This document shows, one piece after another, positions 1 through 64,000 of a DNA stretch of 64,000 bases. This DNA comes from Asterias amurensis (taxonomy: Eukaryota > Echinodermata > Asteroidea > Forcipulatida > Asteriidae). The first letter of the stretch is position 1; each line of letters begins with the position of its first letter. The stretch lies in NCBI RefSeq assembly GCF_032118995.1, contig NC_092660.1, positions 3,053,501-3,117,500 on the forward strand, read 5' to 3'. A program made the position numbers and the translations under genes. The notes under the pieces are model-generated. The model was not told where the DNA came from, ran no database searches, and saw nothing but the letters and a program-made list of their open reading frames with translations.

Positions 1-1596
1 TTTTTAATTCTTTCAAAGTGACCGCCAAGCGCATGTTACTGGCCACCAATTCTTTAGTTTAAGTCGCCACTTATTATACTTTATGTAGTTACAAGTTGTT
101 AAAAGATTAGTTAGTTTAATAAGAAATACACAGAAAATGTGTCTTTTTGAAAACAAATGTTGCTGCCTCAAAAAAGGACGAGGGAGGGAACGATCAACTG
201 GAAATTAATTTTTGCTTGAAGATAAATTCATCACCATAAGCGCTTGTTCAGTGTGTGGGACTCAGAAACACTTAGGCCTTTTAAGATTAAAATGTTTTCC
301 AAATGCTGCTTGCAGCGTGGTATATAAAGCAAAGGAAAACAAAAAATGTTTAATTCAGAACGCACTCATTGGTTATATTTATTGACATCTATCAATTCAA
401 AGAAAAATTAACACACAAGGAATTAGTACTCGGAACTCGTTCAACTTATAAAAGAACAATTCACTGATTTGGCGTGCAATCTCTTTTTAAACACACTGGA
501 ATAACACACAAATACGTAGATTATTATTTAAATTGTGGACAACACTGATTTTTAAAAGAGATGTAAAATATTATTTCAGGAAAAAATTGCACTTTGTATA
601 ATAAAGTTAAAGAATTAAACTAAACATTACTTTGAAGAGAATATGTTTTACACAGCACACAGTAAAATTTAAGGGGAGCACAAGGGGTGCACAATTTCTT
701 TTCTTTATGGGGGCACTTCTGGCAAAGTTTCCGTTTGCATTTTCCTTAAACAGGCCCATTTCCAGTGCCATTTTTTATGTAATCTACTGTATACTTAATT
801 TAAAAAAATACAGGTTCTGCATATAAATGGAAACATAGTTTTAAAAACATCAAAATCATTACATTAAAGTTTATAAAATGAAATAGGTTACTCTGTATTC
901 CAACCCCAAGTTAAAATAGATGGGGGTCAGGTGGGACGCCCTTAGTGATGCCACTGGTTTGACATTAAACTTCTGGAGTGGTTATATAATATGGAATAAT
1001 ATGAATACTGTAAAATTTGTTATACTTGGAAGTCCAAACTGGGGGCAAAGCAAAGATCTAAAAACTAGGCAAGACCACATTTACATAAAATGTTAAAGAC
1101 CAAAACCTACTAATGTCAAAGATCGGGGCCTTATAGATAATAAAACACTAGGTCCTTGCACTAGGTCATTATATAAGCATATCTTTGAAACTACCCAAAT
1201 TCACTATAAATTGACTTATCGCTCATTCAAATAAATCCACTTTTTATAATATTATAAACTTTTCATTGATTCTTCTTGCAATTAATGGAATTCAACACAT
1301 TGTTAACCTGATAGTGTAACTGTTAACTTTTTACCTTAACTTTGACTTTTTCTAGTCCAATTGCTTTGTTTATTGCACATTAACTCAAACTAAATTGAAG
1401 TAAATGAATCATGAAATGAATAGTTTTACTGAGATTAACTATAAAAGTATACCTGATAAAGGATAAATATATCAGTTTGGGGGTTTTAAATATTTCGTTT
1501 TAGTGAAATTAATACTTTTAATACATTAAGTAGTACTGATAGGAACTCAGGGTTCATATATTTAGGAAATTCTTTTGAATAAAACTAGTACCCCAC
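1..1596. other. Intergenic, no gene seen
   Basis: AT-rich sequence without a splice-bounded exon or a recognisable protein. The open frame at 632-826 is low-complexity and shows no family signature. I see no tRNA, strong hairpin or tandem array here. Confidence 0.6.
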
Positions 1597-1985
1597 TTAA
1601 AGGAACACGTTGCCTTGGATCGGACGAGTTGGTCAAAACAAAAGCGTTTGTAACCGTTTTTTATAAAATGCATATGGTTGGAAAGATGTTTTAAAAGTAG
1701 AATACAATGATCCACACAAGTTTGCCTCGAAATTGCGTGGTTTTCCTTATACTTTGCGAACTAACATGGTCGGCCATTTATGGGAGTCGAAATTTTGACC
1801 CCCATAAATGGCCGACGTGTTAGTCGACGAGGTAAAAGGAAAACCACGCAATTTCGAGGCATGTTTGTGTGGATCATTGTATTCTACTTTTACAACATCT
1901 TTCTACCCATATGCATTTTATAAAAACGGTTACAAACGCTTTTCAGAGACCAACTCGACCGATCCAAGGCAACGTGTTCCTTTAA
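1597..1985. mobile_element. 389-bp foldback MITE with TTAA ends, copy 1
   Basis: The whole element is one long inverted repeat with arms of about 190 bp meeting near 1783-1790, where CATTTATGGG is mirrored by CCCATAAATG. It begins TTAAAGGAACACGTTGCC and ends with the reverse complement, so TTAA sits at both edges, as expected for insertion at TTAA (piggyBac-like targeting; inference). It has no coding capacity. A near-identical copy lies at 47888-48276 and a diverged one near 46310-46520. The small frame inside one arm is a by-product of the palindrome. Confidence 0.85.
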
Positions 1986-2304
1986 ATATAAATTTGTGAT
2001 CCACATGCTTCAGAGTTAAAGGGAAGATGTACATTTGGTAATCACTTTTACAATTAACAGAAATAAAAATCTTTCAATGAGAAGCCTACAGCAGCATTTG
2101 ATAGTATAAAGCATAAAACCAATCTGACTCTACCTAGAAAAGGTCTGTATTCGTTTGGTAATGCCTCAGAAAATTAATGGCATTAACAACTTACTTGGAA
2201 CAAAGTACATCAGCTTTGGATAATGTAATGCATTTTGAGACACATTTCACTTTGAAATACTGTGGTTATATGGACAAAAAGATATGACTCTTAACCCCTC
2301 CCCA

Positions 2305-2341
2305 CCCCCCCCCCCCCCCCCGGCCAAAATTTTTTTTTTTT
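2305..2341. repeat. poly-C then poly-T tract
   Basis: About 17 C followed shortly by about 12 T. Simple sequence that is liable to assembly length error. Confidence 0.9.
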
Positions 2342-2535
2342 TAAACAAACAAAATATGAGAAGCGTTACTAAAATTAACATTTCTCAGATTGTGTATTCC
2401 AATTGCAGATTAGTCTTCCTACGTGGACAAAACTTCACTAGACTTCGGCAATATCTCAAAAACGCTAACACCTTTTAAAATGAAATTTCGCTGGTTTGTT
2501 TAATGGATATGGTTCCAATTATCATCCGTAAACAA

Positions 2536-2692
2536 CTCCCTTTAAAGGGTTTTGATAACTTTTGTATATCAATTTTTTTCGGCATGACATGATTCCCCAC
2601 TCACTGTGAATGAAGATGTATGTATTATAATTTACCTGAAGAAGTTTCAGCTTCTTAGTAAAAAAAAAAGTGAAAATCACAGAGCAATGTTC
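2536..2692. repeat. Interspersed repeat fragment (CAGAGCAATG family)
   Basis: Carries blocks shared with 11845-12242, 22860-23300 and, inverted, 26340-26640: CATGAC-ATGATTCCC, GTAGAAGTTTCAGC-like and GTGAAAATCACAGAGCAATG. No coding potential. Probably an old non-autonomous DNA transposon; family not named. Confidence 0.6.
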
Positions 2693-2753
2693 GTATTCAC
2701 AAAGTGAGAAACAAAAGAGTATCACCCAAGGACCATGTGTTGTTACAGTTGCT

Positions 2754-2759
2754 TTATTT
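2754..2759 (-). terminator. Polyadenylation signal of the NHR-ROCO-Death gene
   Basis: TTTATT on the plus strand reads AATAAA on the minus strand, about 32 bp past the TAG-type end of the coding sequence at 2791. Position and sequence fit a poly(A) signal. The 3' UTR would then be very short. Confidence 0.55.
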
Positions 2760-2790
2760 ACCCTTTAAACCCTTTAAAACTGCTTTATAT

Positions 2791-5700
2791 TCACACATAT
2801 GGATCGACCAATTCCTCCTTCACGTCCTTGCGTCCACACTCCCCCAGAGCCTCTCCAAGGTTCTTGGCCTTCTGTCTCACATCTCCCCCTTCCTGATGTG
2901 ACCATGCCACCAGCATGCCGAAGATCTGGCCGTCCGTTCCGTAGTTATCTTCCTTAAAGCGATAGAGATCAGCAGTCTTGAAGCCGAGTAACACAGCTAC
3001 TTGTTCCCATTCTGGACCAAGCTTCTTGGCGACTTGCCTTAGATGTTTCTCACTCATCACATGATCATCTGCCACAGACAACAACATTAAAACAAACATG
3101 AAATGTCTGCTTTCAGTCTTTACAAGGGTGCGCTCGATTAGCTTCCCTGGGTCGACCCCGAGGTGCTCACTTACGGGTGAGCCCCTGACAGTGACAAGAG
3201 CTAATCGAACGATCACTCACCCTCTCGTGGTGACTTCATGCACCTGGGGCCAGCCCCAAGTGACCCACTGTACTGTACTGTAATGTATTGTTCTTTAACG
3301 TATAATACACTTTGTATTGAACATTGATCGGTACAGTTTAAAAAGAGATCAGCTTACAGGAACTGGTTATTCTCAAAGACCAGTATTTTCATTTAGTGTA
3401 TCACAACAGAAAAATATGCATAAAATATCATATCTTTAAAAATTTGGACTCAATTAGGTCAGCAAAGTTTCAAGAGAATAATAAAAGAAAAAAACACCAT
3501 TTAGATACCCCCAAAATTGGCTTCAGGCCTTAAGTCTTTTATACAATCAACAGCTCTCCATTGCTCGTTAAAAAGTAACTTTTATGCCAACAATTATTTT
3601 GAGTAATATCCAATTGTGTCCAGTGCCTTTATGAGTACACTTACCACAAATGGGAAACGGCTGAGAATCCGAGCCATCAAACATCTCCTTGAACCCAGAT
3701 GGATCAATCCTCACATCTGGTTGCCTCGGACACCGTATCCGCTGTTTTCCCAGACAATCGTCGATGGACAGGAAGTGAAGAGCGCCCTCTACATTGCAAG
3801 GGCACTTTACGCAGAAACGAAAATGGAAGCCGTGGAGCCAGGGGCACTTCTCGGGATTCAACATATCGCTGAGGAAGTCTTTAACCTTTGGGAGGATGAA
3901 ACCAAATGAGAACTTCCAATAATTATTTTAATAAAGCTCTGGTGCTTCTGTTCAGCAGAGGGTTGGTTTCGCATCCCGGTCATGACACTTGTGTCCCTGA
4001 GCAAGACACTTCACTATAATTGCTTCTCTCCACCCAGATGATTGTAATTGATTTAGCCAAGTAGTACATTAATTGTTGCACAGGCTGTATACTCCAAGGG
4101 AGCTGAGATGGTTTAAGAAATTGATTAAGGCCCAGTGACCAGGGGTAATAATGTTGGAAGTGCTTTGAGACGCCCTTCAGGTGTGATATAGTGCTATATA
4201 AAAACCAGTTATTATTGTTACTATTATTATTTCCAATTGCATCATGAGTTAGTTTTTACAGTCAGACTAGAGCTCTTCTTTGCTCAGCATCAGACAACAC
4301 CCGTCTTGCTTAAAATAAACCAATCGGCAAATCTATCCAATCTGCTGCCTACAAATCCTATTCTTTAGCCGCTCCAGGACTGTGCCTATTTTCAAGAAAG
4401 CACTTTAAGAATATCTTTATAGTTGGTTGCTGTAAGTTTCTATTCTGTTCATTTGCTGTATCATTTGCAAAGATGTTGTCTGTTTGCTAAAGCACTGCTG
4501 TCCAATATGAAAAGCACTATATAAAAACTGGTTATTATTATTTTTTTTTATTATTAGTGTTGTGTCTGCTCATCTCTGTCCGTTTGATCAGGGCTCATTT
4601 TCATAGAGCAGCTAATCACAAAAATGTGCTTAGCATGAGATTTCTTCCTTGATAGAAACAGGATTACAAACCAAATTTCCCTTTGTTGCATATTGCTTGT
4701 TACTGGTATTCAGTTGTTGTTTGCTTAATCCTGAAAATCACAAGGAAATATGGTTGGTAATAGTGTTTTTATCAAGGAAGAAACTTAATTCTAAGCAAAT
4801 TGTTGTGCTTAGCAGCTCTATGAAATTGGGCCCAGCAAGGTTATATACAGTTGATAAACTCTGTCCTACCTTGCGTGTGATGACACTTGATGGTGCAGAT
4901 TCTTTTTCAATTTTATGTGATGATTGTCGCTTGGATGTCTGTACGACAGCTGGTTTTCTAATGCACACCTGATACAAACAAGACAAATTTTGTGTTTATT
5001 CATAGGCCCCTCTAGCAGGTTGGACATAACAAAACGCTTGGGGTCAACTTCACAAAGATGGTCCTAACTTAAAGGCACTGGACACTACTGATAATAACTC
5101 AAAATAATTGTTGGCATAAAAACTTACTTGCTAACTAGCAATGGAGAGCTGTTGATAGTATAAAAAGTTGTGAGAAACGGCTCCCTCTGAAGTAACATAG
5201 GTTTTGAGAAAGAAGTAATTTTCCATTAAAATATTTGAATTAGATTTCGAGACCTCAGAATTAGATTTTGAGGTCCCGAAATTAAGCATTTGAAAGCACA
5301 CAACTTCATGTGACAAGAAAACAAATTCTTCCATGATTATCTCGCAACTTTGACGACCAATTGAGTTCAAATTTTCACAGGTGTGTTATTTTGTGCATAT
5401 GTTGAGATACACCAAGTGAGAAGACTGGTCTTTAAAAATTACCAAAGGTGTCCAGAGTCTTTAAGATTAGTCCTAAGACTCTTTAGGAGTTATTACAAAC
5501 TGAAGGCTAGTCCTAAGTTAGGACGAGGTAACTCATCCTATCAAATAAACTCACTTTGATGTAAGCCATCTTGAGAGATGACATCTTAATTTGGACTTCA
5601 TGATCAACATCGAAGAAGAAACTTATCCCTTTATGGATTAGTCTTGGTTCTTCATCTCCCTTTTCCTGTGTCCATCGAAGAACTCGCACAACAATACGAC

Positions 5701-8700
5701 GAAAAATACCCTCTATGGAAAACAAAATACAAGTAAAAAATTTTGAACTTCTGTAGTATAGCTTTGTGCATGGATAACAAAATGTTATCTCTATATGAAC
5801 AAATATATGTCGGTAGAAATCCCAAATAAAAAAAAAATTTAAAAAAAATAACCCAACTTTCATCTTTTTAACGAATGTGCAAGAGGATGCTTCTGATGTT
5901 TTAACACGTTTAAGCACAAGAGGTTTGAGCAACTGCCTGGAATAATTTTCTTGGGTTTCAAACTGGATTCACTCTGTGTCACCTATAAAGCTCAGTTGCC
6001 TTTGGAACCGTCTATCTCCTCAAATTCGTTTCTAGGAGTCCCTTGAAGTTTTCAAGAAACATCTTAAAACTTTCCTGTTCAATGGTTGACTGCAAAGACA
6101 AAACTGTTTTCCCATTAATAGTGCCTCTATTTGTTTGCTTATTGTACAGTTCCACAGGTAAAGCGCTTTGGTACCCTGTGTAAGAGCAGCCTATAAATGC
6201 CTGCTAATATTATTATTATTATTGTTTAGTGGTAAGACAACTGTCATTGAATGGCAGGGGCCATGGGTTCAAATCCCACCAGAATATAGAATGCCTGTGG
6301 ATAATTTTCCCTACAGAACCCGGGAGGCACCGAGTATACAGTGCCAAATAATAGTGTTAGGATGCATTTTCAAGTTTTGCTTTTTTTGCAACTTTTGGTT
6401 TTGTAGTCTCAGCCGTCATTGGTCGATCGGCTAAAAAGCTAGTGGGTCAGTACATACCGGGCAAGACATGCATGAAGTCAACATAGAAGACATGAGACGA
6501 AGAAGGATCAATGGTGTCCATCTTGTTAGATCTAGTATGGCTGAGGTGTAAATGCGTGAAATATGAACGCTCACTGGTTCCCTGCCTGGCCGGTTTCTCA
6601 TTTTCTCTTCCCTGAAATAGTAACGGAATGAACAGTCAATCTTCAAAAATACAAGTCCCCACTTCACATGCAACACATTCAAAACAAGAATTTTAGCGTG
6701 AAGTTTTGGTGATTGGTGATTCACAATGGTCCACACATTTCTGTTTTTGTAGAAATTTGGTTTCGAGTTTCAACTTCTGACCCCTTGTATGAATTGAAGG
6801 ATAGTAAACAAAAAAGTTGTCTGTCTCAAGTCTGCAGGATATGACTTTTCAAAGTGTAAACAGTAACTTTACATCACATATCACCCTGATGTCTCAGTTA
6901 CTGTATATCACATATCACCACGATGTCTCAGTTACTGTATATCACATATCACCACGATGTCTCAGTTATTGCATACCACGTATCACCACAATATATCAGT
7001 GTATGCATTACTAACCTGATTAGGTTGTGGATGTTGTGGACACATCATGTCTAAGTGACACAACAGGTCTACGACAGCTTGTTTTGCATCCCGGGTGGAG
7101 TCAGTGGTCCCTTCTTGCCCCTCACTGAGTTTATCTCTCAAGACGTGGTTAATCAGACATTCCTCCATTATACCTTCTTCTGTCAATCTCTTCCAAGATT
7201 TCAAAAGAGCTGGCGACTAAAAAAGACAAGATACATCATCTGTGGTCTAGTGGTAAAGACATCATCTCTGAAATGCATGGGGGCGGAACTAGAGTTTTAA
7301 ATTCTTACTCTGAAAGCAATATGCTATTCACAAAATGGTGTGTGGCAGAAACCGGAACAGTAATCTGTTCGCAATTATTTAATGCTGCCACAACACACAA
7401 TTTGCACTGACCGCGTGGTTAAGACATCAGAGCCTAATTTCATAGAGCTGCTTAACGGCCACTTTTGTACTTACTGACTGAGTTTTCATGTCATAGCGCT
7501 GCTAACCGTAAGCAAACGAAAAAACATGCTAACCTTCCAATGCTTACTGTATGAAAATGAATGACATAAACAATGCAAATCAATGGTGAAGGCGCAAGCT
7601 GGCTGGCTCATGTTCTTGCTAATCTGTGAAATACAACAGTGTATGGGTTTAAATACAAATAACAATCTTAGTTTATTAAAATTCTCACCTGTTCCGTTGG
7701 CTTTGAAATATCTACAAATCTCATGAGTACTTCAATCAACCAATTGAGATCCATAAAAATGACATCACTCAAAGCCGTCTCTACATTGTTAGGTTGGAAG
7801 TAAATGTGACCCCGGTCTCGATTGAGCTGTAGCATTAGCTTGAATTCTGCTTCTGTCATGTCCGTGAACGAATTCCCTGAGGCTGCTCTCAACTGCAACA
7901 ACAAACAAGAATGTGTGCTAAGCTATCGCTTGCAAACAAAATTGTTTTGTTTTATCCATACTGAACTTGATATTTGAAGGTACTGGACACCTTTGCTTTC
8001 ACATGCCTAATAAAAGGCTTCATGCCTGACGTCTTTTAATATTTGAGTTAGAAATTACCTCTTTCTCAAAAAACTACGGTACTTCAGAGGGACCTGTTTC
8101 TCACAATGTTTTATACTATCAACAGCTCTCTATTGCTCGAACAAATTGTTTTCATGGTAATCATTATTTGAGAAATTATCAATTGAGCTCAGTGCCTTCA
8201 AAACTCTCCAACAATATGCTTCTGGGGATCCCAAGCCCAATCCATACATAAACTTGCCAAGTCCTTCTAGAGTAATCGCCTGGACAATAATTGCACACAC
8301 ACACACACAGAAGGACACGGCAATCACTATTATGCCCCTTCGACTTGCTTCAGGGCATAAACAAAATAGTTTCTGAACAACTTTTGAATTATTAAACTCC
8401 TGGGAAATAAATAATGGCAGCTTGAAGAGTGGTGAAATAAACTTATTCGTTGGAACGTTATTCTAGCACATAGGGTGTCATGGCCGAGTGGTTTAGTAGA
8501 TCATCAATTTCAAGTTCTTGGGGTTAAGCCATCATCGTTGAGTGTGGGTTCAAATCTCGGTCATAAAACCTGTGTATTGGAGAAAGATACTTTACTATGA
8601 TTACTTCTCTTCACCCAGGGGTATAAATTGGTACCTGCAAGGGTAGAGGTTGATATTTTGTATGAAAAAGCCTTTGGAGCATCATGGCAGCCCAGGGCTG

Positions 8701-11700
8701 TAAACTCCCCAGGGAGTTGAGAAAGATTAAAGGTATGTTATTGGCCCAAATGACCAGGGCACTATTGTAAAGAGCATTGATACAGTCACTATAAAATGGG
8801 CTTATATACCAACTAGTTATTATTATCTATTATTATTATTTACCACTGCCGGGGACAGGATTGGCTGACTGGTATGTCGTACTTCATCAAACTGTAACCA
8901 TTTCAGAGGAATTTCCTGTCCAATAAGCTGCTCCGACTGCAGTAAATCCCAGACATGCTGCCTCAGTGCTGTAATCTGTAAAAGATAATAATAATAAGGC
9001 CAAATAAAAAAAAATACCAAATGATTGTCCGGATTTAAAAAAAAAAAGGAGGACGACGAGTTCCTTACTCTTTACTATTTACTATTTTTTTTTCAAGATG
9101 GCCGCTTAGTATTTCAAATCAAACAGGCCACCAATCCTTCAGTTTGAACCCATCGCAAACTTATTTGATATCTATTTGTTGCATGAGGACCTGTGTTAAC
9201 ACTATTCAACAGGGTCGGATTACACTAAAAAGATTCGCTGGTGTAGGGTTCACTAATATTGTTTATGAAACAGATGGGTACCTGCGAGGGTAGAGGTTGA
9301 TATTGTGTATGAAAAAGCATTTGGAGCGCTATGGTTGCCCAGGTTGTATACTCCCCAGAGAGCTGAGAAAAATTACAGGAATGTTAATGGCCCAATGACC
9401 AGGGCATTTATGTAAAGCGCAGTGAGAAATTATTGTAAAATGCGCTTTATAATAACTAGTTATGATTGTTATAATACCTCTGTGTTATTAAAATCTTCCA
9501 CACTGCTCTCAACGGCAAAGTATCGAGTTACAACATGGTGGCGATATGGAGCCTCATTAACAGCTGTCTTGATTCTTGCAAACTTCTTTTCAACCTGTTA
9601 AAGAACAGAGAGCTTTGTATTAGAGTTTCTGGGGGGAGGGTTTGTGACCTGGCACCAGGCCCAGTTTCATGGCTCTGCTTCCTGCCGACTTCTACGCATA
9701 CGACGACCATTCTCCGCTTACGTGCTAGAGCCAAATTTCTGTGCCAAGTAAGTTAAGAATGCCTAGTAACGTGGATTACACATGCACAGAATCAAAACAT
9801 TCCCTGGTAACCTGTGAAATATGTTTGCATAAGAGTGGAATTCCCTGCTCCTGTAAGAGCAAATTATTTGCTTAGAGTAGACAAAGCCATGAAATTGGGA
9901 CCTGATCTTCAAACATACACTTGAGCTTTGTTTCAGTCAAAGTAAAGATGCTTAATTTTTGGCTAGCTGCAGAGCAGTGCGAGGCTATAATACAAATTTC
10001 CATCAGCCGTCTGTCCGTCCGTCCGGCCGTCCGCGATAAGGGACTCCTGCACATGCTGTTTGTGATTCCAGATTTGATATGTTAGTAGCTGTAACTGTTT
10101 AAAGAACTGTGAGGTTCAAGTGTGTACCATGGTTAACTGAAGGTTGACTATTTTGACTCAAATCCAGGCTGGTTGACTATTGATTGACTACTGTGGTCGA
10201 CTATTTGGAACCAGCCACGAGCCTATGGTTTCTTCAGTTGTCCTGATAGCCTGTTCCATGCTAACATTTGTAAAGCACAGAGGGGAACCAGTGGCACTAT
10301 AGCGAAAACGCAGAAGGCAATGGAGTGTTGAATACTGTGGTACCGATGAATGACTAACGAGTCGCTCGAGTGAGTATGTCACTGCGCATGTACAATGCTG
10401 GTCAGTAGTTGACTAAATGTACGCACTCGAACATGCTCATTGTGTTTTCAAGCTGGTTTATAACTCACAAGTGACTGACGTTCAATCTCATTTTCCCCCA
10501 GGCTGTTCCTGTGGCTACCAATTAAGATGATCCGAGGTGATTTCTTTCCTGTTGATGGCGTTGAGGGCAGGCTCTTTGTGACTGTACGCATCCAGAAATC
10601 CAACAATTCTAACGTGGTAAGATCATCATACAGACTCTGAAAAACAAATTATTCACAATAGCTGTTTACTGAACTGGGGTGGACACTGGATTTCACAAAG
10701 AGTTAAGACTAGTCTTATCTCGAGTTAGGACAAGTTGCTTTGTCCTAACTTATAATCTCCTAGGAATAGTCCTAACCCAAGTCGACCCCTGCACACCTTT
10801 GGTTATTGTCAAAGACCAGGACTCTCACTTGGTGTATCCCAGCATATGCATCATAAGATTACAAATCTGTGAAAATTTGAGCTCAACTCGTCATCGAAGT
10901 TGCATGAAAATAATTAAGGAAAAAAAAACTTGTTGAAAAACATTCCAGTAATACAAGACTTTTTCTCCAGAAGATGATCAGAGCATACTGATCGAAACGT
11001 CTAGTTGAAACAACGGGTCGTTTCAGAACCACCACAACTCATTTAGAGATAGTCATTACATGGTGTTACCGCAAATCTTTACTATGCATTTCCACCAAGC
11101 AAAGTTCCAAATCCTACCAAACTAGCCTTACCTTTTCATCTGATTCATTGGGTCGTTTGTCTAAATCATGCATCAGATTGAAAACCAACAGGATGATTTC
11201 TGCGTTCAAGGGAACGAGCTGATGGTATTTAAAACAAAAAACAAAATATGATTAAATGTGGAATGCTATGATTAAAATAACCTAATATAGTTTTAAAAGT
11301 ACTTCAGATTAACTTTCAAACTACTATGGTGACGCTAACCCTTTAGTGTCTTTTGATATAGATCCTTGCATAAAAAATGTTTGGACCTAGTTCAAGAAGT
11401 GACGTGACGGAGCAATTAAGAGCACTGAATTCAAACTCTGGTGTTTCTGATCAGCTGAGTGTGGGTTCGAGTTCTAGTCATGACGCTTGTGTTCTTAAGC
11501 TCAAAATTTTCTGCAAATGGTTAATTAAATAAAACACCTTCCATGATTGGTTGTTTTGTTTCCGACAATTTGCGTAATACTGTTACAAACTGTGGCTTTC
11601 TGTTTCTGTATGGCATTTATGGCTTTCCATAGTTTTCAAACAACGATTGGCAAAAACTCGGCTGTGCCGTTGCAGGAGAAGGTTCTATTGATAAAAATAA

Positions 11701-13905
11701 AATGGCTTTATACCTGGCTGGCTAAGAAGAATCCATCATGGCCAGATATTTCCTTGATGTTTAGTCTGATGGCATCATTGTCAGAGTTTGTTTCAGATAT
11801 CTCTGGAAAAAATAAGATGAAGTTGTTGTGAGCCATTAAAAGGTTTTGAAACCTTTTGTAGATTTTTGGCCATGACATGAATCCCTAATCACTGTAAATG
11901 ATGATGTATGTAATGTAGTTTACATGTGGAAGTTTCAACTTTATTAGTCATCAAGTTTTTGGGTAAAAAAGTGAAAATGACAGAGCAATGTTGTTAGTAG
12001 AGTCACGTACAAAAACTAGTAAATGTACTGGTTAGTAAATACGCTGTACATGCCAATGTGTCACAAAAATTATTTTTGTGACACATTATTAATCATTTCT
12101 CCCCCAAAACAGCACCTCATCAAATAATATTTTAATGGAAGCTTTCAACCATCACTATCTTTAAACCGTGTAAGTTAATGTAGACCTAAGGACAGTGTGT
12201 TTGGTGTTGTACAAAAAGTACCCAACCCCTTTAAGATGCTACTCTCATCTTTCGCAGCAATATTTGCAAGTGTGTTGAGCAGTGTTTAACCCCTACGAAT
12301 TATTTGTTGCGAATTTCTGACTTCAACATTCACTTCGCATTCGCAGGAATTATGAACCGGGCTTTACAAATACCTTTATAACCAGCACAGATAGGCCAGG
12401 AAGTCCATGGATTATCAATCTTAGCTACATATGAAGGAATTCCTTTGGTACTGGTTTCCTTCCGATCATACCTGTTAAAAAAATGTTCAGAAGGATATTA
12501 AATTGTTACCGTACTCGCTGCTAAAATATAGGATTCAAACTGCCTCTAGCTACCACCTTAACAAGTACATCTTGCACCAAGACTAACTTTTGCCCTGTGA
12601 GTAACTTGATCAGACTCGTCTTTCCAACCCCTTCTTGGCCGACCACCATCAACTCAGTCCGTCGCACCGTCTTACTCCCACTCCTTAACGCTGTTCGATA
12701 CACCTTCTGGGCATCTGATCCCTGCGCAGCGATTTCGTAAGGTGTGTACCTGCAGGTATCTGAAGACAAATTATTAACGGAATTTAGTCTCTAGTTATTT
12801 TATAGGCTTAATATTTTATGTACAGACAGTGATGTTACATTGTACAAGTAATAATAATGATAATAATAATAGTATTAGTGGCTTCTTATATAACGCTCAT
12901 ATCCGTCACTCAGTGACACTCAAGGCGCTTTGAGATGTTATGAACAAGGTGCTGTGGCGCAATAAGCAGCCAATCAGAGTGTCCGGGAGTGCTCGGAGTC
13001 AGGGGTCTTGGGTTCAAATCCCAATGAGGAATATTGATTTTTCTCTCATCCTAAGGTTGTAATGATTTTTTTTTAAACATCAGAAATGCATGATTTTAGA
13101 ACTTCGTTGGTGATTGGTAAAATTGTCAAAGATTTTAAAAATTAAATGACTTCGAAAACAATGATTTCAAACATAATGGGAGACTTTTAGACGGTGCTTT
13201 TCCACAGTATTGCGCATGCTCAGAGTCAGACTTCTGACTTTTGCGCGTGCATACTCCACGTTAGTAGGCATTCTACGCTTTTAAGGCTATAAATTCGGCG
13301 CTTGCACGTAAGCAGGGAATAGTGATCATAAGCACAGAATTCGGCGGTAAGCAGAGCCATGAAATTGGGCCCTGTTTGTTTACTTGAGTGGAAATTTATA
13401 AACAAACAAACAAACAAACAAACAAATTACCATTGTTAAATACATCACCGTAGCAACCACATAAGTCCAGTGTGACCCACACAGGTTTCTTAAAATCCAC
13501 CGCTCCTTTACAATCAGCGAGCTTCTCAACTTGGCCCAGCTGCTTCACACAAACGACACCATTGTGATCAAACTCATAATCTACAAAGATGTTTTCATCC
13601 CCTTGCTTCGCTAAGGGCATCGCCCATGTTTTGTCTTTATACGATAACTCTTCAGTATAGATTTGCGGGAGTGACTTTGGATCCCGTTGGTCTGGATTTT
13701 GGTTGGTGAATCCAATCCGCGGCACACCGGTCCATCGAGATGCTGTCTTTTTGAAGAACAACGAGATTGTCTCATCGGTTTGGATCGGGGTTTGACTGAA
13801 TACAATTCCATTATCGTAAGTGTCTGGACTGCGGCTAGCTTTCGTGCCTGAGGCGCCAACTCTGATATTTGTGCCGTGGCATGAGGAATGAAATTGCCAT
13901 ACCAT
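2791..13905 (-). CDS. NHR-Roc-COR-Death domain protein (ROCO family), 15 coding exons
   Basis: Complete 890-residue model. Exons: 13431-13905, 12588-12759, 12374-12471, 11714-11802, 11132-11218, 10469-10636, 9478-9594, 8844-8975, 7689-7892, 7016-7216, 6458-6611, 5555-5712, 4870-4968, 3645-3885, 2791-3068. All joins keep frame and use GT-AG sites. Residues 1-158 form a Neuralized homology repeat (QFHSSCHGTNI, DNGIVFSQTPI, WTGVPRIGFT). Residues about 190-400 are a Roc domain with P-loop GQEGVGKTSL at 199-208 and switch-I-like TKGI at 224-227. The G3 site reads EISGHDGF and the G4 site GSHRN, both off consensus. Residues about 403-760 are a COR domain (FMDLNWLIEVL, YVDFMHVLPEGIFRRIVVRVL split over two exons). 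Residues 800-890 are a Death domain (GPEWEQVAVLLGF, GMLVAWSHQ). No LRR, ankyrin or kinase. The ATG at 13905 is preceded in frame by a stop. Likely an intracellular signalling scaffold; its ligand and partners are unknown. Confidence 0.9.
3310..3630. repeat. GGCACTGGACAC MITE, diverged fragment
   Basis: Contains AATATGCATAAAATA, a GGACTCAATT-GGTC segment and CAGCTCTCCATTGCTCGTTA. These are pieces of the family seen whole at 5069-5464 and 37859-38206. It lies in the last intron of the NHR-ROCO-Death gene. Confidence 0.6.
3950..4230 (+). mobile_element. SINE (V-SINE-like layout), 5'-truncated
   Basis: Starts within the tRNA-derived head (CGCATCCCGGTCATGAC) and continues through the conserved body (GAGCAAGACACTTCACTAT, GGCCCAGTGACCAGGGGTAA) to a GCTATATAAAAACCAGTTATTATTGTTA tail. 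The same body occurs at 8473-8843, 9275-9477, 15180-15310, 26025-26334 and 48850-49065. The tRNA-type A box is missing here. Confidence 0.7.
4345..4556 (+). mobile_element. LINE-like 3' end fragment
   Basis: TCTTTAGCCGCTCCAGGACT, a later TTTCAAGAAAGCACTTTAA and a tail of AGCACTATATAAAAACTGG plus TTATTATTA. The layout resembles the last codons and tail of CR1/jockey-type LINEs (xLxxFKxxLK). Very short and old; subfamily not determined. Confidence 0.45.
4585..4840. mobile_element. Palindromic MITE (ATGAAATTGGGCCC family)
   Basis: Left end GGGCTCATTTTCATAGAGCAGCT is mirrored by right end AGCAGCTCTATGAAATTGGGCCC (inverted repeat, imperfect). The inner arms TTTCTTCCTTGAT and ATCAAGGAAGAAA also pair. 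Related ends occur at 7430-7520, 9655-9905, 13200-13378, 26930-27105 and 34320-34350. The exon at 4870-4968 of the NHR-ROCO-Death gene starts 30 bp beyond it. Confidence 0.7.
5046..5540. mobile_element. Older element interrupted by a TTAA MITE
   Basis: Outer pieces 5046-5068 and 5465-5540 (GGTCCTAAC ... GATTAGTCCTAAGACTC, ending CTAAGTTAGGACGAGG) match the uninterrupted copy at 10689-10790 (TTAAGACTAGTCTTATCTCG, TAGTCCTAACCC). The 5069-5464 MITE sits inside at a TTAA, giving the order of insertion. Confidence 0.6.
5069..5464. mobile_element. GGCACTGGACAC MITE, near full length (396 bp)
   Basis: Begins TTAAAGGCACTGGACACT and ends with GTGTCCAGAGTCTTTAA, an imperfect terminal inverted repeat with TTAA at both edges. 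Inner arms such as GAGACCTCAGAATTAG and TTTTGAGGTCCCG also pair. No coding capacity. Other copies or pieces: 3310-3630, 7970-8212, 10791-10935, 19918-20040, 20919-21035, 28178-28400, 31439-31755, 37859-38206, 42735-42955. It is the commonest element in the window. Confidence 0.8.
5985..6225 (+). mobile_element. LINE 3' end fragment (CR1/jockey-like)
   Basis: Translates in pieces to a WNRLSPQIR-like segment followed by SLEVFKKHLKTFLFNG. This is the typical C-terminal ending of reverse transcriptases of CR1/jockey-type LINEs (established family feature). A GTAAAGCGCTTTGGTACCC 3' region and a (TTA)n tail follow. Intronic in the NHR-ROCO-Death gene. Confidence 0.65.
6225..6350 (+). mobile_element. 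tRNA-derived SINE, second family
   Basis: A-box-like TTTAGTGGTAAGAC and B-box-like GGGTTCAAATCCCACC are followed by a body with TACAGAACCCGGGAGG and CGAGTATACAGTGC. The same body occurs at 23715-23845, 30150-30245, 34585-34740 (inverted) and near 63460-63570. It is not a functional tRNA: no acceptor stem could be drawn. Confidence 0.65.
6868..7000. repeat. 34-bp tandem repeat, about 4 copies
   Basis: Units of GATGTCTCAGTTACTGTATA followed by TCACATATCACCAC repeat with few changes, running up to 16 bp from the exon at 7016-7216. Confidence 0.85.
7430..7520. repeat. Half of an ATGAAATTGGGCCC-family palindrome
   Basis: GAGCCTAATTTCATAGAGCT and GCTAACCGTAAGCA resemble the ends of the element at 4585-4840. 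Partial and diverged. Confidence 0.45.
7970..8212. mobile_element. GGCACTGGACAC MITE, truncated
   Basis: Opens AAGGTACTGGACACCTTTG, runs through AGATGCC-like and CTTCAGAGGGACCTGTTTCT segments and closes GAGCTCAGTGCCTTCAAA. Central part deleted compared with 5069-5464. Intronic. Confidence 0.65.
8289..8306. repeat. (CA)9 microsatellite
   Basis: Uninterrupted AC dinucleotide repeat inside an intron of the NHR-ROCO-Death gene. Confidence 0.9.
8473..8843 (+). mobile_element. Full-length tRNA-derived SINE abutting a splice donor
   Basis: A box TGGCCGAGTGGTTTAG and B box GGGTTCAAATCTCGG are typical of tRNA-Ser/Leu-like heads. The conserved body follows (TACCTGCAAGGGTAGAGG, CCCAGGGAGTTGAGAAA, AATGACCAGGGC) and then a TTATTATTATT tail. 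The tail touches exon 8844-8975 of the minus-strand NHR-ROCO-Death gene, so in gene sense the 5' splice site reads GTG|GTAAATAATAATAA. The element is antisense to the gene. Confidence 0.8.
9275..9477 (+). mobile_element. SINE, 5'-truncated, abutting a splice donor
   Basis: Same body as 8473-8843 (GGGTACCTGCGAGGGTAGAG, ATGACCAGGGCATTTATG) with a TATGATTGTTATAATAC end that is immediately followed by exon 9478-9594 of the minus-strand gene. Antisense to the gene, as for the neighbouring SINE. Confidence 0.75.
9655..9905. mobile_element. Palindromic MITE (ATGAAATTGGGCCC family)
   Basis: CAGGCCCAGTTTCATGGCTC at the left pairs with GCCATGAAATTGGGACCTG at the right. Inner sequence is AT-rich with no coding capacity. 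Intronic in the NHR-ROCO-Death gene. Confidence 0.65.
10689..10935. mobile_element. GTCCTAAC element followed by a GGCACTGGACAC fragment
   Basis: 10689-10790 holds AGACTAGTCTTATCTCGAG and GGAATAGTCCTAACCC, an imperfect inverted repeat. At 10791 it passes into a 3'-truncated piece of the GGCACTGGACAC family (TTGTCAAAGACCAGGACTCT, AATTTGAGCTCAACTCGTC). Confidence 0.55.
11400..11500 (+). mobile_element. SINE head fragment
   Basis: GTGACGGAGCAATTAAGAGC, CTGGTGTTTCTGATCAGC and GTGTGGGTTCGAGTTCTAG match the tRNA-derived head of the SINE at 15315-15622. Body missing. Confidence 0.6.
11845..12242. repeat. CAGAGCAATG-family element, longest copy
   Basis: Runs from TTTTTGGCCATGACATGAAT through AAAATGACAGAGCAATG to TTGTACAAAAAGTACCC and CCCTTTAA. 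Matches 22860-23300 over most of its length and 2536-2692 at its start. No coding capacity. Confidence 0.6.
12280..12366. repeat. GAACCGGGCTT MITE, right half
   Basis: TATTTGTTGCGAATTTCTGA and CGCAGGAATTATGAACCGGG match the right half of the short palindromic element that is complete at 27832-28000. Confidence 0.55.
12845..13035 (+). mobile_element. (TAA)n tract and SINE-like fragments
   Basis: AATAATGATAATAATAATAG is followed by AACGCTCATATCCGTC and a tRNA-like stretch with GGTGCTGTGGCGCAAT and GGGTTCAAATCCCAATG. It appears to be an inverted SINE 3' end beside another tRNA-like head. Confidence 0.45.
13200..13378. repeat. ATGAAATTGGGCCC-family fragment
   Basis: GGTAAGCAGAGCCATGAAAT plus TGGGCCCTG at the right end and repeated GCGCATGC/GCGCGTGC segments on the left. 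No coding potential. Confidence 0.45.
13401..13426. repeat. (AAAC)n microsatellite next to exon 1
   Basis: About six AAAC units directly beyond the 5' splice site of NHR-ROCO-Death exon 1 (exon edge 13431). In gene sense the donor reads AATG|GTAATTTGTTTG. Confidence 0.85.
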
Positions 13906-13965
13906 ACTTGATTGGGATTACATTACAAGGAAGGCTCTTGAAATCTTCAGAACTCTCTCTAGTCT
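13906..13965 (-). other. Probable 5' UTR part of NHR-ROCO-Death exon 1
   Basis: On the minus strand TTCTTTTATGCAG precedes position 13965, a good splice acceptor. An in-frame stop lies between it and the ATG at 13905, so these bases would be untranslated and at least one non-coding exon should lie farther upstream. Confidence 0.5.
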
Positions 13966-13979
13966 CTGCATAAAAGAAC

Positions 13980-15170
13980 ATACAAAATGAAAAAGTCAAG
14001 TTCGTAACTCTTTAATTAAGTAACATTTTCAAGTGGCGACTGTGATGAGACTGATGAAAAGAGAGCCATCCCATCGACTGTGATGAGACCGATGTTTTAA
14101 AAGAGAGCCATTTACAGCTCAACAAGGTGGGCCAAGTATGTTTACAATACTATTAACTACTAGTTACTAGTGTAGTATGACTACAGGTAGCAGGGCTCGA
14201 AAACACTGCTGATGCACCACACATTGTCATTGTGTTGTCTGCTGATTACTCCTACCAACTAGGTTGACTCGAAATAGTTCTAGGAGTATATCTGCTGATT
14301 ACTCCTAGAACTATTTCGGTTTCGTCTGGCTATCGTCGTTACGGGAGACGATAGCCGGACGAAACCGAAATAGTTCTAGGAGTATGATGCCCGATGCCTG
14401 GAATTTATTCCTCCATGCATGGAGGAAGAACTTCCTCCATGATTTCAGTGTGATGTTGGGGGCCGATGTTGGGACAAGCCTGGTCTGGTGGTCTTGTGTT
14501 TGTTATTAGAATAAAATACCTAATTGTTTACTGTAAATGTGATCACAATCCTTCATATCTCAAGAGTATTGAAGTACACTTACCCACCAGACTTTACACG
14601 AAAACACAATGAACATTTATTTGACAGGAGAGAGAAAGAGTGCCACAGCGCCCTCTCTTGTTCTTTGTTGACCAGTCAATATAGAGTGAACGCAAGTCAC
14701 CGGTTTATTTTTTCAACAGTTTTGATTGGACAGTTTTAGGGGAACTTTTGGCCAATTAAAACTGTTGTTTGCGATTGCATTGCATCATATTTAGCACACA
14801 ATACCTTGACGTGACTGCTGCTGCTGATGAGAGTGATGATGTTTGGCTGAGAGGTTTTCAGTATTGAGTTGGCCCATGTATTAAAACATCACCTGGACTT
14901 GCTAAATAATTAATAAACAACATTTCAGTATTTTTCATTTTTTCAGAATCTCATCCCTGGTTCAATTTTATTCATTATCTTTTATGTGATGTGTCAAGCT
15001 CAAGTGAGAACAACTTTGTCTAAACACTAGGGCTACCTGTTGTGTACACTAGTTTTTTTTAACTCCAGTAGTAGGTTACTTCTATACAGTAATTAATCAA
15101 GTTTGGCTGATTATCTCATTCTGATCTGAATAATTTGGCTACTTTTGTGCTTGGCCCCTGTAGTTGTAAA
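13980..15170. other. Intergenic region with a strong hairpin
   Basis: Between the NHR-ROCO-Death gene and the IYD 3' side. Apart from the hairpin at 14261-14390 I see no exon, tRNA or array; the frame at 14524-14739 has no family signature. Confidence 0.5.
14261..14390. repeat. Near-perfect 37-bp-arm hairpin plus extra half copy
   Basis: Arms 14301-14337 and 14347-14383 pair with a single mismatch around a 9-base loop (ACTCCTAGAACTATTTCGG ... CCGAAATAGTTCTAGGAGT). A further copy of one outer arm (CGAAATAGTTCTAGGAGTAT) lies just left, at about 14265-14284. Looks like a small palindromic element or a recent duplication of one. Confidence 0.85.
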
Positions 15171-15179
15171 CTAGTTTGT

Positions 15180-15310
15180 ACTTACAATCCGTTTTCTTTA
15201 ATGGCCCAGTGACCAGGGGTAATAATGTTGAAGCGCCATGAGCGTCACTGCTTGACGGACCTGAGCGCTATATAAGAAGCCACTACTATTATATTATTAT
15301 TATTATTATA
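15180..15310 (+). mobile_element. SINE 3' half
   Basis: AATGGCCCAGTGACCAGGGG, GAAGCGCCATGAGCGTCACT and a CTATATAAGAAGCCACTA plus (TTA)n tail. The same 3' end occurs at 48850-49065. Confidence 0.7.
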
Positions 15311-15314
15311 ACAA

Positions 15315-15622
15315 GTGTGCAAGTGTCGTGGCCAAGCAGTTAAGAGCACCGAATTCAATCTCTGGTGTTTCTGATCAGCAGAGTGTGGGTTTGAATTCCC
15401 AAGTCCTTAAGCAAAACACTTAACCATTGCTTCGTCCTTCGGATGGGACGTAAAGCCGTTGGTCCCATGTGTCGTGTAACGCATGTAAAAGAACTCAGTA
15501 CACGTATTGAAAAGAGAAGGGGTTCACCCTGATGTTCCTGGCTGTGGCTGCTGTATGCGCCGTAGCACCTTGTAAACCCTTATAAGGTGCTAACTAATAG
15601 GGTCTCAGAATACATTACTGCA
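15315..15622 (+). mobile_element. tRNA-derived SINE with alternative body
   Basis: Head GTGTCGTGGCCAAGCAGTTA with GAGTGTGGGTTTGAATTC as B box. The body has GTCCTTCGGATGGGACGTAA, GTTGGTCCCATGTGTCGTG and CCTTGTAAACCCTTATAAGG. An inverted copy of this type lies at 21895-22135. Confidence 0.7.
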
Positions 15623-15869
15623 GTAACCTATCTTTCTGAAAGTTTGTATATACTCAGCGTCTTGAGTACCTTGTTTGGTACGTGCGGCTACGCTATTAAG
15701 ACTTTGATATCATGATTATTATCTTAACAAATATTTTAGGTGGTCCAAGATGATTTAAACAGTAATCAGTGACACTTGGTGTCCATAAACGACAAAGAAG
15801 TACTTAAACCCACATAAGGGAAAGTATTCAGCATGACAATTAATATTTCAATGGATGGAAAACCACATT

Positions 15870-16165
15870 GTGATTGAACATGTCCGGTATTAGCCTGAAC
15901 ATCTGATGCCACACTTCGAGGCTTGTGAATTAAGCCAGATACCAGCCTTGAGCATAGGTCAATCCCCTCCAAAAGCACCTTTGACCTCGCATTCATTTCA
16001 CATGGAGATTCACAGTCAAATCTTACATACATGTGTACATAAAACAAGTTTGTATGTATACACTATGCCTCCACACATGTAAGTAGCTGCAGATGACGAA
16101 AGTGCAGCTGACAAACATCAACTCAGACCAATCAAAACGCAGATATGGAAAGTGTTGGTTAAAAT
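15870..16165. repeat. Repeat shared by IYD and RAD23 3' flanks
   Basis: CACTTCGAG, CATTCATTTCACATGGAGAT, CACAGTCAAATC and GCAGCTGACAAACATC recur in order (the last inverted in sense) at about 36180-36430. Both copies lie just past a coding end, so it may contribute 3' UTR sequence. No coding function is evident. Confidence 0.6.
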
Positions 16166-16304
16166 TTCAGCTTGTAAAATTATTGCATCCAATGAAGTTA
16201 TTTCATCCAATGAAGTCACTAGGTTTGTAACCCAGTGCCTGCCTCTATACTTGCACATAAAGACAGGGTACCAGTCTATGAGTCTAGTGAGGTGTCTGCA
16301 GTGA

Positions 16305-18529
16305 CTAATCCAGGAGTGACATGATTTCGCCGAGAGGTTTCCGTCTAAGGTCTGGTACCATAGCGTCTGGGGATGGGAAGCCAACAGGTAACAACACCAG
16401 GACCTTTTCACTGACTGGCCTGTTGAGTAGATCCCGAAGGCGTGGCCCAGCGTTCATGGGCGTGGTTGTAACAGTCACCAACCCAGCATTCTGAAGAAAA
16501 TAAAAAAAAATAAAAATCAGAATCTAACCGAGGAATGAAAGTTATCTTTCTGATGACTAATTTGTTTAAATTATGGTTATAATTAGCTACATACATGGTC
16601 AGTGCTTTATTATGCTTGGCGCGCCCGCTGGATGGAACAATTGAGACACATTTTGCCCTGCACACAGCACTACCCAACGCTTACTGAATGGACTGATGCA
16701 CTCATGAACACATGCATACACTGCATGTGAGTGTAAGTGCGAGTACTAAATAATAGTACAAAGTGTTGACCTGAGATACTCGGTAACAAAAGAAGTTCAC
16801 ATAATGTAGGGACTTCAAACACTACTTTAATATAAATGGCTTCACACTTCTTCTTTTTTTCACAGAACAAAGAAATCTCCACAGAGTGCCAATGTAAATG
16901 TTGTGTTAAGTTTGCCTGTCTGAAACCAAAGTTTATTTGGTGAGGCTCCTTATCTATTTGGTGAGGCGCAACTCTGGCCCACCTGTCTGAAACAGTTGTT
17001 ATGGGCAAACATAAGTGGATTGTCATGGTTCATCATTATACCTACATTTAATGCAGCAAGTAAGAAACCAGTAGCAATAGATGCACTAATCTCTTGATAG
17101 TAGAACGTCTGCCTCTCTCCATCTTCACTTATCCCATACAGCTTCTTGAAGACGACGATAACGTAAGGGGCCTCAGTCAGATAAGGCTTACTCCATGTCA
17201 ATTTGAGTTTTGAGAGGTCTCCTAGCCATTGACTGCTCATCCTTTTCTCATAGTTGATTCTCTCCTCGTCTTCGATGATGTTACGCATCTCTAGCTTGAT
17301 GTCTGGATTACTGACCACGGCAAAGGTCCATGGTTGCATGTGGGCCCCACTTGGACTTGTGCCTGTAAACAAAAATAGGAGTAAAACAAAGCTTATTACA
17401 TAGTTCCTTCTGGCTCTGGTGATATACTGCCTAATCTCCACATATTGGGATGAATGCAGGTGACTGGGACTAGGAAGGTCCCAATTGATCAATACAAAAG
17501 ACCAAGCAATCTATGCAAAAGACTGATCAGTCAATACAAAAGACCGATCGATCAATTCAAAAGACAGATTGATCAATGCAAAAGACCGAGCGACCGATGA
17601 CAAAGATCGATCGATAAACTGAAGACTGACCGATCAATTCAAAATACCGATTGATCAATGCAAAAGACAGATCAATCAATTCAAAAGACCAGTCGATTGA
17701 TTCCAAAGACCGATCGAGCGATGCAAAAGGACCATCAATTGATTCAAAAGACAAATCATTCAATCAATGATTGATTCAAAGAATCAATCGATGGATTTAA
17801 TAATCCAATATTGATTGATGCAAAAGACCTATCTGTCATTTCAACAAAAGATTCAATCGATCGTTTCAACAGATGTACCGATACAAAAGATCGATCAATA
17901 AATTCAAAAGTCTAATTGATCGGTTAAAAAGACTTATTGATCGATGTAAAAGAACGATTGGTTGCAATAGACAAAACAGTTTGTTTATGCCCAATAATGC
18001 ACTTTTAGATCAAGTGAAACAGCGCCCCAGTTACTTGTTGGTCAAATGCATTGCATATAAATAAAGTCAGTGCATGTTTATATTTTTAATATGAGTTTCC
18101 GAGAATATTATTCCATAGAATTAAAATATGAACATAGAGAAAGAACACACAGACAAAGTTCTAACCTGCAGTTCTTATGCAGTTCTCGATGACTTCCAAC
18201 GGCACTTGCTTATTACAGATATCTCTTACCGAGCGCCTCTTGTTCATCTCGCCGTAGAAACAACCTGATCGACGGACCATTTCCTCCCCGGGATACGCTT
18301 TGAACGAGTACGGTATGTGTGGAGCATCGTCGTCATGCTGGGATGTGCCAGGGGTTGGGCAACTCTCAACCGTTGAATCTTTCCTGCCAGTTCGGTCTTC
18401 ACTTCTGTTATGATATGGTCGTTTGCTGTTGAAGGCTACACCGAGGAGGAAACATACCCCAAACAAGATGATTTGGAGCCAATACGTTGTAAAAAATGGT
18501 GCGCTATAATCAAACGAAGTCATGGTCAT
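16305..18529 (-). CDS. Iodotyrosine deiodinase (IYD), complete
   Basis: Exons 18166-18529, 17046-17362 and 16305-16490 give 288 residues; the human protein is 289. Residues 12-33 are a single N-terminal membrane anchor and the rest is a nitroreductase-fold FMN domain. FMN-contact motif RRSVR is at 98-102 and SGAHMQPW at 126-133. The three residues that clasp iodotyrosine in the human enzyme (Glu157, Tyr161, Lys182) align with E155, Y159 and K180. The C-terminal part carries [19 protein letters not shown]. Exon 2 uses the GTAGGT donor (AALN|NAGLV), the only one that keeps the family sequence. Family role: reductive removal of iodide from mono- and diiodotyrosine using FMN. Iodotyrosine recycling in this animal is inferred. 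The first Met gives the best length; Met3 is an alternative. Confidence 0.95.
17490..17965. repeat. GATC-rich short tandem repeat array in IYD intron 1
   Basis: Degenerate units of about 18-22 bp built on CAAAAGACCGATCGATCAAT recur over some 475 bp. GATC and CGATCG occur many times. Local frames in it are repeats without family features. Confidence 0.85.
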
Positions 18530-18961
18530 TAGACAGCGACGACTAATTTTTTAGCTAAAAGTTTGTAGCGCATGAATTTTGCATAGTGCGCCCTCCTTAG
18601 TCCGTACTGTGTGTTGACTGGTACCCGACTGGTCCCGTCTTTATCCGCAAGGATAACACAGATTTTGGTCTTATACACATACACATACACATACACATCG
18701 GTTTTAACTGCAAATCTCCAGGACCATGAGCTGCGTAAATTAATGCTAGTTGAAAGGTGATTATGCACGTCAGCTGAAGGCAGATCTCTGGCGTATAAAA
18801 TTCACGAGCCTGAAAGGGATCCCATGTGTGCTGTCAATAGGCATGTGGTGTTCGTGTACTTCCGGTTCGTTGTTGTTGTGTTGAAGATTCATTCATAAAT
18901 TAATCATTGACATCACTCGTCGTATTTTCCTCTACGTTTTTGTTTTACATACAGCATCCAG
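18530..18961. promoter_or_regulatory. Shared upstream region of divergent IYD and RNR R2
   Basis: IYD begins at 18529 on the minus strand; the R2 transcript probably starts in this interval on the plus strand. A TATA-like TATAAAA is at 18794-18800 and a strong donor CATCCAG|GTACGT at 18961/18962 could end a non-coding R2 exon whose acceptor is CTTCTACTTTCAG at about 19715. The (ACACAT)4 run at 18676-18700 is simple repeat. Start sites are inferred. Confidence 0.4.
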
Positions 18962-19020
18962 GTACGTGGTCGTGGGTATTGAAGTAGAAAAGAGTAGAAG
19001 ACCGGCAGGGGCAGGGTCTA

Positions 19021-19103
19021 GTTGCGGTAAGCGGTAACGTAACCCTCCTCCCGACGGCCGCCAGGTCGGCCGTCGGGGGAGGAGGGTTCGTTATCGCAGC
19101 AAC
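19021..19103. repeat. GC-rich hairpin
   Basis: CCCTCCTCCCGACGGCCG pairs with CGGCCGTCGGGGGAGGAGGG around a short loop, and flanking GCGGTAACG/CGTTATCGC and GTTGC/GCAAC extend the arms. It lies in the presumed first intron of R2, in otherwise AT-rich DNA. Confidence 0.85.
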
Positions 19104-19466
19104 TTACTACGGTAGTACTGCTACTAGACACTAGGCAGGGTCGTGGTCAGGTCGGTTTTGGTTTTTAAAATTAAAGTATTGTTAAAAAGTATGAAAACAA
19201 ATGAGAGTAAGACCCACTGCAAATAAGAGTAAGACCCACTGCATAACGCGCAGCGCACTCGCACTGTCAAAATGTGCACGATGGATAGATGATTGATACT
19301 GATAGACACAATTCATGCCTTTAAGTTAAGTTCTATGTTCTGTATTTTCATAATTGTATAAACATAATAGATGATACTTGTTTTTTTTGTTGGAGGGGTC
19401 TGGGAGGGCACATCGCTTTGATGACAGTTTTTAAAACTGTGGCCTTCTGGACGGCCCCTGCAGAGA

Positions 19467-19609
19467 TAGACCCAGTAACTGGGGCGCTGTACTCCTTTTT
19501 TCGAATTTTGACTTTATCGGTCGTACGAATTTTGACATTATCGGTCGTACACTACCGATAATGTCAAAATTCCGAAAAAAGGAGTACAGCGCCCCAGATA
19601 CTGGGTCTA
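19467..19609. mobile_element. Palindromic mini-element, 143 bp
   Basis: TAGACCCAGTAACTGGGGCG at the left and CGCCCCAGATACTGGGTCTA at the right are inverted. The arms continue through GGAGTACAGCG/CGCTGTACTCC and inner TGACATTATCGGT/ACCGATAATGTCA. Likely a foldback MITE; TA may be its target. Confidence 0.8.
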
Positions 19610-19745
19610 GTCTATACCTAATTAGCTCTTACTTGGCCAACATTTAAAATTAAACAAACTATTTTTTCACTTTATGACACAAATTGAAAGTTTGCTGTTT
19701 TGTCTTCTACTTTCAGATGAAAGTTTTTCAATGAAATAATCCCCA

Positions 19746-22700
19746 ATGGAAAGAAAAGCAGGCGACACTCCATCTTTTAAAAGAGACATCTTGTGTACAG
19801 CTTCAGATGCTGAGGTAATGCTCCAAAATATACAGTCAGTTTTAATTGCATGGTTTGGATGAAAGGGATTTAGTAAATTTGCGAACGTTCATGGGGTTAT
19901 CCTCTTGGGGAGGAGTGTGTTGGACACATTTGGTAATTGTCAAAGGCTAGTATTCTCACTTGGTGTATCCCAAAAATTTGCATAAAATAAGAAAAACTTT
20001 GAGAATTTTGCAAGAGAATAATGAAAGAAAAAGCACACTAGTTGCAAAAATGGGAAGGCACTATATACTAAACTCCACAGCAGTTCGGCCCATCGGAGAA
20101 TACCCGAGCGAGAATGACCTTATGACGTCATTTTGCATATGCTTGCATCCTTTAGACATGAAAATATTAACAACCAGGTCCTAGTGGTTAGTCCACTCTT
20201 ATGTTACAACTCCCCAACCTGCTGCTACAAATGTACTTGAATAAAGAGGTCTGAAGCAGTGCTTGCATCTTTTAAACATGAAAATATTAACAACCAGGTC
20301 CCAGTGGTTAGTCCACTCTTCTGTAACAACTCCCCAAACCTGCTGCTACAAATGTACTTGAATATAGAGGTCTGAAGCAGTACTGATCTTTTAGACATGA
20401 AAATATTAACAACCAGGTCCCAGTGGTTAGTCCACTCTTATGTAACAACTCCCCAAACCTGCTTCTACAAATGTACTTTAATATAGAGGTCTGAAGCAGT
20501 ACTGATTTTTTAGACATGAAAATATTAACAACCAGGTCCTAGTGGTTAGTCCACTCTTATGTAACAACTCCCCAAACCTGCTGCTACAAATGTACTTGAA
20601 TAAAGAGGTCTGAAGCAGTGCTTGCATCTTTTAAACATGAAAATATAAACAACCAGGTCCCAGTGGTTAGTCCACTCTTATGTAACAACTCCCCAAACCT
20701 GCTGCTACAAATGTACTTGAATAAAGAGGTCTGAAGCAGTACTTGCATCTTTTAGACATGAAATCATTAACAACCAGGTCCTAGTGGTTAGTCCACTCTT
20801 ATGTAACAACTCCCCAAACCTGCTGCGTGGGGGATCGTCGCGAACCGTGCCGAAATGTTCCGAGAGCACACGAAAAGTTCCGAACCGCTGTAGAGGTTAG
20901 TTTTTAGTGCCTTCCGCAAAAATGTGTGTGCTTTCAGATGCCTTATAAAGGGCTTTTATCATTTTGAGTGAGACGTTACCTCCATCTCAATAACTACTTT
21001 ACGTCAGAGGGAGACGTTTCTCATCAATGTTCTTTATTTTTCCTCTTGCAGCTCCAGTCAGATTTCCCATCCAAGAAGATCTGCCCTTCCTCATTTCTTA
21101 CTACGATCAGTGAAGGGAGCCAAGATGGAGTGAACACCCTTCCCAGTCCCGTCACCGAATCTCAAGATGATGAGCAACATCTTCCCTCATTTCAGATGTC
21201 GTTGGACCTGTTTTCACCACAAATAGATCCCACTGCCATGTCGCAAGAGATCAACCCCTTTTCTGCGCCCACGCAAGGGAGGTTGACACCTGACTCCGAC
21301 AGTGAGGTACCAACCCTTTCGGAGGACAATGACGAGGAGGATAGTCCTTTACTCTCTCAGATGTCATACATTCAGGAGGAGGATGAGCGTCAACTCCTCA
21401 GGACCTCATCAAAAACAGAAAGTCTCTCCTCGAGAAATCAGTCGAAATCGAATCCTCATACGACCTCGGATGAACCCACAGACAAACTCACAGAAGTGAA
21501 TACAGAAAAAAATCTTTCAAAAGATGTCGACAGGAAATCTCATTCAGACAAGGATGAACCACTTCTCAGACCCAACCCAAAACGTTTTGTCATTTTGCCG
21601 ATCCAGTACCCTGAAATTTGGAAGTTCTACAAGAAAGCTCAGGGTTAGTCTTCTATTAATTGAATTTCCGATAGGTAACAATAATGCTCTTTCCGCAAAT
21701 TTTGCTTCATTGTGTCAAGTCAATCAAAGGTTCCAATTTGATATAAAAATCTACTCAAAAAAACTTAACAATAATAATAATAAACAATAAACAACAATTA
21801 TTAGGCGGTTGTTTCTAAGTGCACATTCAGTATTATACTCATGGTAAGTGGGACTAGGTTTGAATTAATGGTTTTGATGGAATGGTTAATGAGGTGCTGT
21901 GGCACACAATAAGCTGACAATCAAACCAGGAAGACCGGGTTCTGTTCCGGCGTTACACAAGACACAGGACCATCGACTTTCATCCCATCCAAAGGACGAA
22001 GCATTATAGTTAAATGCTCGCTTAAGGACCTACCTGTCATCTTAGTCACGACCGGGATTCGAACCCACACTCTGCTGATCAGAAACACCAGAGCTTGAGT
22101 GCAATGCTCTTAACCGCTAAGCCACGACACTCCAGAAAAAAACCTAAGGAGAAAATCTTGAATCCTTACAGCTCCCAAACCTCCACAGGTGTATTCTGGA
22201 AGGTGTCTGACTTTGTTGGGTATGGCAATGAGTGCAAGTCAACATTTTGTTTCTTCAGATTCCTAACACTTTGGTGTCGAGTTACCATAGAGTGGAGTAT
22301 TTTGATGGATTCAGGAGGGTCTCTTTCCGAAGACACTTTTGGTTTAAACTTATTAGATCCCTGTTTCAAAATGTAGGAATTAATAACACTTATTGTGTGA
22401 GGTTTTTATTTTGCAGCCTCTTTTTGGACATGTGAGGAAGTAGATCTTGGAAAGGACATGGAACACTGGAGGAGTCTTAAGGTATTCCCATTAATTTTTA
22501 TATTTTGTTTCAGTTCAGACATCAGCTAAAACCTTTTTTTTTCTCAGTCTGCTTTTTTTCTGTTGAGTAGGGGGTAGGCTATGTGTTCCTTTGTCCCCTA
22601 GAGCCTGAGCGTGGGAGTGATTTTTTAGAGTGATTCTTGTTTTTGTTATTTTGAAACTAAGGATTCCTTTAAGGAATGCTGCAATTTTTTACAAATATTT

Positions 22701-25700
22701 TTTTGAGTGCAAAAGAAGTGAATTTGACGAGCACATAATTTTCATTGACTATTTCACAATGAATGTTTCGCAAGAGTTGAGGATATTGCAACTTGAGCGG
22801 ATTGTTTGTTACAACTTTGGAACTACCTATTCATGGGGAATGAAGATGTATTCAATATAATTTACCTGTAGAAGTTTCAGCGTCATTAGCCGTCAAGTTT
22901 GTGAAAATCACAGAGCAATGTTTTCAGGAGAGTCGCACCTTGTAAATGCCCAAATAGTTTTACTTTTAAAATTATTTTTAAAGAGGATTTGAAACTTTGC
23001 ATGATGAAAATACGATATAGAAAGGTTTGCGGTTACACCATGTAATGACTATCTCTAGTGAGTTGGGGTGGTTCTGAAAAGAACTGTTGGTTTCAATCAA
23101 CTCGAGAAAAAAATAAAAAAATAAAAAATAAAAAATTATTTTTGTGACATTGTTTTACTCATTTATCAAAAACTACAGCACCTCAGCAAGTAATATTCTA
23201 AGTGAAGCTTTTTACTATCATTATCTTTAAACTATATGAGTTCAATGTAAATCTGTGGACATTGTGGTTGGTGTCGCACAAAAAGTACCCAAACCCTTTA
23301 AAGTATGATGCAGGCATATTAAAGCCCAGTTCATACTCTGCGAATGTGATGCGAAGTCACAGGGCTATTTTCGCAGCCCATCTTTCGCAGCAATTGAACA
23401 CAGTTCAGAATTATTTGTTGTGAATTTGTGACGTCCAAATTTGTATCACATTTCGCAGGAAGTACGAACCGGGCTTTAGGATTCTAACTTCTAAGAAGTA
23501 ATGTTGTATGTTTTCAGCCTTCGGAGCAGCACTTCATCAAGCACATCCTTGCCTTCTTTGCAGCAAGTGACGGCATCGTCAATGAGAACCTAGCTGAAAG
23601 GTTCAGCCAAGAAGTTCAGATACCTGAAGCCAGATGTTTTTATGGCTTCCAGATGGCAATGGAGGCAAGTAAACAATACCATCTATATTAACTCTTCAAG
23701 ACAGTGAATTGCATATTTACATGTTTGCCTGTGATATTTTTCACACAGCTCGGGAAAGTACTGCGTATACAGTGCTAACAGACATCTGTGCATGTGTATA
23801 TTTTTTCACAGGATTCGGGAAAGTACTGAGTATACAGTTAAAATTATTATTATTATAATGGAATAAAAGAGTGGCAGCAAGTTTTCAAATGGCCGTTTAA
23901 AACAGGCAGGGTCGTGGCTGTGGATAAAGGCCTCGACCCTGCAGTCTTTTAAAAGGCCTTTTAAGACCGAGTCACTTCTCTTTTATTCCCATTCATAAAT
24001 GGCCATAAAAAGCTAAACAAATGATACAACCATAGACAATCTGTGACAATCTGTTTCCTTATCGATTTTTCAGAGTTTGTACGATTTCAAAAACTGTTTA
24101 AAATTGTGTTTTGTGCGCGCTTGGTTGGTTTTATGCACATATTGCGTTGCATTCTACGTAGGTAAATCAGCATATATGAAGCCAGCTGGCCCCCCTCCAG
24201 CTATGTCTTTATCAGCCGTTTAAACACCCCTGTGAGGTGTTCTCCACCAATAGGAATAGCGAAACTGTCTGGGGTATTTATGAATACTATTTGACCATGA
24301 TGTAGTGCCATGCTGATTGCTTTGTTGTTTATTTGTTTTGTTTGTTTGTTTACAGAACATTCACTCTGAGATGTATAGTTTGCTCATCGACAGTTACATA
24401 CAGGACCACTCTGAGAAGATGCGCTTGTTCAACGCTATAGAAACAAGTGAGTATTTTGTAGATAAAACCGTCTTCAGAAAGATATCATGTAGTGTCATAA
24501 CACACTTTAATTTTGAATGAAATAAAAGTTTTTTTAAAACAAAGCTTAAACAAGAGGAAACTGTGAACTTGCTGCTTTGTCTTTATGCAATCCACGCAAC
24601 AAACAACTGCAGTGCGATGTGTTAATGTAAAGATTCCTTTTGCCCATGATACACTGAAAGTGGCCTCACCTTTGCTAACAGTAGAGGGTGCACTGTATTG
24701 ACGTGAATTTCCTGTATTTTAATATAAGACTATCCACTACTTACTAGGTGGTGTAGGTGGCTTGTGCGTAAACCGCTTAGCTCTCCCCAATGTGGCCCTG
24801 GTTTGAATCTCGGCTAAGGAAATGATGTTTGTGCTTTGGTTTTTCTCCAGGTGCTCCGGTTTTCTTCCCAATGGAAATATCAATCTCTTTCGATCTCTGG
24901 CCAGGCTCTGTGTTCATAGTAGGTTTGATGGGACAGGCTGCCTAAGGCTCCTTTTCATGCCTTCTGTTCAAACACGTAGTTGTGTCTTTCGCTATTCAGC
25001 TTCTCAGATGCTAGTATACAAATATTGGCTGCTTCGAGGTGATCCCGGTGCGCTGAGGGAAAATGAAACAGTCCGGAGATCACCCAGGGAGTGGAAGTTT
25101 TAACCATAGCACGAGTTAAAGCAGTCAATATTTGTTTTATAACACCCCATTCCCAACAGACTATTTATCATCTTCGTACACGTAATGTTTGTGTGCGCGT
25201 TTCAGATACACAGATGCACAACTGATAGGGTTCAAGGTTGGTAAAGAGACGTCTGGGTACTGCACGCCTGACGACTTTTCACATCGCAAACGACGCACTG
25301 TCACAAGGCCGCCGTCTAGTAAAACTAAGACATATCATGTGACGCGCTCTAAACCAATGAAAAGGCAGAGTATTTGTATGGGGTGTTATAATAAAGATGA
25401 TTGCTTCCCAAATGAAAATTTTCTGTTTTCCTCAATTGATTTTGACAGTGCCGTGCATCAAGAAGAAGGCAGATTGGGCTTTGAAATGGATTCAGTCGAA
25501 GGAAGCTTCTTTTGCAGAGAGACTTGTGGCCTTTACAGCGGTTGAGGGGATATTTTTCTCTGGGTCGTTTGCTGCCATCTTCTGGTTGAAAAAGAGGTAG
25601 GCCCAAAACTAAGTTACCTGTTCATGTTTGTTGCGTTGTCCTTTAGCCTTCGAGAAAAACTCTGCTAGGGTCGAACTGTCAGACCATTACCTTGTTCTAT

Positions 25701-26865
25701 ATGACTCTATGAAATGCTTAAAACAATTTTACGCATTGTTTCAAGGGGTCTGATGCCGGGGCTGACGTTCTCCAATGAGCTCATCAGCCGCGATGAAGGC
25801 CTCCACTGTGAGTTCGCCAGCCACCTCTTCACCTACCTGGTCCAAAAACCACGGGAAGCTAGAATCGTAGAGATCATCGTGGAGGCTGTAGGCATTGAGA
25901 AGGACTTCTTCAACGAAGCCTTGCCGCTGAGTCTGATTGGGATGAATGCGCAGCTGATGATGGAGTACATTGAGTTCGTTGCAGATAGGCTTCTGACAGA
26001 GCTCGGCTGCAGCAAGGTTAATGTCATAATAATACTAATAATAATACCGTCTCAATGCGCTTCAGTAGTGCCCTTGTCATTGGGCCAATAACAATCCTTT
26101 AGTCTTTCTCAGCTCCCTAAGAGTATACAGCCCAGAGCATTGTGATGGCCAGTGGCTTTTTCATACACAATATCAACCTCTACCCTTGCAGGTACCCATT
26201 TAAACCCCTTCGTGAAGAGAGGCAATTATAAGTATCTTGCTCAAGGACACAAATGTCATGACCGGGGTTTGAACCCACCCTTTAACTCCAGAATTTGAAT
26301 TCAACGCTGTAAACCACTCGGCCATGACACCCTATGTGCGCTCACTTGTAAAGAGACGTGTTGCCTTCGAATTGGGCGCTTTGGGCTATAAAAAGCGTTT
26401 TTTTTTATGAAATAAGAATGATATTTCATGAAAAGTTTAGCATGTACAACAGGAAACATTGCTCTGTGATTTTCACTGTTTTTCTCAAAAACTTTAATGA
26501 GGCTGAAACATCTACTGGTAAATCATCTTACATACATCTTCATTCAATGCGAGTAGGGTTCTTAGTTACAGCGACCGTAGAATGTCATTGTAAGTTGTCA
26601 TGGAAAAAATGTTCAATGCAAATGAAGCCTCTTTAGTGTTTTGTCAGTTCCTACAAATGGTTTGTGTCACCAACATCGCTTGTGCTCTTTCTGTCTTGAT
26701 TTCTGGTAGATGTTCAAAACCGCAAATCCGTTTGACTTCATGGAGAACATCTCACTAGAAGGGAAGTCAAATTTCTTTGAGAAGAGAGTTTCTGAATACC
26801 AACGGGCTCATGTGATGACTGAAGACAACTCGAGGCATGTCTTCACTCTGGATGCTGATTTCTAG
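19746..26865 (+). CDS. Ribonucleoside-diphosphate reductase small subunit (R2), complete
   Basis: Exons 19746-19814, 21052-21643, 22417-22481, 23518-23664, 24356-24446, 25449-25596, 25746-26016, 26710-26865 give 512 residues. The R2 core runs from NPKRFVILP (198) to the C-terminal R1-docking heptapeptide FTLDADF. Diiron ligands D230, E291, H294, E354, E388 and H391 and the radical tyrosine Y298 (ENIHSEMYS) are present, so it should be catalytically competent. The enzyme makes deoxyribonucleotides with the large subunit in the cytosol. Residues 1-197 are an unusually long, acidic, Ser/Thr-rich, apparently disordered extension; vertebrate RRM2 has about 75 residues there and I see no KEN box. 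The motif DEPLLR just before the core is shared with vertebrate RRM2. Intron 4 has a GC donor (GAG|GCAAGT). Confidence 0.96.
19918..20040. repeat. GGCACTGGACAC MITE fragment
   Basis: GGTAATTGTCAAAGGCTAG, CACTTGGTGTATCCCAAAAA and CAAGAGAATAATGAAAGAAA match the left part of the family. It lies in R2 intron 1, just before the 119-bp array. Confidence 0.6.
20141..20826. repeat. About 119-bp tandem repeat, 5.7 copies
   Basis: Units start GCTTGCATCTTTTAGACATG and include CAACCAGGTCC-AGTGG and CTCCCCAAACCTGCTGC. Copies differ at few sites, suggesting recent expansion or gene-conversion. The array lies in R2 intron 1 and ends sharply at GCTGC|GTGGGGGATC. Confidence 0.95.
20919..21035. repeat. GGCACTGGACAC MITE fragment against R2 exon 2
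   Basis: GTGTGCTTTCAGATGCC, TTACCTCCATCTCAATAACT and GTCAGAGGGAGACGTTTCTC are the middle of the family. It ends about 17 bp before the acceptor at 21052, so element-derived sequence may hold the branch-point region. Confidence 0.6.
21895..22135 (-). mobile_element. tRNA-derived SINE, inverted
   Basis: Read on the minus strand it has GTGTCGTGGCTTAGCGGTTA, GTGTTTCTGATCAGCAGAGT and B-box GGGTTCGAATCCCGG, then TCCTTTGGATGGGATGAAAG. Same head as 15315-15622. Intronic in R2. Confidence 0.7.
22860..23300. repeat. CAGAGCAATG-family element
   Basis: TTTACCTGTAGAAGTTTCAG, GTGAAAATCACAGAGCAATG and a right end CACAAAAAGTACCCAAACCC. A stretch around 23030-23110 (TCTCTAGTGAGTTGGGGTGG) resembles 11000-11060 and is probably a second element inside it. 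Confidence 0.55.
23318..23480. mobile_element. GAACCGGGCTT short palindromic MITE
   Basis: AAAGCCCAGTTCATACTCTG is mirrored by CAGGAAGTACGAACCGGGCT. Inner arms GAATGTGATGCGAA and TTTGTATCACATTTCG pair. Same family as 27832-28000 and 49331-49448. Confidence 0.7.
23715..23845 (+). mobile_element. SINE body, duplicated
   Basis: CACACAGCTCGGGAAAGTAC-TG-GTATACAGTGCT and again CACAGGATTCGGGAAAGTAC are two partial copies of the second SINE family body, in tandem. Confidence 0.55.
23855..23998. mobile_element. Palindromic MITE (GGAATAAAAG ends)
   Basis: TGGAATAAAAGAGTGGC at the left pairs with CACTTCTCTTTTATTCCCA at the right; inside, GGCAGGGTCG and CGACCCTGCAG pair. A related left end is at 33825 in RAD23 intron 6. 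Confidence 0.65.
24175..24310. repeat. GTTTAAACAC repeat, copy in R2
   Basis: CCAGCTATGTCTTTATCAGCCG, TTTAAACACCCCTGTGAGG and GGGGTATTTATGAATAC recur at about 34005-34130 in RAD23 intron 6. Confidence 0.6.
24750..24880 (+). mobile_element. SINE-like fragment
   Basis: GGTGTAGGTGGCTTGTGCGT and B-box-like CTGGTTTGAATCTCGGC, then GGTTTTTCTCCAGGTGCTCC and GGTTTTCTTCCCAATGG. This resembles a widespread deuterostome tRNA-derived repeat, but the family is uncertain. Confidence 0.4.
25125..25400. mobile_element. MITE with GGGGTGTTATAA ends
   Basis: GTTTTATAACACCCCATTCC at the left and GTATGGGGTGTTATAATAAAG at the right form an imperfect terminal inverted repeat. It includes TGTGACGCGCTC, also found near 34040. 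It ends about 50 bp before R2 exon 6. Confidence 0.6.
26025..26334 (-). mobile_element. Full-length SINE, antisense, 9 bp from a splice donor
   Basis: On the minus strand: head GGTGTCATGGCCGAGTGG, B box GGGTTCAAACCCCGG, body TACCTGCAAGGGTAGAGG and GGCCCAATGACAAGGG, tail (ATT)n. The tail begins 9 bp after R2 exon 7 (end 26016), giving donor AAG|GTTAATGTCATAATAAT in gene sense. Confidence 0.8.
26340..26640. repeat. CAGAGCAATG-family element, inverted
   Basis: CATTGCTCTGTGATTTTCAC and AACTTTAATGAGGCTGAAAC are reverse complements of blocks at 22860-22930 and 2600-2692. Lies in the last intron of R2. Confidence 0.6.
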
Positions 26866-29242
26866 ATAAAATAGGGTTCTTCCTGACAAATCTTGGGGCA
26901 CTTTCAAGTACTCTGCTCTTTTGTCAAGCATATTCCAAAGGTTAGCAGGTATTTTTTGCTTGTGCTTGTCCTTACTCCACTAGGCATTTTTCGCTAACAG
27001 CTAGCGCAGAAATTTGTTGCTTGCAAAGTAAGCAGAGACTGGTGATGGTAAGTGCAGAATTTGGCCATAAGCAAAGGCATGCTATTGGGCCCTGTTAATT
27101 CATTAAGCTCTTCCCAGCTATGGCACCTTGCGTATGGATGGATATCATGTGAGTCTGCACACGTTGCATTGAGGCGTCATACCGTGGCACACACACAATA
27201 TGCAAGACCCAAGTCCACTTTATAGTATATAAGGCAGGCCTGATACTTCACGGAGGCAACGGAGGCGATTGCCTCCATGCCCACTGGTCATTGAATTGGT
27301 GCCCTTGAAATGCTCCAGTAGAAAATAACAATTTCCTTATAAGGTACCCTTACCAAGGTGAAAATGCCTTGGTGCCCTTGCCCTTTCAAAAATGGAGCAT
27401 CAGGCCTGGTGCTGTTAACCATAAAGTGGCTGTCTGGCAATATTCCGTAAAGATTTGTTTCTATTTTATTTTAAAAAGCGGAATGGGTTACAACTCGAAA
27501 ATAATACAATGCACTCTTGTTTTAACCTCTGACCTGTTTCTGTAAGCGTTGATCAGGACGTATGTGTCACATTACCAATTAGCATTATGAGCTACTATTT
27601 ATTGAACAAACAGTTGACAATTGATAACAGTACCAGTTCAGGGTCTTATAGACAAATTTTGTAATATTGTTTTACTGAAATAATACATATATATTTGTTG
27701 CATTATTTAAAAAAAATTCTTTGTAATGTAATTCAAGAGCTTTATGAAATTGTCCTTATAGCCTCGGGCCCGTTGTTAAGTGCACAATTTTAGCCAAGGG
27801 GTCCTCTGTTTCTCTGGTATTGTCTTATGTAAGCCCGGTTCATTCTTCCTGCGAATGCGAATGCGATACGAATGTTGACAGCACAAATTCGCAATGAATA
27901 ATTTGCAGCAGTGAGCTAGGCTCAACTCTCTTTCGAATTCACAACGAAATGTGACGTTAAATTCAGGTTCGCATTCGCAGGAAGTATAAACCGGGCTGTA
28001 GGCTTAGAATTTGTAAGAGTTATTGTACTGATTTCACCATTATATTAATATTGATTGAGCTTACCATAAACAAGTACTATTTTCTAAGCAAACACTGGAT
28101 GTGTGAGTTTTTATGATCGCTTGAAATTTCTTGGATCCAGGTAACTAATTATGAATGCATGTTTTATCCGCTTTTGAGATAAAGGCATTGGACACCTTTT
28201 GGTAAGTCAAAGACCAGTTTTCTTACTTGGTGTATCCCAACATTATGCATTAAATAACAAACCTGTGAAAATTTGGACACTTAATGGTCATCAAAGTTGC
28301 AAGAGACTCATAAGAAAAAAACACCCTTGTTGCAAAAATATGTGTGTTTTCAGATGCCTAATAACAGGCTTCAGGCCTAAAGTCTAAAATATTTGAGAGG
28401 AAAATGTGTGAGCATATTGTGCCAGTTTTGTAGTCGACACCCGATTATCAGAGGCTGAGGAGCCCTGAGGTCCGAGGGGGAAACCATAAAACTGGTCTTG
28501 AGACCTCAACACTGGGTTCATTTGTATATGGAGGGAATGTTGAGCTATAGTAAAGGAAATCCGTCATTTTCGGGATTTAAATAAGAAACATTTCAACCTG
28601 TCCAGGATTCGAACCTGGGACAACCCAAATGAGCCTAAAGCCACTGTTATAGAGCATGCCCCATCACCTCTCCCACAAAAAATTTGCAAATGACTAAACG
28701 GAAAGCCATCATAATTGCAGAACCCAGCAATTTTCTGACTAATATAAAGAAGATCCGGCCGTTTTAAAGAATAAAAAGGAACAGTTTTAACCCATCCAGG
28801 ATTTGAACCAGATACACCAGCTGCTTAGCAAATTTCTTATCTAAGCTAAAAAGAAAAATTGTGATAAGCAAATGTGTGCTTTCCTGGAGCCTTCCGCAGT
28901 GTTTATTTTTGTTTTTTTGTGTTTCTATTTTTTCGATTTTGGACTTTTTTGTAAAATAACTGGACCTAAAATAGTCCCTGTGCCTTTATGCATGCTTAGT
29001 GCGGATGAATATGACGTCGTGACGTCATATTGTGTTGAAAAAAGGCATCCCATACACCGACTATGTATGGTACCCAGTCCCCTGGCTTCCGTACACAAAG
29101 CACCGTTCATCAATGCATCGTGTATATTTCTCATTAGAAATCACTTGGTCATGATCGTGTGATTGAAAAGGCATTTCCAGAGAAAGAAAAACCATATTTT
29201 CTCCCCATATTGGATGCAGCCGTTTAACGGTAACCGGTCAAG
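26866..29242. other. R2 3' flank and RAD23 upstream region
   Basis: No further exon seen. It holds an ATGAAATTGGGCCC-type fragment (26930-27105), the short MITE at 27832-28000, a GGCACTGGACAC fragment (28178-28400) and two inverted tRNA-like pieces with ATTCGAACCTGGGACAAC (near 28600) and GGATTTGAACCAGATACACC (near 28800). Confidence 0.5.
27832..28000. mobile_element. GAACCGGGCTT short palindromic MITE, best copy
   Basis: AGCCCGGTTCATTCTTCCTG plus CGAATGCGAATGCG at the left are mirrored by CGCATTCGCAGGAAGTATAAACCGGGCT at the right (given here as TTCGCATTCGCAGGAAG and ACCGGGCTGT). About 165 bp, no coding capacity. Confidence 0.8.
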
Positions 29243-32200
29243 ATGCTTATTACACTGAAGACGCTGCAGCAGAAGACATTCAAGGTGGACATCGACGACT
29301 CTTTAACGGTATTTATCATCTTTACGTTGTTTTGCCCAATTTACGGACATTTTGGTATAAATAAATGACTGCATGCACTCGGCGGTGACTGCTCCCTTGT
29401 CAGTTGTTGACTAATCAACAAATGTTTACTACTTATTTAATTATTATTGTTAATATAATTTGAGATGTGTAATATAAAATATTGGCATAGTCTAATAGGA
29501 AAAGTTTCCGTATGGCGCCATCCGATCCGATATTCTCACAAATCACATGTCTCAACTCTTGTCTCAAGTCAAGGGAGTCGAGCTCAACCAAAAATCGAGA
29601 TATCCTTTTTTGTAAAAATTTGTTGTGAAAAAGTGGTGGCAGAAGGTTATCCGCTTAATACTTTGTATGTAGAAAAGGAACAAAATTATTCAGTACCCTG
29701 CCACCATTTTTTTATATAAATACAACTGGATCTTCTTAATTTACTCAACAAAAACAAATGGGAGATGTTCCTTTTTATTTTGTAAAAATGGGTGAAGTGG
29801 TGGTGGTGGCAAAATATGGAAAGTTTACGCAGACGGTGTTTTGAGTTGAGCCAACTGTCTTGTTGCAATAATCATGACATAACCCTCCATCCTCCGACGG
29901 TCGAAGACTGGACTTGAGTTACGACACATCCGATTAGTACTGTCAGGATCATATAAATATTAATATTTATTAGCATGATTACAATGTTCAATTTATACAA
30001 GTGATCAGATTTGCCCATTTTTTACCACTTACGAAGAACATGGATTTGATCTTCAATGTGTAATGAATCAATTTAAACACTTAAATTTGAAGCATCATTG
30101 AGAAAATATTTCTCAATTTATGGATCCAAAAATCAAAACTGCCCAAGCTTATGGTGGGTTCAAATCTTACTTAAGTGATTTGCCTGTGGGCTTTTTTTCA
30201 CAGAACTTGGGGAAAGTACTTGGCATACAGTGCTTTTAAAAATACACATCGATGCTAGGTTAAACAAATATGTATGAAGTAATAATTTGTTTGCAGATTA
30301 GAGCGAGAGCACCTCCCAAAGTCTAGAGCCTAAGCATTCAACAGACTCTCTGCACTTTGTGGCTTTACATCGCTTACAACTTTGACGGAGGGTGACTTTG
30401 TGAGCAGGGCAACTTTAAGAGGGGGCGACTTTGCTTGGGGGAGAGTTGACTAGCATTGAATTTGTCAAGACACTTTTTGAGTATAAAAAAACAATACTCT
30501 TGTTTAAGTTTATTAAATTTCTGCTCCTTCTTGTCATCAGGTCAAGTCTCTCAAGGAAAAAATTGAGGCTGAAACGAACAAAGAGTTCCCAGCGACGGGG
30601 CAGAAACTCATTTATGCAGGTAATGTTTTAGCAAGGTTCGAATTTAGGGGCCGCCTAGTCGCCAAATGCAGTTTAAAATAGTGGCAGGCAAGTCAAAACC
30701 CTTTCTTTACTTGACGGCCTGCCAGTCGGGTCAAAGAAATTCTCACAATAAATTAGGACTAGGCCTTTGTTGGTAAATTCCCAACAAGAGTTTATTTGTC
30801 AAGTTTGTAATTAAGGGCAGAAATAAGGGGATAAGATTGCGTACAAATTGAATCTTCTGCAAACTTAAACAATCATGTGTATTATTTCGTGTCAGCCAGT
30901 GAAATTGTGGGTAACTCAAAATTGTTGCTAACGCGTCCAACGGGCGAATGGAAAACAAACCTGAACTACAAACCAGTCAGTCTCTGACGATGACTAGAGC
31001 AAGCTTGTCGAAACGTTGAGACCAATCCAAGAACCGACTCCGCGGTAGTACAGTTAATTACAATCCAATTTAAGCTAAAGTAGTAGTCCAAGCCAATTTT
31101 CTATACCTTCTGCCCGGGTGGTAGTTAAAAAGCAGGACAGTTCTTTTCAGAACTGAGAAGTCTCCCGAAGTCTCCCGAAGTCTCCAGAACACCCGATAAA
31201 TCTACTCCGCGGTAGTAGAATAAAGAAAGATAGTTTTTTAAGAACAAACTCTACCTGGCAAGTAAATACACACATGGTGATTTTTACCGCAAACCAAAAT
31301 ATATACAGAACTACAATGTTTTTAAAATTCTATTTTTGCCTGCAGGTAAAATCCTGAATGATGACAATCCAATCAGTGAGTACAAGATTGATGACAAGAG
31401 TTTCGTTGTGGTGATGCTGACAAAGGTAAGTACAGTCAACTTAAAGGCACTGGACACCTTTGCTAGTTGTCAAAGACAAGTCTTCTGGTGTAGCTCAACA
31501 TATGCATAAAATAACAAACCTGTGAAAGTATAAACTGAATTGGTTGTCGAAGTTGGAAGAAAGTAATTGAAGAAAAAATACCCTTGTCGCACAAGTTGTT
31601 TGTTTTCAGATGCTTGAATTCTAGACCTCAGCTGAGGTCTAAAAATCAATTCAAATATTAAGTGAGAAATAACTTCTTTCTCAGAAACTACGATACTTCA
31701 GAGAAAGCAGTTTCTCACAATGTTATCAAGTTTAACCCTTTTTTATGTTATTTTATCAGAAAGGAATAATAAATAATAATAAAAAACATTTATGTAGCGC
31801 CAAATCCATTAAAAATGCTCTCGCGCACTTTACAACAATAAAAACTAGCTAAAGGAAGTTGCCAATATCAAATAAAATATACTAGGGCATTGAAATTTCA
31901 AAACAATTTTGTTGTGCAAATTTCACCCCTGTTGACATGTTTTGGCTCTTTTCTCCATGACCAATATTTCCAACAAATGACTCATTGAGTGATTCTCTTT
32001 CCAGCCGAAGGCAGCAGCCAAGTCCGCAGAACCTGCAAAGCCAGAGACACCCGCTGCAGCCCCTGCCTCAACCCCCTCACCCACCACAGCAACAGAAACA
32101 AAACCCACAGAGAAACCTCCAGAGGAAAAGAAAGATAATGCACCAGCCACTACCACAAGGTGTGTATATCTGGCGCTTTGATTTCTCAGTTTGGCTTCGG

Positions 32201-35200
32201 TTCATATTTTGTTTACACTGACTTTGATGCACAGACAGTTGGGGGCCTAACAAAGAGCTACTCCAGTAGAAAGAGCTACTCCAGTAGCTTTTTCCCTCGT
32301 ACTGCATCTCTTAGGAACTCCCTGCCTAGTGCATGTTTCCCTTCATCCTATGATCTGCCATCTTTTAAGAGGAATACAATTCCTACCTTCAGCTCCACTG
32401 AGTTACTTTATTTCAATGTTTTCTTTCTTGTAGCCCTTAACCTAGAGTGGTTTTTAGCCTTGTTTTGGGCGAACTTGCATAACAAAAAAAGTTAATAAAA
32501 AATAAGTAAACTCTTGCTGATCTCCGATATTAAAAGTTGTGATGTCAGAGATGGCGTAGATTTGGTGAATTCTGGCATTAGTGTAGTGGAACTTGTGTTC
32601 CTCACCAAAGCCTAGCCTTTTGTCAAGGTTTTCGTGGCTTGGACAGCCTCAGAGAGCTGCTTTTCCAAGCGACTGGAAATGGGAGACCACGAACGGAGTG
32701 ACACAGCCTTTTACAACCTGATTGCGATTTCTTCTGTTTTTAGAAACGACCGGGGTCAGCTGGTCAGCATAAAAGAACAAATTATGCACACTGCCTGGGG
32801 AAACGACAATCATCAACCTTTGATTTGTTTATAAAACGTTTTTTGGAAAGTCTGAGTTTTGATTGGTATCGTTCGACACTTTGGAAACAAGTAATGAATA
32901 ATGCATGTTCATAAAATGGCCCTTGACTCGTCAAGTGGTCTCCCCTTTGAGTTAATTGGGATAGCCACGAAGGCCATGGCAGAAGGCTAGAAAAAAGGCC
33001 TCGTTCTCTTTGCATCTTTGCATCATTTATAATTCTTGACTTCTTCTATTTCTTAAAGTTCCTCTTCTACCACAATGACGACTACCGGTGATGAGCCCAT
33101 GGCTTCAGTGAATACGGCAGAGTCCATGCTAGTTACCGGTGATGAATACAAATCGATGGTGGAACAAATCGTGCTTTTGGGATACGAGAGACACAAGGTG
33201 GAGGCTGCCCTCCATGCCAGCTTCAACAACCCTGACCGAGCTATGGAATACCTACTGACGGTAAGTCAGAAAAGCTTATGATTGGGAATAGTATAGTTCC
33301 TCAAAAAAAAAGGGGAAAAAAAAGACTTCCAGTGTGAGTTTCAAGATAGGAGGCAATATTTTGCTATCGTTCAAGTGCTGGTGGTTTTTAATCCTTGTCT
33401 TGACACTTGTGGCATGGTCTTACTTAGCATGTTAGTTTTCCTGTGAGCATCTGCCATCCGGAATCCTTAGATATTTTTAAGTGTGTTTATTACCATAACT
33501 ATATGCTTTTGCCTTATATTTGCCCATTTCACTTAAATTGTATTATGCTTTTACCTATTGTTTTACTGTTCAGCACTTTCAGGCTTGTAAAGGCGCTCTA
33601 TAAATCAATTATTATCATACTGTTTTTTTCCTTGGCAGGGAATTCCTCAAACGCAAGTCCCCGATATGCAACAGCAACTTCCTGAAATGCAACAGCCAAC
33701 TGAAGGTAACTACAGTCGAACTCCTTCGATGACATTTGCAGAAATAAAACTTTGGTTCACTTTTTGGTGAACAGTTGGACTGCTAACTCTTTTGACCATT
33801 CAATACCATACATTGTGGGTTAAATAAGGGGAATAAAAGGGTAGCGACAAGACGTACAAGACTTTTGTCGTTTTTCCTTTAGACACAGCACGGCCAACTC
33901 ACCAACAGCGCCCGCATCACCTGAACAAGAAACCTCTTGCACCAAGACTAGCGCGTAGTATGCATCTAAACGTATCTGAAAACAACAGGTTAAAAACAGC
34001 TCCAGCTGGTCATAATCAACCGTTTAAACACGCCCACGTGACGCGCTCTCCATCAATAGGAAAAGCTAAACTGTCTTGAGGTATTTATGAATGTTAGATA
34101 AACTATGGCAGGCTGTGATAGGATATCATGTGGTTATGTACTTACATCCATTTATTGTGGTGTACAATTCATTCCACTTGAAATTGTTGGCGAACATTTG
34201 CAAATGTTGGCAACATTTGCGCACCCCATGGCCGTAGTTCATACTGCAGCCTCTACAGAACTATGCACTTGATAGTGTCCTGCAAAGCATGTGAGTCTAT
34301 AAGCTGTACGCGCAGAATTCTGAGGTTAGCCGAGCCATGGAATTGGGCGCAGAATTCCAGACTGTTTTGTGTATTGTCTTGCCCTCCATGACTAATTGGT
34401 CAATACCTCAAGAAATTGTTTATATTTTTTTTTTTTCTGCAGAGAATCCCTTGAGTTTCCTTCAGAACAATCCAGTGTTTAATCAAATGCGGCAAGCAGT
34501 CCAGGCCAACCCTACCATGCTTGATACTGTCTTACAGCAATTACAACTAAGCAACCCCGAACTCTTGGAGGTAAGGATTCTCACTCTGTGTTAGCACTGT
34601 ATACTCGGTACTTCCCGAGTTCTGTGAAACCTCTACTGGTTTTCTCAGAGTTAGGCATTATAAGCAATCCCTTCTTATTTTATTCATAGTGATAAGGGAT
34701 TCATGTCATGGCCAAAAACTTCATCCACAAGCGAATGCTTTACGTTCGAAACCAGTTTTTGACACTTGGTTTTCTTGGAGCAAGACCCTTTCACTGATTT
34801 CTGACGATGTTTTATTTTTCGTACCCAGTTGATAAACAAAAATCAGGAGCAGTTCATAGCTTTGATGAATGAAGGAGCCCAATCTGGGGGTGGTATCGGT
34901 GGCCAAGCGGGCACTCTCCCGCTGGGTGGTGTCCAGCCGAGTGGACAGACAGCGGGGCAGCCTGGGGGTGGGTCAACGGGAGTAGAGGCACCAAGGCAGG
35001 TTGAGGGCGTAGCAGGAGGTGAAGCGCCCGCCCATGGGGTGCATTATATCACGTTAACTCAACAGGACAGACAAGCTGTGGATAACGTAAGTGACTTTCA
35101 TTTCTGAAATGGACCGTTCTAAGCGGGCAAGTGCTGCACCCTGCCTGGGGTCGCACGGCCATTGCTGGATCTCGACAGCACAATGTTTTGTACACAAGGG

Positions 35201-36079
35201 CTCAGCAGAATTGCAATTACAATGCCCAAGCGCAAGCAACTCTGCTGAAAAAAAGCACCCCTCCTTGCACTGAACATTCCAAGTGTACACACACAAATAC
35301 TCCCTGCTTTTTACCAAAGCAGTTTCTGTGCGAAACTCCCCGAATTCCCCCTTTTGGAGAGGGGGGGGTAAGGTCTTTATGCGATTTTAAGTGTCTTCCT
35401 CAATGATTTACACACTTTCCCTGATATGACATAATCATGTAGAATATTCTTATTAAATATTTTGAAACTAAAACACAAAGTGAATGCTGAAATTCTATCA
35501 AAAAACCTTGCCAATGTAATACATTTTATAGACCCAATTGTGGGTCTATAGCACTTTACTCACCTAACGCCTGCTTAGGTTTCTTGACATTGAGCCCTGG
35601 TTAACCTACCAAGTTTCAAATGTAGGGTTTTCTAACTTAACCCCTTATTTGTTTATAGGGGACAACAACTGTTTTTGTATTGCAAATTTAAAAACACCCA
35701 CTCAGTTTGTTTAAACAAAATTATGTGTTATAGTCAATTTAATTTTTCTTAAAAGACTTTATTTAGTGTCAATGACTTTTTTGATTTTGCGATTGTAAAC
35801 TTTATTGTAGGGTTTTAAAGTAAAATATTTTCTCAAAACCTTAGAATATCATCAGTCGTCTTGCTTGTAGCAACTTGAAAGATCCCGGTCAAGAATAATA
35901 ACTATCCAAATCAATTTTCTCATGTCGGTTTTTGTTTTCCTTCTTTCTTTTTTTCGTTTTAGCTCAAAGAGCTTGGATTTTCTGAAGAACTCGTTATACA
36001 AGCGTTCTTTGCCTGTGAAAAGGATACGGCTCTCGCTGCCAACTTTCTCCTAAGAGAAAAAGAAGACGGAAACGAATAG
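29243..36079 (+). CDS. RAD23 (UV excision repair / proteasome shuttle), complete
   Basis: Exons 29243-29308, 30541-30619, 31346-31425, 32005-32159, 33059-33260, 33639-33705, 34443-34570, 34829-35086, 35963-36079 give 383 residues. Ubiquitin-like domain 1-75 ([26 protein letters not shown]), a Pro/Ala/Thr/Lys linker 76-150, UBA1 about 155-194 ([19 protein letters not shown]), XPC-binding STI1-type domain about 217-275 ([17 protein letters not shown]), a Gly-rich linker and UBA2 about 337-379 ([19 protein letters not shown]). Order and length match RAD23A/B. The family carries ubiquitylated proteins to the proteasome through the UBL domain and stabilises XPC in nucleotide excision repair. Both UBA domains look intact. 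It is not clearly closer to the vertebrate A or B copy, as expected if the vertebrate pair arose later. Confidence 0.96.
30150..30245 (+). mobile_element. tRNA-derived SINE, second family, fragment
   Basis: GGTGGGTTCAAATCTTAC as B box, then TTTGCCTGTGGGC, TTCACAGAACTTGGGGAAAG and GCATACAGTGCT. Intron 1 of RAD23. Confidence 0.6.
31439..31755. mobile_element. GGCACTGGACAC MITE, truncated
   Basis: Starts CTTAAAGGCACTGGACACC 13 bp after the RAD23 exon 3 donor and runs to CAGTTTCTCACAATGTTATC. Right terminal repeat missing. Confidence 0.7.
32230..32510 (+). mobile_element. LINE 3' fragment (CR1/jockey-like)
   Basis: The frame reads [19 protein letters not shown] followed by [11 protein letters not shown], the usual C-terminal RT ending (RTxxLWNSLP ... 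LxxFKxxL). It lies in RAD23 intron 4 in the same direction as the gene. Very 5'-truncated. Confidence 0.7.
33440..33620 (+). mobile_element. LINE-like 3' tail
   Basis: CTTGTAAAGGCGCTCTATAA followed by ATCAATTATTATCATA is the common 3' end of several LINE-type copies here (compare 6150-6225 and 4500-4556). It stops shortly before RAD23 exon 6. Confidence 0.45.
33825..34135. repeat. Composite of two small repeats in RAD23 intron 6
   Basis: GGGGAATAAAAGGGTAGCG matches the end of the palindrome at 23855-23998. The segment with CCGTTTAAACACGCCCACGT and GAGGTATTTATGAATG matches 24175-24310. The two families sit near each other in both places, so they may be parts of one longer element. Confidence 0.5.
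34585..34740 (-). mobile_element. SINE body fragment, inverted
   Basis: GCACTGTATACTCGGTACTT and CCCGAGTTCTGTGAAA are the reverse complement of the body at 23715-23845. Follows RAD23 exon 7 by about 20 bp. Confidence 0.55.
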
Positions 36080-36519
36080 AACATTTCAACCGGTCACCCC
36101 GAACGTAAATCTCTCTGTAAATATATAAAACGCTACACCTCCTTTTTCCTTGTGATCAAAGATGTCACAGAGTCACACTGCAAACTGCCTCTAGAGGGCA
36201 GCATTCGCTGTGACCGATTATGCTCTGATACCACCATAGCCTGAACCGTTACACTTCGAGTCCATAATCACCTTTCACCTACATTCATTTTACATGGAGA
36301 TACGCAGTCACATCCTACTTACCATTATTACAAACAAGTACATCATGTACATGTACATAATACACATGTGGCGACCGAAAGTTAGCTTTCAATATCTGTG
36401 TTTTGATGGTCCGAGGTGATGTTTGTCAGCTGCACCCACATCACTACAGACCAATCAAAAGTGTACGTCACAGTACGTATGGCTGGAAACACGCTGTGCC
36501 ACACAAAATTAATCTAACA

Positions 36520-36537
36520 AATAAAGGGTTCAATAAA
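36520..36537 (+). terminator. Candidate RAD23 polyadenylation signals
   Basis: Two AATAAA hexamers within 18 bp, about 440 bp past the RAD23 stop. They are the first clustered signals downstream. Confidence 0.4.
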
Positions 36538-37858
36538 TCACTCACATTTTGTTTTAAATTTTATAATTTAAAAAAAGCTATTATTTCAGGTGTTTGTGTT
36601 CCTATCATTTGATTTGGTTTTTTAAATTGAGCTTTGGAAGCACTTCATGAAATGCAAAATGTTGAAACCGATCGATCGTTGCTCCATGTATGCCCTGTTG
36701 GCATCGTTAACTTCATAACGTCTTAGGGAAATTCGGGTTCCGACTGTAATATAAGAACTTAATACAAATCCTAAGTTTTGACGACTGTAGCTTCTACAGG
36801 TAGCTTAAAGACTCTGGACACTATTGGTAATTGTAAAAGACTGTAATTATATTGCAAAGTAACAGTAATTGTAACACAAGTCTTTTCTGTTTCATCAGAG
36901 AGAAACATGCACAGAAGTAGTGAGCAAACTTTAATTTATTGAAGCAGTATGTTTTTGTGGTATTGCACACTCACACTCGCACGCAAACTATAGACGATGT
37001 GACCTATGTTTACATTCAAACCGCCCTCTGTTGACAAAACATTGTACACGTCATGTTTCGCCGGGCAAAAAGACACGTAGTCATGGTATGATTGCGTGTA
37101 CTTTCTAGCTGGCTGCCAAAACACAAAGGTTTTTGCCCGGTGGTATGCGCGCAGATCATGTTATGGTTTTCAAGTGACGCCAGAGACATCTTTTTGATAC
37201 CAAGAAATTTCAAGAGACTGATTAATATGCATAAAAACTTGCTAAGCACAGACGAACCATGCTTAAAAGAAACTGGTAACCAGCCCAAGTCAAAACAATT
37301 TATAATGTTGGAACTGGTGCCCCACTCAGAGTTTGCTAAGCAGAATTGTTTGCTGACAGCTTTGTGTCATGAAGACCTGCAGGGTTAAATGATTCCAAGG
37401 TTTTCTATGAAGGTGTCTATATATCAAATATAATTCTAATTTTAACCCCCCCCCCCCTCCCCCACTACTGAAAGTTTTTTGCTTGTTGCCAAATTCTTTC
37501 CAAGTCCTGCATTTTCTTAGATTATTAAACTGAATAAAAATAACTATATGGAAAACTAATCTAAGAACTGCATAAAGGGGTGCCCATTGCTTTTAAATTG
37601 GAAGATTCTTTGTGATCTTCTGTTTTTTCCCCCAAAACTGTTAAGTAATTACTTTTGTCTGAAGTAGGGACAGTTATTTTCCTGTATGAGTAAAGGGCCT
37701 ACCTGTAAGTTATAGATGCAAAGCTTTTACAAATTATTGCTGAACAAAATTAGATTGCCAAGCAGTTTTGCCTGGATGATGTGGCATTTTGGCTCGGAGT
37801 GGGTTGCTTTTGCGCAGAACTTTGTGAATGTTCACCAAAGCTTAGGCCGTAATCTGAG

Positions 37859-38206
37859 TTAAAAGGGCTGGACACTATTGGTAATTACTCAAAATAATTG
37901 TTGCATGAAACTTACTTGATAACGAGCAATGGAGAGCTGTTGATAGTATAAAGCATTAAGTAACATAGTTTTTGAGAAAGAGGTAATTTCTCACTTGAAT
38001 ATTGAAAAACCTCATGTCTGAAGCCATTTGGCATCTGAAAGCACACAAATTTGTGCAACAAATGTGATTTTTACTATCTCTTGCAACTTTGACGACCAAT
38101 TGAGTTCAAATTTTCACAGGTTTGTTATTTTGTGCATAATGTTGAGATACACCAAACGAGAAGACTGGTCTTTGAACAATTACCACAACATGTCCTGTGC
38201 CTTTAA
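37859..38206. mobile_element. GGCACTGGACAC MITE, near full length
   Basis: TTAAAAGGGCTGGACACTATT at the left and TGTCCTGTGCCTTTAA at the right, with TTAA at both edges. 348 bp, slightly shorter than 5069-5464. No coding capacity. Confidence 0.75.
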
Positions 38207-39111
38207 TGGAAGCGGCTAGGGCCAGAACTTTGAAGCCGGCATTGTTGCTGCAGCCACAGCCATATCCTAGCTAAAGTCACTTGATTTGGTTGCAGCCTAC
38301 TTTACATGTTTCTTAAGCAATTTTATAATAAGTCTTTCGTCAGATCATATTGTTCGTTTTTGCCGATCCAGCTTTTTTTTATTGAAAATTTAGAAGCATG
38401 CAAAGTGGTTATTGTTATAAAACTGCAGGTGAACAGTTTATGAAAATGCTAAACCAATTTTTCCATCAATCATTTTTGGGAAAACAAATCTTGTATAAGT
38501 AAGAAAGCTTTGGTGAAATTTACAACTCGAAAATGCATGAAGTTTTTTATCCGTAAGTGGTCTGGAATGATTATTTTAAAAGAGAACCCCTAAAGAAAGA
38601 CTTTCCCATTCGGAAAAAAAGGAATAATTGTTAATTTTTACTTTAAGTTCTTGGCCCACATTCTGAGTATAATTGTTGTTTACTCATGTCCATGTGATTT
38701 TAATGGCATCTGGTCGTTCATTATAATGAATTAAAATTATGATGATTTCAAAAAATATAAATTTTTTGTTTGAGTTTGGGTTTTTTTCTGTGCATTGTTC
38801 GTTAGCAATTACATTATTTTGAGTAATAACAAACGGTGTCAAGTGCCTTTAAATAGCTAAGTAAATATAATTGAGAACTGCGTGCATGAAATCGATTCCA
38901 GTTTCAACCATCTTTAATTTGTTTGTGTACTTTTCAAAAACCTTTGTATCTCCATACTGAAATATACACTGACAAATGTCACACCATTTGATTTTCTTGG
39001 TCCGGTATCCCAGGGAAATCTACCCGTCCCAAAAATAACATGGGCTGGAGAAAGATGTTTCAAATCAGAAGTACAGTAGTTGGTACACAGTTCGCCGTTC
39101 GTGAGAGTCCT

Positions 39112-39117
39112 TTTATT
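39112..39117 (-). terminator. Candidate polyadenylation signal of the DYNLT4-like gene
   Basis: TTTATT on the plus strand gives AATAAA on the minus strand, about 255 bp beyond the stop at 39371. Confidence 0.35.
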
Positions 39118-39370
39118 TTCAGTCACAGAAACTCCCCTAACCTGAGTCCCCCAACCTGTGCCATTCTTGGAACAACAATCATTTTGACGGCAGATATGCT
39201 TCGGGACATCTCGCACGAGCACGGGACTTGTCAAGTCTACGTTTGGGTGACAGCGTCTCCCGGGTGACGGAATCTCCTGCTACACCGAAAAAGGACGCGA
39301 AACTACCTTTTCTTATATACACGGTGCTTGGTGACCACCTTTTGGAAGACCGATCAAGTCACTTTCAGCA

Positions 39371-40033
39371 TTACTCTTGGTAAACGGCATAAAGACTAAC
39401 CACAGCAAACAGAGTTGGGTTCTCATACACGACGGACACAAAACCATCCTTTGCCGAATCCCACAGACATCTCCCCACGTCTTGCACTTCCTGACCGCTC
39501 TTCTGTCCCAAGCAGACGACACAGACGAGTTTGTAGCGGTCGAACCCGAGAAGTTTCACTCGCTGCTTGACAGAATCGCTGATGTTTCGCGCCTTCGCGG
39601 CCATCAAGACCGGGCTGTCGTACCTGACCTTCTCCAAGTCCTGAAGAACATTCTCGATGACTTGTTTGACCGGTTTATCTCTGAATGGCCTCTCTGGGTC
39701 CATCTTGTAGGTGTTCGGTCGAGTTGTCCCCCGGCCAGTCGCCGAGCCGTCCGTACCCCAACCCCGTTCGTCCACGGAGAGCACGCGGCGAGAGAAGGAT
39801 ATTTTCCGGTTGCGGTAGTCCTGGTCATTGCCGAAGCTCTGCTTACGGGTCCGATAATCACCATCCATGCTCCCCACCGAGACGTTCCTGGGCCTGCCGG
39901 TGCTACCAAAGGACACCTTACGGGAGCGGGTCTCTCCATGGTCGTGGCCCGGTGGAAGCCCGGTGGCTATATCCATCGGTGCCGTATACACCGAGGTTTT
40001 CCGCCGTGGTTTTTGTTCGACTTGCTCGGTCAT
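39371..40033 (-). CDS. Tctex1-type dynein light chain, DYNLT4 (TCTEX1D4)-like
   Basis: Single open frame of 220 residues from the first in-frame Met at 40033; human DYNLT4 is 221 residues and also intronless in its coding part. The C-terminal half (about 108-220) is a Tctex1 domain: RYKLVCVVCLGQKSGQ, RCLWDSAKDGF and the family-typical end LFAVVSLYAVYQE. The N-terminal half is basic and Ser-rich, with three similar motifs: RSRKVSFGS (36-44), YRTRKQSFGN (60-69) and YRNRKISFSR (73-82). KVSF at 39-42 fits the RVxF docking motif for protein phosphatase 1; human TCTEX1D4 has a comparable RVSF. Family role: cargo or ciliary adaptor of dynein. The frame runs open upstream of Met1 without another ATG. 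The long plus-strand frame over the same bases is its shadow. Confidence 0.9.
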   Translation of the reverse strand: MTEQVEQKPRRKTSVYTAPMDIATGLPPGHDHGETRSRKVSFGSTGRPRNVSVGSMDGDYRTRKQSFGNDQDYRNRKISFSRRVLSVDERGWGTDGSATGRGTTRPNTYKMDPERPFRDKPVKQVIENVLQDLEKVRYDSPVLMAAKARNISDSVKQRVKLLGFDRYKLVCVVCLGQKSGQEVQDVGRCLWDSAKDGFVSVVYENPTLFAVVSLYAVYQE

Positions 40034-40100
40034 GATGAAGTATTTTCTGGTCAAACTTGGCGAGTGCCGCCAGCTGGTTGTCGGGTTATGGAAGCCCGTC

Positions 40101-40220
40101 ACTTGGACGCTCTTTGTTTGATCAGGGTTTGCCAAGCGAGCACTTGTTCAAATTCCAAGTGTTTTCTGATAGATTTTGCTGGGGTCAGGTACGTAAGGCG
40201 ACACCGTGTGTTTCCTGCCA
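40101..40220 (-). other. Spliced-looking segment upstream of the DYNLT4-like ORF
   Basis: CATTTTTTGGCAG at about 40220 is a strong acceptor on the minus strand. The following frame reads LTYLTPAKSIRKHLEFEQ... to a TGA near 40101, some 70 bp before the DYNLT4 start. It is either the 5' UTR of DYNLT4 or the C-terminal exon of another gene; I cannot decide. Confidence 0.3.
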
Positions 40221-40532
40221 AAAAATGACAAATATTTGTGTTATATTCAGTCACACATTGTGAATAAGAATTACATGCTGTAAATCCAGTCATATTGTCA
40301 CGGGAAAAAAAAGATTTCAAGGAGAAACTTGTAGGAAGATATTCAGTTTATCTCAATGAAATACTATGAAGTGTTTGATGACAACGAAAAAAAACCCTAA
40401 AATTTTGAAATTGATTATTCTACTCAGTCTACTTATGGCTCCTGTGTATAAAATGCAAAGGACAGTGTCCTCACGTTTCTACCGTAGCAGAGTTACGTAT
40501 TTGCAATTTTTTTTAAAATAAAGACAACATAC

Positions 40533-40588
40533 CATCCACACCTTCACACGGAGTTCTGTGGGGAGTCTGGTCTTTGAAAGAGTTCAGT
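40533..40588 (-). other. Exon-like segment
   Basis: On the minus strand it lies between acceptor TATTTATTCAG (or TCTTTCAAAG, edge 40571) and donor GGATG|GTATGTTG. The shorter form reads TRLPTELRVKVWM. Product unknown; frame with its neighbours not settled. Confidence 0.3.
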
Positions 40589-40836
40589 CTGAATAAATAC
40601 CTCTATGTGCAATTTTACCACAGTAGCAATTTTTTGGGGGTCGAAAAAAGAAAAATTTGACTAGAGCAGGATTTGAACAAGGACATGGATTGACCATGGT
40701 GGGTACTTCTATGGATTAACATACCAGTGCTCTACAACAAATCATTCAACATGCTCCAAATATTCGCAATCACCAATACCTTTACTGAGGCCATTCACCA
40801 AACCACCCGTCGATTGAGCCCTTTATTAAATCGTAC

Positions 40837-40945
40837 CTTGAAATATGTATCGAAATCAGGAGCTTCGAAAACTTCTAAAGTTGTTCCGCCTCCTTGAAAT
40901 CTGCTCTGCAATTGCCTCACAACAAAGTTGAACAAGAGGTCCTTG
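40837..40945 (-). other. Exon-like segment
   Basis: Ends at donor TTCAAG|GTACGA. One frame is open and protein-like (FNFVVRQLQSRFQGGGTTLE then VFEAPDFDTYFK). The upstream edge is unclear; several weak acceptors exist. No family recognised. Confidence 0.3.
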
Positions 40946-41339
40946 TTTATAGAATGTGCGTGTGTGTGTGTGCAGTTTTGGATTTTCGTTTACAAATCGC
41001 AATACATTGTAGATCAAATTTCACCTAAAAATAAACCACACGGAGTCTCCCCTTATATCGGGTTCCCAGTTTTCAGTGAATTCCGTTCAGAAGCTGTAAA
41101 CCAGGGATCAATTTCGTTTAATTATACTTTGTGATATCGATGAATGCAAATCAACAATTGCGAAATGACACTTCTCCCCTTTTCAAACACTTGGTTTTGT
41201 ATTTCAGGATGTGACTTCGTCCAGTGCCTTTAATCATAGAGCAAGGAACATCCATTGCTCTTAGTCTTGCTTATTTTGTCATGAGAATGGTTTTAAAGCA
41301 CGGTTAATTGAGAATTCCTTTCCGAAGCTGTAAACTCAC

Positions 41340-41454
41340 CTTTATCAAATTTGTAGACAACAGTCAACCACCATCCAGCATTACTCCCACACAATGTTGA
41401 GCCAGTAGCATACAGTCCTGGTGCCGAGAGTAGAGGCTCAGGACGAGACGTGAC
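41340..41454 (-). other. Exon-like segment with good splice sites
   Basis: Acceptor ATAATTTTAG and donor GATAAAG|GTGAGT on the minus strand. One frame reads through (VTSRPEPLLSAPGLYATGST ... GWWLTVVYKFDK). It could begin an unrecognised gene that continues toward 40.5 kb, or be a 5' exon of the DYNLT4-like gene. Confidence 0.35.
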
Positions 41455-42230
41455 CTAAAATTATGTATGGTTGCCGCCAGTTGTCGCAGTTTCACCTACA
41501 AAAGCATTATCCGTAACCAAGTGCACTTGTTTACAGACGCGATCTGTATACGATTACAAAATTTGACAACGATTATTCAGAGTGATAAATTATATTTTGA
41601 CTGTCTGTACTGTTTTGTCCACTTGTTTCCTTTGATAAAGACCCCAGTTGGAAACGTCCCGTTTCCATCGTGTGTGTCAACACTTTAATTAGATATGCAA
41701 CGCCACACCACTTTCAAGTTGACTTCCATTATTAATAAACACGATCTGTTGATATTTTGACGTCACGGCACTCATCCATTGACTTTTTTTTTTTTTTTTT
41801 TTTTTGGGGGGGGGCGTTATTTTTACCGCCCTCATTATTTTACACAAAAGTACGGACAAACTTCACCCAACAATGCAAGATCTTTCACCATGGTAACTGT
41901 TGTCGATAGGCAGTAATTGTACGATAATCTATTCCATTATGCTCCGGTTACCAAGCGCTGTGGGAGGACATTGATTTCAATCACCTTTTGTAATGAGTGT
42001 TTCTGTGCCAAGGGCAACATCTCTTTTGGACTTGACTCAACCTAACTACCAAAGTTGAACTTTGGGTGTCCTTCAGTGGTGAATGGTTGATCAACTACCG
42101 GAACCATATAATAAAACTCCATAGCATACAGTAAGGGACAATATATCCATTTACTCTTTAACTTAAATACTGTGTTAAATTTGATATTGGAAGTCCCAGG
42201 GCCCGTCGAGAAGTCTCCCCTACATTTTGA

Positions 42231-42553
42231 GGACGAGCAGAGTGTATTTGTCTGATCACGAAGACGCCTAGTGCGCCACTTCTCAGAGCCAACACTCCCT
42301 CAACTTGAGATCCTTGTTTTACCCGCAAGTTAACTATTTAGTATATATAGTTACAACTTTAAAACTAAATTGGAAGTCAACAAACCCTCTTGGACGAGCA
42401 GAGTGTATTTGTCTGATCACGAAGACGCCTAGTGCGCCACTTCTCAGAGCCAAAACTCCCTCAACTTGAGATCCTTGTTTTACCCGCAAGTTAACTATTT
42501 AGTATTTATAGTTACAACTTTTAAACTAAGTTGGAAGTCAACAAACCCTCTTG
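42231..42553. repeat. 161-bp tandem duplication
   Basis: 42231-42391 and 42392-42553 are direct copies that differ at only a handful of sites (GGACGAGCAGAGTGTATTTG, CTCAACTTGAGATCCTTG, GGAAGTCAACAAACCCTCTT). No coding capacity seen. The low divergence implies a recent event. Confidence 0.95.
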
Positions 42554-42734
42554 GGCAAAATTGTTACACTGATAGGGTCTCAATCACTTTTCTTGGGCCC
42601 TATAAGCCTACAAAATATTATGAATCTGATGCTTTCAACCTAATTCATTTAACTATACCATGATTATACTATCCATTCGGCCGTGTCCACAGCCGGGGCC
42701 CAATTTTATAGAGCTTATGTTATGTTATTTGAAG

Positions 42735-42955
42735 AAAACAACACCCTTAATTGTCACTCAAAGTTGTGCGCTTTCAGATGTTTGATTTCGAGACCAAAAT
42801 CGAATTCGTGGAAAATTACTTCTTTCTCGAAATCTTCGTCACTTCAGAAGGACCCGTTTCTCGCACTGTTTATTATTATACTACAAACAGCTCCCCATTA
42901 CTCGTTATACCATGTAAGGTTTTCTTTATGCTAATTAAATTGTCCACTGCTGAAT
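42735..42955. repeat. GGCACTGGACAC MITE fragment
   Basis: GTGCGCTTTCAGATGTTTGA, ACTTCAGAAGGACCCGTTTC and CAGCTCCCCATTACTCGTTA are family blocks. Ends missing. Confidence 0.6.
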
Positions 42956-43309
42956 AATCATGAGTATATGCAGCATAGTTGTGACGTCAAGCTTTAGACA
43001 GGGTACCAGTGTAGCTGACCACGTGACAGGTAAACATTGCAAGAACATGCAGTGGGGACACCAGCTAGCGCTTTTCTTCCTTTTTCAAGAAAATTTCACG
43101 ACGTCGACAAGAACTCCAGTTTCCACTCCATTCTTTTCGATAAATTTCTCCGTTTTAATCGAAACAGATCCGGGCAAGAGGCATTTCAAAATACGACTGG
43201 TGAGTTTCTCATTACCTTGGTGCAGTATTTTATTTGAAAATGTGTTTTTTTTAATGAAAAATCTTTACTTTTACTGTTGGGTTTTCCATGGGCGCCGATT
43301 TTAAAAACC

Positions 43310-43445
43310 TCGAGGTCCGGTGTCATGACAAAAACTGTCCGCTGGCAATAAGTGTCCGCTGAGCATGCGCGGTAGACCCCGGACACTATTTGGCACGGAT
43401 TACGTGACAAATAGTGTCCGCTCAACAAATAGTGTCCGGGCGCCA
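43310..43445. repeat. TGTCCG cluster with inverted copies
   Basis: AAATAGTGTCCG or close variants occur at least five times, with CGGACACTATTTG in the opposite sense in the middle, bounded by GGGCGCC on both sides. Probably a small palindromic element. Confidence 0.6.
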
Positions 43446-44429
43446 TGCTGATTATTTATAATCAAATACAACCTAGAAAGCGTTCAAGTAAATACAACTT
43501 TACAAGCCAAGTAAAAACAATAGACGAGCAGAACACTTACTCTCAATCAAAATATGTCTTAGTATTTTACTATAGATGGTAAAACACTGCAGGTTTAACA
43601 AAACAAGTACGGATTGTGCTAAGTAAATGTTACGAATTATTTATAATAAAATACAACCAAGAATGCTTTCAAGCATACAAGTCAAGTCAAGTTACAAAAT
43701 AGACCAACTTTGTCAAGATTCGTATTTTACTTAAGTAATTAAAAAGTCCCAGGTTAACAAAATACGAATGAAAGTGCAGAAAAATTTTACGACCTCGCCA
43801 CCAACTTCCGGCCTGTTTTTTTTTTTGCACCTGAGGATGTTTTCAATCAAAAAATTCAGTGGTTTTGGAGTTAATTAACGGCGGATAAATTGGTGGCGAC
43901 GACCGGAAGATTATCCGAAAGGGCTAAATGATAAATATACAAATATTAATAATCAAATACAAGCAGGAAAGCATTACAAAAATGAAAAACTAAAATGTTA
44001 AAAATGAAGCAAGGCATGCAATGATGTTGTGGCTTTTTAAAGCAGAAAAGAGAGGAACATTAAAGCAGGAATTACAGGCTGACTGTTTAAAACATTGAAA
44101 TAATACTACGGTAAAACATTATAAGAAACCATATTTTTAGGCCTATGCCTAGCTATTTCTTTAATCCAGTCTGTTTTTAACATCAAACATTTTATTGCTA
44201 TAAAAAGTAGATTTTATTCATTTATTTCCAGGAAAACAGTACATACAAAGTCTAAAGAATAGGCAAAAAAAAAATGACTACACAACCAACAAGCCTGCGG
44301 ATAACCAAAAAGCAAAAACAATCACTATCTAAAGGGGATCCAGACAATAAAATTAAAAAATAACAAAGGCACAAAAGGGTACAAGGATAAAAAACGCTGC
44401 ACGGAAATTCTCCGTTTCGGCATGTACAA

Positions 44430-45310
44430 TGAACGTTATATGGTACGAGTTGACCTGGGTACGAGTTGACTTGGGTACGAGTTGACTTTGGTACAATATT
44501 TTGGGTTCGAGTTGGCTTGGGTGGAGTTGACTTGTGTACCATCGCTGTTCAGAGCTCTGCATCGAGTGCCAAGTGCCAAACAGTTGTGCGCATGCGTAAA
44601 ATTTTCAGAAAGTTCAACCTGAGATGAATTATTCATAGCAGTGACCCCGTTGCTGTTTTGTGCATGTTTCTATGACTTAAAATCGAGACCAAATCGGACA
44701 TCAACGGTGAGTTTTGTTGGCGTTTGTGAGTCAAATTGAATTTCCCTGATATTTAAAACAATGTTTGTTGTAGAGGAAAGGTATTATTCTATCAAATCAT
44801 TCCGTTTACAAAGCAGTAAACCCTCTTGATTAATCAAAAACAGTGGGATTCCCTTTCCTTTTTCTGATGTGGCCGACTATTTCGCTTTCACAGTGCCCAC
44901 ATGTTTTACGTCACAAAAAGCGACAATTGCCCATTGCTTGTGTGCATTACTCTTGATAAAAATGCTTCACCGGAGCGTTGTCATGTGTTACAAAAATAAA
45001 CAGGGAATTGTTTTCAAAGGGTTTGCTCTCTCTCAATTTTGAGTGGAATGCATTAGTTGTACATGTGAGGTCTATTTCTCATCAAGAAAATTCACGTTGC
45101 GTAGGTTTTGAAGGATCAGTTTGACTCAAAATCCCACCATCGTAACTAACTTGGTCGCATATATTCATGTTTAGTTTTCCATCTTGGCTTTTAATCGGTC
45201 GAAGATCGCAATGGCTCTTCAACAATTTTGCACATGCGCAAAACTAACTGTCGGCGAGTAAGCAGCGGTGGTACAAGTTGACCCATTGCGGGGGTGGTGG
45301 GGGGGGGGGG
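44430..45310. repeat. Possible 0.88-kb foldback element with GGTACGAGTTGAC repeats
   Basis: 44443-44530 has about five 16-bp units of GGTACGAGTTGACTTG. CAGTTGTGCGCATGCGTAAAA (44580) is approximately mirrored by TTTTGCACATGCGCAAAACT (45225), and ACTTGTGTACCATCGCTG by the reverse complement of CAGCGGTGGTACAAGT. No open frame inside. A poly-G run follows at 45297-45312. Confidence 0.45.
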
Positions 45311-45720
45311 GGTTTCGAAACTATCAAGGCTCCCCTGTGAGCCTATAGGGGACTAATATTTTGGGCCTCGAAATGCTATGTTTTTAAAATCGACGTTGAT
45401 ATGTTAAAGTTTTACGACCATTAGCCATCAACAACTAAAGTTTCCTTTGTACTAAATACTACACAACCAAAACTTAAAGTCCAAACCTTAAAATATAATT
45501 TTTTTCAAACATTTGAGTATATATTTCTGAACAATTAAATAATTTTTTGAGTAATTGTTTTCAATGATTTAAATGTTAAAAACAAAACAAAAAGTTGTGT
45601 GGGGGGTGACTTCGCCTACCCCTTTGTTATGTCAATTGAGGCAGACTATGCCTCAATCGGACACACGTTCAAGTACATTCAAGTCCTAGTCGGGAGTTTG
45701 TACGTGTCATTTTTCCGTCA

Positions 45721-45768
45721 ATGTCGACCAGGTGTATTTCTGTTGGATGCAGAAAAACAACTAAAGAT
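45721..45768 (+). CDS. Possible THAP-type first coding exon (partial)
   Basis: The ATG at 45721 opens MSTRCISVGCRKTTKD and ends at a strong donor GAT|GTAAGT. The start Met-x-x-x-Cys-x4-Cys is how THAP zinc-finger domains begin (CxxxxC of the C2CH site). The rest of a THAP domain (the FPxD, W and CxxH parts) was not found in the next 4 kb, so the continuation is unknown and the call is tentative. Confidence 0.3.
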
Positions 45769-46266
45769 GTAAGTTTGCAAGTCTAGTTGACGCAAACCCT
45801 TTGAGCTGTCGTGAAGACACTACACATTTTGACATGAAGAGAAAAGGAAAAGTTCTTTTCTTTAAAAAAAATCAGGTATTGTTTAAACATTTAGGGCATG
45901 TTTTTAGCTTGCGCCAAGCGTCACTATCTTGTGTTGGCACTGCATGCGATTCACCGCGCCTCGATTGACGTCACAAACAGCGCCCTCTCGGGTCGGGCTT
46001 ATTTTCAAATTTGTAAATAACAGGGACAGTAATTTTTTTAAACCTTAGTTAATTGTTTATCCATATTCCACTCATCAAAACACATATTTCAGTGACAAAG
46101 CTTAAATTAATTTTTGTCAAAATAAAAATACCACTTCCAGGTGACTTTATCCCATCCCACACACTTAATGTAATTTCATAATGCTAGTAGGATTTGGTAC
46201 TCTGGTAACACAGGCAGGTAATATTTATACATCTATATTCCTGATGCTATCTGGTTTTAACATGGC

Positions 46267-46279
46267 AACCCCCCCCCCC
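46267..46279. repeat. poly-C tract
   Basis: About 12 C in a row; simple repeat. Confidence 0.9.
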
Positions 46280-46309
46280 CCCTCAACAAATTATCGGGAC
46301 ATTTTCTGG

Positions 46310-46520
46310 TCAGAAAGATGTTTTAAAGTAGAATACAATGATCCACACAAATATGCCTTAAAGTTGCATGGTTTTCCTCTTTGCGACCTAACACGGTCGA
46401 CCTTTTAGTCAAAAACTTGACTCCACAAAAAGCCTGACCGTATTAGTTCGCAGAGTGAAAGGGAAACCATGCAATTACATGGCACATTTGCCTTATCCAA
46501 GGCATTGTGTTCTATTAAGC
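46310..46520. mobile_element. 389-bp foldback MITE, diverged inner part
   Basis: AGATGTTTTAAAGTAGAATAC, AATGATCCACACAAATATGCC and CATGGTTTTCCTCTTTGCG match the arm of the element at 1597-1985, but with many differences and without the outer ends. Confidence 0.65.
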
Positions 46521-47830
46521 CTCAAACAGTCAATGGCACAAGTTTGATTATTTTTTTCAGTTTTAGACATAAATTTGATAAATTTGCTGGACCTTGCCCC
46601 TGTGAATTTTAGTTTTTGGGCTCAAATTGGCTAAAACTGCTAGTCTTACTCCTTGTGATTTTTAAATTTTATGCCAAATTTGATAAAACTGCTGGACTCA
46701 CCACTTGTGAGTGATTAATTTGAGGCTAAAATTCAATAAACCTGCTGGACTTTATACCCCTTGCTATTTTTAAAAATTTTAGATGCAAACTTATTTTGTT
46801 CTTTTAAATGTTTTTCTTTGTAGTGTCATGAAGACGTCAAGAGGTCCCCAGTTACAAGCTCATATTGATCTGAATATGATGTAGGCCTATACCTAAGAAG
46901 GTAAATAAATAATTCTTAACAATTGTTTTTGTTGGCTTTTGAAGGATGAGTTGGTAAATGGAGCTTCACATCCAATAGAACTAGCATCCAGATTATATTC
47001 ATCTAGCTAAAAAGGCTATACAACGTCCAATGTCATGCATTTTAAGCCTCAAACATGTAATGGCATAAATTTAATAAAATTGCGCTACTTGCCCCATGAT
47101 AATTCTTTTTTTTTTTGGCATAAAATTTGAAAAAACTGCTGGACTAAGCCCTCCGATTTGTCAATTCTAGGCCAAAATTTGCTAAAACTCCTTGTGACTT
47201 TTTCAAGTTGAATGCCAAAATTGGAAAAAGCTGCTTGACTTACATCTTGTGATTGTTTTAATTTTAGGTCCAATTTGGCTTAAACTGCTGGACTTGCCCC
47301 TTGTGATTTTTTCAATTTTAAGGCCTAAATTCAATAAAAATGCTAGACTTACCCCTAGTGATTTTTCAATGTGAGGCCCAGATCTGCTTAAACTGCTGGA
47401 CGTGTCTCTTGTGATTTTTTAAACTCTAGGCCCAAATTCGATAAAACTGCCGAACTTACCTCTTGTAATTTTTAAATTTTTATATGCAAACTTATTTTGT
47501 CCTTTTTTTGTAGTGTTCGTCAGCCACCATTATGAAGATGTCAAAAGGTCACCAGTAACAAGCTCATAATGATCTGAATATGGTAAAGGCCTATAACTTA
47601 AAAGGTAATACATAATTCTGAACGATTGTTTTTGTTGGCTTTTGAAGGATGTGTTGGTAAATGGAGCTCCACATTCAATAGAACTATCACACAGAGTAAA
47701 TTCATCTAGCTAAAAAGGCTGATCACCTTCCATTGCCATGCATTTTAAGTCTCAAATAATTGATGGCACGCGTTTGATAAAACTGGTGGAAAGCTCTTGA
47801 ATTTGTCAATTCTAGGCATATATTAAACTA
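46520..47830 (+). repeat. 694-bp tandem duplication built on a GCTGGACTT short repeat
   Basis: Blocks from about 46797 and from about 47491 align over some 280 bp (GTTTTTGTTGGCTTTTGAAG, GGTAAATGGAGCT, CATCTAGCTAAAAAGGCT). Between them lie about a dozen diverged 50-60-bp units with AAAACTGCTGGACTT and CTTGTGATTTTT. Each large unit holds an exon-like piece: TTTTTGTAG acceptor, then GAAGA-GTCAA-AGGTC, then donor AAG|GTAA. No long frame. Confidence 0.75.
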
Positions 47831-47887
47831 CTAGACCTAGTACTCCTTTTTTTTATTTATAATAGTGGCTACATGGTGCTGGTAGTC

Positions 47888-48276
47888 TTAAAGGAACACG
47901 TTGCCTTGGATCGGACGAGTTGGTCAAAACAAAAGCGTTTTTACCGTTTTTTATATAATGCATATGGTTGAAAAGATGTTTTAAAAGTAGCATACAATGA
48001 TCCACACAAGTTTGCCTCGAAATTGCGTGGTTTTCCTTCTACTGTGCGAACTATCACCGTCGGCCATTTATGGGAGTCAAAATTTTGACCCCCATAAATG
48101 GCTGACGTGTTAGTCGACGAGGTAAAAGGAAAACCACGCAATTTCGAGGCATGTTTGTGTGGATCATTGTATTCTACTTTTACAACATCTTTCTACCCAT
48201 ATGCATTTTATAAAAAACGGTTACAAACGTTTTTCAAAGACCAACTCGACCGATCCAAGGCAACGTGTTCCTTTAA
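47888..48276. mobile_element. 389-bp foldback MITE with TTAA ends, copy 2
   Basis: Same length and ends as 1597-1985 and only a few scattered differences along both arms; both copies carry the same loop (GACCCCCATAAATGGC). TTAA at both edges. The high identity over 46 kb indicates recent mobility or sequence homogenisation. Confidence 0.9.
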
Positions 48277-48849
48277 TAAATAGTACTTCTGATTTAATCT
48301 GGGCTGGGGGGGATATCTGATTCATCCCCACTCCCCAATCAAAACCTCTTTAGGTCAGTATTCCACCCAAATTATCTTGCACATTTGAGGGTTTGCATTT
48401 GAAATTATAATTGACCAATAAAACCTTGACTTGACAAAAGGAAAGTTAGCAAAACAGTCTAACACTTGGATTTCTTGTTGTCTTGTGAGAAAATATGCAT
48501 AAGGCACCGAGCATGAATCGCAGAACTCCGGCCGTTGGCCACAGCAGATAAATAATCTGCCAGGGTATAGTGTAGAAATCCCAGAATGCTTTAATTTCCA
48601 TTTAGCCAAATATCCAAATACAATGAGAAACTATAGTGTAGCCTGTCTTGTCTGCCACGTTGGTATAACAAACAAACAACAAAAGTCCTGTAACTGGGGA
48701 TATGGCAAAAGGGGGATAAGGGGTGCATTATTTCTGCTACTTTCTGTCCCTCTTTTAATGGGTGAAAATTGTATCACCACAGGGACATGCCCGTGCAAGA
48801 TACACAAAGAAGTATCTAGGTGGTTATTCATGTCACCATAAGCTTCGCT

Positions 48850-49065
48850 CCACCCAGGGGTAAACGGGTACCTGTGAGGGCAGAGTTGTTTCTTGACATT
48901 GATTAGCTTACATATTTGGGGGCACAGACTGTATACTCCCCAGGGAGCTGAGATGGTTTAAGGAATGATTTAAGGCCCAGTAAACAGGGGTAATAATGTT
49001 GAAGCGCCATGAGCGTCACTGCGTGATAGACCTGAGTGCTATAAGAAGCCACCATTATTGTTATT
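48850..49065 (+). mobile_element. SINE, 5'-truncated
   Basis: CTCCACCCAGGGGTAAACGG, CTCCCCAGGGAGCTGAGATG, GAAGCGCCATGAGCGTCACT and a GCTATAAGAAGCCACCATTA plus (TTA)n tail. Confidence 0.75.
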
Positions 49066-49164
49066 ATTATATAAAGAGGTGGTCTAAATTACCCATGCAA
49101 GAGTTTTGATGACAAAATATTGACTTACAACTTAATAATTATATCCGTTAACTTGACCTTTCAG

Positions 49165-49306
49165 GGCCAGAAACAAAGTACGGATGGAGTCTCCCCTACC
49201 GACGCCTTGAAGGCTGCAGGGTATAAAGGAGATCAACTGCCTTGGGCAAACATCAGTATCATCAAGACATCTGAGCAGCTCATCTGTGGATCATCAATGA
49301 ACAAAA
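49165..49306 (+). CDS. Unassigned internal exon candidate
   Basis: Bounded by acceptor TTGACCTTTCAG and donor ACAAAA|GTAAGA. One frame is open across all 142 bp (GQKQSTDGVSPTDALKAAGY ... QLPWANISIIKTSEQLICG), starting in phase 0 and ending in phase 1. Composition is protein-like, but I recognise no family. It may belong with the possible exons at 45721 and about 50180; phases do not prove it. Confidence 0.4.
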
Positions 49307-49330
49307 GTAAGATATTCTTTTTAGATGAGT

Positions 49331-49448
49331 GGAGCCCGGTTCATACTTCGTGCAAATGCGAAGCAATTGTTGCAGTCGCAAATAATTCATAGCAGTTCAA
49401 ATCTGCTCAACTCACTTCGCATTCGCAGGAAGTATGAACTGAGCTTTA
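49331..49448. mobile_element. GAACCGGGCTT short palindromic MITE
   Basis: GAGCCCGGTTCATACTTCGT is mirrored by CAGGAAGTATGAACTGAGC. It begins about 25 bp after the exon candidate at 49165-49306. Confidence 0.7.
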
Positions 49449-49559
49449 CATGTGTTGATATTTGATGCTTTACATGTAGTGGGTTGTTTTGGTAGCTCAC
49501 TATACAGTTGGCATCTTGTACCTAAGTACACCATTGCAAGCAAACAAGCATATACGCGT

Positions 49560-50030
49560 TTTTTTTGCGCTAACTTGGTGGTGCCTGCGGAACGAGTGGT
49601 GCGTACGGATCGAATAAATTGGTGGTGCCTGTGGATCGAAATAAATGGTGGTACCTGCGGATCGAAATGGTACAGCACGAACGATTTGCGAATAAGACTA
49701 AAGGGACCTGGACACGTGCACGTGGCATGTGGGGTCCTACTTCCGGCTCGGGCCACTGGGTGGTTGATCTTAAAGGTGCATTCGGGCTCCTCATCTGTTA
49801 GGATGGTGCCGGTGTTATCACAAATGGTTGACCAACGGAAGTAGTCCCTAGTTCTTTCCAACTAGGGACCGCGATAGTACAGTAGGGGACTGTCCCTCCT
49901 TCTGGGACGGCGGACCGGACCCGCCCTCGGGCGGTGCAATGGCCCTGATGACTCTGGAACTCGTGTGGGGCTGGTATCCTGGGACCTTCACGTGGTAGCC
50001 CTGTTTTAGACGAACCTTACCAGGATGAAT
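49560..50030. other. GC-richer stretch with short repeats
   Basis: 49575-49670 has three diverged units of TGGTGGTGCCTGCGGATCGA. 49740-50030 is GC-rich for this window and has protein-like minus-strand frames (DYFRWSTICDNTGTILTDEE; GYHVKVPGYQPHTSSRVIR) that do not join cleanly. TAGTCCCTAGTT/AACTAGGGAC is a small inverted repeat. No family recognised; it may be a decayed gene or transposon piece. Confidence 0.35.
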
Positions 50031-50182
50031 AGGCAAAATTTGAAACTGAAATATATTGCTTGTATAGGTCTACTTAACTATAAGATTGCCCTACAATCAT
50101 ACTCTGTTCAATCAGATTATTAAAACAAGACTAATGCAAGAATATTTCCTTTGTTTTTTTTACATGTGAACCAACTGCGAGG

Positions 50183-50381
50183 TGGCATCATCTACAAAGG
50201 AACGATTGTCAACCATGACACAGCACCAAAGCCAGTTCGTAAGCAAGACCTTAATGAACGAACCCAGGGAGATTCAAGCTCAACAGAGTGGAGGGCTGAC
50301 ACCTGTTGCAGCCTCGCAACCATCAACATATTGCATATTTATCAAACATTTTTCAAAAAATCACAAGGCTATATATAGTAT
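50183..50381 (+). other. Possible exon, frame uncertain
   Basis: A T-rich tract ending CTGCGAG could be an acceptor. Two frames are open: one with STMTQHQSQFVSKTLMNEP and QQSGGLTPVAASQPST, the other with GGIIYKGTIVNHDTAPKP. No donor was found, so it would be terminal if real. Confidence 0.25.
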
Positions 50382-50462
50382 AAAATAACGTCTTGTAAAT
50401 TTATCAATCTTATCTGCCCGAAGTGCAACATGGCATATTTAACGAAAAGCATAGTATACTTA

Positions 50463-53400
50463 TAAACCTTTGCAAAATTTTTGCAAAAATAAAAAAATAC
50501 AAGGTGTTTTTGATGAAACTGTGCCCAAATATTCCACAAGACTATATATTTATAGCCTTGCGTTTTTATCAAGTTTGGCTAAAATTGTGCCAAAAAGTTA
50601 CACAAGACTATAGCCTTGCGTTTTTATCAAATTCTGCTCAAATTGTGCCCAAAGTCAAACAGGACTATATATAGCCTTGCGTTTTTATCAAATTTTGCTC
50701 AAATTTACAAAAAATTCCACAAGACTAGTAAAGCCTTGCGTTTTCATCCAACTTTGCTCAAATTGTGCCCACAATTTTCACAAGACTATAGCCTTGCGTT
50801 TTTATCAAATTTTGCTCAAATTTACCAAAAATTCCACAAGACTAGTATAGCCTTGCATTTTCATCCAACTTTGCTCAAATTGTGCCCACAATTTTCACAA
50901 GACTATAGCCTTGCGTTTTTATCAAATTTTGCTCAAATTTACCAAAAATTCCACAAGACTAGTATAGCCTTGCGTTTTTATCCAACTTTGCTCAAATTGT
51001 GCCCACAATTTTCACAAGACTATAGCCTTGCGTTTTTATCCAATTTTGCTCAAGTCTGTCCCAAAAACTTAACAAGACTAGCCGTGCGTATTTATCCAAT
51101 TTTGCTCACATTTGTCCCAAAAATTCCACAAGCCTTGCGTATTTATCAAATTCTGCTCAAAATGTGCCCAAAAATTCCACAAGACTATAGCCTTGCGTTT
51201 TTATCCAAATTTGCTCAAATTGTGCTCACAAAAAGTCCATAGCCTTGCGTATTTTTTTAATCATATTTTGTTCAAATTGTGCCCACAAATTTCACAAGAC
51301 TATAGCCTTGCGCTTTTATCCAACTTTGCTCAAATTTTCCCACAAAATTCTCAAAGACCGAGCCGTGCGTTGTTATCCACTTTGCTCAAATTGTGCCCAA
51401 AAATTCTCCAAGACTTTAGCCTTGCGTATTTATCCAATTTTGCTCAAATTTTGCCAAACAATCCACAAGACTATAGCCTTGCGTTTTTATCCAATTTCGC
51501 TCAAATTGTGCCCACTAATTTCACAACACTATAGCCTTGCGTTTTTATTCAACTTTGCTCAAATTGTGCCCAAAAATTCCACAAGACTATAGCCTTGCGT
51601 ATTTATCAAATTTTTCTCAAATTATGCCAAAAGTTCCACAAGACTATATATAGCCTTGCGTTTTTATCCAATTTTGCTTAAATTTGTCCCAAAAATTTCA
51701 CAAGACTATAGCCTTGCGTATTTATCCAACTTTGCTCAAATTTGTCCAAAAAATTCCAGAAGCCTTGCGTTTTATCCAACTTTGCTCAAATTGTGCCCAA
51801 AAATTCCACAAGACTATAGCCTTGCGTTTTTATCAAATTCTGCTCAAATTTTTCCCAAACATTTCACAAGACTATAGCCTTGCGTTTTTATCAATTTTTG
51901 TTTCGCAAAATGTGCCCAAAAATTTCACAAGACTATAGCCTTGCGTTGTTATCAAATTCTGCTCAAATTTACCAAAAATTCCACAAGACTATAGCCTTGC
52001 GTATTTATCAAATTTTGCTCAAATTTACCAAAAATTCAACAAGACTATAGCCTTGCGTTTTTATCAAATTTTGCTCAAATTTGTCCAAAAAATTCCACAA
52101 GACTATAGCCTTGCGTTTTTATCTAACTTTGCTCAAATTGTGCAGCCTTGTGTATTAATCCAATTTTGCTCAAATTTGTCCCAAAAATTCCACAAGACTA
52201 TATAGCCTTGCGTTTTTATCAAATGCTGCTCAAATTTTGCCCAAAAATTCCACAAGACTATAGCCTTGCGTATTTATCAAATTTTGCTCAAATTTACCAA
52301 AAATTCAACAAGACTATAGCCTTGCGTTTTTATCAAATGCTGCTCAAATTTTGCCCAAAAATTCCATAAGACTGTAGCCTTGCGTTTTTATCAAATTCTG
52401 CTCAAATTGTGCCCAAAAATTCCACAGGACTATAGCCTTGCGTTTTTATCAATTTTTTTTTCGCAAATTGTGCCTAAAAATTTCACGAGACTATAGCCTT
52501 GCGTTGTTATCCACTTTGCTCAAATTGTGTCCAAAAATTCTCCAAGGCTATAGCCTTGCGTATTTATCAAATTCTGCTCAAATTTACCAAAAGTTCCACA
52601 AGACTATAGCCTTGCGTTTTTATCAAATTTTGCTCAAATTTTTCCCAAAAATTCCACATGTTATCCAACTTTGCTCAAATTTTTCCCCCCCACATTCTAC
52701 AAGACTATAGCCTTGCGTATTTATCCAATTTTGCTAAAATTTTGGCCAAAACTTCAACAAGACTATAGCCTTGCGTTTTTATCCAAATTTGCTCAAATTG
52801 TGCCCACAATTTTCAAAAGTCTATAGCCTTGCGTATTTTTTTAATCATATTTTGTTCAAATTGTGCCCACAAATTTCACAAGACTATAGCCTTGCGCTTT
52901 TATCCAACTTTGCTCAAATTTTCCCACAAAATTCTCAAGGACCGAGCCTTGCGTTGTTATCCACTTTGCTCAAATTGTGCCCAAAAATTCTCCAAGACTG
53001 TAGCCTTGCGTATTTATCCAATTTTGCTCAAATTTTTCCAAAAAATCCACAAGACTATAGCCTTGCGTTTTTATCCAATTTCGCTCAAATTGTGCCCACT
53101 AATTTCACAACACTATAGCCTTGCGTTTTTATTCAACTTTGCTCAAATTGTGCCCAAAAATTCCACAAGACTATAGCCTTGCGTATTTATCCAACTTTGC
53201 TCAAATTTGTCCAAAAAATTCCAGAAGCCTTGCGTTTTATCCAACTTTGCTCAAATTGTGCCCAAAAATTCCACAAGAATTGCGTTTTTATCAAATTCTG
53301 CTCAAATTTTTCCCAAAAATTTCACAAGACTATAGCCTTGCGTTTTTATCAATTTTTTTTTCGCAAAATGTGCCTAAAAAAATTTCACAAGACTATAGCC

Positions 53401-55010
53401 TTGCGTTGTTATCCACTTTGCTCAAATTGTGTCCAAAAATTCTCCAAGGCTATAGCCTTGCGTATTTATCAAATTCTGCTCAAATTTACCAAAAATTCCA
53501 CAAGACTATAGCCTTGCGTATTTATCAAATTTTGCTCAAATTTACCAAAAGTTTCACAAGACTATAGCCTTGCGTTTTTATCAAATTTTGCTCAAATTTT
53601 GGCCAAAACTTCCACAAGACTATAGCCTTGCGTTTTTTGTCAAATTGTGCTAAAATATTTCCCAACAATTCCACATGTTATCCAACTTTGCTCAAATTTT
53701 TCCCCCCACATTCTACAAGACTTCCGTTTTTATCCAACTTTGCTCAAATTATCGCCAAAACTTCCACAAGACTATAGCCTTGCATTTTTATCCAACTTTG
53801 CTCAAATTATCGCCAAAAACAAGACTATAGCCTTGCGCTTTTATCAAATTTTGCTCAGATTGTGCCCAAAAATTCCACAAGACTATAGCCTTGCGATTTT
53901 ATCAAATTGTGCTCAAATGTGTCCCAAAAATTCCACAAGACTATAGCCTTGCGTTTTTATCCAACTTTGCTCAAATTCGTCCCAAAAATTCCATAAGACT
54001 ATAGCCTTGCGTTTTTATCACATTCTGCTCAAATTTTGCCCAAATATCCCACAAGACTATAGCCTTGCGATTTTATCAAATTGTGCCCAAAAATTGTACA
54101 AGACTATAGCCTTGCGTATTTATCAAATTTTGCTCAAATTATCGCCAGAAATTCCACAAGACTATAGCCTTGCGTTTTTATCAAATTTTGCTCAGATTGT
54201 GCCCAAAAATTCCACAAGACTATAGCCTTGCGTTTTTATCAAATTGTGCTCAAATTTTTCCCAAAAATTCCACATGTTATCCAACTTTGCTCAAATTTTT
54301 CCCCCCACATTCTACAAGACTATAGCCTTGCGTATTTATCCAATCTTGCTAAAATTTTTGCCAAAACTTCCACAAGACTATAGCCTTGCGTTTTTATCCA
54401 ACTTTGCTCAAAATTTTCCCCCAAAATTCCACAAGACTTGCGTTTTTATCCAACTTTGCTCAAATTATCGCCAAAAATTCCACAAGACTATAGCCTTGCG
54501 TTTTTATCCAACTTTGCTCAAATTATCGCCAAAAATTCCACAAGACTATAGCCTTGCGTTTTTATCAAATTTTGCTCAGATTGTGCCCAAAAATTCCTCA
54601 AGACTATAGCCTTGCGATTTTATCAAATTGTGCTCAAATTTGTCCCAAAAATTTCACAAGACTATATAAGCCTTGCATTTTTTATCTAACTTCGCTTAAA
54701 TTGTGCCCACAAATTTTACAAGACTATAGCCTTGCGTATTTATCCAATTGTGCTCAAATTTGTCCCCAAAATTCCACAAGACTATATATATATAGCCTTG
54801 CATTTTTATCCAACTTCGCTCAAATTGTGCCCACTAATTTTACAAGACTATAGCCCTGCGTTTTTATCCAACTTTGTTCAAATTTTGCCCAAAAATTCTC
54901 CAAGACTATAGCCTTGCGTTTTTATCCAACTTTGCTCAAAAAAGCCTTGCCCCAAAATTCCACAAGACTATATAAGCCTTACGTACTTATCAAATTTTGC
55001 CTAAAAATTG
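50463..55010. repeat. 58-bp satellite array, roughly 78 copies
   Basis: Unit TATAGCCTTGCGTTTTTATC + AAATTTTGCTCAAATTGTGC + CCAAAAATTCCACAAGAC (58 bp). Variants drop or change GTGCCC (56-57 bp), and blocks of several units recur (for example 51190-51590 resembles 52770-53170), showing block duplication. Because 58 is not a multiple of 3, any frame visits all three phases; the third gives ACA-AGA-CTA-TAG, so the many local frames end in TRL. They are not genes. Confidence 0.97.
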
Positions 55011-55296
55011 TGAGTATTTTTATATATGTTCAAGAATAAAGGCTGATGCTATTTACGGACAAGTCAACTATTAGTTGATTGGTCTGAACTCGAAACTGTT
55101 GTCTCATTATTTGTCTCATTATCTACTTGGCCGCCATGTTTTCCCACAATGCAATAAATTGGGTGTGTATCAATTTTATGAGTTTCCTTGCGCAAAATGA
55201 CTTGCTAAAAGCGATATACGCACCCAATTGCACTGTGGGCAAAAAAGACGGCCCGAGGGTCCCACCGGGATAAGGTGGGCCCGTAATATTTAAGTT

Positions 55297-55313
55297 TGGG
55301 GGGGGGGGGGGGG
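55297..55313. repeat. poly-G tract
   Basis: About 16 G in a row; simple repeat. Confidence 0.9.
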
Positions 55314-55392
55314 TAGGTTTAAGGCAAATAAAAGACAAGTTACAAGGAGAGTCATGTCCAATTTTTTATTGAAAAATTTGGCCAAAAAAAAA

Positions 55393-55830
55393 GCAGAGTT
55401 GTGCAAACACCTGTGCCTGTCGGTGGACCCCCTCGGCCACCTGGAACTTGTGATGATCTAAAGGCCCAAGTGCAATGGTCGATATGTTTTCTGTTCAGTG
55501 AAGTTCGATTAGATGTACTCCTAGTGTCTACTTCAATGTGGTAATGTCTCACAAAATATAAACGAGCTAGACGCAATTTTGCGCTTTGTTTTTTAGACGC
55601 AAGTGTTGAGCAGAAGGTAGTTGTTGCTTGCTTAAATGAACTGGTGCCCTCAAGGGCCAAAGATTTCACCGATTGTTGTCTCGCAACCAAGCCGCACTGG
55701 TGGTGCCAAGAGTTGTCGACACTTGTTCCAATGGGATCCTAACTCAACAGATGATGACGACTTCTGTCCAGACAATGATGTGCTGGTCGGAGAAACAAGT
55801 TCTAATGGCCACTAATTTCCCCCTTGCTTT
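55393..55830 (+). pseudogene. Degraded copy of an unrecognised two-exon gene fragment
   Basis: Homologous, in inverted orientation, to 58834-59344. One frame gives VVQTPVPVGGPPRPPGTCDD and, 300 bp on, CRHLFQWDP followed by DDDDFCPDNDVLVGET to a stop. At the position where the partner copy has donor GATG|GTATGT this copy reads TCGATATGT, so the splice site appears lost. Function unknown. Confidence 0.5.
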
Positions 55831-56611
55831 CCATGGGGCTGCAATTTGGACGTTCAGCTGTAGTACGCTGACAAAATGGCTACAAGTGAACTTGTTTTTG
55901 ACAGACTTTGATTAAAAACAAAGTTTATGAGTGTTAAAAACACTAGATATGTATCAACCAAAAGTACAGAGAAAAACACTTGACGTATTCACAAAAACGC
56001 CACATTTTTGTTTACAGTTTAAAGTACGGCGAATAGTGATGCTTTTTCACTACATGCTTGCCAATAAATGATAACAAAGATGACATTGGATTAATATAAC
56101 TTCTACCATCCTAAAATAGAACCAACTATGACCATAACGACCAAACATTTCAACACGGCTAAGATTGAACAAGATCTAAAGTATTTGATTTACTTTGTTG
56201 CAGACCACTATAACTAATGATGAAGTAGAACATCGGATGTTATAACAACGTCAGCTGAGACGCATGTTCACAAAAGCATAGGGGGTAAAAAAGAATCAAT
56301 TTAGGATACAACTGTTTCCAAAATTGATGTTTTAAAAGGCTTTTACTAGGCTTGCATTTACCATTTTTGGCCTGGCAGAAAGAGGAAACAAATAAAACAA
56401 CTTGTGATGTTTAATTCCCCCTCAAGCTATAATGTACTAAAATGAGGGACTATGAAACAATTTAGGGCACAACTGTTTCCTAAATTGCTGTGTTGTTATG
56501 AATACTTTGAATCTGGTTACATTTACACATTGTTGGCCTTGCAGATAGGAAAAAGTGACTAATTAAAACTAGGAACAAATTTCTTTGCAACTTAGGAACA
56601 ACAAGGGACAG

Positions 56612-57232
56612 TGTATGTACTCAACACAAAAAGGAAGTGATGAGCAACTCGGAGTAACACAAGGGAACGTGTCTGCACTCAACACACAAAGGAAGTGTGA
56701 GCAACTCAGAGTAACACAAGGGAAAGTGTCTGTACTCGACACACAAAGGAAGTGTGAGCAACTCAGAGTAACACAAGGGAAAGTGTCTGCACTCGACACA
56801 CAAAGGAAGAGTGAGCAACTCAGAGTAACACAAGGGAAAGTGTCTGCACTCAACACACAAAGGAAATGTGAGCAACTCAGAGTAACACAAGGGAAAGTGT
56901 CTTCACTCAACACACAAAGGAAGTGTGAGCAACTCAGAGTAACACAAGGGAAAGTGTCTGCACTCAACAAACAAAGGAAGTGGGAGCAACTCAGAGTAAC
57001 ACAAGGGAAAGTGTCTGCACTCAACAAACAAAGGAAGTGGGAGCAACTCAGAGTAACACATGGGAAAGTGTCTTTACTCACCACACAAAGGAAGATTGAG
57101 CAACTCAGAGTAATACAAGAGAAAGTGTCGGTACTCAACACACAAAGGAAGTGTGAGCAACTCAGAGTAACACAAGGGAAAGTGCCTGCACTATTGTACT
57201 AAACACACAAAGGAAGTGTGAGCCACTCATGA
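56612..57232. repeat. 57-bp satellite, block 1, about 11 copies
   Basis: Unit GTGAGCAACTCAGAGTAACA + CAAGGGAAAGTGTCTGCACT + CAACACACAAAGGAAGT (57 bp = 19 codons). As the period is a multiple of 3 and stops are absent in at least one frame of each strand, long frames exist on both strands (plus unit QLRVTQGKVSALNTQRKCE; minus unit LCYSELLTLPLCVECRHFP). Coding use is possible but unsupported. Confidence 0.95.
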
Positions 57233-57480
57233 CTTTTTCTGTAAACAGCATCACTGGTGAAAAGACTATGGCTTGTGTGCAATAATAACCCGATGCCAGA
57301 TATCTGTGTGCTGTAAATTTACCTCTAAATTGAGACAAATTGATCGCTTTGTAACCTTGAAATGAACTTTGACCTTCCATTTAGTGATTTCAATTTTGGC
57401 TGACCAATTTATGACCTCTGACTTAAAATGGAGATTGAGTTGAACTAAAGTAACAATAGCTAGTACAGATTGAATTCTGT

Positions 57481-58455
57481 AACACAAAGGAAGTGTGAGC
57501 AACTTGGGAGTTTTACAGGGGAGAGTGTTTGTACCCGACAAACAAAGGACAAGTGACCAGGGAAAGTGTCTGTACTCAAAACGAAGTGGACCATCTCAGA
57601 GCAACACAGGGGAAAGTGTCTGTACTCAACATGAAGTGGAGCAACTTAGAGTAACACAGGGGAAAGTGTCTGTACTCAACACGAAGTGGACCATCTCAGA
57701 GTAACACAGGGGAAAGTGTCTGTACTCAACACGAAGTGGAGCAACTCAGAGTAACACAGGGGAAAGTGTCTGTACTCAACACGAAGTGGAGCAACTCTGA
57801 GTAACACAGGGGAAAGTGTCTGTTCTCAACACGAAGTGGAGCAACTCAGAGTAACACAGGGGAAAGTGTCTGTACTCAACACGAAGTGGAGCAACTCAGA
57901 GTAACACAGGGGAAAGTGTCTGTACTCAACACACAAAGGATAAGCAACTCAGAGTAACACAAGGCAAAGTGTCTGCACTCATCACACAGAGGAAGTGTGA
58001 GCAACTCAGAGTAACACAAGGGAAAGTGTCTAAACTCATCACACAGAGGAAGTGTGAGCAACTCAGAGTAAAACAAGGGAAAGTGGCTGCACTACTGTAC
58101 ACAACACAAAAAGGAAGTGTGAGAAACTCAGAGTAACACCAGGGAAAGTGTCTGTACTTATTACATAAAGGAAGTGTGAGAAACTCAAGGTAACACAAGG
58201 AGAGTGTCTGTACTCCACACACAAAGGAAGTGTGAACAACTTAGAGTAACACAAGGGAAAGTGTTTGTACTTGAAGTGTGAGCAACTCAGAGAAACACAG
58301 AGGAAGTGTCTGTTCTCAACACACAAGTGTGAGCAACTCAGAGAAACACTGGGGAAAGTGTCTGTACTCCACACAATAAGGAAGTGTGAGCAACTCAGAG
58401 AAACACAAGGGAAAGTGTCTACTCAATACACTAAGGAAGTGTGAGCAACTCTTAA
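57481..58455. repeat. 57-bp satellite, block 2, with a 50-bp variant sub-array
   Basis: 57590-57935 repeats a 50-bp form (GTGTCTGTACTCAACACGAA + GTGGAGCAACTCAGAGTAAC + ACAGGGGAAA) about seven times, i.e. the 57-bp unit lacking about 7 bp. The flanks carry 57-bp and irregular units. 57233-57480 between blocks 1 and 2 is unique AT-rich sequence. Confidence 0.95.
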
Positions 58456-58833
58456 ATTTTATTTTAAAATTCTTTCCCTAAATTAAGATTTAGTTTGGAA
58501 TATACTTTTATTACAATTTGTTTGTGTACGCTGCGTTGAAAATAAATTATTTGTACGAAGTGTGATTTTAAAAACCACGGCCTAAGATAAGTTGCAAATG
58601 TTACTTATAAGGTTTAGAGAACTTTTATGATACTTTCTGTTTGGCATTGATTTGAAAGCTAGATCTGTGATCTCCTGCAGTAATTTACCCTTGACAATGA
58701 CCAGACCCTAAGAACCTTGACATAGACCTGACCTTTGACCTCTTCTAAAAACAACCAATTCAAAAGAAACTACAAATTATAGTTATCCAATGTCATCTGT
58801 GGTATCAAAAGGCAATAAAATTGGTGTTCTTAC

Positions 58834-59344
58834 TAGGATATTTTGGATGTGAAGTGGCATGACCAAGCAGAACATGTTTCTCCAGCCCTCATATCATCAA
58901 CTGGATAGAAGTCCTCATCATCCAGCAAGTCCAGATTCCATTGGCTCAAGCAAAGACATCTCTTGGCACCTTTGATGATCATGAAAGATCCCCAGTACAA
59001 ACCTGTTTACTCAAAAACAAAAGAATGACGTGACCAACAAAAGGCTAAATAATAAGGGGCCCTCATCCCGACGTCTTGAGAGATCTTGCCGACCAGAACT
59101 TTTTAGGGACCAACCACTACCTTCCAGCTCAGGCCCTAGTATGAACGCATGCTTCCAAAAATGCTCGCTCTAGCTCGTCAAATTTTGTAAGGCATTACAC
59201 CAGTGAAGGAGAACACTAGTTGTGCATCTAAAAGAATTTCACTGAACAAAGAACATACCATCCATTGCACCCGGGCCCAAAGGACCACCACTTGTTCCAG
59301 GCAGCCGAGGGGGTCCACCAACAGGCACAGGTGTTTGCACAACT
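58834..59344 (-). CDS. Unrecognised gene fragment, two phase-matched exons
   Basis: Exon 59259-59344 (acceptor AAAAACTCGCAG, donor GATG|GTATGT) reads VVQTPVPVGGPPRLPGTSGG ... GAMD. Exon 58834-59002 (acceptor TTTTTGAGTAAACAG, donor CCTA|GTAAGA) reads LYWGSFMIIKGAKRCLCLSQ, then a Cys/Asp-rich part with LLDDEDFYPVDDMRAGET. The first ends in phase 1 and the second starts with the two bases needed, giving Gly at the join. I recognise no family. Upstream and downstream exons were not found, so this is either part of a gene reaching outside the recognisable region or a decayed copy. Confidence 0.45.
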
Positions 59345-59579
59345 CTGCGAGTTTTTCAAAGGGTTTGGATGAGGCCCTAACATACATTCATCAAAATGAG
59401 CTGCTCCTACACAATGAGTCCATGTTTTAAATCTTGGAAAATTTCATTAAAAAACCCTGATTTGTCAGAAACAAAATTTAAGAAAAGCAAAAACAAAATG
59501 TTGTTTTCCCTTAGGATCTGAAAGGTACGAAAAAAACTAACAAAAAAACAAATAATGCAACTAATTTTGTCAGAAATGT

Positions 59580-59795
59580 CCTCATCTGTGCAAGATAATG
59601 ACATTTCCACAGTTTTGTTTTCATGTTTGGTCATTGAAACTAAATTAATGGCTTCGCTTGCAAGAAAAGTCATTACTTTTTAAAAATTTGACTGAGACTT
59701 CCATAGTTTTATTTTGACATTTGGTCATTGAAACACATTAATGGCTTTAGTTGCGAAAAAAAGTCATTAATTTGCTAAAGTTTCACTCTTTTAAA
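59580..59795. repeat. About 100-bp tandem duplication
   Basis: CCACAGTTTTGTTTTCATGTT...GGTCATTGAAACTAAATTAATGG and CCATAGTTTTATTTTGACAT...GGTCATTGAAACACATTAATGG are diverged direct copies. No coding capacity. Confidence 0.7.
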
Positions 59796-59949
59796 TGGTC
59801 TCGCTTGTTAGTAGGAGCAGCTCGTACATTTGACTGAAATAATACAAAGACATATGATTCAGAAGTGATTGTTAGTCAAAATAATAAGAACAAGTTTGCA
59901 TTTTTCAAAAAATCAAGGTCCAAAACTTTTTTTCAACATCTGTAAACAG

Positions 59950-60125
59950 TTTCAATCAGAGTGCTCTCAGACTAGGAAAACTGTTTCTCAAGAAGAGTAT
60001 CAGCAAGAAAAGGTATTTGTTAAATTCATTCAAAAGTTCTGCTGCAAAAAAATTGTTTAAAATGTCTTTGAACAGTTTCAATCAGAGTGCTCTCTGGCTG
60101 GTAAACTGTTTCCCAAGAAGGCAAT
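59950..60125. repeat. About 110-bp tandem duplication
   Basis: AGTTTCAATCAGAGTGCTCT occurs at about 59950 and 60070, each followed by AAACTGTTTC-CAAGAAG. Confidence 0.75.
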
Positions 60126-60297
60126 CAGAGTGCCTTGATTATTATTTTTTTCTTTGATTTTAAAATATTTTGTTTTGTGAGTTTGGCACTTACAAATCTG
60201 AATCATATATCTTTGAGTGTGAAAGGGACGGATCTTTATAAACTAAAGGGGATGTTTGAGTAGTATACCACACAGGGGGTAGTGTGGGTAACTCTAA

Positions 60298-60871
60298 ACA
60301 CAACTCAGAGTAGGTGAAGGAGCTAAACCATACAAGGGAAAGTGTCTGTACTCAACACACAAAGAAAGTGTGAGCAACTCGGAGTAACACAAGGGAAAGT
60401 GTCTGTACTCAACACACAAAGAAAGTGTGAGCAACTCGGAGTAACACAAGGGAAAGTGTCTGTACTCAACACACAAAGGAAGTGTGAGCAACTCAGAGTA
60501 ACACAAGGGAAAGTGTCTACTCAACACACAAAGGAAGTGTGAGCAACTCAGAGTAACACAAGGGAAAGTGTCTGTACTCAACACACAATGGAAGTGTGAA
60601 CAACTCAGAGTAACACAGGGGAAAGTGTCTACTCAACACACAAAGGAAGTGTGAGCAACACACGGGAAAGTGTCTGTACTCGACACACAAAGGAAGTGTG
60701 AACAACTCAGAGTAACACAAGGGAAAGTATCTGTACTCGACACACAAAGGAAGTGTGAACAACTCAGAGTAACACAAGGGAAAGTGTCTGTACTCAACAA
60801 ACAAAGGAAGTGTGAGCAACTCAAGTAACACAAGGGAAAGTGTTTGTACTCAGCACACAAAGGAAGTGTGA
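60298..60871. repeat. 57-bp satellite, block 3, about 10 copies
   Basis: Same unit as block 1 with occasional short deletions (for example GTGTCTACTCAACAC). Both strands carry open frames for the reason given for block 1. Confidence 0.95.
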
Positions 60872-61319
60872 TGCACCCCTGGCACACCCTGAAACGTTGA
60901 ACATTCTACAAAAATATTAAACTAATAAAATAAACAGTCAAATTTTGTTTGACTCCTAAGAATTTAGACACTAAAGTGTCTCCTATTTCAGTCATGCAAC
61001 TCTGTATTTTGATAAAAGATCTGACATTTCCAGAAGACCAGACACAGCAAGATTTTGTGTTGTGTTTTTAAATGTTTTAATGGCTGTGAAAACCAAAACC
61101 ATACGAATCAGATATTGCATGCCTGCTAATTGCTGATATATGAGATGGGCAAAAACCCCTGTGGGGAAAAATTCCCATGCCGGCTCCACTATATGGCAAC
61201 CAAGTTTGTCAACTCCATACATCAGCATACATCTAAATTTAGAGAGCTTGAATGTGCTAAAATAGATAGCGAAACATTCTCCCAACTCAGCCCTAGACAA
61301 CGTTTCAGTTTATAAACTT

Positions 61320-61490
61320 GATAATTCACGACACAAGGTGAAAGTATGAGCAACTCACCACAGTGGAAGTGGGAGAAATTCACAACACAAGTTGGGTGTG
61401 CAAGAAATTCACAACATGGGAGAAGTGCAGAATTTCACAGGGGCAAGTGTAATCAATTCTACACACAAGGGAAAGTGTGAACAATTCACC
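61320..61490. repeat. 57-bp satellite, decayed relatives
   Basis: GAAAGTATGAGCAACTCACCAC, GTGGGAGAAATTCACAAC and GGGAAAGTGTGAACAATTCAC keep the word order of the satellite with heavy divergence. Confidence 0.6.
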
Positions 61491-61534
61491 ACACAATTAA
61501 CAATCTAAAATCTATAACTAAAATCTACAACTAA

Positions 61535-61637
61535 TTACAAACTGTACAAAAAGGTTGAGGCATCGACGATGATGGTTGTCTGATGAGCTGCAAACTCCTT
61601 GTGATAATCCGACACTCTCTGTCTGGATTTAGTTGAT
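61535..61637 (-). other. Exon-like unit C of a tandem trio
   Basis: Minus strand: acceptor CCATCTTCTGCAG, then ATCAACTAAATCCAGACAG and a frame STKSRQRVSDYHKEFAAHQ ending at a TAA at 61535-61537. It joins unit B in frame (AG|A). Homologous to units B and A at its start. Confidence 0.4.
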
Positions 61638-61962
61638 CTGCAGAAGATGGAAAAAAAGGAAACAAGAACAAGATTTAACATCTTTGTTGATATAGCAATC
61701 ATCATTGATTAATTAGGCAATGCAAAACATATATGCGACTCAATGATTGAGGCACACAAGGGTAGAACTCTTAGTCGCACAAGTACTCTTTGGAGTTTAG
61801 TAAATATTGCCTCACACTATGCTTCTTTACTACAAGTCATGATAAAGAGGCAAAAAATTGAAAGATTGCGCTGGAACCAAGGAATTCCAGGGTATTAACC
61901 CACTTGGGTTTTCCTTAGAAATATTAAGTTTTGTTTGTCTCGAACCAATAATGTTTACATAC

Positions 61963-62047
61963 CTGTAAAGTTGACTGATTGTACAAGGCAGAGGTACTCC
62001 CACTCTGAATGAAGATCTGACACTCTCAAATGTCTGGATTAGTTGAT
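61963..62047 (-). other. Exon-like unit B of a tandem trio
   Basis: Minus strand: acceptor TTTCATTTACTCAG and donor TTTACAG|GTATGT bound 85 bp with one open frame (QLIQTFESVRSSFRVGVPLP...). Begins ATCAACTAATCCAGACATTT, like unit C. Confidence 0.45.
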
Positions 62048-62830
62048 CTGAGTAAATGAAACAAGGTTAGAAAAAAACGTTCAACATAACATCAATAAAG
62101 CCAGGTATTCAAGAGGCAATTCATTTGAATCTATAGACCATGTAACCTGTGACATCAACACACGTTTCAAAAAGATTCATCACAGAGGCTGATTGTCCTG
62201 CAGGCATAGTTTGTACATGCAAGAGAAAGTGTGATAATTGCAATGTCTGATTTTTATCAACCTTTGATATGATGAAAGGAGCACATCTATAATCTTATTT
62301 ATTTGTTTAATTTTTTATAACCCTTGAAGTTATGTGGAAAAATACACACAATGTAAAATTGTTTATGTGACCAGGGAGAGTATCAATTGCCAGCTAGAAA
62401 GACCCTGGAATGTAGAAGGTTGTTCTTTTGGCACAAAAAAGGTCAGACGGTCTGTTAGTTTTCAATGAAAACAACATACCACTCACCGGTGCATCAACAT
62501 AGGCCCTGAATTTCAACTTTGTAGAGGCCAGGTAAAAGAAAACTTGACAACTGCGGAATTTTAACGTGGGCCATTTGCATTAACAGAGATGCGATCTACT
62601 AACCGAGCCATCCAGCTCTGATATTGGCATTTTTGTTAATTAAATTTGTCCAGGATACCATTCAGAAGCCATTCAACAGAAAAATATTGAATTGCAAAAG
62701 ATCAGCCAGTGATTTAGGGTAGACCACCATAGGGCAAGGGGACCAAGAGGTGAAAGGTGATTTAGGGCAGATACACTGCGCAAATTCAACCACCAATTTT
62801 GTATTATCAATAGTCAATTTTGTATCTTAC

Positions 62831-62996
62831 CTGTAGACAGGAAGTTGAATGAGTTGTCATATCGCAGATTGCTGGACACTAGGTTTCAGCGTCACTTCTG
62901 CTCCGTGCTACAAGGACTGCCACTATGACTGATGATCTGACAATTTGGACAGCACTATGACTGATGATCTGTCAACCTCAGTTTGGATAACTTGAT
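62831..62996 (-). other. Exon-like unit A of a tandem trio
   Basis: Minus strand: acceptor TTTTTTTTCATCTACAG and donor GTCTACAG|GTAAGA bound 166 bp. Begins ATCAAGTTATCCAAACTGAG and contains GACAGATCATCAGTCATAGTG twice in diverged form. All three frames have stops, so it is non-coding or upstream of a start. Confidence 0.45.
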
Positions 62997-62999
62997 CTG

Positions 63000-64000
63000 T
63001 AGATGAAAAAAAAGAGAATGAGATTCAAGGTTCATTTACTTTGCCACCAGTATCCAAAGAAAAAAAATATCATCACTAGAAAAAGATCAGTAACAGTACT
63101 TTTAAAACTGGCTGAAATGTGGCACTGCTGAGGGATCCATATTAGAACCAGAGTTTGCAGGCAATATGGTCCCTAAATGGAATGCATTTGAGAAAGATTT
63201 TAAACAAATTTCTACCTCTATGAGTGTACCATGGAGGTCCAATGAGGATGAAATTAATCAAGAATTTCTTCTTTTTTTTGGTGTGTGTGGGGGGAATGAT
63301 CAAAGGTACTATTTTGACTTTGACACCGTGAAAATCTTTACAGTGAAATCACTGTGAAAGCTCAATGAAAAGTAGAATTTGGCTTAAATTCAAGGAATTA
63401 TTTTTCCTTTCACCCATAACTTGACCTAGGATTCAAAGCTGCCTCTAGCTACCGCTCAATTTCGGTAGTCTAGTTGGTTAGACATTGCTCTAGAATTGCA
63501 AGGGTTAAGGGTTGATGCCTGTGAATTTTTTTTTCCATAGGACTCCGAAAAGAACTGAGCTTCATTGTTAACACACATTTGTTTATGCAATCGGTGTATG
63601 ATTAAAAAATTAAAGTTAATAAAAAAAAAATTTACTTTTCCCCAATGCAAATTTAACATCTAATGTACAGTTCGTTCAACTCTTAATGTAATTTTGGCCG
63701 TGGGATGGGTTAACCTTTTTGTAAACGGTGATAATGTCAGAAATGTGATTAAATTCATTACATTTGTTCCGTTTTGTGAATGTGAAGCCAATGATTCACA
63801 GAAAAGCAAACTTAATAATTCTTATAGCAAAGAACCCAATGAGGAATGAAGTTTTAGATGATTGAGGAACACCCCAGAAAATGATTCAAGGGAAAACCAT
63901 AGAGTTGCAAATAGGAACTGATTACCCAATCCACGCAGTTCTCCTGGTGTGATTCAAACAGGCCTGGGTCCTAGAGGTGGAGGCGATTTAGGAAAGATAC
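63000..64000. other. No gene seen; SINE-like fragment near 63460-63570
   Basis: TCGGTAGTCTAGTTGGTTAG resembles a tRNA-type A box and is followed by GATGCCTGTGAAT and GGACTCCGAAAAG, the body of the second SINE family. The rest is AT-rich without exon signals. Confidence 0.5.

Follow-up and report, generated by a model that had tools for sequence, protein, structure and literature searches.

Does the minus strand of this 64-kb stretch of the Asterias amurensis genome (the window, meaning the whole of the DNA analysed) encode a single ROCO protein that joins a Neuralized (NHR) domain to Roc, COR and Death domains, and if so, what would such a protein do? The exon model rebuilt from the sequence comprises 15 exons on the minus strand, from a start codon at 13905 to a stop codon ending at 2791, and the joined reading frame of 2673 bases specifies 890 residues and a stop. 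All 14 introns, with lengths of 116–984 bases, have GT-AG borders, and the exon phases agree at all 14 junctions. Read in the two remaining frames, the joined exons contain 45 and 73 stop codons. At the base composition of the exons the chance of 890 codons without a stop is ~8e-24, a value to be taken as a guide and not as a test because the exons were chosen for their openness. An AATAAA poly(A) signal is located at 2753–2758 on the same strand, ~30 bases past the stop codon. There is no second copy of the gene within the window, where tblastn matches outside the exons are weak (E = 0.29 or worse). The initial annotation, which described fifteen exons joining in frame to 890 residues, is borne out with the same start and stop, and by these sequence features the locus appears to be an animal gene that is real and intact.

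The first and last exons encode the two terminal domains. Exon 1 (13431–13905) covers residues 1–158, with the NHR domain at residues 5–151 recognized by the Pfam Neuralized model with E = 3.5e-23 in the 890-residue protein and 1.1e-24 when the exon is scanned alone. In the PDB, the NHR exon matches structures of "Protein neuralized" (2yue/4kg0, E = 1.6e-13), compared to E = 0.12 for the NHR structure of KIAA1787, which we take to be NEURL4. Exon 15 (2791–3068) contains the Death domain (residues 806–885) and the stop codon; the Pfam match has E = 2.7e-10 in the complete protein and 1.9e-11 in the exon alone. The solved structures closest to the Death domain are CRADD (7.9e-7), PIDD (1.2e-5) and RIPK1 (1.6e-5), followed in the PDB comparison by THO complex subunit 1 (2.3e-5). 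An AlphaFold2 model of the Death exon (mean pLDDT 59.6) was of insufficient quality for fold searching. Neuralized, Roc and Death each score above the Pfam curated cut-off and occur in that order along the 890 residues, while no Pfam match to a RING finger, a protein kinase or ankyrin repeats was found in the same 890 residues. The protein thus differs from the Neuralized E3 ligases, in which NHR is accompanied by RING. Searches of viral contigs with six short peptide patterns per query detected relatives of neither the complete protein nor the NHR exon, and PADLOC gave no match for the NHR exon, the Death exon or the Roc region. In the part of the literature that concerns SPRY-like domains of eukaryotic immunity, Neuralized is described as one of these domains, coupled to Death-like domains among others (passages of PMC8195603).

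The Roc domain extends over six exons. Exon 2 (12588–12759), placed by its splice phase, contains a linker and the Roc P-loop GQEGVGKT, and the Pfam Roc match covers residues 195–292. The score of this match in the complete protein is 28.4 bits (E = 2.1e-6) versus a cut-off of 27, and increases to 34 bits (E = 4e-8) when the Roc region is scanned alone. Exon 3 (12374–12471) carries the G2 motif STKGI, so that both G1 and G2 are recovered by the motif scan. The exon model and the profile alignment described below assign exon 4 (11714–11802), exon 5 (11132–11218), exon 6 (10469–10636) and exon 7 (9478–9594) to Roc, with the end of the domain in exon 7; the motif scan places EISG at the G3 position in exon 4, where DxxG would be expected, and GSHRN at the G4 position in exon 6.

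Evidence for COR is less direct. No match to the Pfam COR-A and COR-B models was listed at E values up to 10, with HMMER filters that drop most matches above ~0.1, and COR was not found by phmmer against the PDB. Because these searches failed, we built a profile from bacterial Roco proteins. Its seed (L001) is a bacterial plasmid Roco annotated as COR domain-containing, with clear COR-A and COR-B. The seed was found by tblastn, in which the 20 records listed, out of 85, all had matches at chance level (E = 0.7 or worse). Relatives of L001 were present in at least 535 of 581 stretches, from which the best 80 loci were kept; 83 open reading frames matched the L001 Roc-COR, and after removal of three with a short or over-long span the profile consists of 80 sequences including L001. 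The Roc-COR module of the Asterias protein can be aligned along its length with these bacterial sequences, and the proteins differ in what surrounds it, L001 having LRR before the module and a terminal EAD11.

The combined Roc and COR regions match the bacterial profile with E = 2.4e-13 in an alignment that starts at the P-loop and reaches into COR-A. A match of 1.3e-11 is already obtained with Roc alone, and the bulk of the combined signal therefore comes from Roc. The contribution of COR was assessed by comparisons with shuffled sequences. In global alignment, residues 403–720 alone give E = 2.9e-5, while the best-scoring of 200 shuffles gives 0.082. The local score of Roc and COR together is 105.4 compared to 91.8 for the best of 200 sequences in which Roc was followed by a shuffled COR. 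The COR-B-like residues 600–720 give a local E value of 0.0047 versus 0.055 for the best of 100 shuffles. The separation is small for residues 403–720 in local alignment, where E = 0.0045 is barely ahead of the best of 100 shuffles (0.011) and the reversed COR scores 0.046. For residues 445–585 E is 0.048 and one of 100 shuffles performed better (0.032), and residues 445–632 yield 0.91 in global and 0.06 in local alignment.

The start of the COR-like region falls in exon 8 (8844–8975), which contains IGQEIPLKW, and the region continues through the COR-A-like exon 9 (7689–7892), which contains YFQPN..LSDVIFMDLNWL, both assigned by the profile alignment. By the exon model and motif comparison, exon 10 (7016–7216) is COR-A-like and exon 11 (6458–6611), with YVDFMHVLP, leads from COR-A-like to COR-B-like sequence. 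Exon 12 (5555–5712) is COR-B-like by the exon model and the profile alignment, and includes EGIFRRIVVRVLRW..LIHKGISFFF. Inspection by eye shows IGQEIPLKW, YFQ..LSDVIFMDLNWL, VLPEGIFRRIVVRV and LIHKGISFF to be colinear with the bacterial consensus. It is likely that a COR domain follows Roc, a reading for which its position and the colinear motifs count for more than any single piece. The proposed order of NHR, Roc, COR and Death accordingly stands for the three domains recognized by Pfam and is less certain for COR, which Pfam does not detect and the bacterial profile does.

The motifs of the Roc domain bear on whether it acts as a switch. DxxG, the G3 motif of switch II, is absent from residues 185–450 of the Asterias protein, whereas a related pattern, [WFL]Dx[GA]G, occurs somewhere in the Roc-COR region of 79 of the 80 bacterial sequences. 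At the G4 position only 43 of the 80 bacterial sequences match [NTSG][KH]xD, and the sections of a review that deal with these motifs note that G4–G5 vary among Roc domains (PMC6337361); for these reasons we draw nothing from GSHRN. Because the switch-II motif is missing, Roc is probably a dimer module, nucleotide-stabilised or weakly hydrolysing, and not a GTPase that switches fast. Of the two roles first proposed for Roc-COR, to dimerise or to switch, the latter is weakened.

Between COR and Death, a linker rich in basic residues and serine (exon 13 of the exon model, 4870–4968) is followed by exon 14 (3645–3885, residues 719–798), a segment with several cysteines and no Pfam match. By eye, exon 14 resembles the cysteine tail found behind COR-B in bacterial Rocos, where the tail motif occurs in 58 of the 80 sequences, 56 of them long enough for comparison; animal Rocos also carry such tails. 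Quantitative comparisons did not support this relationship, as hmmsearch gave E = 150 while 1000 shuffles reached values down to 0.08, and hhalign gave 0.011 with 3 of 100 shuffles scoring better. Exon 14 has two unrelated weak matches in the PDB (0.53 and 0.84), and its AlphaFold2 model, with a mean pLDDT of 40, did not reach a quality suited to fold comparison.

The architecture depends on the NHR exon being part of the same gene as Roc. It is conceivable that two neighbouring units were misjoined, exon 1 being a separate small NHR gene and the Roc-COR-Death gene starting from another exon. Exon 1 does encode an NHR domain in full and supplies its own ATG, and a further exon upstream of it is possible. 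On the other hand, the NHR exon fits exon 2 in phase, and the Roc frame itself offers no start codon that could serve. The frame of exon 2, when extended upstream, runs into a stop at 12793 before any ATG appears, and the sole methionine among residues 150–215 is residue 196, within the Roc core; translation of the Roc part must therefore begin in a coding exon further upstream. Neither AATAAA nor ATTAAA occurs in the first intron, which is only weak evidence against two separate genes, as eight such words lie in the other introns of the gene. NHR also seems to have been published for proteins of such make-up (as mentioned in PMC5094078). A misjoined pair is thus very unlikely in our judgement, and the NHR exon fits as part of the Roc-COR-Death gene, the complete chain being a predicted gene model.

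Several other features were observed in the window. Upstream of the ROCO gene and on the same strand lies a Nitroreductase-family exon (16953–17510, minus strand, Pfam E = 5.7e-6), which together with an open reading frame at 18164–18550 presumably represents iodotyrosine deiodinase. The latter reading frame has no Pfam match. A ribonucleotide reductase small-subunit gene is located at 20968–26088 on the plus strand, with a strong match in the open reading frame 25705–26088 (Pfam ribonucleotide reductase small subunit, 1.4e-30; PDB subunit M2 B, 9.1e-39) and a weak match to the same family at 20968–21645 (Pfam, 0.19). An XPC-binding domain spread over two open reading frames on the plus strand (34295–35104, Pfam 9.8e-15 and 0.0035) probably marks a RAD23 gene, the name being assigned from this domain. 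A 258-residue open frame at 39374–40147 on the minus strand belongs to the Tctex-1 family (Pfam 6.7e-23). Tandem repeats include 5.7 copies of a 121-base unit at 20142–20826 (94 percent match), a long array of ~78 copies of a 58-base unit at 50551–55000 (75 percent match) containing open frames as long as 219 residues, and a pair of arrays ~1.9 kb apart, at 56601–58451 and 60332–60871, both built on a closely similar 57-base unit.

How does the predicted protein compare with known ROCO proteins? DAPK1, which carries ankyrin repeats, has a kinase in front and no NHR, whereas the Asterias protein has no match to kinase or ankyrin. The two share Roc-COR followed by Death (as outlined in PMC6337361). 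Novel Gene 3 of sea anemones (actiniarians) is described as consisting of a kinase, SH3, a central Roc/COR, and C-terminal Death and TIR domains (relevant passage of PMC5094078). It resembles the Asterias protein in the succession of Roc/COR and Death, and differs in having the kinase and SH3 where the Asterias protein has NHR and in its terminal TIR. According to the same passage, the most similar combination elsewhere has "neuralized" in place of kinase and SH3 and is found in the centipede Strigamia maritima and the oyster Crassostrea gigas, the presence of Roc/COR in these proteins being implied by the wording and not spelled out; a less similar combination without kinase and SH3 is mentioned for the sea urchin Strongylocentrotus purpuratus (PMC5094078). 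A figure legend from 2022 lists NHR, ROC, COR, Death and TIR for COR- and TIR-containing proteins of Aplysia (Fig. 6 of PMC9334734), and this legend does not establish that one protein has all five domains. The likeness of the centipede, oyster and Aplysia proteins to the Asterias protein thus consists of neuralized or NHR with Death and, by implication, Roc/COR; they carry a TIR that was not found here, and the comparison is one of text and legend in which the domain order is not given.

The view that NHR in front of Roc-COR was not a known arrangement is probably wrong, given the neuralized-containing relatives mentioned in 2016 (PMC5094078) and the Aplysia legend of 2022 (PMC9334734). The combination of NHR, Roc/COR and Death, with TIR, is very probably already in print for protostomes. 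A TIR-less form is described in neither of these two accounts. The exact NHR-Roc-COR-Death arrangement without TIR was not met among the top-listed results of literature searches in an open-licence library, and a term search of PMC2575513 and PMC8917759 returned nothing on Roc or Neuralized. In the Asterias gene no TIR follows Death, as the stop codon comes next and the 2.8 kb downstream stretch contains an 80-residue open reading frame with no Pfam match. All six frames of the 64-kb window contained no match to a single TIR box-1 pattern, which a divergent TIR could escape. As no TIR was found, we consider the protein a TIR-less variant of the NHR-Roc/COR-Death-TIR proteins.

The protein is most likely a Death-domain signalling scaffold, as judged from its predicted domains, and the scaffold originally proposed for it stands to this extent; its steps of partner binding, dimerization and output are inferred. 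In this model NHR would receive the input by binding a protein partner and might also pack on Roc, and Roc-COR would keep the protein as a dimer. COR is the dimer interface of a bacterial Roco, with a contribution from Roc (structural sections of PMC6337361), and Roc would probably be a nucleotide-stabilised or weakly hydrolysing dimer module. Engagement of the input would let the paired Death domains nucleate a Death-domain assembly with partners of the CRADD, PIDD or RIPK1 type, which would drive a caspase or NF-kB type output. For this model as a whole, with NHR as input, a Roc-COR dimer, assembly through Death, and Roc as a dimer module and not a fast switch, we consider the chances evenly balanced. 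Published TIR-bearing proteins of similar make-up are placed with innate immunity (passages in PMC5094078 and PMC9334734). A Death-domain output need not mean immunity, however, because DAPK1 also combines Roc-COR with Death.

Two other roles have to be weighed against a signalling scaffold. The protein could be mainly a brake on TIR-bearing NHR-Roc-COR-Death-TIR paralogues, pairing with them via COR and Death and unable to recruit TIR partners. This would be consistent with the mention of TIR-bearing neuralized proteins in centipede and oyster (PMC5094078), with NHR and Death in the legend for the Aplysia proteins (PMC9334734), and with a gene whose poly(A) signal directly follows the Death exon, in a window with no match to the TIR box-1 pattern in six frames; we nevertheless regard such a role as unlikely. 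Alternatively, the protein could be a DAPK1-like regulator of cell death that lost the kinase and ankyrin repeats, gained NHR, and has no immune role. Roc-COR with a C-terminal Death domain is the arrangement of DAPK1, and the Death-bearing Roco group is tied to DAPK1 in the review cited above (PMC6337361, in part), but the 890 residues retain no Pfam match to kinase or ankyrin, and the NHR-bearing proteins in print carry TIR (as worded in PMC5094078). We see little prospect for such a derivation.

A Death-domain scaffold in which NHR and Roc are joined invites comparison with NEURL4 and LRRK2. The region of NEURL4 with the third and fourth NHR domains is reported to bind LRRK2 via ROC and partly via WD40, and LRRK2 mutants impaired in GTP binding or hydrolysis bind NEURL4 more strongly (the portion of PMC4565672 on this interaction). 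In both cases an NHR region would meet a ROC domain, although NEURL4, with six NHR domains, and LRRK2 are two separate proteins while the Asterias protein is one chain. On a domain-fusion argument, interacting partners would be expected to occur fused, as NHR and Roc do in this single chain, and by analogy the fusion may be a built-in version of the NEURL4–LRRK2 contact. The parallel applies at the family level only, because the Asterias NHR is nearer to Protein neuralized (1.6e-13) than to KIAA1787 (0.12). A more specific scheme by the same analogy, in which NHR would keep a Roc-COR dimer deficient in switch II closed, and its removal by a ligand would free the Death domains, as a one-chain counterpart of NEURL4 and LRRK2, seems doubtful to us.

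With this locus, a group of invertebrate ROCO proteins to which the published passages refer only in passing gains a predicted gene structure that is complete. The fusion of NHR and ROC in the Asterias protein, beside the published binding of NEURL4 to the ROC domain of LRRK2, suggests a testable general contact between both domain families. If NHR and Roc do form a built-in regulatory pair, NHR–ROC binding would be an old and general mechanism of ROCO control, with bearing on LRRK2.
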